NCBI GenBank assembly: GCA_021234155.1
Contig: JAJEKV010000057.1
Coordinates: forward strand, 3,069,821 to 3,133,820
Length of the DNA stretch: 64,000 nt
Direction of reading: 5' to 3'
Origin: Isoetes taiwanensis
Taxonomy: Eukaryota > Streptophyta > Lycopodiopsida > Isoetales > Isoetaceae
This document shows positions 1-64,000 of this stretch, in pieces. Under the pieces are notes generated by a model that saw only the letters and a list, made by a program, of their open reading frames with translations, made no database searches and had not been told where the DNA came from. A program made the position numbers and the translations under genes. Every line of letters begins with the position of its first letter. Within the stretch, counting starts at the first letter, position 1.

Positions 1-1012
1 CCGGCTCTCATACAAATACTCACGAGGGAGATATGATATTGCACTGCTCCGAAGTCACCCTAAAGGATCGAGAGTCCAACGATTTTGTCAAATTAGCGCA
101 AGTGATCGTTGTTAGTCATGAGGACCGTAACCTCTCTATTCAAAGCCGCTAAGCGCCTTTTAGTGTCCTCTAATTCAGTGACCATCTTCTCATACCCATC
201 GGCCGCGGTCTTTTAAGCGAATATTCTCTTGAGGGAGGGTTAGGTTCGACTTCTCTCATTCTCCGGTTGGGCCCGAATATCTACAAGGTCATTCACGGCT
301 CGGCCCATGACTACCCTGCCACCTCAAAAGTTGGAGAGCGTCGGAAACAAGGTATGTAATGGTGACGGGCTCACCATGTGCCCCCCCTCTCGCTATCTTC
401 CGATAACTTGACCCTCTTGGTGCTGCCACTACCGCTTCCTTGCCTCCATTTTCTACTCCCATAATTTTCACGGGCACTCCTTCACAAGCTCGTAGTATAC
501 TTCTTTATCGCGAAACTCTTCTTGAACTCTCCATTGTGGGGTAAATGTCCCTTCACTTGGACATGGCGCTCGACTGCTTTTGCTCGAACCAGAGCAATCC
601 TGCACTCGTGAGCCTTATACTTACCCCTCCTACTAGGCCACTCTCTTTCAAACTCATTCTTGTCCAAATTTGCCATTATGTCTTCGTAATCTGCTCCATG
701 TGGACAATGGCCTGACCCTGACTCGCTGGCTACATTATGCACCTCTGTGATGGTGCAATCCTCCCTCTTCGAAACTTCGTCCATCGCACGCAGCCTTCTT
801 AACTCGGCCGTGCGAAACTCATTCGCTCTTGCATATGCCGCTGCTCTCTCCATCTGCCGAGCAGCTGACATTTCAAGCTCATTCTCCATGTCTTGCAAGA
901 AAGGAGAGGGAGTCCTCAAATTCGTGGGTACCGAAAAATTATGCTGATCCTGCTGCTGCTCCGACGTACCCACATTCTGTGGATGAGATTCTTCGTCTCC
1001 TTCACGAAACAT
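1..1012 (-). pseudogene. Decayed coiled-coil protein, probably transposon-borne
   Basis: Not recognised. The best open stretch is 482-1012, read from an ATG at 1012: 176 codons with a Q-rich polar start (EQQQDQHN), a long charged helix rich in A, E and R, and a basic end. Similar protein-like sequence continues downstream in shifted frames through 289-477 (KIMGVENGGKEAVVAAPRG) to the window edge, where a heptad-like segment (MVTELEDTKRRLAALNRE) is visible. Several stops and frame changes separate these pieces, so this looks like one broken gene cut by the window edge. The composition (coiled coil, basic, no catalytic motif) would suit an accessory or DNA-binding protein of a plant DNA transposon, but that is inference. 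Confidence 0.4.
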
Positions 1013-1443
1013 AATTATAGTGCTAACTTGGATAGATGCGTTGATTGACTTGTGACGGTGTGCTTTGACTTCTTGTCTTTATAATTTTCGTTAGCTGCAA
1101 CATATACGCAAAAATAGGGACTAAGCTATTATACACACAAACAATAATTTCTCAAATAGCATCAAACGCTCGTTTAATCAATTTATTTGGAATATTATAT
1201 AGTACAAGAATGTTTGAATGTGAAATTATGCTCGTGTGTGAATACTCGACAGAATATGCACGCTAAGCGTGACTAGGACCAGCTTGGTCTACTGCGTCGT
1301 CGCCACCCTGGCCAAGTTGAAGAATCTAATCTGATTCCAACTGTGGCCTCGTGCACGGCATTGGAGAGCAATGAAAACTGCTCCGCATAGTGTCAAGTAG
1401 CTGGGCCATATTAAATATTCGTGTTTTGTCTCTCATTGGCGAC
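1013..1443. other. No gene seen
   Basis: AT-rich spacer between two decayed minus-strand coding stretches. I see no conserved reading frame, repeat or regulatory site that I can support. Confidence 0.5.
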
Positions 1444-2934
1444 TCAACGCAATGTTTCAAGTAGTCGCACATTCTTCGATGCTTGCCTTGCTGCTCCAAG
1501 CTTAGGAGTGCTTACTAGCAAAATCAGCCAAGTAGTAGACAATGTAGGCTGCCCCGTGCAAATCAAAGTCAATCCTTGCAGGCACTGTCTTCGAGCCACT
1601 ACCAAAAAAATCATCGTGCATATATGGATGTCCGCCCTTTCCATCTCAATTCTTTTCTTACCCTCGCCATCCAAACCCTTGTAATGCCATCGTTTTACCT
1701 CCACCGTCTCCGCCCGATCAACCTAGATTCACCCCAATCACAAATGCCAATGTATACGGCTGAGGATCAAGACATCCCTTCTCCTTTCCATAATCAAAAT
1801 GGAGCAATATATTGCGGATGCAAGTCCATATGCAAATATCTTTCTTGATGGAGTTTTAAGTAGCCTTTTGCAAAATGACATTGCCAAGTCCCCAACCCTA
1901 GAGGCAACAAATAATTCTTTCTTTTTGCGCCCTCAAGCAACCTCAAGTCCGTCTCTCAACTCGGGGACACTCCTAACTTCTTGAATGCAAGCTCTGCAAA
2001 AGCATTGCTTCCATGACTTGTAAAGAAGGTTGCCAACGAACCTCCATTCCAAAAAGGAAAAATTAACCCTTGTCTTTCTAGGCCGGTTGTGCTACCAATG
2101 CACCGTATTATACACCCGTGCCTAACTTGCATTCCAGACTCTCTCATGTTCTTCAACATAGCTTGCACTAACTTATTGGGATCTATACTTGGGTGAAAAT
2201 TATCATGTTGGAGTTTTACACAATAAGGTTCATCCTTAATAAAACTAGACCCTAAAATATTGCACTTATACACGGCGCCATATGAACCAGAACCAATTCG
2301 TTGTCTGTTTATTATCTGTGATGAATCTACTTTGGCAAACCAAGTTGTCTTGGCATCTGCTCTTCTACGAGCTTCCCACTCCCTATCTGTCTCACCAGGA
2401 CGTTTGGCTTTTATGGTTTGCGCCAACACTTTCTTAACAAGATGAGGGGGTTGATGGGCTTCTTTCTTTAATTTTCTGTTGGTCCACGCCACATTCCATG
2501 TGCTGGCTTTTTCTTTTAGCTCTACCCTCAAGCGAGGACTACTCAAATTTGAAACTTCTGTGATCATATTCCCGGTAGTGCGGCTAATATTACCCACTAT
2601 CCATGTATACCTCTCTTGCTCACACTTTTCGGGCTCTAGATCCATCATTCGAAGTTTAAAAGCCCTCTCGGCATCTTTTACCAAGTCTGCATGGTAGTCT
2701 AGCCATCCTTCCTCACTGTTGGTAATCAATTCCAAATCCTGAGCTGAAGCATTGCACAGCCGTACACAACCAGTTCATAAATTCTGGTCTCAAAGTAGAC
2801 CATGCTTGTTGTGGTCTACTTCTTTTTCTACGCGGCAATGGTGCAGAAGATGACTCAGGTTGCAACTCTGTAGCCTCTGTTTGGGACGCCAATGCCTCTA
2901 CTGGTTGCGACTCTATTTGAGACGTTAATGCCAC
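1444..2934 (-). pseudogene. Protein-kinase-like pseudogene (N-lobe preserved)
   Basis: The main open stretch is 1956-2735 (259 codons). An upstream piece at 2713-2934, starting MALTSQIESQP, joins it after a frame change near 2715-2735. Residues 1-140 of the main stretch are a charged region of unknown type. Residues 147-157 read IGSGSYGAVYK, a glycine-rich ATP-binding loop, and YCVKLQH shortly after supplies the usual beta-3 lysine. A hinge-like LIFPFWNGGSLATFF follows. The frame then stops, and I cannot find the catalytic HRD loop or DFG. The stretch 1444-1704 continues in another frame and may be C-lobe residue, but nothing in it is diagnostic. The charged N-terminal extension is unlike plant receptor kinases. 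A captured or transposon-borne kinase is possible. Confidence 0.5.
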
Positions 2935-4060
2935 ATTTGATTGGGGGTTAACTTATGCTCTCTTTTCTGAAGTCATACTGCTTGTCTTAAGGGATTATCT
3001 AGCTAGCTAGCAAAATGCGACTCCACGATAATGCGCAAATGACAACATCAACACCTACAAGTCAAGCAAAGATAAAACTTTCAATTTAGTGCTTAACACA
3101 TGACGGTAATCAATTTCTTTAACCAGATGAAAACGCTAATTTTAAGCTACTACACTAAGACACTAACATTTTATCATATTACTGGTAAATTTTAACTGGT
3201 TCATAAGTATGTATGTGCAAGGCCAAGGATGGGATAACACACTTGAAAGGACCAAAACACGATTTATGATCTATAGCCCAGCTACTGCCAAAATGCGAGG
3301 CTAGCAAGTTTAAAATGCATTGCACTTATCCCACCCAAGTCACGCTTTTTCAAAAGACAAGACCAATCGAATGCCTACTAAAACAAACGCCAGTTCCTCT
3401 ATTAGTGTCGGACTTTCACCAACAACACTATCATCAGGAACTAGGGAATGTATTAGTAAAACATTCATAACCCTCAATAAGAATACAACACACACCTTTC
3501 AACACCACGTGACCAAGGCCAACAGCCAGGCGAGGGTTATACTTCTTAAAAAAGGGTGACCCTAGTTGCCTCAAACTTCAGCATCACCACCCACCCTCGG
3601 CATGGCGCAAATAAATGCGGCAATACTAGGCAAGGGGCATGCCTCCGTCGTTGGCAATACGAAACCCTAAGGCCACTAAATCTAATTGGTACTAAGGTTG
3701 TCCTTTCAAAGGGAAGGCAACAAAATTTAATATATTTTTGTTTCTTTTTTATTTTTGTCTTGAATTATTATTTTTCTTAAATTATTATTTTTTTTTTCTT
3801 TTTCTAAAATAGGCCAAGCTCAGCCCACAGAACAAGGCACTCACCATCGTTACGCCCCTTACACAGGGGCAACAAAGCAGTGAGGGCCTAAATCAAGGGA
3901 GCCTTGCCTAGCCTAAACTATAAAAAAAACAACAAAAATGTCTAAAAACTAAGGAAAACAAAAAAAAAAAGGTTTTGGGAGGCAAGTTGGAAGGTTTGGC
4001 CTTGAGAAGAATACCCTTCTTTCTTGGTATAAAAAACTGAATCCCCAGCAAAATATATAA
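2935..4060. other. No gene seen; T-rich tracts
   Basis: Low-complexity, AT-rich sequence with poly-T runs near 3740-3805 and a poly-A run near 3958-3970. Short open frames here show no protein-like conservation. Confidence 0.5.
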
Positions 4061-4065
4061 AAAAA

Positions 4066-4335
4066 TTTCGTGTACGCGAAAACATCATGAAAGCGTACGC
4101 GAAAACTTTTTCGCGTACGCGAAACCTGATAAACAGCGTACGCGAACACCGCGCCCGCTTTCAGACGTCTGTGAAATAAACCGGATAGCGTCGTGAAAAA
4201 TTTTTCGCGTCGCGGCTTTCACGGCTTTCGCGTCAGCGAATGTCGAACCTGTCCTTTCGGCCGCTATTACGTATATTTCGCGTGCGAAAATATTTTCGCG
4301 TCTGCGGCTTTCCGCGGGTTTCGCGCGTCGCGAAG
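4066..4335. repeat. Cluster of CpG palindromes (TTCGCGTACGCGAA)
   Basis: Four near-perfect copies of the palindrome TTCGCGTACGCGAA (or its core GCGTACGC) lie at about 4066-4080, 4091-4104, 4110-4124 and 4135-4147. Further decayed CGCG/TTTCGCG words run to about 4335. The cluster stands out in AT-rich DNA. Subterminal repeats of a DNA transposon are a reasonable guess, since transposases often bind such repeated palindromes, but no terminal inverted repeat was identified. Confidence 0.6.
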
Positions 4336-4351
4336 ATTTTTTTCCGTAGGC

Positions 4352-4440
4352 AAGGTTTTTATACGTTAAATACGTATTTTATTAAAAAATACGTATTTTT
4401 TTAACTTTATACGTCAGGAATTTTAATTTTATACGTATAG
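4352..4440. repeat. ATACGTAT palindrome cluster
   Basis: Immediately after the CGCGTACGCG cluster, the words ATACGTAT/ATACGTTA recur several times between T- and A-runs. The two clusters share the TACG core and probably belong to the same repeat structure. Confidence 0.45.
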
Positions 4441-5180
4441 AACCTATCTCTGCACGCCATGGTGTCTAATCAACAACAACATACTAATGTTATGCAATAG
4501 TGACTACATTGTTATCCAAACATAGCATCTCTAGATATATCATCTAATAGGAACGCATAGAAAGTCCATAATATTTTCCTAAAGGCGATGCCACATGAGT
4601 ACAATGTTCCTACAGTCATTCCCCATAAGCAACACAACTTGGTTAGATAACTTATCCAATAAATCCATAAATTTTAACTATGTTAATTTCCAATTTTTTG
4701 GAAATACCCTTAGCTTATGTAATATTCTTATCAGCCCTTTGGGCTCCATGTCGTGATCATGCCCAGAAGCCCCCATAAGATTACTAGACCTTCGATCGGG
4801 TTTCTCCTTTTGTGATTTCCCTCTTTTTCTTGATCGAGCTTTGGGCGCTGGCCTGTGGATGCAAGCCCCACTTGGATCTAGCCTTCTTATTCTCAGTGGA
4901 CAAGAGTATAGATTTCACTGATCTAAGAGCATTCATCCGACAAGGAAATTCTTCAAGAACCTGTAGTAAAACATGCAACATCCTTTCTAACATCACAACA
5001 TTCATCTCCAACTTTGTTCCTATACAAGGCCTCTACACTAGCACATATAAAATACATGTTCTTGGGCCTCACCAACACTTACCGTTTGTCGTTTCACGCC
5101 ATTAGAATCTGGCACTTGTCTTCAAATTTTGCAACTCTAGGCTCTATATGTTGTTAAATGTCCTCTCGTCATGAATTTTG
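4441..5180. other. No gene seen
   Basis: Spacer before the 1.6 kb tandem duplication. The small open frames at about 4784-5105 on both strands overlap each other and show no recognisable protein. Confidence 0.45.
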
Positions 5181-6745
5181 TTGATTTTATCAATATGGTC
5201 TTGCACTATCAAAATTTTCTAACATTGAGAAGCATCAATTCCAATGCACTAGATCATGACTTCATGAAATATCCCGCGAGCTCCATTTTTGGCAATTTTT
5301 TATCATTCTCGTATGACGTTATAGTGTTTACAACATCACAACCTCACTTCACATCCCCAATGATGTGATTAATCTCTTATGGCCTATGACTCAGCTCTAA
5401 TAAGCTCAACGATTTTTTGTCAACTAGGCTGCACTCACCGTCCAACTTAAGTACACAATCTATGACACATCTAAGTTAGGTAGTACCTTAACTCCAGTCG
5501 ACTGCCCTATATATCTACCAAAATTGTCATTCGAACCGTAAATGGTTCTTCGCGTCCTTAGAGACAATTCACATGTAACCATCGCAGGAGAGGGGCCATG
5601 CTTTACCCTGTACAATTTTTTGATGGCTGGTGTTGCTCTCATCGCCAAGTCTGTTTCTTCCAGCCATGGTCACTTCATCTTCTCACAACACTTCCGATAA
5701 CAATTAGTAGCTTCTTACAATGCTTTTGAATGCCACTTTTCTGATGCAATCCTTGGAACAAGAGATCTAACATTTCATTGCAGATTATCAACCAAATATA
5801 CAACAGTCGGCCTTCAACCATTTTTTAAGCATTCTCTCAGAGAGCATGTCTTGCAAACATAGCAGTATTGTGGAGACTATGGTTTTGGCACTACCATTCC
5901 TATCGCAAAGGATACAATTGCCTAAACGCTACATCCGCTTCCACCTCCGAAGGAGAAGACTGTCACCAGATTACAAGAATTCAGCCCCACTTCAGTGAAA
6001 AGGTCTCAATACACTACAAAAATTAAGCTTTCCTAGGTAGGACATCTTTTGTCCCAGTTTTGTCGAATATTTTTTGAAAAACGCTTATGGTTTGACCCCA
6101 AAAGAGATACTTCTTTAAACACTTAAATTTTAGAAATTAGCTCCAAAAAATAGTTCTATCAATATGTTATTTTATGGCACTCTCATTGCTTACACATCTT
6201 TAGACAAACCTATACATTTGGGCTGACGTAGTCCTTCATTGTGTCCAGGATGAGCTTTTGAAAGACATAAGCTATCCATTGCTCTGAGAGGACATTCGAA
6301 GGAAATCTTAAGCTATCCATGGTAAGGAAATGTTAAATTTGATACCGGGACAAGTTATACCAATCTTCACTGCTCCCATTACATATGGTAATGATGGAAT
6401 TTTAATGTCCATTGGAAGCCTTAGCTTATGGAACACATTACAACACGCCCATATGAGTCCTGCTCCTACCACTATACATAGCTAAGTGGGTCCTTCCACC
6501 ACCAACTTTACAACAATACACGACCACTTTCAAAACAAGCCATTGAACCCATGATCTTGGGTATGGCCATTTAAGGTTTTACCCCGGAGCAAAATGCTTT
6601 CAATACCACATCTCCAACTGCTTCTATAGCAAGCTCAAATAAAAAAAAATGAGACAACATTCATCGTCGTTCACAATATAGAATAGGAACATGATCAAGT
6701 GATCAACATACCAAAAGGGCACCAGAAGGAAATAACTTCAAAGAC
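5181..6745. repeat. Tandem 1.6 kb repeat, copy A
   Basis: First of two direct copies that begin TTGATTTT(A/G)TCAATATGG and end near GGGCACC(A/G)GAAGGAA. Relative to copy B it lacks about 60 bp near 5625 and has about 28 extra bp near 6420. A minus-strand frame (5460-5640, core SLRTRRTIYGS) is kept in both copies. Near 6011 the text CACTACAAAAATTAAG resembles the CACTA-type end of En/Spm transposons, and gaaccgta/agacggttc words resemble subterminal repeats of such elements, but no matching opposite end was found. Confidence 0.7.
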
Positions 6746-6795
6746 CCTCCCGTTAACGCACGTGGTTTTGATAGGTTCTACAAGATGACACCCTC

Positions 6796-8413
6796 TTGAT
6801 TTTGTCAATATGGTCTTGCACTATCAAAATTTTCTAACATTGAGAAGCATCAATTCCAATGCACTAGATCATGACTTCATGAAGTATCCTGTGAGCTCCA
6901 GTTTGGCAATTTTTATCATTCCCGTATGACCTTTACAGTGTTTACAACGTCACAAACCCACTTCACGTCCCCAATGATGTGATTAATCTCTTATGGCCTC
7001 TAACTAAGCTCTAATAAATTCAACGATTTTTTATCAACTAAGCTGCACTCACCGTCCAACTTAAATACACAACCTATGACACATCTAAGTTAGGTAGTAC
7101 CTTAACTCCAGTCGATTGCCCTATATATCTACCAAAATCATCCTTAGAACCGTAAATGGTTCTTCGTGTCCTTAGAGACGGTTCACATGCAACCATCGCA
7201 GGAGAGAGGCCATGCTTTACCCTGTACAAATTTTTGATTTGGGCGAGTCTTTTTACATGAGTGCGATGGTTGAGATGGTGCATGTGAATCTAAACTTAAG
7301 CCTTCTTGCTCTCCATCGCCAAGTCTGTTTCTTCCCAACGTGGTCACTTCATCTTCTCACAACACTACCTATAACAATTAGTAGCTTCCTACAATGCTTT
7401 TGAATGCCACTTTTCTGATGCAATCCATGGAACAAGATATCTAACATTTCATTGCAGATTGTCAACCAAATATACAACAGTCGGCCTTCAACCATTTTTA
7501 AGGTTTCTCTCAGAGAGCATGTCTTGCAATCCATAACAGTATTGTGGAGACTATGGTTTTGGCACTACCATTCCTATCACAAAGGATACAATTGCCTAAA
7601 CACTACATCCGCTTCCACCTTCGAAGGAGAAGATTGTCACTAGATTACAAGGATTCAGTCCCACTTCAGTGAAAAGGCCTCAGTACACTATAAAAATTAA
7701 GCTTTCCTAGGTAGGACATCTTTTGTCCCAGTTTTGTCAAATATTTTTGGAAAAAGCTTATGGTTTGACCCCAAAAGAAATACTTCTTTAAACACTTAAA
7801 TTTTAGAAATTAGCTCCAAAAACTAGTTCTATCAATATGTTATTTTATGGCACTCTCATTGCTTGCACATTTATAGACAAACCTATACATTTGGGCTGAC
7901 GTAGTCCTTCATTGTGTCCAGGATGAGCTTTTGAAAGACATATAAGCTATCCATGGCTCTGAGAGGACATTCTAAGAAAATCTTAAGCTATCCATGGTAA
8001 GGAAATGTTAAATTTGATACCGAGACAAATTATACCAATCTTCAGAGCTCCCATTACATATGATGATGATGGAATTTTAATGTCCACTGGAACAACACGC
8101 CCAGATGAGTCCTGCTCCTACCACTATACATAGCTAAGTGGGTCCTTCCGCCACCAACTTTACAACAATACACGACCACTTTCAAAACAAGGCATTGAAC
8201 CCATGACCTTGGGTATGGCCGTTTAAGGTCTTATCTCAGAGCAAAATGCTTTCAATACCACATCTCCAACTGCTTCTATAGCAAGCTCAAATAAAAAAAA
8301 AACGAGACAACATATGGTGGTCAGTGTCGTTCACAATATATATAGAAGATAAGAACATGATCAAGTGATCAACACATCAAAAGGGCACCGGAAGGAAGTT
8401 ACTTCAAAAACCA
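6796..8413. repeat. Tandem 1.6 kb repeat, copy B
   Basis: Second direct copy, offset about 1,615 bp from copy A with about 50 bp of unrelated sequence between. Substitutions and small indels are scattered throughout. The minus-strand frame at about 7078-7240 repeats the copy A peptide (RVKHGLSPAMVACEPSLRTR) with a different N-terminus caused by a 60 bp segment absent from copy A. The CACTA-like word of copy A is altered here to CACTATAAAAATTAAG near 7688. Confidence 0.7.
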
Positions 8414-10266
8414 CCAGTGCTAAGCAATAACAAGGACCATTAATTCCTCCTACCCCACTTGTTCAGATACCTGTTGATACCTTAGGACCTCATGTAGCAG
8501 ACAAACATTCACGTAATTCAACTATTGAAATTGTTGTATCTTTTGGATTCAGCAGTACTCACGCAGCAAGATATAAGGAAACACAAAAGATTTCTAAACG
8601 GATCACTATATAGAATAAAATAGAATAGAGCAAGCAAACAAACAAACGAGAAGATACGAACGCATCATTCTAAAATAATTATATATGCTAAGATAAGATA
8701 AGATAAGAAAGAAAATGAATGTGGAAGCACATGAAAATGGGATCTAAAGAAAAGAGATGATTTTACACTATGTTCTTAGCCAAACAATGTTGGAAGTTTG
8801 TATGGAAAGACGACGTCTCCATAAGGCAATTCTTTGGACGATACAATATATACTACTAATAAAAAAGCCATACATGTCAGGAACATCGGACAGGACATTC
8901 ATGTACTAAATGATAATAATGGACACAATTTAGTTACAAGGGCATAAATGCACATAATTCGGCTATCTATAAGGGTATGAATGCGCACCCCTTTACAACC
9001 AAATTCTAAGACCTAGTGAGGATATGAATGATGGCCACTTATTTGATGGTCAGAAGGGTTCTTAAAAATATGAAGCGGATTCCCCTGCTTTCAAAAAATT
9101 ACTCCAACAAATCAAGAGCAAAACTAAAACCCCTGCAGGCTCTCAAGGAATTACTCCAAATCGAGAGCAAAACTAAAGCACTGTAGAAAACAGTACTCCT
9201 ACAGGACAAAGGAGAAGGGGGTTTGTCTGTCTCAAATCTTCCAAATGTAGCAGAAATATAAAGTTTTCTGCATTTTACTGCGAATCCACAAAAGCTGCAG
9301 CAGACCTCTGAGCAATGCCCTCTCTCTTTCGAATCAGAATAAGCATCCTTGCTTCGCCATTACTGCCCCAAGCTTTGACATGTGTATTATATTTCTTTTA
9401 GCTCTGGACACAGCTTCTAAATCCCATTTTTTAGTAGCAGATCTTCTTCTCTATTGACAATGCCAGATTTGTGTCTACGAATCAACCCAACAGAGGAAAG
9501 CTATGTTGCGCTCTATTTGTGCTAGTACACAGGCTCTGGCACCCCTGCAAGGCCCTTCTGTTTTGTCCAATCACTGTTCTCGAGGATAAATTCTTCTTTA
9601 GAATACTCTCTGCTTTGGCGCCATTGTCTATCATGTGACGGGAGGGAAGAACTAAGCTAGATGTCAATCTTTCTCTGTTACCTTTGATCCCATCCCTGTA
9701 GAACGTACTGTAAACACAACATAGTGCAGAGAGCTTCTGCACAAGCACATTATCCTCCTACTATGCTGGTTAAGTAGCACCGCCCACATCCCCTTTCTAT
9801 CTCCATTCATTCGCTTTTTCTCGTCGGGAATAAAGCTCTGCGCTTCAGTTTTGAACATTACGGTATGAATAAGGGGGCGTTACATTTTTTTCTGCTTCCA
9901 GATCATTGCTGTGTATGGCCATGGTAAAATCTGCAGAGCCTCAAAGTTTGTTGGTTGTCTATAAAATACACGTACTTTAATGTTAGTGCGCTGCAAAGCG
10001 CAGTTCGAGCTTTTGCAGGGCTAGGTGAAATGGGCTCGCCATTCTAAGATTAAACTGCTAGAAGAAGGAATGATGCAAGGAATATAAGTTCTTCGTAGCT
10101 CAAGAATACCTTTGGTTATATTTATTTTGGGTTCAGAAAGCTGAAGCCCACTAAGCTCTTTCTCCAAATGGGGCCAGGAAGACCACAACAGTGATTTGAG
10201 GGCAAAACGCCTCGTAGAAACGTTGTCTTATGCTTCACATTCCATTCGAAAAGCACGTGGAACAGA
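8414..10266. other. Upstream region of the GHR1-like gene; no other gene
   Basis: Intergenic. It contains a short (TAAGA)n run at about 8690-8709 and a TTCTA-type word on the minus strand near 8605-8640 that resembles the tail of the LINE found at 21.5-25.5 kb. The promoter of the GHR1-like gene should lie in the right-hand part, but I cannot pick a TATA box or start site with confidence. Confidence 0.4.
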
Positions 10267-10398
10267 GTAAGCTCTATATCAACTGCATTTTTGTTTGTCC
10301 TTTGTGCTGAGAACTATTTTATAGATTTGTATTCTTGCTTCTGTTAATGCTCTGTATCTAGAATACTCTCAGTTCGCTGAATGTGACTCTGCTTACAG
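10267..10398 (+). other. Probable 5'UTR intron of the GHR1-like gene
   Basis: GTAAGC at 10267 follows AACAGA. A T-rich tract ends in GCTTACAG at 10391-10398, just 35 bp before the first ATG of the receptor gene. The ends fit GT-AG rules and the length (132 bp) suits a plant intron. It is inferred from splice consensus only. Confidence 0.5.
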
Positions 10399-10432
10399 GT
10401 GAAGAATGGTCTTCCATTGAGGAGCTATATTT

Positions 10433-13400
10433 ATGAAAGGCATGGCAATGGCTATGCTAATATGTTGCAAGGGAGGAGTAAAAATGTACATATGCCTCTT
10501 TTATCACATTGTTTGCCTGCTATTTCTAACCCGCTTTGCAACTGTCATGTCGGATTCATCAAAAGATGTAGTTGCACTTCTCAACTTCAAGAAAGGAATA
10601 GAAAAGGACCCATTAGGATCAGTTGAAGATACATGGAGCCAAGGCAATGTGGATTCTCATGGCTGCCCTTCTGGATGGCATGGTGTGACATGTTTGAATG
10701 GTGTTGTTACAGGCATCTCATTACAAGGGCTTGGTTTATCAGGACTAATCAAGACAGGGACATTAGGCAGTTTAACAGGCCTCACTGCCCTCCTCCTTTC
10801 TGATAACTTCTTCACTGGCCCATTGCCGGATGATTTGGGTAAACTTACCTCTTTGCAACAGCTTGACCTTTCAAAAAATCTTCTGAATGGACCCATTCCA
10901 GTATCACTTGGCCAGCTTCAAGACCTCAGGAATCTTTCTCTTGCACACAATAGCCTCACTGGTTCCATTCCAGACATCTTTAAGAACTTAAAATCCTTAG
11001 AGGAAGTTGATCTTCATATGAATATCCTTTCAGGAAGCATTCCTACAAGTCTTGTCCTGTTGCAAAAGATAGTTGTTCTTGACATTTCTTTAAACAGCAT
11101 AAATGGCTCCATTCCTGATACCTTAGACGCGCTTCAAAACCTGCAAGTGTTAGATTTCCACCAGAATAAACTATCAGGTCCGATTGGAGCAGGATGGATG
11201 TCCCTTAAGAGCATTCAGAAGGTAGACTTCAGCAGTAATCAGCTGTCAGGTCTACTTCCATGGTTGCAAACTGGCCCCATGCTTCTGCCACCGGACCTTA
11301 TATACGTAAATTTGAGTGGAAATCAGTTATCTGGTCAGTTGGCTCCAGAAAGTGCTGAGAGTCTCTTTGCAAATAAACTGCAGATACTGGACCTCAGCAG
11401 CAATCAGTTATCAGGAGATCTTCCATCGTTTGAGTTTGTATTTTCTTTAAAAACACTAAAGCTCAATGACAATCTCTTCTCTGGGATTGTTCCACCTGCA
11501 CTTCTTTCCACACAAGCAACTGTTCTGGAAACCCTTGATCTTAGCAGTAACCGACTTTCAGGTTTGCTTTTCTGGCCAATTTACGTTTACTTGTACAGGT
11601 CTCTGTTGTATTTTGTTTTCTTCATGGGGAAAAGTGTAGTAGTGAGATTTATTTGCAGAATTTAAGAGGATGAGTTGGATAGGATGTTTTGCTACACTTA
11701 GATTATAAGTCAAGTCTTGTTTTGTTAACATGTTTTGTTAAGTCTTGATACATGACTTGATAGATACATATACATATTACATGTATCAACGTGGAATAGA
11801 CATTGTAAGTATTTGTTAGATTAGAAGCATAATTGATGGATTCAATCTCGTATGCAACAGGTCGTATAGGCTTAATATCTGCTGCAAGGCTCGACAACTT
11901 GAACCTTTCATCAAACATGCTATCAGGCGGGTTGCCCGCTCGACTGGGAGGCTGTGCAACTGTGGACCTAAGCAACAACCTGTTCTCAGGGGATCTATCT
12001 GCCCTAAAAAACTGGGGCAACACAATTGAGACTGTTGATCTTAGCAATAATTCACTCAGTGGAATCTTGCCCAATGATACAGCACAGCTACTTCGCCTAA
12101 TTTCCTTAAATATTTCACGTAATAGCTTATCAGGTTTAATTCCCCCTTTGTTTGGGTCATTTCGGAAGCTTGCAGCCATAGATCTGAGCTATAATCAGCT
12201 CAGTGGGGAAATACCTTCCACGTTTTTCTATTCAGCTTCTCTCTCATATCTCTCACTTTCAAACAACCAGCTCTTAGGAGCAATACCTATTCAGGGCCTG
12301 AGTTCTGCTTCTAGTAAGGGTCCTCTGATAAACAGCTCACTACTGGAAGGTCCTTCTTCTTTTGCCCCTTTACGATCTCTAGATCTTTCTTCAAATCAAC
12401 TAAATTCTTCTATTCCACCTGAAATTGGATCACTTTCCTCATTGGAGATGATCAAGCTGAACCAAAACAATTTTACTGGGCAAATACCATCTCAGATTTC
12501 CCAGTTGGACTATTTGCAGGAACTTGATCTTTCAAATAATTGTCTTGAGGGAGCTATTCCATCTGATTTACCAGCAGGCTTACAAAAGCTGAACCTTTCA
12601 AATAATCAGCTATCTGGGAATATTCCTGTAGAGTTAGAGCACAGATTTCCTCCTTCAGCATTCTTTCCTGGAAACGAACAACTACGCTCAACAGACCTTC
12701 CTGGTTGGAACCCTTCCCCAAATGGAAAAAGACCAGAGAGTATCTTGGTAAAACATGAGAAAGCAACTTCACCTGCATTTAAGGCTAGCATCATTGGTGG
12801 TTGTATTGGAGGAATCATCATTCTAGTCACTGCAGGTTTTTTTATATATCATAGGAGAAGGCTATCCAAGTCTCGTAGTAGTGCGTCAACTTCTGTATTT
12901 CGCGTAGTGGAGAAAGGATATGAGCATCACCATGGCAAAGCTGTAAGTCCTCAAAAGTTTGAAACTGGTTATCACGCTGACACAGAGTCTGGTTCTGCCC
13001 TTCCTATGGGCCTTCCTCAGAAGCACACCTATTCTCCCAACGACTCCCAAAAGCATGTTATCAGGAACAATTATGAGCTCAAGTCTGAGCCTGCAGCATC
13101 TAAGAAGGGGATTATGAACATGAATCTATCACCCACAAGTAGATACAGGAGCTTTCAGGCAACTGCGCAAGAATTACTCTCAGTAGAATGCCCTGCTGTT
13201 CTAAAGGCAAAGTCACCAGATAAATTAGCAGGCGACCTTTTCCTTATTGATAATGCTGTCATCTTTACAGCAGAAGAATTGTCAAGGGCTCCAGCTGAGG
13301 TTCTTGGAAGAAGCAGCCATGGAACTTCTTATAAAGCAACATTAGATAGTGGACACGAGCTGACTGTAAAATGGCTTAAAGAAGGACTTGCAAAGAGCAA

Positions 13401-14695
13401 AAAGGAATTCACTACTGAAGCTAAGAAGTTTGGTGTCATTAGACATCCCAACATTATTCCACTAAGAGGCTACTATTGGGGGCCAAGGGAGCACGAGAAG
13501 CTTATCTTGACTGACTACATAACCTTTGGTAGTTTGGCGGGTCACCTTTCTGGTAACTTCTCCTATTTCTTTATTTCTCATTTGCTTCTGTTTTTTTTCC
13601 AGCCAATGCAGATCATATGTAATAGGTGTATTGAATTCATGAACACATTGTATTCCATTGGATATGCTTTTGTAGCCATACAATGGTTGCTATGGGCATC
13701 TCTTTATGAAGACCATAACCCGTTAGGTGCGAACTTCATTAACGCCATCTCAGGACAGAAGAAGCCTTGTCCAGGATGTTATGCCCATTCACAAGATGGA
13801 CTTAATCCAGACTGTCAATCACATTTCAAACCATGAAATCTTTTTTTCCAGGGGATTCCTAGATATAAAGTTTCAGTGTTTGTCCTTCCAAAAGAATCCA
13901 TAGAATAACAACTAAAGACTGAATTAGCTTTAAGTATGAACCTTACACCAGATTGCAGGGAGAGTCTTATCCCAATTCCTGCATGGACTCACAAAATGCC
14001 AATAAAGTCATTTTCATTTAAAGCTATTTATTTGTCCACATTGATGCATGCAAAAATGTTGTGGTAGACTGTTTTAATAATCTCTTTTCAAAACTATGCA
14101 GAGAAATCAGGACGAAAGCGTGCCGCATTATCTTGGCCACAAAGATTGCATATCGCTGTCGGCGTTGCCCGGGGTTTAATGTATCTACATAATGAACATC
14201 GATTATGTCATGGTAATTTGAAAGCTACAAATGTCCTCCTGGATGGAACCGAGTTGAATGCACGCCTTACAGATTACAGCCTACATAGGTTGATGACTGC
14301 AGCAGGCACTGCTAATCAGATTCTCAATGCTGGAGCTCTTGGCTATCAAGCTCCTGAACTTGCAAATGTTAAAAAACCAAAGCCAACTTTGAAAGCTGAT
14401 GTCTATGCGTTTGGTGTCATTCTGTTGGAGCTAGTGACAGGAAGAAATGCCGGTCGACATTATTTCTACAAGTGCTGAAGTGCTTGATTTGCCAGATTGG
14501 GTGAGATCTCTGAACAATGATGGCCGAGGGCATGAATGCTTTGATCGAACATTAATTGGAACAGAAGGTGAACAGCCAATTCCAAAGGGAATGGATCTGG
14601 TTTTAACCATAGCATTAAGATGCATTTTACCAGTTGTTTCAAGACCAACTATCAACATTGTGTATGAAGAGCTTGTAACAATCAAAGCTACTTAG
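10433..14695 (+). CDS. GHR1: GHR1-like LRR receptor pseudokinase (one frameshift)
   Basis: Transmembrane LRR receptor-like protein resembling Arabidopsis GHR1, a guard-cell plasma-membrane pseudokinase acting in hydrogen peroxide/abscisic acid and CO2 control of stomatal closure. I read three coding exons: 10433-11561, 11861-13552 and 14102-14695, with GT-AG introns whose joins keep frame and sense. Starts at 10433 and 10484 are both possible; the second gives the cleaner signal peptide (MYICLFYHIVCLLFL). Then come an N-terminal cap (DVVALLNFKKGIEKDPLG), about 20 LRRs, a membrane segment coded near 12790-12850, a basic juxtamembrane stretch and a kinase-like domain. The ATP loop is LGRSSHGTSYKA and the lysine (VKWL) is kept, but HRD is HGN (CHGNLKATN) and DFG is DYS, as expected for a GHR1-type pseudokinase. 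Length, about 1,130 residues, fits the family. One extra base near 14455 shifts the last 80 codons, which resume in the next frame to the stop at 14695. Confidence 0.85.
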
Positions 14696-15378
14696 ATCAG
14701 GTGCATCAGACGCCTCCAATCACTATTTTCAATGTCCTTGTTGAAGAAATTTGAATGCCTGGGATTGTGAGTTTTAAAGCCCTCTGATTTTGATTCATGG
14801 GAGAGGGATGTGTGTCGAGAAGGTTTTATATGAAATCCATTTTGGCTTGATCTTCGTACGGATTTTAGTGTTGCAACCATACAATAAACAAAGAAAAAGA
14901 GGCACCCTTACAGTTCCCATTCCCATCATTTTGTCGTGACGTTCATACAAGTTACAAAATGACGAAAATAACATTACCACCATGTCGTACAGAACACAGA
15001 AGGCTATATTATATATGTTAATAAATACATGCTGCAATAAATACATGTAACGGTGGCATCATTTAGCAATGCGGCCAACAAAAGACATAATAAATACATG
15101 TGAATGTTGGCATCATTGGCAATGCGCCTAACATCATTAGCATACCTCGAAGGAATGAGAAGCTCCTGTAGAGCTTGGCAATGTGCTCTAATATGATCTG
15201 GAAGAATGGTTCTTTTTTCTTCTACCATTTTTTAGGTCTTTCCTCATGCAGAGGATGACACTCCTTTTTTAGTCATGCAGAAGAGCACAGCCGGAAATGT
15301 AGGAAAAAATGTAGCCGTTCACCAGAATAACTTATTAGTTTCAATTTTTTCTAAAATTATGTAAGAAATAATATGATA
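14696..15378. other. 3' region of the GHR1-like gene
   Basis: Downstream sequence holding an AATAAA at 14883-14888, a plausible polyadenylation signal about 190 bp after the stop. A short ATACATG-containing repeat (aataaatacatg) appears three times between 15019 and 15098. No other gene is seen. Confidence 0.45.
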
Positions 15379-15405
15379 CTAGAAACGTGTGCCCGACGAT
15401 GCCGG
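15379..15405 (-). mobile_element. Helitron 3' end (minus strand)
   Basis: Read on the minus strand: a GC-rich hairpin (GCCCGGCATCGTCGGGC), then ACACGTTTCTAG followed by T. A short hairpin about 10-12 bases before a terminal CTAG, with T as the next host base, is the signature of a Helitron 3' end. The same terminus occurs at 27653 (plus strand) and, damaged, at 57052 (minus strand). The body of this element should extend to higher coordinates. I could not find its 5' TC end. Confidence 0.65.
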
Positions 15406-15660
15406 GCATTAGTCGTGGACATGTGAAGGCATTTATGTGCATTAGTCGTGGTGGACATGTGAAGGCATTTATGTGTGTTAGTCGTGGTTGTGTCATGAAT
15501 ATGTGCAATGCATTCAAGGCAATATATGCTTAGATGCAATAGGCACATATAGATAGTGAACAAACTTTACCTTTAAAGTCACATAATATGAAGTTCAAAC
15601 AAAATGTTAAACAAATATACTGGGTCTACATGCAAATACAAAATATTTTTGGTGTAAATA

Positions 15661-16074
15661 GAGGTTATGTCTGTCAATCTCAATGGATCCACATCATGAA
15701 GAACCTGTCCCAAAGAACTCTAGGAATGTCAGTCGGCTCGATGTAAAGCTCAGTTGCGAAGCTGATAGGTATAGAAGCTCCTCCCGTCGTGCCTATAGTG
15801 GCGAACATGAATGTGTAAACATGCTCTGATATCATGTCCCACACGCCCGACTCAGGTCTACCAACAACAATGTTATACTTTGTTAAAAACTCAGGAAGCT
15901 CATAATCACCAACTGCGTCATGTGGGATCGATGCTCAAGCCTTGAACCGTCTCCCATCACAAACACGAATGTGTTTGATGCCTCCTGACCTGAAGCAAGT
16001 TTCCTTGCATGTATACTTGGAGAGAAACTTTTTTGCCTCCAACACAGCAACACACCAGCGGATGTTATCAACTA
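15661..16074 (-). pseudogene. Unrecognised coding fragment in the Helitron body
   Basis: Read on the minus strand from about 16070, one frame encodes roughly 130 residues broken by a single TGA. It begins DNIRWCVAVLEAKKFLSKY, with cysteines in CKETCF, and continues DYELPEFLTKYNIVVGRP before GVWDMISEHVYTF. It reads as real protein rather than chance frame, but I do not recognise the family. It lies just inside the minus-strand Helitron 3' end, so a transposon protein or a captured host exon is likely. No intron signals could be fixed. Confidence 0.4.
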
Positions 16075-16754
16075 ACGCATAACTCCCTATAGTAATAAGA
16101 TATCATTTCAGAAAAAGATAGGAGAAATGAATTGATAAACTCATGAATTGAGATGATAAAATAACCTATTGAGAAGCATGTAAGCAATTGTTGTTAACAA
16201 ATCTTACACTCACCATCCCTACGATGTACGTGAACTATTGCCCTTGGCTTAGGATTTCCAAGTTCCCGAGGTACAAAGAGTGTGTAGGGCTTCATGATCT
16301 ATCACCCTTGGCCTAGGATTTCCAACTTTCCGAGGTACAAAGCATATGTCTTCATGATCTGCACACATTCAAAAGGTCAATAAATGCCAAAGAAACATAA
16401 AAACCCTTGAAAAAAACACATGCCATGTACTATATTGACGTCGGAACATTAGTCGCAGACATGACACTTACCTCCATCACAAAGCATCTGCGTAAACCAC
16501 GTTCTTTGTGAACCTTGAAATTGTATTGGCGCCTTCTTGAGGCATGGACAATGGGTCTTTAATATCTACAATAACAGGGGGTTATTTTTAGATTTTTATA
16601 TGCTTTTTCACATGGTTTTTCTATGATTTCGTTGTTGTATTCGTTGAGGTGTACTAAATAGTATTTCTAGAGTGCATCCTTTATGGGCCATTGATATTCG
16701 TTGGTTGGAACAATCCGAGGGTTGTTGTCTTTCTCTGCATGTGTTTGTGCATGA

Positions 16755-16848
16755 ACACTGCGCATGTGTATGCATGTGCATGCGTACTGTGCATGTGCAA
16801 GTGCAAGTGCATGTGCATGTGTGCATGTGCATGTGCATGTGTACTTGC
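16755..16848. repeat. (TGTGCA)n microsatellite
   Basis: Imperfect tandem array of TGTGCA/TGCATG words. The Cys- and Met-rich open frames across it on both strands are products of the repeat, not genes. Confidence 0.85.
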
Positions 16849-19800
16849 CATCTTGGATTCTTATTGCCGGAGTGGGTTTTTGCTACCACGAGGTGGATTT
16901 TTCGCTCACACTTACAAAGGTATTTGTTTTTTAATGTTTCTTTAGTTAGCGTAATGGTTTTTTTTACAAGGTATTGGTTTCCTGGTTCTACAATGTAATG
17001 CTACAAAACCCGCCTTTGTTTCCTTCCCTTTATCTGCTCTAAGATTTGCTGCAGATTCAAAAAGAGTTTAGAGTTTAGGCCCTTTGTTTGCTTCCAACTC
17101 TTGGATATTCCTGACCTGCCGGATTGTTCATAGCAGCCAGCTTTTAGCTTCAATCAACAAATGGATTCTTGTGCACACAACAGGCGGATTATTCCACGCC
17201 CTTTTTTGAGTCATGCAGATCAGTCAAACAGTGGCCACAAGAATGCATTTATATTGTAAGTTTGGAACTTTAGTCAAACCAGAAGGTGAATCATGCATGA
17301 TCTTTAAGCTAGAGATGGAGCATCCAAAATCATATGGATTGATAAATAATAGTTTCATTGTGTTGAAGTAACAACACGTGGAACGCTAACAGAGCAAGCT
17401 TGCTTCAAAACCTCTACCCTTGATCTCGCTTCACCGATCGTTACAGGAAACCTACTCCACATCACCAAACTGGTTGATTCTCTTCACCTATTAAACTAAA
17501 GCCAGGCAACCCATGAGAAAGTGTCACTGGTTCTTTATGAACCTCATCAATTGTTACTGCAGAGTAACGTTGATGTTCATGTAATGGTTTGTGAATAAAA
17601 TATTATTGTAGAGCATATATCAATGTCAAAAGCTTTTATTTGATTCAATTTTATTTCGCCACATGACATTCCTCCGATACCTGAAATCAACACGATGTTG
17701 ATTCAAACATTGTTACTGTAACAGAGAACCCTATAAATGAAGATCAAGTTCAATTAGTCCCGCCACCATCACGCAACCACCACCTGCACATGGCGAAGAC
17801 CCTATTGATGTGTTGTCATTATGGTTGGTTGGATACGTCAACTTTCTTCATCCATCTCTACACCATCCCCAAGGCCCCGAAGGGACCAAAAAATTTGTTA
17901 GTTAACATGAACCATACATCCAACACTTTAAATTAAATTCCCCCTAAAACCCCCTTTGGTTTTGGTGCATATTCACACGGGGGGTGACTCCGGGCAACGA
18001 GGGCTGTTGGATAGGCATATTCATGACTTATTCTTTGATTTGGACCGTAGATAGCAATCCTCGTTTGTGGGGTAATCTCGTACAAGTTTTTTTATACTCT
18101 TAATGATAGTTGCGAAATACTATAAGGTTTGAGGCAATGTACTCAATTGTGTTGATTTCATGCATGTATTATACTGTTTTAGGGGGTATAAAAGGGGCTC
18201 TCGGAATAGTAACCCAAATTCCTTGATGATTTTGCACCCTTGAGAATATAATTGTCCATGCGTAAAGACGGGCTTTGGAAGATATATCCCCACCTTATGC
18301 ATTGTCTGGTCCGGTGACTTATTTATCGTCATGGCAAAGGCCGGCCGCAAAGGGAATTGCACCCTTTCAAACTGAAATGGCAAACCTGAATTGATAGGCA
18401 TAATTGAAATGCGTAATAGGAGCACAACCAATGTGGATTCTAGTTACTATCTCTGCCTCAATGACACGTCTTTCTAGCTTTCGTATAATCAATCACAAGG
18501 CCCCCAAAAATGAACTTGCACTATAACAACCCACAATGTCAACAAAAACCATGTGTCCTTCATGGTTTTGCAAAACCATTGGTAGTCCATATCATAATTT
18601 TTGTACTAATTCTAAATTGTACAGGAGTTTCTAAAGGTCATCATTAGTTTATAAGATGGGTTTTAAGCGTACATTGATTCTGCAAAATCATTGCTACTTC
18701 ATATCATGTTTAATTACACGAATTCTACATCGTACAATGGTTTTTCGAAGTCTTCTTAATTAAAATGGGAAATCGTTGATATTTGTGCCTAGAACGTTGC
18801 TGTGCAAATGCATGCGGCATTTCCTTCGCTCTTGCGGCTTCTCTTTGGGACGCAAGTTGTCGGCATTCAATGCCAACTTGAACCCTCGATGCGTTTCCTT
18901 CCTTGGTTAACGATCTGTTTCAAATTTTTGCACGCGATACTGCAAGTGCTATATTCATGGAAGAGCTACTAGGCGAGCTCTTTTTTTGCCTCTATTTCTT
19001 CCGATTGCCTCTTTCAATCAAGTTTTGATGCCGCTAGAGTCCCTTCTTCTAGATCATTTTTCTCATGATTCAAAAGGTTGATGCATTTATTTATTGATTT
19101 AGGGGTTGATGAGATGTGCAACCCAACATGGAGCTCGAGCCCCAGCAAGTTGAGGAACTTACAAGCATGATGTCACAATGCAATGCAAGCTGATAGGGCA
19201 GGTGGGTTCCTGGCAAGCTGTGTGGATGGAATGGAAACAGAGGTGGATGTGGATCATGGGGATTCAATGCAGAGTTTTCTCTTAATGATGGCGCCAAAGA
19301 ATTTACAATCTGGCTTGCCATAATTTTCCTTCATGATGATGTGATGATGATGGGTCCTGATATTGCAGAGTTTATGCCAGATTGTGCCCCTTCTATAATT
19401 TTATCTTTATCTTTGCAGACAATATCATTGCTTTTGATGTCAGTGATGGGGAAGGAAGAGTTGGATCTGGCAGACAAAGGGTCCCTGGTAAACCAAGGCC
19501 TATGATCCGAAAGAAAGGGATTCATCTTCCCTCTCAACTCTACGTAGGCCTTAATATTTTGCTTATAAAGCTTTAGTTATGCATAGCTCTTTGGACTGAA
19601 TTACGCAAGATGATAGATGTTTGCACCTCTTATGAATGTCATGCCATACACTGAAATGCCGTAGAGGTAAGTCTCAGGCAAATGAAAAATTCAGCAAAAC
19701 TTTCAGCTTTTCATGTCTCTTGATGTTTTAGGTTAAATCATAGCCACCTGTTTCTGGCTATGGAGGATCCAGATCAGAGGCATCTTGGATCTTGATTTGC

Positions 19801-21310
19801 AGAGTAACAATAATAGTGAGAGGAGAAGAATACTATGTGGATGAAGTTTCAAACTTTAGCAGACGGTGACTATTTACAATCATCGCGTCATTACTCTTCT
19901 ATTTTGTTATTCATTTATGCTGTAATTTAGGTATTTAGTAGACGTCTGACTAGATCTAATTTGTTTCAGGCTTTTAGAGTTTGTAACATCAAGTTCTCAT
20001 AAAGGAACACCAGCATCATACATCTCATCTCAGAGATATGCAACCATATCAATTTGTTTGCTCCTATGCCGTATCCTATATGTCTTATTTCCCTTGGCAT
20101 TTGCAGAAAGCGGCATGTTTATGAGTAGGATGCTTTGTATAAAACTCCATGTTTTGTGTTTTAGATATGTAAAATCACCTCCAAGGGTTGTAGGTTTTTT
20201 GGCATTCTGCATGCAGAAGAATCTTATGGATTTTCCAAGGTGTTTGCATATTGGTCTATTTGCATGTTTCAGAAGGTGCATCCATGTCTGGCACAAAAGT
20301 TCTATATGCTTCTTCCAGGTTAGATTTTATATTACTTATATTACTGGACTATCATCATTGTGTATCAGCTTCTGTGGTCAAGTAAAGAATGTGGCAAATG
20401 CTGGATTCACGTTTAAGAAAGGATATGAAGAATTGCTTTGGGTGCCATTATAGGATCCTACTACATTTCCTCATGCATGCTTTAGAGTTCGATATGATCT
20501 TTCTTTTTGTTGCAACCTCAATAGCAAGTAAGGTATTGTAACTGGAAGGATGGTTTGGCCACTATCAAGTTTGGGACCTCATGTCCCATTCAATAAATTA
20601 CTTTTACGACGACTTTAGAATAAGGAGACAAGTTCTGCAGAAGAATGATATTTTGAAGCTCAAGTCCACTCCTATGGTAATTTGGCATGATAGCATGCAG
20701 TAAGAAACCTTTGCCTCAGATTATACGTTTTTTCAATCTTCATTTAACGATAAGTTGAGCTATTATCCTCTCTGATGCTGACTGCTATAAGAGCTACTTA
20801 TAGTATTTTCCTTCTCATGGATTGCACATCAAGGAATTGAGCACTTTATACCTTATCTCTAACCATACCTTATCTCTAACCCATACCTTAATACCTCATT
20901 TTTTTTGCTAAACCATTGGAGTTGTTAAATACGAATAAACACATAAAAATACATGCAAACACGAGCATCTGAATGGCCCAGAGCTTCAATTTGAAAAGCT
21001 CCGGTCAACCAACAATGATCCGGAGGTAGAATGAACAACGGAATGCGCTGCACACAAATTCAGAACAAAATCCGAAAATAAGAAACTGCAGCAGACTAGT
21101 CTACATATAGCGCAAATCCAGTTATAGCTTCCTGCCTCCGCCATACCTGGCCGTTGCCGTGCTTAATCCTTTTGCTTCCAGCTCACACTTTTCTTCCTTA
21201 CCGATTTGGATCCGGCTTAAATATCTAGCTGCTTCTTTTTTCTGTTCTATATAAGAAGTTTTAGGAATAATCTCTTCTGATAAGCAAAGCCATAGCTATA
21301 CAAAAGATTT
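16849..21310. other. Intergenic; no supported gene
   Basis: Unique-looking AT-rich DNA. The longest plus-strand frame (20058-20453, 131 codons) has chance-like composition and no recognised motif. Nothing here is supported as a gene, RNA or repeat. Confidence 0.45.
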
Positions 21311-21382
21311 ACTGGCCGGGGAATCGAACCCCGGTAATACCAACCATTTACATATAGGAACCATACCAACGACCGAATCTCC
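21311..21382 (-). tRNA. Degenerate tRNA-like sequence
   Basis: On the minus strand this 72-base stretch contains a perfect T-arm: stem CGGGG/CCCCG with loop TTCGATT, which also supplies a pol III B box (GGTTCGATTCC). The 5' part (TTGGTATGGTTCC) resembles a D-arm. However, the acceptor ends do not pair and no clean anticodon stem forms. A dead tRNA or tRNA-derived SINE head is more likely than a working gene. Confidence 0.3.
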
Positions 21383-21499
21383 CCATGGCACAGCCATCAC
21401 AGCCCTGACCTGCTCTTCAAAAAAAAACCCTGTTCCATTCCGTTCTGCAACAAAATCAGCTTCGCTACAAATAGAAGCCCATGTGCCACTGAACTCTCT

Positions 21500-22840
21500 C
21501 TTATGTGCGAGCTCTTACACAGGCAGGTTTCCGGCCCAGCCACTCCACCATTGATCATATCTTCACTCTGCGCACAATTCACTGGCATGCGAGTTAACTT
21601 GGCCAAAACTAGGGTGCTGCTAGTTGCATCATCCCGTCAGCCAAGGCTTCCCTTATTCACTTACCAGGGACAAGAGGTAGAGGTGGCTCCGACCTACAAG
21701 TACTTGGGGATCGAGTTCTCAACTACCACCCATTGGGATGCTGCCATCAGGTTGCGGGTCACGGCGGGTTGAAAAGCACTATATGCCATGCAGAACAACA
21801 GCCACAAGGCAGAGTTGTATGCTGGGGCCACCAGTTACACTTGTTTCGGGCCTTGGTCGAGCCGGTCCTTTTGTATGGGGCAGAAGTGCAGGGTCCGGTG
21901 ATATCCCTCAACACCTGGAATGACCTGGAGCAGGTCCATACCAGATCCTACTCCAGGAGACAGGCTTTCTACCCCTTCAGCAGGCTGCATTGGAATGCCA
22001 TATCGTTTACTTCCAAAAGATGGTCGCTATGGCTGATACACGCTTGCCCCACCTTGCTTTGGCTAGGTGATGGGTTCCCAATGCCTGAAATCCTGCTAGA
22101 AAGACACGCAAGCTCAGTGGTTCTCCCACGGCCGGGTGTGCGGTAAAACAGATACGCCCGTGTCGACAAAGAAAGATTGCGAGGCACTTAAACCGTACCT
22201 AGATGCTACTTTCCTTCGCAAGCTCGGGATGCGAGGCTCGACGATGTTAAGTCGGCACACTATCGCCACAAGTCAATCCTAGGCTCACAAGAGGCCCACA
22301 CCAAAGATTTGTACACCCAAATTGCCCATGAAGAAGCGACTTATAGCTTCCATTCGCCGCGGGTGCACATCGCCCGCATTGAAACGGGCGTTGGGCTCCG
22401 GGAACCATGAGAACAAAGGCTTTGCCAGTGTTGCCACCAGGGCGCGATTGAGGATGAATGTCATACCCTCCAGATCTGCCCAGCGTTTGCCCATATCCGA
22501 GAGCGATATGTTCGATTACTAGTGCCTGGCCAGCCGTTGCATCAGTTATTGACTACAACATCAGTGGGATTGTTGGGGTCATACCTCCAGGAGGTTATAG
22601 ATGCACGGACTCGTTTGTGTCCTACGGGACGGTATTGAACTGCCCTATGCAATTGTACAGTGTGCCAGCATGCTTATTACTGCTAAGGTTTTTCCCTCGA
22701 AAACCCTTCGGGGCGGGGGTTTTTTAATCCTGTCAGTAATACGCTTGCTGCTCTCTTTTTTGTTTGGGTCCCATAGGCCAATTGGTCTCCGTGGACGCTA
22801 AAAATCTATTCTATTTTATTCTAAAAATAAACGTCTGAAA
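21500..22840 (+). mobile_element. LINE fragment, copy 1 (RT C-terminal region)
   Basis: 5'-truncated non-LTR retrotransposon. The first frame (21503-21772) carries GMRVNLAKTRVLLV and TYKYLGIEFSTTTHW, typical of the region following the LINE reverse-transcriptase palm. Later frames carry LFRALVEPVLLYGAEV and, toward the end, remnants of the C-terminal region. Frameshifts at about 21770 and 21935 and stops later break it. The copy ends in a TTCTA-type tail (about 22805-22830). It extends about 150 bp further 5' than copies 2 and 3. Confidence 0.75.
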
Positions 22841-22980
22841 CTGCAACAAACCCCAAAAAATAATAAAAAACCCCCTCAACCTTTAAGAGACAGATCAAAA
22901 GATCTTTTGTGGAGCTTATGGAGTAAATTCAACGAGCATGCTATTGTTCTTTGTAAGTTACAGCCTTTACTATTACAAGG

Positions 22981-24180
22981 CTTCCCACATTCACTTAACA
23001 GGGGCAGGAGGTAGAGGTGGCTCCGACCTACAAGTACTTGGGGATTGAGTTCTCAACTACCACTCATTGGGATGTAGCTATCAGGTTGCCGGTCACGGCG
23101 GGTTGGAAAGCATTGTATGCCATGCAGAACAATAGCCACAAAGCAGAGTTGTATGCCTGGGGCCACCAGTCACATTTGTTTCGGGCCTTGGTTGAGCCGG
23201 TCCTTTTATATGGGGCAGAAGTGTGGGGTCCCGTGATATCCCTCAACACCTGGAATGACCTCGAGCAGGTGCAGAAGGCCTTCTTGGCACGGGCCCACTC
23301 CAGGAGACAGGCTTTCTACCCCTTCAACGGGCTGCATTGGAACGCCATGTCGTTTACTTCCAAAAGGTGGTCGCTATGGCTGATACACGCTTGCCCCACC
23401 TTGCTTTGGCCACGGCGATGGGTCCCCAATGCCCTGAAATCCTGCTTTGGAAAGACAAGCAAGCTCGGTGGTTCTCACTGTGTGCAGGGCAACCGGATAC
23501 GCCCGTCGGGACAAAGAAAGATTGCGAGGCACTTAAACTGTACCTAGATGCTACTTTCCTTCCGCAAGCTCGGGGATGCGAGAGGCTCGGCGCATGTTAA
23601 GGCACACTATCGCCACAAGTCAATCCTAGGCTCACAAGAGGCCCACACCGATACTTGTACACCCAAATGCCCATGAAGAAGCGCGGACTTATAGCTTCCA
23701 TTCGCATGGTGCACATCGCCTCCGCATTGAAACGAGGCGTTGGGCTCCGGAACCCACGAGAACAAAGGCTTTGCCGATGTTGCCACCGGTAGCGATTGAG
23801 GATGAATGTCATACCCTCGGATCGCCCGGCGTTTGCCCATATCCGAGGCGATATGTTCGATTACTAGTGCACGGCCAGCCGTTGCATCGGTTATTGACTA
23901 CAACATCGATTAGGATTGTTGGGGGTCATACCTCCGAGAGGTTATAGATGCACCGGACTCGTTTGTGTCCTACACGGGCCGGTATTGAACCGCCCTATGC
24001 AATTGTGCGGTGTGCGGCATGCTTATTACTTGCTAAGGTTTTCCCTCGAAAACCCTTCGGGCGGGGGTTTTAATCACATCGATAATCGCTTGCTTGCTCT
24101 CTTTTTGTTTGGGTCCCATAGGCCAATTGGTCTCCGTGGACGCTAAAAATCTATTCTATTTTATTCTAAAAATAAACGTC
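22981..24180 (+). mobile_element. LINE fragment, copy 2 (many indels)
   Basis: The same C-terminal LINE region, with its longest frame 23017-23547 (TYKYLGIEFSTTTHWDVAIR, then LVEPVLLYGAEVWGPV). The second half differs from copies 1 and 3 at almost every CAG/CTG word while the sequence between stays identical (for example ccagatctgcccagcg is read cggatcgcccggcg). This clustering suggests either methylation-linked mutation or uncorrected long-read base-calling error. Confidence 0.75.
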
Positions 24181-24325
24181 AGAAACTGCAACAAACCCCA
24201 AAAAATAATAAAAAACCCCCTCAACCTTTAAGAGACAGATCAAAAGATCTTTTGTGGAGCTTATGGAGTAAATTCAACGAGCATGCTATTGTTCTTTGTA
24301 AGTTCCGGCCTTTACTATTACAAGG

Positions 24326-25548
24326 CTTCCCACATTCACTTAACAGGGGCAGGAGGTAGAGGTGGCTCCGACCTACAAGTACTTGGGGATTGAGTTCTCA
24401 ACTACCACTCATTGGGATGTAGCTATCAGGTTTGGGGTCACGGCGGGTTGGAAAGCATTGTATGCCATGCGGGAACAAACAGCCACAAAGCGAGTTGTAT
24501 GCACAGGGCCACCAAATCACATTTGTTTCGGCCTTGGTTGAGCGGGTCCTTTTATATGGGGCGGTGTGGGGTCCCGTGATATCCCTCAACACACGAATGA
24601 CCTCGAAGTCGCGGGTTCTTAGCCACGGGCCACGGGGTGAAGGCCTTCTTGGCACGGGCCCACTCCAGGAGACAGGCTTTCTACCCCTTCAACGGGCTGC
24701 ATTGGAACGCCATGTCGCTTACTTCCAAAAAGGTGGTCGCTATGGCTGATACACGCTTGCCCCACCTTGCTTTGGCCCGCGGCGATGGGTCCCAACGCTG
24801 AAATCTGCTGGAAAGACAAGTAAGCTCGGTGGTTCTCACGGGGGGTGTGCAGTAAACAGATACGTCCGTGTCGGGGACAAAGAAAGATTGCGAGGCACTT
24901 AAACCGTACCTAGATGCTACTTTCCTTCGCAAGCTCGGGATGCGCAGGCTCGGCGCGATGTTAAGCCGGCACACTATCGCCAGACAAGTCAATCCTAGGC
25001 TCACAAGAGGCCCACACGATGCTTGTACACCCGGTTTGCCCATGAAGAAGCCGCAGACTTATAGCTTCCATTCGCGCGGGTGCACATCGCCCTCCGCATT
25101 GAAACAGGCGTTGGGCTCGGAACCACGAGAACAAAGGCTTTGCCGATGTTGCCACCGGTAGCGATTGAGGATGAATGTCATAACCTCCAGATCTGCCCAG
25201 CGTTTGCCCATATCCGAGAGCGATATGTTCGATTACTAGTGCCTGGCCAGCCGTTGCATCAGTTATTGACTACAACATCAGTGGGATTGTTGGGGTCATA
25301 CCTCCAGGAGGTTATAGATGCACGGACTCGTTTGTGTCCTACGGGATGGTATTGAACTGCCCTATGCAATTGTACAGTGTGCCAGCATGCTTATTACTGC
25401 TAAGGTTTTTCCCTCGAAAACCCTTCGGGGCGGGGGTTTTTTAATCCTGTCAGTAATACGCTTGCTGCTCTCTTTTTGTTTGGGTTCCATAGGCCAATTG
25501 GTCTCCGTGGATGCTAAAAAACCTATTCTATTCTATTCTATTCTATTT
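24326..25548 (+). mobile_element. LINE fragment, copy 3
   Basis: The first half shares indels of the copy 2 type at CAG/CTG words. From about 25180 on it is nearly identical to copy 1. The 3' part keeps a readable C-terminus (HNLQICPAFAHIRERYVR, LLGSYLQEVIDARTRLC) typical of the cysteine-containing end of LINE ORF2, followed by a 3'UTR and the (TTCTA)n tail at about 25525-25548. Confidence 0.75.
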
Positions 25549-27620
25549 GAGATGGGCTACAAGCTAATCATTGGCAATGTTGCTATCTTTTGCTAAATGC
25601 TTATGGGATTTAAAACTTTTGCATTCTCTACTTAGTAGAATTTTTATATGTGCATCTCCTTCACAAGTGATTTCTTTATTTTGTGCAGTCTTCTATTCGA
25701 AGCTTTTACACGTGATAATTTCATGATAATTGTCGGGCAGAGCAACTAATTTTATAGTGGAGAAGCAACTAATATGATGTCTTAAGTGGACAAGAACAAA
25801 CAATAACCAACTTAAACTCGAAAATGCGAGTTCTAAAAGTTTTTCTCATTATGACGAGTTTAATGTAACACTTGGGTTTTTTCCTTAGATTGTCATCTTC
25901 GTTGTAGCAATTTATATTAATGCTACACCATGTTGGGCCATCATACATGCATCTTAACATAAGAATATTTATGTGGTGTACATCAATTTTTGAGAGCTTC
26001 TAAGAAAAGGACCATTTTGTAATCTTCTGGATGGATTTGATTAAACCTTTTCCCTCTCTCTATGACATGATTTGGGCTTGCGTGTTTTTGGTTCATCATA
26101 GAAAGCAATAGTGCTTAGAGTTTAGAGTTATGAATTTAATTCTCGGATTCATTTTAAAATACTTTGCAGATTCATGGCATTAGTAACAGTTAACAACACA
26201 AACACCCTATACGCCATGAGAGAAATGCCAGCATTTAGCATGCAATAATGGTACGTAATATAACTCTTAGTGTGTATTATTAATGGATTCCTTTGGCATA
26301 AGTAAGACAAATGTGAGGTACGGACATACAAATGCATCGGATGTAGGTATGGTTGTTGCGAAGGCTTGAATCTAGGTCACAGCTGTTGCTTGAGCACTAT
26401 TTGTCAATGAGGTATCCTTTTCTAGATGCGTCTTTTTATGAATTGCTTTTAAATTCAAAGAATCAAATCATAAATATTAAGCACAAGTTTTTTGTTCTTG
26501 CACTATTTCAGGGCTTCTTAAGAATAGAAGAAGCTTTTTAATGTTTGAAGTTTTTAAATGACATTAAAAAGAAGTCCATATTCAAGTCATGTTTTTGCTT
26601 AATTTATAGTTGCCGCGTTTGTGATGGACCAAATGTACGGAGGTGATATCACAAATGGACAATGTCAATTCCATCTATGTCATGTGCAAAGATGTAGTAT
26701 GTCTAAAATGTCCAACATCCACCATGTATTACTGGATTTTAAAGATGCAATAATTTATCTTTGTATTTAGCAACCCAATATTACATGCAACCATTTTGTT
26801 GCTTTGAGGCATCTTAAAACAAATGTAAGAATTAAGTATGTTTGTAAAGACTTATGGGGAATATACACACGGTTGTAAGTTTCTTAATTACTAACGATAT
26901 TTATTTTATGAATATTTTGTTCTCTTTGAGCATGATTTTGAGTCATGAATTGGTCCCAAAGAAAGCACATCCAGAGGTAACTTCTCAAGGAATTATACAG
27001 CCAAAAGAGCAATGCATTGCCTTCAACCCCTTGACTCAATGTTTAGAAAGATTATTTCATATGTTCACTCTTGACAAATGGACTTATCTAGATGACCCAA
27101 ATGTGTATGGGTGTAGCATTGTTTTGCTATATAATTATGTGGAACTAATGATGGTTTGCCATCATTTGTCTTAATGAATAATTTACAGTAGATTTCTTTT
27201 TGTGTTTATTACCCCCCTAGAACAGATTTCACTAACATCATGTCAACTCTCGCACACATCAATATTTTGCTCAATGGTTACGCATAGGGCACGTTCTACT
27301 ATCACTTTGGGTTTGCAAACACCCATTACCAATTAAGATTAGGTACTATGAAGCCACACACACAAGCACATCTTCCATAAAGCTCTAAACTATCACAAGC
27401 ACCAAGCAATACTCTAAACTTTACGCATTTCCATTATATCTACCCATGCTATTCCACATATACATTCCATTATTCCTAGGAATTCCATGTGCTCAAGGAT
27501 AATGCCTAAACACTAAACCATCACACTTGGTATTTCATTACATGTACTTACACAATTACATCTACAAATTTTATTCCACCTAAAAATTCCATTACATCTA
27601 CTGATCCATATGTCTAAGAC
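25549..27620. other. No gene seen
   Basis: AT-rich DNA with no supported reading frame. It may be the inside of the Helitron that ends at 27653, but no 5' end was found. Confidence 0.45.
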
Positions 27621-27625
27621 TAATG

Positions 27626-27653
27626 ACCAGCATCGCTGGGCACACATTTCTAG
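27626..27653 (+). mobile_element. Helitron 3' end (plus strand)
   Basis: Hairpin CCAGCATCGCTGG followed by GCACACATTTCTAG and then host T. It matches the minus-strand terminus at 15379 nearly base for base (hairpin loop ATCG, then CACACRTTTCTAG), so both belong to one Helitron family. The body should lie to the left. Confidence 0.65.
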
Positions 27654-28258
27654 TCATTATTAGTTTAGAAGATGCGTTTTAAACATATCTTGATTTTGCA
27701 AAACCATTGCTAATTCATATCATATTTAATTATATGCATTCTAGAATTTTCAATGGTTTCTCTAAATTATCATTAATTTATGGGATGCTTTATACTTATA
27801 TCTTTTCAATATTACAATTTTGGATGCTTTCACATGCTTAGTTCAAAAAACATGTTGAATTTCACAAAGATGCTATGATTTTTTGATGTGATTAATCATT
27901 GTCCTTGAAGATGCAAAGCTTCTAAAGTGCTCCGCCGCTCATGCGCCACCTCGAAATTTTGCCGGCAGGAACCTCTCCGGCCGAAAAATGATCTAATACA
28001 TAAGTTGAAGCGTATCTTTAGCTTATGTGGGCCTTTGCCATAAAACTACTCGATTAAAGCTCCTACATTATCATTTTATGAGTTAACCCTTTAATAATCG
28101 CATGGGGTTTGCCAAAAGAATTTAAAGGGCACGATAAACTAATTTACTGATAATCAGATTTAACATTGGGCCACATTTTAATTGATGAATATGGTTCTAG
28201 AAAAAGATCAAAAATAGGTTAGGGTTAGGGTTTCTTTGGAAAGAGGTTATAGAGTTTT
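27654..28258. other. No gene; short telomere-like motif
   Basis: Spacer. At about 28214-28232 there are two and a half telomere-type units (TTAGGGTTAGGGTTT), too few for an interstitial telomere. The same motif is common in plant promoters. Confidence 0.5.
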
Positions 28259-28836
28259 TCATTCTCTTTGGCGCATCTCCATGATCGGATTGCCAAGGTA
28301 AGATGGTGAGATCACTGGTGAGACCGTTAAGAAGTTTATACACTGACAGAGCGATTGACTACCCAATGCGTTCATGGCACACATGTTGATTGCCAGTTTG
28401 TATTCTCTGACATTATCCCAGATATATGAACGCTTTAGAAATGCCTCTATAATTTGCGCATGCGAAGCTTTAGGAACCACAGGTAGTACTTGTCGAAAAT
28501 CCCCTCCAAATAGCATTGGAATCCCGCCAAACGGGGTCTGCTCATTGCCCGTCACATCTCTTAGTATCCTATCTACTGCCTCAAATATCCATTTGTGCAT
28601 CATTGGCGCCTCATCCCATACAATCAACCGACATGCTCGAATGAGTCTTGCCAATTCTGACTGCCTTGGAATGTTGCAGGTAGACAATTCATGTGCCCCT
28701 ATGGGTGTCTTGAAACGTGAATGAGTCATTCGACCACCTTGCAATAACACTGATACAATGCCAGAAGGTGCAACTGCTAGAGCAATCCAACCCCTTGCAC
28801 GTACATATCCTAGAAGAGTATTATATACAAGTACAA
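28259..28836 (-). pseudogene. PIF1-like (Helitron) helicase fragment
   Basis: Minus-strand frame from about 28836 to 28370 matching the middle of PIF1-family helicases: GYVRARGWIALAVAPSGI, then RACRLIVWDEAPMMHK (Walker B with DEA) and FGGIPMLFGGDFRQVLPVVP, a hallmark block of Helitron/PIF1 helicases. The Walker A (GKT) end is missing at the right-hand breakpoint near 28836, and the C-terminal half is lost after about 28370. In plants such fragments are usually Helitron helicase remnants, although host PIF1-like genes exist. It abuts a captured receptor fragment on the opposite strand. Confidence 0.75.
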
Positions 28837-28849
28837 GAAATCATAACCC

Positions 28850-29565
28850 AAATCTGGTTGCAACTTAGCCGGTTTTTTCGCTCAAAAGGATTGGGCAAGG
28901 AGAGATCAGATGAAAAACTCTGCCAAACGAAAAGTTCTGCCAAATTCTTTAACCTTGCAGGCAACTCCTTACCGTCAGGATTATCAAGATGTAAATCAGT
29001 TGTGTTCCTTGATTTAAACTCTAATCAGCTTCGTGGAAGCTTATTACCAAAGATTCCAGTTCCATGCATGGTTGTATTTAACATTAGTAGAAACAGATTG
29101 TCAGGAAGGGTACCAACAGAGATGCATTCCTCCTGTGGCAGATCTTGGGTCTTCTCTTCTAATCCCTTTGAAGGAGAGCAAATAAGTCCTATTATTTGTC
29201 CAGAAGCATATATAAGTAGTGCTCAACCTCCATATATGAAGTTTTATTGTGGCAGTTGGCGCAGCAAATCATGCGTTGATGGCTGGGCACCACAAGGAGT
29301 GCTTGTGGTTCGAGACTTTAGTGACAATCACTTTTTGGGGCAGTTACCTGGACCACTAATTAGTACTACTCTACTAGATGAGAAACCCTCCTAGTTGTTA
29401 TCCTTCACAAATAATAACTTTACTGGCAGTATGAGATCAGATCTTTTCAGCCAAAGAAAAAGAAGTGCATTGATAAATGACGAAGATGAACTAGGGGCTT
29501 CTTGTTCCTTTTATGCAACAGGATCGTTGAGTGATAAGCTTAGAGTTATTCCCTTTTAAAAAACA
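28850..29565 (+). pseudogene. RPK2-like LRR receptor fragment
   Basis: Plus-strand LRR fragment without signal peptide, membrane segment or kinase. The visible order NLAGNSLPSGLSRCKSVVFL, then KIPVPCMVVFNISRNRLSGR, then SFTNNNFTGSMRSDLFS after a stop near 29394, follows the order of the middle ectodomain of Arabidopsis RPK2/TOAD2, including the PVPCM block. An in-frame stop and missing ends mark it as dead. It lies against a PIF1-like helicase fragment and probably was captured or broken by a mobile element. Confidence 0.6.
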
Positions 29566-29853
29566 CCATGCTTATGAAATTGACGTTTTTTGAAAAAATT
29601 TGTGAATTGCAAGAGGTTCGATTTGTTTTTTCCTGCATTTTGGGCCGTCATTGGGTGACAACTTTGTTTTTGTATATAAAACAAAAAACCTAAAATTGCA
29701 AAATATGGACATGAATATAAAATAACTGAAAGCAAGATATCAAAAACACCAAAATATGGAAGAAAGAATAATATTAATTTTTTTAAAATATTTAAGCACA
29801 TCAATTTTGGAAGTATTTTGTAGTGAATAATAATTAATTTAGCATAGAAAAAG
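29566..29853. other. No gene; 3' flank of the methyltransferase-like gene
   Basis: AT-rich sequence between the RPK2-like fragment and the stop of the minus-strand methyltransferase-like gene. Nothing supported. Confidence 0.4.
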
Positions 29854-29935
29854 TCAAAGGTCCAAATCATAATCCTCATCATTTTTCTTGCTTGTCTCAG
29901 CATCGTCTTTCTCTATCATCTGCTCCTTTAGTGGT

Positions 29936-30295
29936 TGTTAACCACCTAGTGGTTAACATTGTGCATGCACATGTTAGGTGCATGCACATGTTAGGTGTCA
30001 GTGGTGGCAGACTGACACTTGGCATGATTAGGTTAACATAAGTGTAGGGATTAGATTTACATAGATGTACGGCTCAGATTTGTGGTCTACACTATATTAG
30101 ACCGGAGCCTCTTCAGATGTACTCAGGTTTGATCTCATATTTGGAGAGCCTCATTTGGCCACGTTCCCTTCATTCTTTGTACATATTTGTTTGTCTTGTT
30201 CTTGTTTTGTGATCATGAGCATGGCAGCTTTGTGGCATCCGGCGATCATGGAATTTCTTCTTTGCGAGGTGCATGCCAAGAACTCACCACTAACA
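29936..30295 (+). repeat. Left LTR of the non-autonomous element
   Basis: 360 bp LTR containing a tandem pair of a 17-base unit (GCATGCACATGTTAGGT) and the palindrome TTAACCACCTAGTGGTTAA at its start. It has about 15 bp (CTATATTAGACCGGAG) near 30090-30110 not found in the right LTR. Confidence 0.85.
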
Positions 30296-31749
30296 CCGGG
30301 CGCCCGTTATCGCGGGTTAAAACTCGTGATCACTTCTTACGCCTTTTTGTTTTTGCCGTTGTCTTTGCTGCTCTTATCCTAATCAGTTCTTGAATACTTC
30401 TTGTACACTACTCTCAACCCTTCAATCCCTTTATTTGGCCCAACCAGTTGTTGAAATGGTTCGGCTGGAGGCCCCTTTGTCAATCAATTCCTTAGCACTT
30501 AGTTTGGTTATGGAAATCGTTTTCAAAAACTCTGTTTTTCATGCTGCAGCAAGCACAGTTTTATAGCAGGGGATTTCTGGAGTGGTGACAGCACTCCTCT
30601 CTGCAAGATCTTCAGAAAAATCAACGGTTTGATCCTCTTTTATCTTCTCTCTGCTGAAAATTTGTCAAAATATCATGATCCTTTTCCCTATCCTCTGTTT
30701 TTCTCACAGTTTTCTCAGAAATCGTGCTGTTGCACACCAAAAATATTGTCTATAATTTCTTCTTCAGTTTATTTATAGAGGGCCAGCACTTTGGCTAGCC
30801 CTCCCTTATGATTCACAATCAGACAGATTTCTCAAGGGCGAGTTCCTTGCTTCTTCATGTCGTTCATCTGCCCTGTATATTCAACAAAGCAAGCATCAAA
30901 GCTTTTTTTTTCAAATCGTATGCAGCACGTATTATTCAACACATATCAGTACCTGCATCACAGTTCTATCAGTTTCTTTTGTGTACAAAGCTTTCATTCA
31001 AGCATCTCAGGCTCTCAAAGGATTCTAATCTTCAACACTCTGGCATCTGGACACAGCAATCACGTCTTTCTTATTGAGTTTTTAAGAGGGCCAGCATCCC
31101 TGCTAGCCCCCATCCATCTGTTTAACGCCTATACCAGCTGCAGAAGCACTCTTCAATCCAACACAAATCGTATTTGAAAGCACTCGGATTTTCCAGTCTT
31201 TCTGGTCTTCATACTCTGCAAACAAGTACGTTAGCATATCAAACTTCCAGTCAGGCTTGGAGCCTCATCAGCATCAACATATTTTCAGAAGCAATTTTAC
31301 CTCAGTTTGGTGCACGAAAAGTAGGAGCCACCACTTTGTGGGCACCGATTTTTGATCTACCAACTTTCTAAACCTGTTGCAGTGATTTTGGCCACCATTT
31401 CAGCAAGCTTCAAGCACTTGCATTCAATCTTCAGAGCAAATCCGGCGTCCTCTCCAGCACAATCAGGCATAAAATAGCATCATTGTTCCAATTCCGGCAG
31501 GGCCTTGCCTCCATTCAGCGATTTCACAATCCTACTATATCAGGGCCTTTCCTTCTATTTTCGAACTTCCTATCCGAAGACATCCGGAAATCTTGGCCGC
31601 CATACCTCGGTTGTAGAACATCCGGCCGCCCTTGCAACTATTTTTCTCCATCTGCTTCACGCTAGGGTTGCAGCTTACACTCACGCTAGGGTTTTTTTAC
31701 CCAACGGCTCAGATCTGGCCGCCCCTAATTTTATGGTTCAGATGCAGTT

Positions 31750-32065
31750 TTCATATTAGGTCACGCCACACTTCACGGTCCACGCCACGCCAAGCCACGC
31801 CCACGCTCATGTTCCCACGCCCATGCTCACGCTCACGTGTTGACCCACGCTCAAACTTTGACCCACACTCAAACTTTATTGCTTGTACCCACAACTCACG
31901 GGGTCACGCTCATGGGCCCCACGCCCATGCTCCAGCCACGCTTCAGCCACGCTTTTTATGCTCCCACGCTCACACTTTGCTTGCTTATGGCCACGCTTTT
32001 TGCTCAACATCCACGCTCTGCACAAATATTGTGACGCATAGCCACGCTCTCCTATGGTCGATCAC
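31750..32065 (+). repeat. CACGC-rich low-complexity tract
   Basis: Inside the non-autonomous LTR element, the words CCACGC, CTCACGC and CCATGCTC recur irregularly about 25 times. Open frames across it are His/Ala/Thr-rich artefacts of the repeat. It could be a structured packaging or dimer region of the RNA, but that is a guess. Confidence 0.6.
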
Positions 32066-32404
32066 GGGGGATGCTGGTGCTTACGTTTTGAAGGCTCCCT
32101 ATAATCATTGTTTTTAAGCTTTTTTCGTGAACTTTTGGGCAATATTTGTTCCAATGGACTTACCCATAATATAAGGGGATGATCCTTATGTTTTTGGCCC
32201 AAGTTCCTATGATCCATGTTCTCCATCGACATTCATTCGGATCTTATTCGTCATCGACGCATTCATGAAGATATTTTTCGGCGACACAACCCAACCATTA
32301 CCATTATTTTTACCCCTCATTTTTGGCACCATGTTGCAATTGTCGGACTTGTCTTATAAAAGTCTGTACATGTTTTCGTGCTAAAAACTTTTAGGGGGAG
32401 GCAG

Positions 32405-32749
32405 TGTTAACCACCTAGTGGTTAACATTGTGCATGCACATGTTAGGTGCATGCACATGTTAGGTGTCAGTGGTGGCAGACTGACACTTGGCATGATTAG
32501 GTTAACATAAGTGTAGGGATTAGATTTAGTTAGATGTACGGCTCAGATTTGCGGTCTACACTAGCCTCTTCAGATGTACTCAGGTTTGATCTCATATTTG
32601 GAGAGCCTCATTTGGCCACGTTCCCTTCATTCTTTGTACATATTTGTTTGTCTTGTTCTTGTTTTGTGATCATGAGCATGGCAGCTTTGTGGCATCCGGC
32701 AGTCATGGACTGCTACTGCAGGGTGCATGCCAAGAACTCACCACTAACA
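32405..32749 (+). repeat. Right LTR of the non-autonomous element
   Basis: 345 bp copy of the left LTR, preceded by the purine tract AGGGGGAGGCAG at 32393-32404. It is similar enough to the left LTR to suggest a fairly young insertion. Confidence 0.85.
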
Positions 32750-34192
32750 ATGGTGATTTACCACGATTTGCTTCTTCCTTGTCCTCTGGAATAGTAGCTA
32801 GAGCTACTTCTTTCAGCTATACAAAAGCGGCCTCATCGCCTAAAGAGCTTGTAAAAGGAGGCTGTATCTCCAAAGATGTCATCTTAGCATAATCAGATGA
32901 AGATTTGGCCCCTAACTCTTGATTCTCGTTTGGCAGAGTAGGTAAGGCAGCCAATCTCATCTTCACAAAGTTCACAGCCTCCTTGTCAATGTTCACGGCT
33001 ACACAGTTGCAGCCCTTCTTAAGTGCACAAGCAATGGTACCAGAGCCAGAAAAAGCATCAAGCACCCAATCTCCTGGACGTGAGAACATGTCAAGAAGAT
33101 GGTTGCTGAGCTTTTGTGTTTCTGATAGTGATTTACTATCCTGCCTTGTGCACTTGGGTCCTGCAGTTTCTGCAACACCGCCGAAAACTCTAAGACATTT
33201 GAAAAATTCTGGCAGGCTGCAGTGTTGAAGTGCTCCATGGTCCTCTTTCCGTCAAAACTCCAGTAAGCAACATGGAGATACTCCATCATGTGGAGCAACT
33301 TGGGTCCTCCACCATGGTAGTTGATGTTAGTTTTGTACCTATAAAAATATTAGAAGTGCAGTTAGCAACAAAAACAAAATAAGGAAACAATTTGAAAACT
33401 AGGACTAAAGAAGTCCTATTCTGGAATAAGAAATGTAAACAAAGAGGTCAACACAAAACCGGACCAAACACAGACTACAAAGATAAATTAAAGTAAATAA
33501 CAAATGTATCTTGAAATAAGACTTACCAAACCAAGTTTTCATATCCTGCCTGAACAGGGGATCCGAAGTGGTTTTTACACGTGGATTCGAACGAGACGCC
33601 AGTGTGTGATTTGCATGCCGTCGAAAAAAGCATTGAACTCTGAAAATTTAAAGGGTTGGTCATCGTAGCGGCTATCTTTTAGCTTAAAGTCGTAAGGTAG
33701 GTCTGCTATGACCAGCATGAAGTCCTGCGGCTTTACCGTCCCGACCAGTTTCGTGCAATCGCCATGTATGATCGAAAACATGTTGTTTTGATCAAACATG
33801 CAAAATCTCTCATAGTCAGACGGTCTTGTATCGACGTTCCTCCTTTTTGCTAATGTCCTCTTTCCCGTGTAGTTATACCCAAATGCATGAAGCCCTCTGG
33901 AAGATCTTTATTTTTCTTCTTGCTCTGTAAGAAGAAGAAATACTGCAACTGTTAACACAATGTAGATAAAGAGAAAGGATTACAAGCAAACTTACCCAAC
34001 CCTCAAAATTTGGAGCGTATTGTACAATGCGCTAGTCAAACATGCCAACGGGGTTAAGCTCCTTGTATCTGTTCCAGGTTTCCACGTTCAACTGCTCCAT
34101 CAAACATGTTTCACATGTTATGACGTTTTTTTGGCTGAAAGAAATCAAGAAAACACTGTATTAGGAAATAAGAGAACAATTTGTGGCTAAAA

Positions 34193-34461
34193 TTGTATTC
34201 TGGAATACACACTTGCTTTCCTAGTAAAGCAAGTTGTATTCTGGAATACACACTAGCTTTTCAGAGAAAGTAAGAGTGTATTCTGGAACATACATTTGCT
34301 GTTTCAAGAAGACGTATGTGTATTAAAGAAAACAGTTTCGTTTTAACGTGTGAGTGGGAGTGTATTCTGGAATATTAATTTGAAATAGTAGTTAAGCAAT
34401 GTGTATTCCAGAATACACATCTGTATCGTCGAGCAGACGAAACTGTATTTTAGAATACACA
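34193..34461. repeat. Six palindromic TGTATTCTGGAATACA repeats in an intron
   Basis: Within the intron at 34135-34515 of the methyltransferase-like gene the near-palindrome TGTATTCTGGAATACACA occurs six times with drift: about 34193-34212, 34234-34252, 34276-34294, 34360-34376, 34400-34419 and 34443-34461. A half copy (TATTCTGGAATAAG) is in the next intron near 33418. Spacers of 22-80 bp are unique. Spacing and copy drift do not fit a CRISPR array or a simple satellite. Confidence 0.8.
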
Positions 34462-35250
34462 GCTGTTTTTAAGAAACAAGAATTGTTTAGTCATTTGTGT
34501 TGAAGGAAAACTTACTTGTGCACTTCCTTGGACATTTCTTCAAGAGTAAACTCCTTGTCGACAACCTTCTGGAGCAGCCATTCTAACAAATCTGTGTCCG
34601 CAAAGCCCTGCATTTCCCTCTAGACAGTTATTGTCATTTTTTTTTCGGCACATCGGAGCTTTTCTTCTTGGCTGACTCTTTGCTTTTGCTCTTCAACTCC
34701 CCGCGCTCGAACATGGTAAATATTTCGTTCTGCGGTTCCCATATCCGCACACGTAAACCGTGGGTTAGCTTTGTGGATTCTTAAACACAAAACTCGATAA
34801 AGCTAAACAAGAAAACTTTAGCACAAATTCTTAATCCATAATACATATCATGCCTACCTTGCCGTCTCTGACAGCTAACTGATACCAGTTGTCGTGGCTA
34901 ATGAGTGACTGCTTTTGTTAGCTTCGTCATATTTTAGGCAGCATTCAATGGCGCACGCCTCCGTAAGCTCTAAAGAGTTTGCTGGATTCTTTAGGTCCTC
35001 ACCATACTTTTCTTTGAAGATCACATAGCATAAACATGATCTTTCGACGAAGCTCATCTTTAATTTGTACTCATTGTCAGCATTGTGTGCGTTGGCAATG
35101 ATTTTGTCTTCTTTGTCGGTAAGACCCCAGTAAACAGCACAGAGGACGGAAAGGTACCTCAGGTTCTTTTTTTCTTTATAAAGCTGCCTTCTTGCCTTGA
35201 AGTTGTGGTTACTTCCCAAGACATAAGGGTACACGCACGTAACTGGGGGG

Positions 35251-35255
35251 CATTT
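35251..35255. other. Left target-site duplication (CATTT)
   Basis: CATTT directly before the left LTR is repeated at 62149-62153 directly after the right LTR. This shows that the two LTRs are the ends of one insertion. Confidence 0.9.
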
Positions 35256-36901
35256 TGTGACGTTCCAGGGGAATATACGCCATAGATACATATATTTCTG
35301 GACCCGTCACTATACAAGTTTACACTTGTAGCCTTGTATACCTTAGAAGTGGCAAGGGGCACATATCTAAGTTAATTGTTTAACTTAGATAACCTTAGGA
35401 TAAGGCCCATTTCCACATGGCCTTATCCTATTGGGCAACCGCCACACAACCCCATCCTAGTGGTGCCACGTGGCATCCCATGTGGACCCTATCTTATATT
35501 AGTACTAACCCTAACCCTAGACCTCTTTTCCTGACTCTAGCACCTGAACACTCCTCTACGCACTCGAAACCCCGTTTCGAGCATCGTTCGTCGTAGCATA
35601 GCCTGGTGCAGCAGCCCCCGAAGTGTGCGCATGATTGTAGAGGGAGCACGACCTCGACCACATCAAGGAGCAATGGAGACACCAGGAATGGGAGGAAGCG
35701 CTTCTGGGGCAGGTAGGTGGAGTAGAGTTCATAGTGGTTCATCTGGAAGTTAGTACTCCAGATGGGTCTGTGTGTTGTATCTAGAGTAGAGCCATCCTAG
35801 AACCTTTGTTGAACATCTTGAACCCTAATCAAGGAACCCTAACTGTAAGTTAGATATGTATAATTAGGTTAAGATGTTCTTACTATGATTATCATGACTT
35901 GATGTTATGTGATGTTGGGTGATCATGTTTGGTCCTCTTGTATTGGGAAGGGGGGTAGAGACCTAGCAGCCATTATGTAGTATGCTCCTAGTCTAGATCC
36001 CTTAGTTCCTATTAGTTGTGGCCTGTGCATAGGAACCCACCAGGCTATGGAGGCTATGATGTGACTCAGCACTACATAACGGGGCTAGCGGCAATGCGGA
36101 GGGAGGATCCCTGCCGAGTGGGGGCTTCGGGGGATCCCATAGTGGGCTAGACTTATGGTCGGTCACTTCGTGTGGGCCGAGCATGGGTCTGACACCTCCT
36201 GGGGCAATGATGCCGCCCTGCCTCTCAAGAGTTGCAAGTGTCAGCTTGGCTCTTGTTTTGGGGGGTCCAGTCGGGTATGAATCGTGTGTCGCCACGATTC
36301 TCTAGTCGCCCGAGGAGCCTCTAGACCCCGGGAAGGGGAGATGCAACCCTTCCTTCCTCGACGGACCAGGGAGATGCAACCTGGAGTAGTCCCGATGGGT
36401 GATGCCATGGGATTACGTATCCGGAAGGCTAGAGTCATGCCAGAGCTTGGTTGAGCCCATCTGCAAAGTATGCACAGGAGGGGCGGATGGAGTGGTCAAC
36501 CCTAGCCATTGTCTTATGCCAGCCCCGCCATTGTCATGATTCGGTCTTCTCTATCTTGAGGCCTATCCAGTCAGTCGACTTCCATATGAGTCAGAGCCAC
36601 GGTAGGAGCTCTCATGCTTTGTGGCATATGAGTATGTTCTTTGCAGCTATGGATATGTGGATGAGCTACCCTTCGAGGTAGTATGTTGTATTGTCATTGC
36701 TAGTTCTGACGATGTTTGTGCTTTCGCTGTGATAGGAGCCCATAGGGGAAGGGCACGCAAGACACCTTCGTGTTCCCTTCCCGCACTATGATCATCTTAG
36801 AGTGCAGGATAGACAAAGGGCCCGTGCGGTTGAAGGACCAGATGGGGGATTTCCTGCCGGGTATACGGCCGGGCGCCGTATATTTAGCAGGGAGCGTCAC
36901 A
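35256..36901 (+). repeat. 5' LTR of the giant chromovirus
   Basis: 1,646 bp, from TGTGACGTTCC to GGAGCGTCACA, with short inverted ends (TGTGACG/CGTCACA). Near 35500-35520 it contains TTATATTA followed by ACCCTAACCCTAG, a telo-box-like motif found in many plant promoters; both occur at the same place in the 3' LTR. Compared with the 3' LTR it has extra blocks of about 16 bp near 35445 and about 45 bp near 36490, plus scattered substitutions. Confidence 0.92.
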
Positions 36902-36902
36902 A

Positions 36903-36914
36903 TGGTATCAGAGC
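36903..36914 (+). other. Primer-binding site for initiator Met-tRNA
   Basis: TGGTATCAGAGC begins two bases after the end of the LTR and is complementary to the 3' end of plant initiator methionine tRNA, the usual minus-strand primer of plant Ty3 elements. Confidence 0.92.
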
Positions 36915-37487
36915 GATGTTCTTGGTTGACCAAGAACTAGCACTAACCATATCCTTGAAAGTAGTCTAACAGGCCTGATAGGGTGTGAAATGAAAAATTT
37001 CCACCATGGAACCTCGAAAATAGGGGGAATTTTTTTTTTCCCTAGGTAGTGGGTCCGAAAATAGGTTAAGTGTTAGACGAAGAAAAGAACGAGTCAAATT
37101 CACCTTCTAGTAAATTTGAAGTGAAAATTATGCATCTGCATCAAATTTCACCTAAAATAGGTCGAAGAATCATGCCAATCCGAGACCTGAGTGAAAAATG
37201 GTGCAAATTCATAATTAACACCCCAAACTATTAGGAAATTTTGAAAATTTAAAGTATAATACGAAATTAAAAATACACACTAATAATTAAACATATATTA
37301 ATAATTAAGTTATATTGGAGTAATTAATAAGGGGGGCTAATAAATAGGCCTATTAATGGTAAGAGAATATTCCCTAGAGCACCTCCTTTTAAATATCTTT
37401 GCCACCTCATTCCCCCCCCCCAACCTTTTTCCTCCACCTTATCTCTCTTGCTCAGCCTTACGTCATCCATTTCCTAGACCGTTAAAT
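36915..37487 (+). other. Leader of the giant element
   Basis: Non-coding AT-rich leader. From about 37380 it becomes C/T-rich (a run of nine C near 37412), resembling a pyrimidine-rich 5'UTR before the H3-like start codon. An in-frame upstream ATG at 37356 would add 44 residues with no histone character. Confidence 0.5.
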
Positions 37488-38609
37488 ATGGCACGCACCA
37501 AGCAGACAGCAAGGAAGTTTGGTGAGAGACCCACACCCCCGATAGCGGCAGCAGCAGCAGCAGGACGCCACGGTAAGCAGATTCCGTCACACCTTCGGCC
37601 ACGGCAGGAGGACGAGGCGCCGTCGTCGTCAGACGACACCTTTCACCCTTCGGAGGAGGGCAGTCCTAGCAGTAGCAGTAGCTCTTCGTCGGCCCAGTCC
37701 CAGCAGACCGGCCAGACAGTTCATGTGGGTGACCTCTCCGGCCGAGAGGAAGAGCAGGACGACGATCAAGAGCAGCAGCACCAGACCCAGGCTCAGGAGC
37801 CAGGCTCCTCTCCACTGAAGAAGAAGGGCAAGAACAAGGTCGCAGAGTGGGCAGAGGAAACGACAACAAGGAAGAGGAAGGAGAGGGAGCAGAGGGAGAA
37901 GGAGCGGCGGACAAAGAGGAGAAATGACAGGCCTCGCGGGACCGTCGTAATTGAAGAATCTCCCCCGCACGAGGTGGAAGGAAGAGGCGAAGAGGAGGAG
38001 GAAGTCCAGGAGGAGGGAGACGAAGTCATTGGGGAATCCTCAGACCCCAACGCACGCCCACCCTACCCGAAGTGGCCCAAGCCACCGAAGGTAGTAAAGA
38101 AGCAGAAGGTGGGTGAGCGGCCATTCGCGCTCCGCGAGGAGCGCCAATTCAAACGCCGCATAAGGGCATACCAAGAGTACCTCCGTCGCTGGACGAGGTA
38201 CAATGACTGGTATTGCAAGCAGAACGTGGAGCGCTACGTCAAAGGCGGCCGGCCGAAGAAGAACCAGCCGAAGCCGCCACCTCCACGTCCGGAGAAGCCG
38301 AAGAAGGTCCACCATGGGCCTAACTCTCGGCACGCCCACGTCTTTCGGGAGATTAGGCACTTTCAACAGTGTACTAATCTCCTGATTAGGAAGGCGCCGT
38401 TTGAGCGCCTGATGCGGGAGGTGATGCAAGAATTCGTGACTGATTACAGGGTAACTTCCTTAACCACACGAGTCTTGCAAGTAGCTGCCGAAGCAGAGCT
38501 GACGCAGCTTTTCGAAGAAGGCAATCTATGTGCCATCCACGCCAAAAGGGTAACTGTCATGCCCAAAGATATCCATTTGGCGCGGAGAATTCGCAAGGAG
38601 TACCCTTGA
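37488..38609 (+). CDS. Histone H3-like protein encoded by a retrotransposon
   Basis: Intact 373-codon, intronless ORF. The start at 37488 is chosen because it gives [10 protein letters not shown], identical to the first nine residues of mature H3 with Lys4, Arg8 and Lys9; the Ser10 position is Phe. Residues about 25-285 are unlike any H3: Ser-rich, then Glu/Asp/Gln-rich, a Lys/Arg block, another acidic block ([12 protein letters not shown]), and a Pro/Lys-rich linker ([12 protein letters not shown]). Residues 287-373 align without a gap to H3 residues 49-135; by hand count 55 of 87 match canonical H3 as I remember it, including all of [10 protein letters not shown] and MPKDI. Cys110, His113, Arg116, Asp123 and Leu126 of the H3-H3' interface are kept. 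The start of the fold ([13 protein letters not shown]) recalls CENH3, but loop 1 has canonical length. Lys56 and Lys79 equivalents are Gln and Val. Predicted nuclear and nucleosome-competent, by inference. Confidence 0.9.
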
Positions 38610-38810
38610 GGCTCCTAATTTTGTAATTATATTTTTAATGTAACTTTAACTGTTTTCTGTAAAAATACAGTCCCCTTGTCCTTGTAAAATTAATGACAAT
38701 TCGGTATGAAAATATAGTTAGATAAGTTAGATTGTACTAAAATTTTTTGTATTGATCTTGTAATAGTCTAGCTACCATAACCCTAGTCAACCAAATCACT
38801 TTTTTTGATC

Positions 38811-38905
38811 AAAATTGGCGAAACCGGAAGGGTCCGCACCAAAACCACTTCCGACCGCTTCGGAACGTGATTTCGCGCGAACCCTTTCGATTTGGCCTTC
38901 TGGAT
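38811..38905 (+). repeat. Hairpin direct repeat, copy 1
   Basis: About 92 bp unit starting GCGAAACCGGAAGGGTCCGC and ending in CGCGCGAACCC(T/C)TT(T/C)CGATT. The outer arms CGGAAGGGT and ACCCTTCCG are inverted repeats, and the inside carries CTTCCGACCGCTTCGGAA, a second inverted pair. Base changes in this copy (TTTCG for TTCCG) weaken the outer stem slightly. Confidence 0.75.
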
Positions 38906-39000
38906 GTCAATTTTTCTCAGGAAAGTTGCAAGCTAGACTAGAGTTGATCAATTGGTCATGTTAGGATCTTCTAAACCTCAAAAATTTGTCAAAATAGCTC

Positions 39001-39095
39001 CAAAATTGCGAAACCGGAAGGGTCCGCGCCAAAACCACTTCCGACCGCTTCGGAACGCGATTTCGCGCGAACCCTTCCGATTTGGCCCTTTTTGG
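39001..39095 (+). repeat. Hairpin direct repeat, copy 2
   Basis: Second copy 190 bp downstream, with a perfect outer stem (CGGAAGGGT/ACCCTTCCG). Conservation of both stem arms while the flanks differ suggests a selected RNA or DNA structure, or a recent local duplication. Confidence 0.75.
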
Positions 39096-39260
39096 CCTAA
39101 TTTGACCAAATTTGACTCAACAACCTGCGATGTAGTGTTTCTTGCTTTGCTTTGCTTAGATTTGCACTTCATGGTAGCTCATTTGGACACCCATAGCCCT
39201 CGAACAAAAGTTTTTCCTACCAAGAACCCCTGTGCACGGAACCCAAGGCAGACCTTAGCC

Positions 39261-39267
39261 TATAAAA
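39261..39267 (+). promoter_or_regulatory. Candidate internal TATA box
   Basis: TATAAAA in the context GCCTATAAAAGGGAGC, about 115 bp before the ATG at 39379, with C/T-rich start-site-like sequence about 30 bp on. It would allow the second ORF, and perhaps gag, to be transcribed apart from the LTR promoter. Inferred from consensus only. Confidence 0.45.
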
Positions 39268-39378
39268 GGGAGCTCCATTTGTCATCTTCCCTTCACCAGA
39301 ACTGCTCTTAGCATCCTAGGCGATTTTCCAGTTTCCTATTGATCTTTGCAAGCCATTTTCTACATCCATCCCTGCTTG

Positions 39379-40893
39379 ATGGCGCCCTCTAACTTCGTCA
39401 GATGGTACGATGCTGCCAATCATATCCGTGAATTTCTTGCTGAACAAGCCTTCCATGTCTTTGACCACCTCTTTGACCTCCATGCAACACTCAGTAGAAC
39501 TCCCTATTACACTGATATCATGTGCCAATATGACCAGCAGGTCCTACCCTGGGAAGTTAGCTTGCTGCCTAGGGGAGGGAAATGGGTATCCCTAGACTCG
39601 CTCCAAACCTTAGGAGGAGGATCCAAAAGCAAGCTGTGGGATAGGACTAGACCCATGCCTGACTACATGACCTGCAAGCATAATAGGCATAGATACCTCT
39701 CAGCCCCTGCAGCCCTAGCTTTGTTCATGCAGTATAAGTCAGTCAACAAGGCAGGAGAGCCCTCAATTCAACCTTTAGATTTAGTATCTCTCGACACTCG
39801 AAGGGAGCAGATCAACATCCACGAGATCCAGTCTTCAGAGTACGAGTACTATGGCCCCACCTCGGGAACACCGACACTGCAGATTGAGCAAGACTACGAG
39901 CAGCAAGGGGAGGAGAACCCAGATTAGAAGAGGAGAGAGGCAAGAAGGATGGAGAGGTGAATAGCTAGGCAAGAAGGCACATTAAGGCGAGATTTTGAAC
40001 CGCCAATCGGCATCACGGCCCTGTCACCAATAATCATCGACGGCGAGGAGTACATCTTGGCCAACGACATCCTCAACCTTCTCTATTGCCAAGAAGAAGG
40101 CCTCAGGATTGATGAGCTCTTAGGCTTAATTGCAAAAGAGCAGGGCAGCGACTTCATCGACTACTCCTACCAGGAAATTCCAAGGGAGCTAGCGGAGTGA
40201 CACTCCTACGCCGGGGAGCCAATGTCGGATATAGAGGCCTATCAGCAGATAAGGGAGATCTATCGGCATCAGGAACCCATCATTCCCGAGGAGGAGTTCC
40301 AGCAGATACAAAGCAGATTGTACAAGCCAGGAAGAGGTCCAAGCTCTAGCCGACCAGTCCGTTCCAGGAGTTCGCGTGAGGCACACGCCAACATCAACTT
40401 GGAGAACGCAACCACAATGTGGAGGGACCATGAAGACCTCCTAGCTCTAGAAACCTATGGGGAAGCAGCTGGTAGAAAAGGCACAGGTTCCAACATCACA
40501 GGGAAGGGCAAGGCGCTTCGATACTATCTTCCAGACCTTAGTCAAGGGCAGATGATAGTATTTCACAAGGAGTTTAGCCCAAGAGGAGAAGAGTCTGTCG
40601 CGCTCCTCGTAGCCCTCTCTGGCTTTGGGCAGCACGCCAAACTAAACTACAGATTGGATCATGTTATCCTCTTCAAGAGATCCGTAGTTCTTCATTGTCT
40701 CGACTTTGCCAGAGGACACCTCAGGGATGCAACGTTGTCAGTAGTGGCGGTGACGGCACCCGAACTCCCAGCGCCTCAGATGGCCAGAGCACTTGAAGGG
40801 GGATCGGCCGGAAAGATCTTGCAGAACGTCGGCAAAGGCCTACGACTCAAGAACGTCAAGGACTTCTTCAAGTCCATGAGGGGGCATCGATGA
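39379..40893 (+). pseudogene. Second element ORF, unknown function (three in-frame stops)
   Basis: A single 505-codon frame from ATG 39379 to the stop at 40893, broken only by TAG at 39925 and TGA at 39958 and 40198. It begins MAPSNFVRWYDAANHIREFL. The middle is acidic (IIIDGEEYILANDILNLLYC) and the C-terminal part has a globular-looking region (GKGKALRYYLPDLSQGQMIV, then HVILFKRSVVLHCLDF), ending in a basic helix (LRLKNVKDFFKSMRGHR). I do not recognise the family; it is not gag, protease, RT or envelope. All three stops could come from CAG or CGA by C-to-T change. It lies between the H3-like ORF and gag, in the same orientation. Confidence 0.65.
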
Positions 40894-41215
40894 TGGAAAA
40901 TTTGCTTTGTTGTCATTTAAATTGTATTCAATATTTCCCTTCAAATATTATCATGTAACTCATGAGATGTATTTCTAAATATTAATGACTTATTATGTTC
41001 TTGACTTATAAGTGGAATTTGCACATGATTTCTTTTGTACCTAACAATAATTCAATTGTAAATAGGTATGATTGATGTGTAACCTAAATAACAAGCATTG
41101 ACGATCAATCCTTGCAGCCAGGAACACCGGCTCAGGTTCCCAAGGCTAGGGCCGACATCACCAATGGGTACCTAGAAACTTATTTGGACGTGAACAAGAG
41201 GACAACAATGAGGAA
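40894..41215 (+). other. Spacer before gag
   Basis: AT-rich non-coding stretch, then about 100 bp of mixed composition leading to the gag ATG at 41216. No motif is supported. Confidence 0.4.
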
Positions 41216-42597
41216 ATGACGGTGGAATCAATCAACGCAAGGCTCACCCAGATGATGAACCAAATGCACCAACTGATTCACTGGGCCACCCCATTGATGA
41301 ATGCCCAAGAATATGCACCTGCACCACCACCTCCTCCACCACTACCTCAGCAAGGCATTGAGGAAGGTCCACAACCAGAAGGGCAAGACAACCAGGGAAA
41401 TGTCAGAGACAGGAAGAGAAAAAGGAGAACCCGAAGGACCCCAACACCATCCAGCTCCAGTGCATCAGACACTTCTGACAGCCAGGACAGTTCTAGCTCA
41501 GACAGCGAGTCCGTTAGATCACAGGTAAGGGCCAGGGCAAAGAAGACAGATGACTATCAGAAGAAAGTGGACATCGCTATGAGCAATGTATGGAAGACTA
41601 GGAAGTTGGGATAGTTCTCAGGGAAAGACAGGTCAGGTATGGAGGCAGAAGCTTGGCTTGACGAGATGGAAGAGTTTGGAAATTCTTATGGCATGAAGGA
41701 CAAATATATAGGGAAAGTTGCTACAGCCAACTTAATAGGAGCAGCTAGAATTTGGTGGAAAGGGTACGCGAAGTCCAATAAGCTGAAAAGGAACAGTTGC
41801 AGATTCAAGACCTTCAGCAAGGCTTTTCGCAAACATTATGTGCCAAGATCACATACTAGCAGGCAGATCCAACAATTCTACAGATTGAACCAGGGTACCT
41901 TGTCAGTAGCAAAGTACACAGAGGAATTCATGCGGCTCAGGCTCCATGTTCCCGGAGTTTCTGAAAGGCAAGTGGTTGAAACCTACATTGAGGGATTGAA
42001 CAGCAACATCAAAAGGCTAGTTCGAGCAATCAACCCAAAGTCAGTGGCAGAAGCCGAGGATAAAGCCATAAGCTTGGAAGAAGCTCCAGCAACTCCAGGT
42101 GAGAAACAGTCGGCCTTCAAGGGTAAATCAACAGGGCAATATCAAGGGCAGTGCCAGAGTAAGCAGTCAGCACCTACGCCATCAGGAGGCCAGCAGCAAG
42201 GAAAAGTTCAGGGTAAGGCCTTTGGGGACTGTAAGCCGCAGAATGCATCAGGGGGCAGTGCGCTAAAGCGTCTTTTAGACAGTCTGCCGAAAGAGAAGAG
42301 ACAGGAGTGTATCGAGAAGAAGCTATGTTTTAGGTGCTTCCAGCCAGGGCACCGAACACATGATTGTCCATTTGTCATGCAGGCAGCTTTGGCAGAGCTT
42401 GGGGATTGGGATTCACCAACAGAGGCAGACGAAGATGACAACCAGCAGGACGGCCAAGACTTCATAGAGGGTGAGTGCCACATATGTGCAAACATTGAGT
42501 CAGGTGATATTGAAAATCAGTCCACAGTCATTGCGGCTGAGGGAATCATAGATAGCAGTCCATATCTAGTGTTGATAGATACAGGTAGCTCTCACAA
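41216..42597 (+). pseudogene. gag: Gag polyprotein with zinc knuckle
   Basis: Ty3-type capsid/nucleocapsid. It starts MTVESINARLTQMMNQMH, followed by a Pro-rich then Ser/Asp- and Arg-rich linker. A TAG at 41612 sits where related Gags read (Q/K)FSG. The capsid core follows: EAWLDEMEEFGNSYG, ARIWWKGYAK, QFYRLNQGTLSVAKYTEEF. A CCHC zinc knuckle (CFRCFQPGHRTHDC) is at 42325-42367. Gag forms the particle and packages RNA; the zinc knuckle binds nucleic acid. The frame runs directly into protease, as in Gag-Pol fusions. Confidence 0.85.
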
Positions 42598-43340
42598 TTG
42601 CCCTAATGAAGAATAAAGTCTTGAAGTCTAAGCCAAGGCCAGTTAGCATGGCAAACAGTGCCATTCGGCACACTAAGGGGAGGAGGATCACATTCGACAT
42701 AGACCTTACTGGAAGTAAGTAGCCGATGGGGGCAGAGGTCATGGATATTGGAAGGTATGACCTTATAGTAGGAATGGAGTTCCTAAAGCCAGCGAAAGCC
42801 ATGATCGACTGCGACCATAATGAGATCTCCATGACAGCACCGGACGGCACCAAATTCATAGTGAAAGGTAAGAAGGTAGCTTCTCCCATGCAGTGTATTT
42901 ATTTGAAGCAGCTAAGGAAAAGTATAGAAAGAAATAAGGTGGATTATATCCTGAGGTTAGAAGCAATTGAACCAGCTAAAGAGAAGGGAAGTGACCAAAG
43001 TGGGAATCAGTTGCCCAAGCCAGTAGCAAGGCTCATTAGAGAGTTCAAGGATGTATTCCCAGATGAAATCCGGCAGCTACCACCTTATAGGGGTGTGGAG
43101 TGTGAGATCACACTAGCTCCAGATGCTAAGCCTACCAGCAAGGCACCTTACACCCCGGAGTTGATTGAACTCAAGAAGCAGCTGCAGGAATTGCTTGATC
43201 TTGGATTTATTAGGGCAAGTGTGTCTCCTTTTGGAACGCCCATACTCTTCATGAAGAAGAAGGACGTGAGTTTAAGAATGTGCATAGACTATCGCCAGCT
43301 CAACAAGCAGACGATAAAGAATAAGTATGCTTTGCCAAGG
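42540..43340 (+). pseudogene. pol: Pol part 1: protease and RT fingers
   Basis: Aspartic protease core LVLIDTGSSHN, with DTGS at 42578-42589. One base is lost near 42597, so the rest of the protease is in the next frame, where a TAG at 42719 replaces a likely CAG. RT follows: [12 protein letters not shown], then the primer-proximal finger [20 protein letters not shown] and [12 protein letters not shown] further one-base loss near 43340 ends the frame. These breaks prevent full-length Pol translation from this copy. Confidence 0.85.
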
Positions 43341-44463
43341 TAGATGATTTGATGGACCAGCTCCAAGGAGCAAAAGTATTCTCTAAGATTGACTTAAGGT
43401 CAGGCTACCATCAAATAAGGATAAAGGAAGAAGATATCCATAAGACCGTCTTCAGAACGCGGTACGGGCACTTTGAGTTTACGGTAATGCCCTTTGGCTT
43501 ATCGAATGCCCCGGCAACTTTCATGCGTCTCATGAACGACATCTTCAGGGAGTTCTTAGATGAGTTTGTTATTGTCTTCTTCGACGACATTCTAATCTAC
43601 AGCAAGTCCATTGAAGATCATTGTCAGCATTTGAGAAGAGTGTTGGAAAAGTTGAGATGGCATCGGTTGTATGGGAAGCTCTCCAAATGCCACTTTGCTA
43701 CCGAAAGAGTGGAGTACTTGGGCCATGTGATATCAGCAGGGATCTCCACCGACCCCGCAAAGATTGAAGCAGTAGTTGATTGGCCAGCTCCAAAGAATGT
43801 GGCGGAAGTGAGAAGCTTTCTAGGTCTGGCAGGATATTATAGGAAGTTCGTGAAGGACTTCGCTAAGTGGGCGTCCCCTTTGACGGACCTCACTAAGAGT
43901 GTTAAGGTGAAAGATTGGAGAACACATTGGCTAGAATATGTCCAAGCTTCATTTGAAAAGCTTAAGGAAGCCTTAACAACAGCACCAGTGCTAGTCCTGC
44001 CGGATCCAAATAAAGACAAGATAGTAGCAACAGATGCAAGTAAGATAGCAACAGGTGGAGTCCTTATGCAAGAAGGAAGAGTAGTAGCCTATGATTCGAA
44101 GAAGTTGAACGACACCGAGCAGCGTTATCCAACCCATGATCAGGAACTTCTAGCTATTGTGAGAGCTCTTCATATTTGGAGGCATTATTTGCTTGGAAGG
44201 AAATTTCAGTTAGATACTGATCACCAGAGCCTCCAATACATCTTTACCCAACCACTCCTCAATCTAAGGCAAAGGAGGTGGATGGAATTCCCTGAAGAGT
44301 ATGATTTCGAGATTGCTTATAAGCCGGGTAAGTTGAATGTGGTTGCTGATGCTCTCTCTAGAAGACCCCTTGAGACGAGAACACATTGTAATGCTATATC
44401 AACTCTTTAGAGTGCAAGAAAATTGAGGAGACATTACCATCTGATGGTGATTTCAAGGAGATA
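43341..44463 (+). pseudogene. pol: Pol part 2: RT palm and RNase H
   Basis: Continues RT in the shifted frame: [25 protein letters not shown] and the catalytic FFDDILIYS (FFDD at 43577-43588), then the thumb ([12 protein letters not shown]). RNase H shows [27 protein letters not shown] and VADALSRRP, i.e. the conserved acidic positions. A TAG at 44408 follows. The frame after it runs to GDFKEI, where it is cut by the DNA transposon at 44464. Confidence 0.88.
44462..44463. other. TA target duplication, left
   Basis: TA next to the start of the transposon, repeated at 54896-54897. With one TA and the insert removed, the retrotransposon reading frame continues without any break, which fixes both boundaries. 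Confidence 0.85.
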
Positions 44464-44491
44464 TAAGCACGAATTCATTAATTAGAGAAAT
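44464..44491 (+). repeat. Left terminal inverted repeat
   Basis: About 25-28 bp, beginning TAAGCACGAATTCATTAATT and matching the right end with three or four mismatches. Similarity fades after the AGAGAAA that follows. Confidence 0.85.
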
Positions 44492-45022
44492 TTGGAATTC
44501 TCGTTTAGCATGAAATAGGTTAGCGGGTTGCCATATAGTGCAAAAACTACTACCAATTGAGTAAAAGTTGGCGTTTTTTTGCACAAATTCTGCAAATGCT
44601 TCAGTCTTATTCGGAAATATAGTTTTTACTGCTAATGCAAAGGTTCACCGCGAGTATAACGTAGTAGGAGGGAGTGTGAAAACTTCTGCGAAGAAGCGAA
44701 CGCCATGTTTTTCACTGAAAGGAGACGAAAGAATGTGCCTTTTATTAAAACCATATGAGAGCATTGTGTTAAAAGAAGGTACCGAGGAGTTACCACAATC
44801 ACACAAAATTCAGTATTTAAAGCCATGTAATTGCTACAGAGGATCGCGGTCGCGATTATTTTTAGCATTTAACATATGGTAAAAGATATGGGTAAAGACA
44901 AAACCAAAGTTTTCGAAACAAAAGTTTTCATTGAAGGAAGTAATATACAACATAATTACTGATTGAAGGAGATAATTATTCTGATTGTGTTTCAGATACT
45001 TGATCGTGGTATCACACCCATT
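44492..45022. other. Transposon left flank, no gene
   Basis: Non-coding. Contains one GATCGCGGTCGCGATT palindrome at about 44842-44857, close to the transposon end as expected for a subterminal transposase-binding site. Confidence 0.4.
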
Positions 45023-45361
45023 TCATTGGCCATCACGATGGACATGCTCTCTACCCAATTCCATAGCTTGTGTTGTGTCCATCTCCTCGAATAACTGTGA
45101 CCTCACGGAATCAACACCCATGGCGTTTATGATCTTGGCTACCGCAGATGTGAATCGGGGCTCCCATTCTTCATCGTCTCCTTTGACCGCCTCCCGCCTA
45201 TAAGTTCGTTTTTGGTAGCTCCTTGCAGTAGCATTCTGAGGTGGATGATAGAGCTTCTGCTTCTTGCTGTGTACCTGATGCTCCTGTGACCCAAGAACCT
45301 CATCTTGGTCAATGACCATGTGCTGTTGGTCTGCTTCCATGTGCTTTGGGTCTGTTTCCAT
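45023..45361 (-). pseudogene. Unrecognised transposon protein fragment
   Basis: 112 codons from an ATG at 45361. A Met/Glu/Gln-rich start (KHMEADQQHMVIDQDE) is followed by a basic stretch (ATARSYQKRTYRREAVK) and an acidic, helical end (EWEPRFTSAVAKIINAMG). Composition is protein-like. No domain is recognised. It could be the N-terminal exon of an accessory protein coded on the minus strand of the transposon. Confidence 0.35.
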
Positions 45362-47252
45362 GTGTTCTATGCAATGTATTCAAACTTATGTTCGCCTGTC
45401 AAGAAAGGCATGTACCCATCAAGCTTCTCATTAAGTGCATGCAATTTTTGGAAAGTGGGCTCCAGGGCTTCTATACCTTTTTCCGTCTCTTCAAGCAAGC
45501 GCTTTGTTTCTTGCATTCTCTTCTTCATTAGGACTTAGCATCGAGGTTTTTCCAAAATGGAACCCAACTTTGATAGATCTGTGTTTTGGGTGATACCGAT
45601 GTCGGGTTGAGCTGGATCGGGGTCAACATTCTCTCGCTTTTCGCTCGTCCTCAAACCCATCTAAGCACTTGGATTGGCCATCTTATCAAAGCGTTTCAAA
45701 GAACGCCCTCGAAACGCGACACACTTTACCCGAACTTTGAAAGCCACGCTCTTTTTGCCTTGCATAAGAGCAACACGGAAGTCGCCCCCAAAAAAAAGAA
45801 ATCCGAACACAACCATCGGTTGGCACCCCACCGCTCAAAGAATATGGTAGGCATAGGAGGTTTTCAGCGGCATTTCAATACAAGATCTCCTTCCATTGCC
45901 GCCCATTTGAATCTTGGTTTTGCACGTAAAGAGTCGATATTTCTTTTTATCTTCTCGTCGGCATCCTCATTACCTGCTAGCGGCATTGGAGGCAATGGTG
46001 TTGACTTAGGAGCCTTGCCGCAGGGATATAGGTGAAGCTCCAACTCACGGTTTGCACAGTGCTACCTAACATCATCACCCCTGTTAATGCACATATGACT
46101 AATAAAGTAATCGATGTTCTTTCACCCTTCTTTTGCTCTCCCATCCCATTTCTTCATAGGAACCTAAAGATAGGTAGCCACCGCCTGAATTTGCTTCCTC
46201 GAAACAAGCAATTGGGCAAATTCACCGAGCGCATGATAATGACCAAGTGATAAACTTTGGCATCCGGCCATGGTAGCTATCCTTGTAAATAGATCTGTGT
46301 ATTTCTTTGCAATCCCATACCTTGTTTATCCCTCGGATGTCAATAAATATCGATTAATCGCATTCTCCGACACTTGGGAGGAAGTAGGGATGCCATCCTT
46401 TGTCACTTTGCTATGACAATATTTTTCTTTTCCTTTCTTTTTCTAGCCTCTTCCGCTTTAGAATATTCCCGATTGGCTCCAAAAGGCTACGGGTGTAGGT
46501 TACCTAGTGTATGATCCTTGTTATAGTTAGCCTTCACGCACTGTATTTTCGATTCCGATATATCCAAATTCTCTGCTCGATTGAAATCAGGAAAAGCCCA
46601 AGCAATTCCTCCCGACTATCGAAATCCTTTTGCAAAGAATTTGAGGCATAAGACAAAATTTCAACCTCATAAAAGTGAGGGTTCTGATGTCAATTGCCCG
46701 TTATGCGCAATCAAATCTCCGCTATAACCTTTGCACCTTTAAATAGGTCTTGCCTTCTATAATCTCATCGAAAAACCGTGACAACTCGCATTCGACATAC
46801 CTCGTAGTAACCGGAGCCAGTGTCTTGTTAAAGAAGTCTTTGGATGGCTTGTCCGGAAACTCACCATGATCGCCACCGAAGTTACGACTCACCCACGCAC
46901 TCCAACTTCCATTAACTTCTTGAAAACCTTCTCATCCATAAAAATGAATTGCTTTTCATCCTTAAGCTCCCGTGACTTTCAAGGTGGTCGTTGCAATTTC
47001 ATGGAAATCCTGCGGAAGCAATTTCAAGGTCATCAAGATCGCGACATGAACTTGGCGAAGTAGAAAACAAATAAATACCTTCCAAGCTGAAGTTTTAGCT
47101 GTCCCTATAGGTCCTTGTGGAGGGCAACCATAAGCCTTGTGCTGATGACGAAGTTGTTGCAGTTTTTCAATCAGTGGCTCTCACAGACACGGTGTTTGCA
47201 ATTACCGTTGCATTGAATACTCAACTCTATATATTCCTTATGCATAATATGT
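45362..47252. other. Transposon interior, no supported gene
   Basis: Many short open frames on both strands, none recognisable. Short words and abrupt frame changes suggest heavy decay or uncorrected sequence error. Confidence 0.35.
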
Positions 47253-48447
47253 TCAAAGACCCCTCGATCTTCTTCTAGCATATACTTTGGCAAATTCTCG
47301 TTCTTTGCTTTCGAACTTCACCGACGATCGAACAAAGGAGTTGTGCAAAGCACAAATACTGTGGTTGCCGAAAATAATATAAAATTTCTTGCCCTTCAAA
47401 TCTTCCGATTGCTCCATGTCACCCTCCTCCTCGAAAGATAGACAACCCGTCGTCAAATCTACATAACGAGTGTCCAAAAGATAAAGAATTAGTTACCTGG
47501 TAATAGGGTCAAACGGAACGACGTCAGCAGGGGTGAGGACCTCTGTCGGGTATGTCTTGAAGCTTTTAACCAGAGTTTGAACATGGTCATTTGACCGCAT
47601 TCTGTGTGTCAAGTTTGCTGGTGCAGGTTCACAATCAAAAATAGAAATCTTTGTAAACCAATTAACCCCTAAGGGGTAGAACCTTTGAACTGCTCAAGCT
47701 TCGAGTGGTTTGCTCTCGCCATCTTGCGTTCCTCTTCGGATTGAACTTCAACTCGACCGAATGGCAAAATTGGGGCCATGTCAATGCTAGTTTAGAGGAG
47801 GCATTCAGAATCGAGGGGGTTTGAGAACCTATTTGGGCTCATGGCTATCCTCACGAGGTGTCAGATTCTTAAGGCTAATTTTGAAAGGAGGGAATTTTTT
47901 TGGAATAAATCCACCAGATGTATTGCTATCTGGGGCCTTCATAGCAATAGGAAGAGTAGGGTTAACAATACCGGAGGGGTTTATCGTGGATTGTGGTTCT
48001 TGAGCAATTTCTTTTGGTGCTGAGGTCTCTCCCAAAGTAGCAATAGGCTTCACACTCTTTTTCTTGGCCACGGCTCTTAGCCAATTGGTGTCCATCACGG
48101 AGGGCATCTTCTCGTCCCGAACCGCTTTCAAGGCACAAATGGAGGCTTCTTTGTCCAGAGACAAACCATTTCTGCATGTCGAGAACCCGAGCAATATGTC
48201 TCTGTTTCCCTTTATACCTGACAAAGAGAGAGATTCATAGGATGGCAACAACCAGCCATACCCCTTAGCTGACGTCGGGACGTTTTTCCCTGTGGCTGGC
48301 TTGTTCATTTTGGGCTGTCATCAAAGACGGGTCATAATTGCGCCATTTCAAAATGTACTCCGTGAACCGCAATGCTTGTGGGTCCTCAATGCCGCATATG
48401 ATGGCATCTTGCACATTGTTCTTCGTGCCTTCCCACATTGCCACCAC
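47253..48447 (-). pseudogene. Unrecognised minus-strand transposon ORF, broken
   Basis: Three protein-like pieces in different frames, read right to left: 48265-48447 (ICGIEDPQALRFTEYILKWR), 47829-48308 (DKEASICALKAVRDEKMPSV, then a Pro/Lys/Ser-rich tail), and 47253-47477 (FGNHSICALHNSFVRSSVKF). They could be one gene of about 350 or more codons with indels. No catalytic motif is visible. Opposite strand to the transposase, which is usual for large transposons with two transcription units. Confidence 0.35.
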
Positions 48448-48699
48448 TATGCCAACTTGTTCAACGCCCTCGCCTTTTTTCCAAATCAGCGGAAACAGTA
48501 ATGTGTCCTTTTGCGATCACCCTTAATGTGCGAGATAGCCCGGGTAATCTCGATACACCATTTCCTTTCATTGGAAGGGGTTATAATCTGGACCGCTCGA
48601 CATCCGGTCCTCTAAGAGAGCAAGTCAAAACAAAAGCTCAGAGAGTGCCCGGTAGGTCGTGCATAATGTGGTGCAATAAAGAGGTTTAAACCATCAGAG

Positions 48700-50470
48700 A
48701 AACGCGACCGCGATCCCCGCCAAGCGCCTAAAATAGAACTTCACACAACATGGCCACGCGACTTTGTGTAGCACTTAAGCACGGCAAGAAAACATCGCTG
48801 TCGCGAAACTAATGACCTACTACACTAGTAATCTTGATGAACATCGCAATAAAGAAAATCTATGCTCAGCCAGCACCACGGTACCAAGCGATCTTGATGA
48901 ACAGCTACACTTATGAAGACCGCTATCCGAAATTATAAAACCAATCAAAGCAAGACCGCGTCACATCTTGATGAGCAACTACACTTATGAAGAACGCTAT
49001 CTAGAAATTATAAAACCTATCAAGCAAGACCGCGACCGCGATCTTGCCGAAAGCATCTATACTTATGAAAACAATAGAAGTTCTAGTAGGCAAGATCGCG
49101 GGCCGCGATCTTTGGCCGAGCTGAAATGTTAGAAAATACCTTCTCGACGAGAGTCCTTAGGTGCCATGGGATCGCTACCGGGTTCAAGATCTGAAATATG
49201 GGTTTTTTTGGAGTGGGTCTGGGGCTTCGAGGGTCGGGCGCTGGCTGAATGAAAATCGTGGAGTAGAAATTAGTTTTTGAATGTTTTGAGTTTCAATTTA
49301 TAGAACGCGTCAGCGAAATTAAATGCCCGCCCTCATGATGGCGCGAAAAAAACGCGTGCCACCATAATGGCGCCGTCGCCGCGATAATAATTACCGGCGG
49401 CGCGTTTTTATTCCCCCGACATTAATGCCGGGTCGTGCGAATATACCCGTCCTCCGAAAGGCCAAGAACCCGTCACGAAAGGTCTTTATCCACTTAGACG
49501 TCCCGTTCAATTTCGGTCATAATTTCGGACGACACTTTATCCACCATAAATGCCTCCAAAATATCCGGTTTTACGGACGGACAAATAACGCAAAATTTGA
49601 ATTCGAGAACAAACCAATTCAAGAAAGGGGAAAAGCCAATTCAAATTTCATTGTTTTGCAAGATCTTCGAGGCGCTGAGCGCCTAAAAGCCGGGCCAAGT
49701 TTGGGCAAGGATTTGTCGCAGAATTCGCATCCATTGAAGGCGCCGACGATGGCGCTGATAATCCGCTTGCAATCCGCCACTACACACTCTAATTCTGCAA
49801 TCGTGATCAATTCAGGTTTCTCCCGAGGTAAAAGGCCTATTCTCGATGCATATCCCTCACTCAAGTGAATCAGACGATCGGCAATGCAATCAATTTCAAT
49901 TATAACTGCAACCTCCGAAGTCTCCGTGACTAACATTCACTATGTATTGCATGGATTGATAAGATACCTCGATACTTTGTTGCAACTATGTAAAAATAGA
50001 TGTTCTAAGCAAAACTGCACTCGGTGTGTTTATTATACAATGTAAACGTGTTTCAAGTATATACTTTCTTTCTATGTGGATGAAACTAAACACCGCTTTT
50101 ATGACACTAAACACCGTATTACGTGAGGTAGGAGTAATGCCTTATTCTGTAAGTCAATCGTTTAACTTTGGTGCTCCACGAGATCGCGGTCGCGATACCT
50201 TCAACCATCTACACTTGCTATTGACCAAAGAACTCCCGGATATCGATAACTTAGAGTTGAACCCACTAGCTAGCCTCGAAATTTGATTTGCACGAAGTTC
50301 TTATTGAAACAAAATAGTGTGAATGCTTGCAACTAGCGCCGACCGTTCTTACCCATGCTCGATAAGATCGCGCATGGCGAATGTCGTGACCATTTCTTAT
50401 TTTTCAGTTCATATTTTTGTAGTGGTTTATGATCACGCGTTTTTACGCTCACTAGGATCGCGGCCGCTCT
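48700..50470. repeat. Dispersed GATCGCGGTCGCGATC palindromes
   Basis: Besides the copy at 44842, this palindrome or a one-base variant occurs at about 48702 (CGCGACCGCGATC), 49030, 49096 (GATCGCGGGCCGCGATC), 50181 (GATCGCGGTCGCGAT) and 50456 (GATCGCGGCCGC). All lie inside the transposon and none elsewhere in the window, so they are part of it, perhaps protein-binding or methylation-sensitive sites. Confidence 0.65.
48831..49110. repeat. Tandem repeat of about 70 bp, four decayed units
   Basis: Units start (G)ATCTTGATGA near 48831, 48890, 48966 and (as ATCTTGCCGA) 49040. The two middle copies share CTACACTTATGAAGA and GAAATTATAAAACC. Copies end in AAGACCGCG or AAGATCGCGG words that belong to the palindrome family of this transposon. 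Confidence 0.7.
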
Positions 50471-51119
50471 ATTCACGACCTCTTGTTTGGAGGATGGCTG
50501 ATGTAATTCCGCTGTATCTGCTGGGGAAAAAGGTGGCAGAAGGAAGAGTCCACAATTTCGAGCGCCATCACAATTCGACTGTCCCGGAGGGTATGGTTGT
50601 CGTTTCAATTGTGAATGTTCTGGATGGACATTACGCTACCAATTCCTAATTGGAAATAGAAAAAAAAAAAATGGGTGAAGCCGTAGGGACTTTTGTGTTG
50701 TGGTACAAGAAGGACATTGTTGCTCCACTAGATAGACATGAGGAAGCTTGCACCCCACCGTGTCGATAAAAGGATAGACCGGGGTGATGAGGGAATGAGG
50801 GGTTAGCCACTAATGAGACGAATCATGTGCAAGGGCTTTCTAGAGATGAGTTAGTTGAGAAGGCGTGCACACTCATGCATGAATGCTGCTACATGGCTTA
50901 TGCCTATGGTGTTATCATTTTTGCCGATCCAAACCATGTCAGTGGTCGGACGAAGTTAGGGGGAAGGCTCGATAGCTCGCTACTATCATGAACATTTTTC
51001 CAATGCCCGAAAAGATCTCTATCGCCGCCAGCCGGGCACGTAAATGCCCCAACCGCATGACCTTGTGAGATGGCCCATAGCCCTCGTGCTCGTTGATAAC
51101 ATTCCGTTTCTACTCTTGT
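49111..51119. other. Transposon interior, CpG-rich then AT-rich, no supported gene
   Basis: A CpG-rich patch at about 49300-49470 (GGCGCGAAAAAAACGCG and similar words) precedes AT-rich sequence. It may be the promoter region between divergent transcription units of the transposon. Open frames here are not protein-like enough to call. Confidence 0.35.
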
Positions 51120-51129
51120 GGTTGCGGTG

Positions 51130-53556
51130 AAGGAGAAGGATGTGGAGAATGAACCTTACTCCATTAGACCCGAATTGGCATCACCAAAAAAGAGACCTTA
51201 CAAAGATGGTCAATTGGAGACCCGAACACGCCCAAAGACAGACTAAATGTGAAAGAAAAACTAGTGCCGAGGCTATTCTAGACTTCAGGTCATCAACGTC
51301 TTTGCATGAAACGATGTTTGTGCAAATTTTACATCCCGTGAGATAGCTTGCATGAGAACCTTTTATTGAACATGAAGTCCCTGAGCGCACAACTTTTGCA
51401 TATAACATGCTAGATCTTTGCTCTGAAAATGGTGTAGTCCGCAAACCGATGTTGAATAACAAACGGTGTGCGTGAAAGCATGGCATAAAGCCTATGGCAT
51501 TCCCATTTCCACTTTTACAAGTGGAAGAAGCTCTTCAATGACGGCCACGTAATTGCCGAGCACGCGGAAATACTTGGGTCTAAGAAGCCAAGGTCTCATA
51601 CTTTGGCCGGCAATGTCGCATATCCATGTTCATAGATGAAAACGCAGAGACGATGCCACACCGCTCAAAATTACGAAAGGGAGGGTAATGATAAAATGTT
51701 AAGAGGCTACCTTCGGTCTTGACTAAGAAGGATATACACCAAGAAGTAGATATTTCCGCTACTGAGATGACAGTGCAAGCATATTTCTCCTTCGTCATTT
51801 CGCCCGCTTGGAAAGAGAATCATTCGTGAGGTAGCAATAGCTAAGAGGATAGCATTTTCCAAGTGTAACACCCGTATTGTCATAAAGGAAAAGCTTGCTA
51901 AGACCAGAGATCCAAATGAAAGAAGGGTACTTGCAATAGAGAGAAAAATCACATATGACGCCCAGATTTCATGCGGAGCCTTTTTATCGGTCCCGGAGAG
52001 CTTTGTCGATAGATCTCCCGAGCACGCTTTAACCATTATACATGATAAGATGGATCAGAATAAGACCATGGTCCCTCGCCTAGAGAAGCTAGCAAAGTCT
52101 GTATGGAGGGGTGAACGACTGAAGGTCAGTGTTACAGGTGCTCTCATGCACGGCCATGGTATAGGTGCCTTGGGCCACTTCTCACTGGACCTCTGGCCTG
52201 ATGATTCTAATTTTCATGTGGGATCCTTGAATCATACCTTGAAGACACTGGAGAATAAATCTGAGGATAATTGGGGCCATTTGAGAGATACTGATCGTCC
52301 CGAAAAGCAAAAAAAGTGCAGCAATTTTAAACACAGATAACCTTAGGACAAAAATGATGAATGGCAGTAGAAATGATTTTATGCCTCCTATCAAAGGCCC
52401 CATGGTAGCAAACAAGTTGCCTAGGAGGCTTTACTTGCAGCTAGATAATTGCTCAGTCGAGAATAAGAATAGATATCTTTTCTCTTACTTGTCATACTTG
52501 GTTTGGTTAGGTGTATTTGATCAAGTGCAACTGATTCATGATGGTTGGACACACCCACGATGACATAGATGCCCTATTTGGAAACTACTCTACTCTAATG
52601 AGAAGATCAGATGCATTGACTATTCCGGAGCTTATGCAACTCTTCAGGCAGTGTAGTTCAAAGGCTCCTTCACCTTACCTTGTGACAGAGGTTCCTGATT
52701 GGAAGGAATTCGTGAAAGGATTTATCCCTGATAAGAAGGACCGTTTATGTGGTCACTTGGAACCTCTACTCTTCAAGTTTTGCATGAAGGATGGATGGCC
52801 ACTAATGTTCTACAAGATGAGGCCAGGGCATAGGGAGTGGCTCCCTGAAAAGGGAATCAGAATGTGGAAGGAGGATGCCCAAGGTTTACCTATGATTCCG
52901 AGAGGGTCACCTAAGGTCCTGCAGCCATATGGGAGCTTGAAAGATATAGGTGCATTAAGAGCTTCTATTGCCAAGTACATGATGCACTGGGCAGCTATTT
53001 CTAGAGCTGGCGATAAGTCATGGTCCAACACATATATGAATGAAGTTATTGACTACTGGTCCACCTTGTGCTGCGAAAGTGCTTGGTGACGCAGCCCCAG
53101 AGCTGTCATTCAGATTTCGGCCCAAAGACTGTGCAAAGTGCATTGGAAGAACCCGAAAGAGTGTTTGTGGATGAGCACATTGAAGCATCTCATTACGTAG
53201 GGCCTTTCTGGGTAGACCCAAGAACCCATTGAAATATTCGACCCCTACCAAGATGTCAAGAAGGGAATGCTCTTGCTAATCGGACCACATGATAACCGCC
53301 CGACATGGATGGCTTTTTGCCCGAACAGACCCAAAGAGAGGACCCTAATCTCCCACATTATGAAGAGGTGTTTGTCTCTTGGTTTGAACCTCATTGCGAA
53401 AGGGAACCTCATATGCAATGCAAAGATAGGGATTGTTGGAGCAAGAATTGGAGACCCAATCCTAATGACCCGCCACGCTACCAACCTTTGAAAACAATAG
53501 ACTATGGTTGGGCCAGAGAGACCAGGCCATTGTCGCTGGTGATCCCCAAGTGTTAG
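51130..53556 (+). pseudogene. DUF7869-type transposase-like protein, frameshifted
   Basis: Coding sequence runs through several frames. The best pieces are 52050-52340 (MDQNKTMVPRLEKLAKS, then VTGALMHGHGIGALGHFSLD), 52354-52563 (RRLYLQLDNCSVENKNRYLF, then SYLVWLGVFDQVQ) and 52538-53089 (THDDIDALFGNYSTLMRR). The order MDQNK, LQLDN..ENKN, GHTHxDxDxLFG is that of DUF7869 proteins, which I know from plant, algal and oomycete repeats. The spaced acidic residues (Asp of MDQ, Asp of LDN, Asp/Glu of HDDID) look like a DDE/D-type active site, but that is my inference. Downstream to 53556 are WF/EPHC and CKDRDCW, possibly a zinc-binding tail. Upstream to about 51130 are cysteine-poor remnants (LHETMFVQILHP, FAYNMLDLCSENGVV). 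Confidence 0.65.
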
Positions 53557-54870
53557 GTGTTCTCGGGCTTGCAAGAATTAGTGGCTAAAGAAGCTAAGGA
53601 CGATGATGAGAACTCTTGAGGTATGCAATGCTCTTTTACATAATTACTATATCATTCATAACATGAAAGTTACAATAGACTAGTTATTATTTGTTACGCT
53701 CTGCGTTTTCCATCTCAACACAAGAGCTCTTACACTATACAATGCTAAACAGGTGATTCATTCACCTTCAGGATCTGTAGTAGTGATCCCTGATATCTCA
53801 TAGCTCATTCGCCAGAAGCCAAATCGATGGATCATTACACGAATTGACGCAGGGCAACGAATCTCAGCCCAAAGCTTTTCTTCGCAGGTAGGGATCAAGA
53901 AGAAGATGCCCTGCCTAGGCAACCAACAAGATCGAGAGGGCTCATTGAGCACTTGATCGCCTCGATGTGGTGAATTGATGAAGGCAAATAATCCATGTGA
54001 GAGGAATGAACTTTAGCCCCGGGTGAGAAGCTTTTATAGTGAGGTAGAATTATTGAGGTGAATTATTGGGGTAGACTTCTACCCATTATTGCTCGTGTAT
54101 AAGACCGTTGTATAAATACAAGTATAATACATCTTTTTCGTATGGATATATGTATGCGTACTAATATGCATGTTTCAAAACATGTTTGCTTGACGAATTT
54201 AGCTATGATTGAATTCAATGACAACTTTGCGTAATAAGTGGAGGTGGGATAGCACATCGTTACAATATACTCGCTAAGGTAATTGATATTACATCCTTAA
54301 TCGTAATGCTATTACATCCTTACTTAGTTATTAGGTACCCATGTCATTATTACATTATTAGCAGTGTGCATTCACTTTCGCCATCAACATCAAAGCTCGC
54401 GGATGCCATTCAGCCATAGATCTCCGATCGTGAAGCCAAGAAATATGGACTTTAACGCGAGTGAGCTTCCTCGCAAGCACTAGCAGGTCCATCAGCTTTA
54501 GATAAGAGCCATGGATCAAGCTTAACGCTATTTCTAGCACATTCGCCTGCATCGTTGTAGCTCAAGTAACACTTGAAAGAGCGGATGTGCTCGACAAGGC
54601 ATCGAGGAAGCCATGGAAGATGAATGGCCTCTACCCCCTCGTGAAGCCGTTTTTATAGTGAAGTAAAATTATTGAAGTGAATTATTGGCGTACGATGTAG
54701 GGCCATTATTGAGCTTATACGAGTGTCATGTACACGTACAAGTATAACACAAAATTTGTATGTATATGTGTATGTTAATTACCTCATGTTTGTTGGGGTC
54801 GAGTACTAGGTGAAAGTGTTCGTGCTTGAGCAAATAAGGTGTGCTCAAAATTCTCAAAATTGCGTTATTT
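53557..54870. other. Transposon right flank, no gene
   Basis: Non-coding. The text (G)AAGCC(G)TTTTTATAGTGA(A/G)GTA(A/G)AATTATTGA(A/G)GTGAATTATTGG occurs near 54028-54068 and 54645-54685, a direct repeat of about 45 bp in the subterminal region. Confidence 0.5.
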
Positions 54871-54895
54871 TATCCAATTAATGAAATCATGCTTA
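54871..54895 (-). repeat. Right terminal inverted repeat
   Basis: Reads CCAATTAATGAAATCATGCTTA on the plus strand; the reverse complement matches the left TIR. TA (54896-54897) follows. Confidence 0.85.
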
Positions 54896-56100
54896 TATGG
54901 GAAAGCCTCTCTAAGGAGGCTAGAACAAATAAAGAACGGGAAGCCTTCAAGCATTATAGGAAGGAAGGCAACTTGTTGTACCACAAGCATAAGTTGTGTG
55001 TGCCCGGATCATCAGGTATAAGGAAGTTAATTCTTCACGACACACACAATAGCCCAATAGCAGGGCACGCGGGGTTTATGAAGACCTACTTCAAGATTCG
55101 AAGTAGTTATTTCTGGCCGGGAATGAAGAAGCAGATAGCCAGATATATTCGGGAGTGTCAGTTGTGCCAGCAGACCAAGGCAGAGCAGCTTCGAATTCCG
55201 GGAGCCTTGGAACCTTTAGCAGTGCCGAATGCGAAATGGGAAGTGGTAAGCATGGATTTTATCGCAGGACTTCCTAGAACTCTTCGAGGCAAGGATGCAT
55301 TAATGGTTGTCGTAGACAAATTATCTAAGATGGTACATTTTGTGCCTTGCAAGACTACGGACATAGCATTAGATACTGCCAAGCTATTTGTAAAGGAGAT
55401 TTTTAGAGTCCATGGCATGCCTCAGGAGATAATTTCGGACAGAGATTCCAAGTTCATGAGTGCTTTTTGGCAGGACCTCTTTAGCACCATCTAGACGAAG
55501 CTCTCCATGAGCACGGCTTATCATCCGCAGACGGATGGCCAGACGGAGCGCACGAATCGAATCATTGAAGATATGCTTAGAAGTAATGTGTGGAATAAGC
55601 AATCCAAGTGGGATGAGTACATCCACTTGGTAGAATTCGCCTACAACAGTGCCAAGTAGGAATCATCCCAGATGTCTCCCTTCATGGTAAACTACGTTTA
55701 CCAGTGCCTAACCCCGGATACTTGGCACAATCCTGTGTCAAAGGTTGAAGTATCCCAGCAGATGCTAGGAGATATGCAGCAGCTGGTGGAAGAAGTAAGG
55801 GGGTACTTATTAGCAGCAAGAAGTCGGCAGAAGAGTGTAGCCGACAGGCACAGGACCGTAAGGGAGTTCAAGGTAGGAGACAGCGTGTGGTTGAAGATCA
55901 AGGTGAAGCAAGCTAAGCTTCGGATTGGGAATTATAAGAAGCTTGCCCCTAGGTGGGCCAGTCCATTCAAGATCTTGGAGAAGATGGGCTCGCAGGCCTA
56001 CAAGTTGGATCTCCCGGCGCACCTTAAGGTCCACAAAGTCTTCCATGTAAGTTTATTGAAAAGGCACAATCCTAACCCTGATGAGGTCTTGGATATACTC
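54896..56100 (+). pseudogene. pol: Pol part 3: integrase
   Basis: Resumes the pol frame exactly after the transposon. The zinc-binding HHCC module (ILHDTHNSPIAGHAG ... CQLCQQTKAE) is followed by the DDE core: MDFIAGLP, ISDRDSKF and HPQTDGQTERTNRIIED. The GPY/F-like C-terminal module shows LAPRWASPFKILEKMG and AYKLDLP. TAG codons at 55492 and 55657 break it. Integrase inserts the element's cDNA into host DNA. A frame slip near 56100 separates it from the chromodomain. Confidence 0.88.
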
Positions 56101-56345
56101 CAACTTTGTTGGAAATGACAGAAGAGCAAGTTGAAATTGTGCCTGAGTTACTTCTTGATAAGTCATTCAAGAAGACTAGGAGGTCTCAGTTCCTCCAGTA
56201 TTTGGTCAAGTGGAAACACTTGCCCGTGGAAGACGCGACATGGGTATTGAAGCAGGATTTGGAGAAGCAATACCCAGAGGTTATGAAGGAGTTTGATGGG
56301 CGAGTCGTGTCCGACTTGGTCGACCCCGACTTGCCAGGAGGTTAG
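56101..56345 (+). pseudogene. pol: Chromodomain at the integrase C-terminus
   Basis: After the frame slip: PTLLEMTEEQVEIVPELLLD, then QYLVKWKHLPVEDATW and a helix (DLEKQYPEVMKEF). YLVKWK and ATW are the chromodomain core; the Trp of VKW is one cage residue. The first cage aromatic is not obvious, as in the divergent chromodomains of many plant chromoviruses. In this family the domain directs integration to heterochromatin, in some cases by binding methylated H3 Lys9. It is notable here because the element also encodes an H3-like tail. Confidence 0.85.
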
Positions 56346-56415
56346 CTTAAGATGTTTCTTAGTTAGCCTTTAGCTCTGGCAGATGTATTCTAGCTAGTGG
56401 AATACATATGCCGGG

Positions 56416-56800
56416 CGATGATGAGATAAGCCTTTAAGACATTCTCTAGGCCGACATGCACCAAGAGGTGCGCATGACCAATAGGGTCATGCAAGAGAGG
56501 AAGTGAGGCACGGTGTGCGATGATGGGACATCGGTCAGATGCTCTCTATGCCATGATGCGGGGCTCGCACACCTGGCCATAGGGGGGTCATGGTGAAGGT
56601 CAAAGTGATCATGCGCGATGATGGGATCGTGAGACGTTCCCTAGCTTAAAACCCTTGGGGCATGATGCACTAGGGGTACTCGGCACCGAATAACCGAGTA
56701 CAAGGTAGCACTTGATCATGGACGATGATGGGATCATCTTAAATGGTCCTTAAGCTCAAATCCGAAAGGGCCATGATCGAGTGCAAGGTAATTGTAAGGG
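56416..56800 (+). repeat. 3'UTR tandem module of about 100 bp, four copies
   Basis: Each unit opens CGATGATGRGA (56416, 56518, 56616, 56723) and has CCATGATGC or CATGATCGA about 45-60 bp later; the rest is diverged. It lies after the chromodomain stop in the element's 3' region. Confidence 0.65.
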
Positions 56801-57051
56801 GGGTGGTCCCCTAAAACCACAAATTTATTAAATAAACTAACGTAATGTGCTACTTGTGCAGGCAAGTGAGTAGCGAGCATCGAGGAGAGGCGCATTACGA
56901 GAAGATGGGGGACCATGATTTAGATTAAATTATGAACCCTAATAACTCTTATAGTAATGTTTTGAATTATTATAAGGAGTAACCTTGTAAAGGCTATATA
57001 ATTTTGTATACATACAAATATAGCCTAAAACTTTTGGCAATTAACTCTTAA
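56801..57051. other. 3' region of the giant element, no gene
   Basis: AT-rich sequence up to the Helitron insertion point. Nothing supported. Confidence 0.4.
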
Positions 57052-60000
57052 CTAGAAACGTGTGCCCGGCGTAGTGGACGTGTGGAACGAATAGATATAA
57101 TGGAATTCATATATGAAAGTTCCTAGTTTTATCCATACTTGAAGAAATTGTACTTGATAAATATAAAACTTGGCTACTCAATTGTCTTCTTCTGTGAAGC
57201 TATAGATTAATTTGTTGCATATTCATGCCATCCATGTTTTGTCCATTCCCATTATAAACACATTTGTATCTATGAATTTTGCATAGAACATATAGGGTCC
57301 AATTTTAATAACAAAATATAAGCAAAAGAAATATATGTGATGTGATGACATGGTTCATATGTATTATTGCATGCCCCATTCATGAGCTGCATATTACACC
57401 TCCCACTTTTTTAGCATTTATAGAAACATAAATCTACAAACCCTAAATCCTAAAAGCATAAACCTGTGAAGCCTAAATCCAAAAGCTAAAGCTGGGAGTA
57501 GTAGTTGTGATTGATTGGTGATCATAAAGCCCTAAACCCTAAAACCCTAACCTAAATCAAAATATATTAATTGTCCAGCAAAGGTTCATCGTCAATGTTG
57601 GGCCTTAGTAGCTATATGCATAGTCCATGTTCACATCCTCAAAACGTTTTTGTGCATAGTAGATGCATCATTGAGAGAAAATAAGCAGAAATTAGATGTA
57701 GACTTTCATGCAAACTATTTCTAAAGTTTTTTGCATTGATGTGGATGAGAATTTTAAACAGCCTGTGACAAATGGTGATGTTTGCGGGAGTTGATGTTCT
57801 CCAACAATGTTTCTTTTTGTGGTCAAATCCTTCTTAAGCATTTGACCAAGATTTATACACTCAAAATCATCATTCATATGAAAATGTGAAATGCTTCATT
57901 AAACGTGACAAATGTTGATGTCTATGAAAGTCGATGTTCTCCATTAATGTTTCTTTTTGTGGTCAAATCCCTGAAGAAAAGGAAGCGGTTTGTACATAAT
58001 ATTTCATGAAACATTTTGAACCTGCTTGGCACCTTGCAATAATCACAACCATGTCAAATGCCAGATAATGCCCAAAGTCTACTTACACACAATATATTAC
58101 TAACTTGTGTTTAAGTATGAGTACCTCGTTACGTAAACCCTCTTCTTAAACACTGCCTAGTCCAGGAAAAAAAATTGCATGCGCACGCGTTTTTCTACAC
58201 ATGCATACTGGTAAAAGAAGTTGCAGGTTCTACCTCAAATGCATACTTCATATCATGAATTTCCAACGAATGCCCCATCCATCTGCAACATTGTCATGGA
58301 CATGAAAAGCCCACAAAAGCAAAACAAATTAGATAGAAGTAGAAGTATTCCAATGCCAAATTAGATCATTTGCCTCAGTGAAAAAGTGGCATTCAAACAA
58401 ATCAAATAGAAGTAGGAAAGTATTCCAGTACCGAATTAGATCATTTGCCTCAGTGAAAAAGTGGCATTCAAACTGTAATTTATATAATTTGTAGAAGCCA
58501 TAACAGTATCTAAAACACTACTGTCACCATAAAAATGGAAAATAAAAGTACTTCCTTGTTTCGGTTTTAGTATTTTCTGCCTGAAAAGCAGAATATAGTA
58601 CTTTTTAGAACATAGTACTTTTTGGATCTCATTCTGCAAAATCCTGTTCTTGTAGAACCTCCAACAGTAACATGTGCCCCAATTATCATATTTGTCCATT
58701 CTCTGCGGTGCTATAGAGAGTCATAGAGCTATAGCTATTACCTATAGAGAGTCGTAGAGCTATAGCTATTAACTGAGCTCTAAGATCTTCATCCAAAGGC
58801 CATTAAGTATTGTTACAAAATAGAGAAAATAGGAAACGAAAAATGGATCACCTTATGTAGCTAAATTCTTAAATGGTTCTCAATGTCAAATCAAACCACC
58901 ATGATCATAATAATTTACAACACAAATTGCAAGTCACAATAAATGAGGAAAACATGGGATGTTATTGCATAATGCTGGTAAGACACGCTATAATGAATTT
59001 CATATACACTAAATCATTTTTGAGTAGAAAGAGAGCTGGGATTTTTACCTCTAAGCTTGGTGAGACGTGTGAATTTGCATAGATCTGACCAATTTCAATG
59101 GCGAGATCTTCAACAGCTGTGACAGTGTTTCAGACCAGGGTTTATGCACAGGACAAAAGCTACCAGTTGATATGCTATTTTGCTAGCCAAAGGATTAATT
59201 TTAATAACGCCATGAACATATGTAGCAAATCTTTGCCCAAAAGCTGCCACCTTCAAAGAAAAACCTCATGTAAGAGCCATCATAATACACATTTATGAAT
59301 AAGCATAAAATCTACATAGAAAGAAGTACAAACCATCAGCTTGAAATTAGCTTCACTTAAAGCTATCAAGAAGCATCAAAATATGAATTGACTCCAAAAC
59401 CCTGAATCTAAGAAAGATTGTTGTTGTCGCTATCCAAATGCAGATGTGCAATACTGATTATTGTCCAAGCAAGATGCTTGCAAGCAAGAAAACATGAATC
59501 TGCTATGACTTGCAAAAATTCCAAAAATGAGCAAAGCAACTTTGAAGAGATTGCATATAAAATATATTTGCCAGACGAAGTTGCTGGAGCTGTTGCACGA
59601 CTAACCTGCTTCCAGCATTTTTTTGAGCGGAGGAAGAAAATATGGAAGGAAGCCGAAGTTTAAGCGTTTACTATGAAGGAACACGTTTAAGCAGAAGAAG
59701 AAAATATGAAAGGAAGCCGAAGAAAATATGAAGGCACACATTTACTTAAAGAAACAACCAGGTTCTGCAAGATTGAAAGAGACCCTTACCGGCTGCAAAT
59801 CCATTGGCCTTGCCAAAATCCGAACTCTGCCGTCCTCTGCTTGCCGACCTTTGCTTGCACCTATGCTTGCCGTTGCCAAGAAAATGTAACCAAGAAAACC
59901 TTGCTTGCTTGCTCTGGAACCCTAAATAAATCTGGCATTGGTGCGGCTGCAGGTCCTATCAGCATGGCGAGCACATCTGTCGTTTCTAAGAGGAATAAAA

Positions 60001-60438
60001 ACGGATAGAAGCTGAAAGCTTTTGATGCCGTCTTTGATGCTGCTCCTGTTTGCAGTGGAAGACCAATGATCCCAAGTTGTTAATGAACGATTCCTGCACG
60101 TTAGGTTCAAATCCAGCAAACAAAGAAAATAAAGAAGAGGAGAAAAGGCTCACCCTATATGAAATGCAAGATCAGGCCCATCTTAAGAAATTGTGGATAA
60201 AGATGGAGTAATTCTGAGGCGCCCAAGTCCTGAAGCGTCAAAACGTAGAGTAGATAAAGAGAAAATCTCGAACTTAAATTTCTTCTAGGCCTACGCGAAT
60301 ATAGAGAGGAAAGAAATCGCCGGTCAGATTCAAAATTCGCATAGGCGTCCCGCAAGCAGCAGAGGGAACACCGCATGCGGCGTTACATGCGGCGTTCCGG
60401 GCACGAAAACCAAAGCCCTCTCTTTTTAAAAAAGAAGA
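57052..60438 (-). mobile_element. Probable Helitron nested in the chromovirus 3' region
   Basis: Minus-strand element. 3' end: ACACGTTTCTAG with T after it (plus strand 57052-57060), the same terminus as at 15379, but its hairpin has lost one arm. 5' end: TCTTCTTTTTTAAAAAGAG preceded by A (plus strand 60419-60438), resembling plant Helitron 5' ends in the initial TC and the AT-rich run into GAGAGGGC. Insertion between A and T is as expected. There is no Rep or helicase inside, so it would be non-autonomous. Several minus-strand stretches look like captured exons. The 3' end is firmer than the 5' end. Confidence 0.55.
59050..59660 (-). pseudogene. Candidate captured exon fragments in the Helitron
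   Basis: Minus strand, two protein-like stretches. About 59480-59600 reads RATAPATSSGKYILYAISSK, then FLEFLQVIADSCFLACKHLA. About 59050-59240 reads FATYVHGVIKINPLASKIAY and, in another frame, DLAIEIGQIYANSHVSPSLE followed by a GTAAAA splice-like site. I do not recognise the source gene or genes. Helitrons commonly pick up such pieces, so a host origin is plausible. Confidence 0.3.
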
Positions 60439-60546
60439 TAGGAATTTGATCGTTTGAAATTAAATTAAAATTGTATGCTTATGTTGTTTTTGCAGGGATA
60501 GGGTAGGTTCGCCACCTTAGCGCAATGCTGAGGACAGCAATGTCCT

Positions 60547-60559
60547 AAGGGGGGGAGAA
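60547..60559 (+). other. Polypurine tract
   Basis: AAGGGGGGGAGAA directly before the 3' LTR; it primes plus-strand DNA synthesis. Its place confirms element orientation and the LTR start. Confidence 0.9.
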
Positions 60560-62148
60560 TGTGACGTTCCAGGGGAATATACGCCATAGATACGTATATT
60601 CCTGGACCCGTCACTATACAAGTCTACACTTGTAGCCTTGTATACCTTAGAAGTGGCAAAGGGCACATATCTAAGTTAATTGTTTAACTTAGATAACCTT
60701 AGGATAAGGCCCATTTCCACATGGCCTTATCCTATTGGGCATCCTAGTGGTGCCACATGGCATACCATGTGAACCCTATCTTATATTAGCACTAACCCTA
60801 ACCCTAGACCTCTTTTCCTGACTCTAGCACCTGAACACTTCTCTACGCACTCGAAACCCCGTTTCAAGCATCGTTCGTCGTAGCATAGACTGGTGCAGCA
60901 GCCCCCGAAGTGTGCGCATGATTGTAGAGGGAGCACAACCTCGACCACATCAAGGAGCAATGGAGACACCATGAATGGGAGGAAGCGCTTCTGGAGTAGG
61001 TAGGTGGAGTAGAGTTCATAGTGGTTCATCTGGAAGTTAGTACTCCAGATGGGTCTGTGTGTTGTATCTAGAGTAGAGCCATCCTAGAACCTTTGTTGAA
61101 CATCTTGAACCCTAATCAAGGAACCCTAACTGTAAGTTAGATATGTATGATTATGTTAAGATGTTCTTACTATGATTATCATGACTTGATGTTATGTGAT
61201 GTTGGGTGATCATGTTTGCTCCTCTTGTATTGGGAAGGGGGGTAGAGACCTAGCAGCCATTATGTAGTATGCTCCTAATCTAGATCCCTTAGTTCCTATT
61301 AGTTGCAGCCTGTGCATAGGAACCCACCGGGCTATGGAGGCTATATGATGTGACTCAGCACTACATAACGGGGCTAGAGGCAATGCGGACGGAGGATCCC
61401 TGCCGAGTGGGGGCTTCGGGGGATCCCATAGTGGGCTAGACTTATGGTCGGTCACTTCGTGTGGGCCGAGCATGGGTCCGACACCTCCTGGGGCAATGGT
61501 GTCACCCTGCCTCTCAAGAGTTGCAAGTGTCAGCTTGGCTCTTGTTTTGGGGGGTCCAGTCGGGTATGAATCGTGTGTCACCACGATCCTCTAGTCACCC
61601 GAGGAGCCTCTAGATCCCGGGAAGGGGAGATGCAACCCTTCCTGCCTTGATGGACCAGGGAGATGCAACCTGGAGTAGTCCAGATGGGTGATGCCATGGG
61701 ATTACGTATCCGGAAGGCTAGAGTCATGCTAGAGCCTGGTGGAACCCATCTGCAAAGTATGCACAGGAGGGGCGGATAGACGCCATTGTCATGGCTCTAC
61801 CTTGAGGCCTATCCAGTCAGTCGACTTCCATATGAGTCAGAGCCACGGGTAGGAGCTCTCATGTTTTGTGGCATATGAGTATGTTCTTTGCAGCTATGGA
61901 TATGTGGATGAGCTACCCTTCGAGGTAGTATGTTGTATTGTTATTGCTAGTTCTGACGATGTTTGTGCTTCCGCTGTGATAGGAGCCCATAGGGGAAGGG
62001 CATGCAAGACACCTTCGTGTCCCCTTCCCGCACTACGATCATCTCAGAGTGCGGGATAGACGGAGGGCCCGTGCGGTTGAAGGACCGGATGGGGGATTTC
62101 CTGCCCGGTATACGGCCGGGCGCCATATATTTAGCAGGGAGCGTCACA
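60560..62148 (+). repeat. 3' LTR of the giant chromovirus
   Basis: 1,589 bp, same ends as the 5' LTR and the same telo-box-like ACCCTAACCCTAG near 60800. Two deletions of about 16 and 45 bp relative to the 5' LTR account for most of the length difference. Substitutions are few by eye, so the insertion is not ancient. Confidence 0.92.
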
Positions 62149-62640
62149 CATTTTTAATGTCGGTGACACTGGGTGCTGATGGGGTGCTTTACTTTTTAGT
62201 ATGTGCATTTTCGTCCTGCAAGAACATGCCCATGACGGGTTCTTTTAAGCGCGTGTTAAGTTCGAAAGGCTCTAGAAATGGAAGTTTGTTTAGCCATATC
62301 ATCAATCCGGCTAGGGAGTGATGATCTCCCGCTTTCTAGTAGCATGGAGGTGCTGGAATTCAATTTTCAAAAAAGAGGAATGCAATTCTTGTTTTTATGG
62401 CAGGTTCTTGAGTATCAATTTCTGTTATGCCCCAAAATTCTTTGGGCTTCAATGGATCTCGTTGCAACATATGCAGCTGAATTTGAAGCGAGATTTGAAG
62501 GTACAAATCCAGAGAAGATAGCTGCTGCTTTTGGATACAATTTGCAATCTTATATACCAAGCATTGACGTATACCATAAACCAGTTATAGAATAAGTCTG
62601 ACATAAATATCCCTATAGAAAAATGATATACGATAAGATC
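62149..62640. other. Right flank of the insertion, perhaps part of the interrupted gene
   Basis: Begins with the CATTT duplication. The minus strand has short protein-like pieces (LNKLPFLEPFELNTRLKEPV, then GMFLQDENAHTKK) that end close to the insertion point and could be an exon of the methyltransferase-like gene, but frames are broken. The plus-strand frame 62278-62595 overlaps them. Neither is certain. Confidence 0.3.
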
Positions 62641-62665
62641 AATAGAAAACCAAAGATAGGTAAAC

Positions 62666-62900
62666 CTTATGAGCCCAAGGAAAAGCCTCCCCTGGTTGAT
62701 GAATGATCGGGCTAAATGAAGGGTGTCTGAGAAGAGGACGGCCGCTAGCACCCATGACGTCGAGAACGACCTCCGAGAACTCCCCTAGTTGGTGCAGCCG
62801 GAGCGTCTCCCCGTTAGGGGGGATGTGCACCGCATCGTGCTGGCCCTATAGAGCGACATGCATGTTCTATAACCGGGGAACGAGAGTTAGGACGATAAGG
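62666..62900 (-). pseudogene. Candidate first exon of a minus-strand gene
   Basis: Read from an ATG near 62860: MHVAL, a TAG, then GQHDAVHIPPNGETLRLHQL and LGEFSEVVLDVMGASGRPL, ending AFPWAHK at 62666, where AAG/GTTTACC could be a weak 5' splice site. GC-rich and protein-like, unlike its surroundings. It is in the right place and strand to be the 5' exon of the methyltransferase-like gene cut at 35255/62149, but no sequence link proves that. Confidence 0.3.
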
Positions 62901-64000
62901 ACTAGCTAGTGCGGGCTATGGCGGCTTGCTCCGGCGATAGATGGCGATTGAACAGGCTGGAGTTGAGGAGGCGAAGTCCTGAGAAGATCTTTGAAGCTAC
63001 GACTCTTCTCCGGCGCTCCCTTTTCTTGTTATTGTCCCTTTCTTTCCAAGTAGGAAGCCTAATTCCAGAAGTCATCGAATCCCCTTCTCCACAAACACAA
63101 AATCTAATTAATTTTTCCATGTTTTGCTTCAAAAATCCACCTCTTAAGGTTCAGATCCGTTCAACAGAGACAATGCACCATTTTTGGAGCAGAAAACTGG
63201 AACCCACGTCCAATAACAACTATAGGGGATTAAACATGCTTTTGATGACTTGGGCGATGAATGGTTAAGAAGGTTGAAACATCCACGAGATAGGGACTCG
63301 TGGATCATGGGCAAAAGGTATAGAAACACGCGAATTTGCAGCATAAAACAGTGGCAGAAGAAATAGGGTAGGAAGAAAGAAGAAGACGAGGTGGGTTGTT
63401 GTCAAGGAATGGATTGACGCCAAAAATGAGACGGAAAAAAGGTTAATTAGGGCAATCCCTTGCATTCAGCAAACTCCTCGGTCCTCTTCTACCCTCTTCT
63501 TCCCTCCAAATCACCTCTGCCCTCTTCTTCCCACCAAATTACCTCTGCCCAAATCAATCCATGGTCCTCTTCTGCACTATTTTCACCTTTTTTGCACTAT
63601 ATTCATCTCTTCTCAGCACAAATACGGTAACAAATCTATTTCTGTTGAATCTGGAGAAGAAATGGGGTTTCTATTCCATTTTTTGGCATGTTGTTTGTTC
63701 TTGCTTTCAAATGGGCATGTTTCTTGTTTCTTGTTCTTGCTTTGAAGCAGCCCATGGCATTGCCGAAATGAAGTAGCCTAGCTTGTTTTTTTGCACCCTT
63801 GGTTTAATTAATTTCCTTCAAGTAACATAGGCTTCGCTTAAACCATCCTCAACCATTTTTTATGGAATCGGGCATAAACTTCAGCTGGGATTGAAAAGCA
63901 AGGAGCAAAATTTTAAGAGCAATAAGATAGATCATATAAAGTCATAGTGTGACCTACGTGTCAGGTAGTGCATACATGATCGGACAGACTTGGTGATTTG
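62901..64000. other. No supported gene
   Basis: C/T-rich runs near 63465-63600 (TCCTCTTCTACCCTCTTCTT and similar) and AT-rich sequence. It might be the 5'UTR or promoter of the minus-strand gene candidate. Open frames are short and overlapping. Confidence 0.35.

Follow-up and report, generated by a model that had tools for sequence, protein, structure and literature searches.

A gene for a histone H3-like protein is a standing component of a chromovirus lineage in the Isoetes taiwanensis genome, where it occurs in the layout LTR, primer binding site (PBS), H3-like ORF1, ORF2, gag, PR-RT-RH-IN-chromodomain, LTR. Because this layout recurs, extends to a distant family and is accompanied by purifying selection, we regard the H3 as a gene of the element and not as a passenger. 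The initial annotation of the window (the whole stretch of 64,000 nucleotides analysed here) had proposed a captured histone H3, remodelled and kept because it helps the element, perhaps in packaging, nuclear entry, chromatin targeting or escape from silencing; independent copies, dN/dS values far below 1 and a distant family with the same layout now support capture, remodelling and retention by selection. As for what the protein does, the role that we consider most likely, at a probability of roughly 0.5, is that of an H3 variant that would pair with host H4 and act in chromatin for the element.

An H3-like gene precedes gag in an LTR retrotransposon

ORF1 (37488-38609, + strand) runs from ATG to stop without an inner stop and encodes 373 residues. 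It is the first long ORF downstream of the LTR, with its ATG 585 nt from the primer site and several short upstream ATGs ahead of it. Residues 1-10 are those of H3; a variable charged region (~13-190) and a conserved linker (~191-284) follow, and an H3 fold (285-373) completes the protein. In a Pfam search (E up to 0.1), the sole match of ORF1 is Histone PF00125 (7.5e-30, residues 257-369), and the top matches in a PDB search are H3s (best 4.4e-29). As initially reported, the final 87 residues match H3 49-135 in a gap-free alignment; the earlier hand count of 55 identities gives way to 57 of 87 against a host H3 (L046). Profile and gap-free alignment thus place the fold among H3s, and the protein departs from them in the length and sequence of its tail, where the match is confined to residues 1-10.

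The unique middle of ORF1 exists as first described and is somewhat longer than the roughly 260 residues then given, measuring about 270 (residues 11-284). Residues 20-284 had no match at E 0.001 in a large protein database (best 8000 candidates scored), and because protein sets may omit masked elements, this null result for the unique parts is no proof of absence from other plants. Four further protein-database matches were inspected, and these are tandem or fused canonical H3s. Tandem H3s contaminated both alignments prepared for structure prediction (A1 and A2), of which A1 did not serve as model input. The two single-chain models of the H3-like protein are both poor (mean pLDDT 51.4), and the H3 fold and its predicted pairing with H4 are therefore read from sequence.

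The element that carries ORF1 spans positions 35256-62148 and comprises two LTRs, flanked by the target-site duplication (TSD) CATTT, and two nested insertions. The left TSD (35251-35255) lies directly 5' of the TGTGACG that begins the 5' LTR (35256-36901, + strand; TGTGACG...GCGTCACA), which is exactly where the homology of several copies starts; the same five bases (62149-62153) follow the 3' LTR (60560-62148, + strand), and the aligned parts of the LTR pair are 95.2-95.8% identical. The PBS (36903-36914, + strand), read from the sequence as TGGTATCAGAGC, is presumably of the initiator tRNA-Met type, and the same bases come after the LTR in other copies (L010, L011, L015, L017, L020, L023, L026 and L028). 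The placement of ORF1 as the first ORF after LTR and primer site, with an H3-type start, therefore stands as annotated.

Downstream, the + strand carries two ORF2 pieces (39346-40893, as 39346-39927 and 40222-40893), which are partly homologous in a second family described below and have no Pfam match, the second piece also lacking a PDB match. Next come gag (41216-42616, as 41216-41614 and 41639-42616; Retrotrans_gag 9.1e-18, Ty3_capsid 6e-16, and a weak CCHC knuckle) and the PR, RT and RNase H part of pol (42726-44464; RVT_1 2.8e-32, RT_RNaseH 1.2e-32, RVP_2 weak at 0.049). A 10.4-kb insertion nested in pol (44465-54894) has apparent terminal inverted repeats by eye (ATATAAGCA..) and is probably a DNA transposon; beyond it lie the integrase and chromodomain (54895-56342, + strand; chromodomain ~56085-56342), and a second nested insertion of 3.4 kb (57056-60437) sits between the chromodomain and the 3' LTR. 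Truncation of the element in pol is rejected, since the remainder is found beyond the nested insertions. ORF2, gag and both parts of pol are broken among separate frames in this copy, as first noted, unlike the intact ORF1.

Paired TG..CA LTRs, 5-bp TSDs (in three copies) and a tRNA PBS, together with the order of gag followed by PR-RT-RH-IN, are those of a Ty3/Gypsy element. In L029, the region homologous to the window's integrase and chromodomain matches Integrase_H2C2, rve, SH3_Tf2-1 and Chromo (2.8e-11) in Pfam; given this C-terminal integrase chromodomain, also present in the window, the element is a chromovirus by architecture. Elsewhere in the window, 30000-30252 and 32469-32709 are direct repeats 2.46 kb apart and 97-99% identical, possibly the LTR ends of a short element.

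The gene recurs in independent copies

A search of the 1.66-Gb assembly with the ORF1 protein returned at least 111 matches (best 110 of 21346 candidates scored), and a hand count of those listed gave 65 free of stops and 46 with stops. Since in this search, as in the two described below, only the best candidates were scored, our copy counts are lower bounds. Twenty copies were fetched with flanks limited to 10 kb each, and by hand count 18 of them have ORF2 sequence downstream, 17 have gag sequence and 11 have an RT close to the window's. One copy (L011) measures 12.67 kb from LTR to LTR, with LTRs 97.9% identical and the TSD ACCCG; another (L010) has LTRs and the TSD ACAAC. Within this genome, the ORF thus lies between primer site and gag in independent copies. 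At one further locus (L019), two H3 ORFs of the window's family (family A) lie no more than about 3 kb apart, along with a duplicated 2-kb stretch, an arrangement that is a nested or tandem copy.

Leader DNA alone, used as a query without any H3, located 40 places, 12 of which (window included) adjoin an H3 match. Ten of the other 28 were sampled by 201 nt, in list order except that C911 was skipped because its leader match ends early. H3-fold sequence was present at the expected spot in nine of these ten, short or broken in two (L058 and L064); the single case with no H3 at the expected spot was L059. Across the 22 of 40 places covered by these checks, 21 leader-found copies, including the window's, carry H3 sequence. 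Had ORF1 been a one-off processed insertion, a case that the initial annotation allowed for, other copies of the family would lack it; this is rejected, as independent and leader-found copies carry ORF1.

Two further families and the origin of the captured H3

A differing H3-like ORF directly behind the L011 copy was our first encounter with a second family, B. A genome search for this family gave at least 151 matches (best 148 of 8879 candidates scored), the weaker of which may belong to other families. In family B (L029:4437-5631, L032-L041 and L042), the H3-like ORF1 occupies open frames of up to ~480-546 aa and is accompanied by ORF2, gag and pol. The window's primer-site sequence also lies upstream in six of ten family B loci, and seven of the ten have, downstream, an ORF2 domain akin to that of the window (31-35% identity, E down to 4.5e-8). 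In one copy that was read on, ORF2 (30%, 4.9e-9) is followed by a gag 46% identical over 283 residues to that of the window family, a PR 51% identical over 76, an RNase H 79% identical from the RT end onward, and an integrase; the gag-pol of family B is known from this one copy, in which most of RT proper is missing.

A third family, C, is represented by a 409-aa ORF (L043:204-1430) with an H3 fold (4.3e-41) and an N-domain that by eye resembles that of family B; residues 1-260 have no homologues elsewhere in the protein database. Family C was found at further places as well (G000:C1034, C1053, C1038 and C1088; L051-L054). With canonical H3 as the query, we obtained 15 canonical matches (96-98%) followed by 135 H3-like folds (best 150 of 9022 candidates scored), many of the latter in long open frames of up to 567 aa; a few places are common to this search and that for family B.

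Over the fold, identity to host H3 is 59-64% for family A, 81-89% for family B and 88% for family C, and families A and B are 48-59% identical to each other. An FGDAN signature is present in families B and C and absent from family A. A tree of the ~90-residue fold has support of 0.54-0.64 where family A, CENH3 and host H3 are placed, and does not split one capture from several. The shared position and neighbours of the gene argue for one capture, and we infer that it was ancestral to all three families. Separately, one H3-like fold (L050, G000:C1014:354570-354866) is 90% identical to host H3 and lacks FGDAN; it may represent another capture or a variant H3 of the host.

The ORF might instead descend from CENH3 and steer the element to centromeres. 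Plant CENH3 also begins MARTK, chromoviruses such as CRM target centromeres, and the segment EIRHFQ..TNLLI resembles Arabidopsis CENH3. However, identity to one AtCENH3 sequence is 43-47%, below that to host H3, and the alignment to H3 has no gap at loop 1, where AtCENH3 is longer. Family A and AtCENH3 do group in the fold tree, at a support of only 0.54 and with both on long branches. No host CENH3 was distinguishable among the best 150 matches, a list filled by H3 and element H3s. The higher identity to host H3 and the gap-free loop 1 make a CENH3 origin unlikely, and we think it highly improbable that the protein serves as a centromere mimic.

The element H3 is under strong purifying selection

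Across 20 family A copies (Nei-Gojobori, pooled), dN/dS is 0.137 for the whole ORF (bootstrap 0.112-0.164). By region, the same method and copies give 0.106 for residues 1-12 (bootstrap 0.073-0.246), 0.212 for 13-40, 0.223 for 41-190, 0.107 for the linker (191-284) and 0.034 for the H3 fold (bootstrap 0.019-0.056). The set consists of the 27 best-scoring ORF1 matches minus seven that bear stops (rows 16-20, 24 and 26), so that H3 score and, in part, freedom from stops decided which copies entered it; six of the 20 retain one stop, masked as X, and the in-frame part of L018, L020 and L024 is without a proper N-terminus, a frame slip parting the tail from the rest of the ORF in L018 and L020. 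A second set, made up of nine leader-chosen copies and the window copy and therefore carrying no bias from H3 score or absence of stops, has a fold dN/dS of 0.095 over 45 pairs. Ten family B copies, picked by score, have a fold dN/dS of 0.066. The comparison among copies suggested at the outset thus yields values far below 1, away from the dN/dS near 1 of neutral gene capture, and strong purifying selection keeps the element H3 working.

These values bear directly on the idea that a processed H3 was picked up accidentally and multiplied with the element to no advantage, in the manner of the fungal hAT cases discussed below. Capture would be easy, the 15 canonical host H3 matches being intronless (four were read), and the stops in the 46 listed ORF1 matches would also agree with such a passenger. 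The idea is nonetheless contradicted by the dN/dS of 0.034-0.137, by that of the leader-chosen copies, by the gene's persistence in families whose gag proteins are only 46% identical and by the conservation of linker and tail, and we give it very little credence.

Conservation of the tail raises the alternative that the protein is a decoy, in which an ARTKQTARK or TARKS segment occupies host writers or readers of H3K4 or H3K9 and so relieves silencing with no need for a nucleosome. Over the first 12 residues, ten of the 20 family A copies are identical and eight have one change (the segment was not found in two), in keeping with the low dN/dS of the tail, and family B retains an internal TARKS in eight of ten copies. 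Yet the histone fold, superfluous for a decoy, is the most constrained part of the protein (0.034 compared with 0.106 for the tail); the family B tail is internal and has no free N-terminus, and the family C tail matches poorly (GVAHKAG). We therefore consider a decoy unlikely. The observed pattern, with the fold most constrained, fits an H3 variant that would still pair with H4 while being otherwise deposited and read.

The H3 cassette has diverged more than its LTR and RT

Relative to the window copy, RT has diverged by a mean of 0.06, gag by 0.08, LTR and leader by 0.09 and ORF2 by 0.11-0.13 (10 to 19 of 19 copies, depending on the feature); within the H3 ORF the mean is 0.14-0.20 for variable region and fold, 0.08 for the tail and 0.12 for the linker. 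At third positions, divergence is 0.357 in the H3 fold compared with 0.131 in RT. Because such divergence also marks the non-coding sequence that follows the H3 ORF (0.18), we read the divergence of the cassette as older coalescence, with exchange between sublineages, and not as relaxed selection; a locally raised mutation rate is also conceivable as its cause. Being more diverged than LTR and RT, the H3 cassette may be exchanged between element lineages. The non-coding stretch itself (38610-39300) diverges between copies beyond the LTR and contains a duplicated segment of ~88 nt (38810-39087, + strand, as 38810-38897 and 39001-39087); it is a possible exchange breakpoint or regulatory segment.

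A remodelled H3 that may act in chromatin

Family A keeps R63, K64, R69, R72, R83, K115, R116, T118 and K122, as well as all of 108-131 except I119V and Q125H, and in canonical H3 these positions serve DNA contact and H3-H3 pairing. Changed in family A are K56 (to Q), K79 (to V) and the tail past residue 10. The helix-2 chaperone-recognition motif, SAVL or HAVL in the host, is LTTR in family A; seven of ten family B copies have the HAVL of an H3.3-like host gene (L048), a variant with T31/H87/L90 that we take to be plant-like. With the chaperone motif, K56 and K79 lost, ordinary deposition may fail.

Just one of three HP1 aromatic-cage positions is aromatic in the integrase chromodomain. On that ground, straightforward reading of K9me by this domain is disfavoured, as is a simple loop between the element's own tail and its own chromodomain. 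The domain looks group II-like; a review (PMC12786077) describes group I chromodomains, which have the aromatic cage, as particularly common among non-seed plants, and group II as being without it.

We propose that a canonical H3, intronless or reverse-transcribed, was captured by an element ancestral to all three families and then remodelled. Its product would pair with host H4 and enter chromatin, either in host nucleosomes or on the element's new DNA, and there work to the element's benefit as a variant H3 whose tail has been replaced. The most likely effect would be altered silencing at element chromatin, or help for the cDNA toward a chromatin state suited to integration and expression.

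A role in the particle offers another account of these features: a basic H3-like protein, alone or with host H4, might condense the element's nucleic acid, either RNA or cDNA, within the particle or the pre-integration complex, and aid nuclear entry. The linker and fold are very basic, and families A and B both keep H3 in the company of gag and ORF2. As the first long ORF after the leader, ORF1 is possibly well translated, but the short upstream ATGs mean that good translation is not a given. Moreover, gag has a CCHC knuckle of its own, albeit weakly scoring, and the gap-free H3 geometry and kept H3-H3 surface exceed what a condensing peptide needs, so that we rate a particle role as rather unlikely. 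The H3-variant reading may be carried further, to element-encoded variants loaded onto element cDNA or element-rich chromatin that mark or shield it and have radiated into several families, their cassette evolving and recombining apart from LTR and pol in an arms-race-like relation to host silencing; this extended scenario is a possibility that we advance tentatively.

Comparison with known systems

H3-like genes are carried by hAT DNA transposons in Pyrenophora tritici-repentis (Manning 2013, PMC3538342) and in Pseudocercospora fijiensis and relatives (PMC6710886). They resemble the window element in that a mobile element captured and amplified an H3 gene, and differ in being DNA transposons with TIRs and a transposase, not an LTR retrotransposon lineage; where a hAT has TIRs, an 8-bp TSD and a transposase, the element here has LTRs, a 5-bp TSD and RT/IN. 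In P. fijiensis and five relatives, every copy except the original gene is described as RIP-inactivated (PMC6710886), and the P. tritici-repentis copies are described as recent, near-identical and possibly functional (PMC3538342), whereas here many diverged copies encode a remodelled protein, for which the copies examined give low dN/dS.

Single viral H3s occur in xenomavirus, Dishui Lake phycodnavirus and NCLDV MAGs, and an H4 in bracovirus, according to a review (PMC9145170). These are likewise cases of selfish DNA equipped with one core histone, whose tail is frequently long and altered and which is thought to use host partners, and their fold identity to host H3 (73-87%) is close to that of families B and C and above that of family A; they belong to DNA viruses or polydnaviruses, whereas ours belongs to a reverse-transcribing element. 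The text of PMC9145170 has no occurrence of 'retrotranspos' or 'retrovir', and its two occurrences of 'transpos' concern other matters.

Among plant LTR elements, an orchid Gypsy carries an AlkB/2-ODD domain (PMC9289625) and likewise retains an extra host-like gene over subfamilies; there, an RNA demethylase domain lies in the second ORF of a giant Tat-related element, whereas here H3 precedes gag in a chromovirus. The non-seed-plant chromovirus SM-Tcn1 shares the gag-PR-RT-IN-chromodomain Ty3/Gypsy organization and, as described in Novikova 2010 (PMC2864245), is 5.7 kb long with gag and pol only, compared with ~12.7 kb (L011) and two extra ORFs upstream of gag here. The initial annotation knew of no Ty3 element with an H3 gene, and our search of the open literature, a scope that leaves subscription papers and preprints outside, agrees in finding no histone in an LTR retrotransposon. 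Element-carried H3 is known from fungal hAT transposons and DNA viruses; the retroelement case is new to the open literature searched.

Hosts control LTR retrotransposons mainly through chromatin silencing, and these elements are known to read chromatin through chromodomains, not to supply it. The present findings extend viral histones to reverse-transcribing elements and suggest that a chromatin protein can be produced by a retrotransposon itself. They make available for study a naturally rebuilt H3, with replaced tail, K56Q, K79V and a lost chaperone motif, and prompt the question of how a genome accommodates many H3-like genes borne by elements alongside its 15 canonical H3 matches. If the proposed reading is true, a selected H3 gene in a retroelement would be a direct handle on how an element acts upon the chromatin that controls it.
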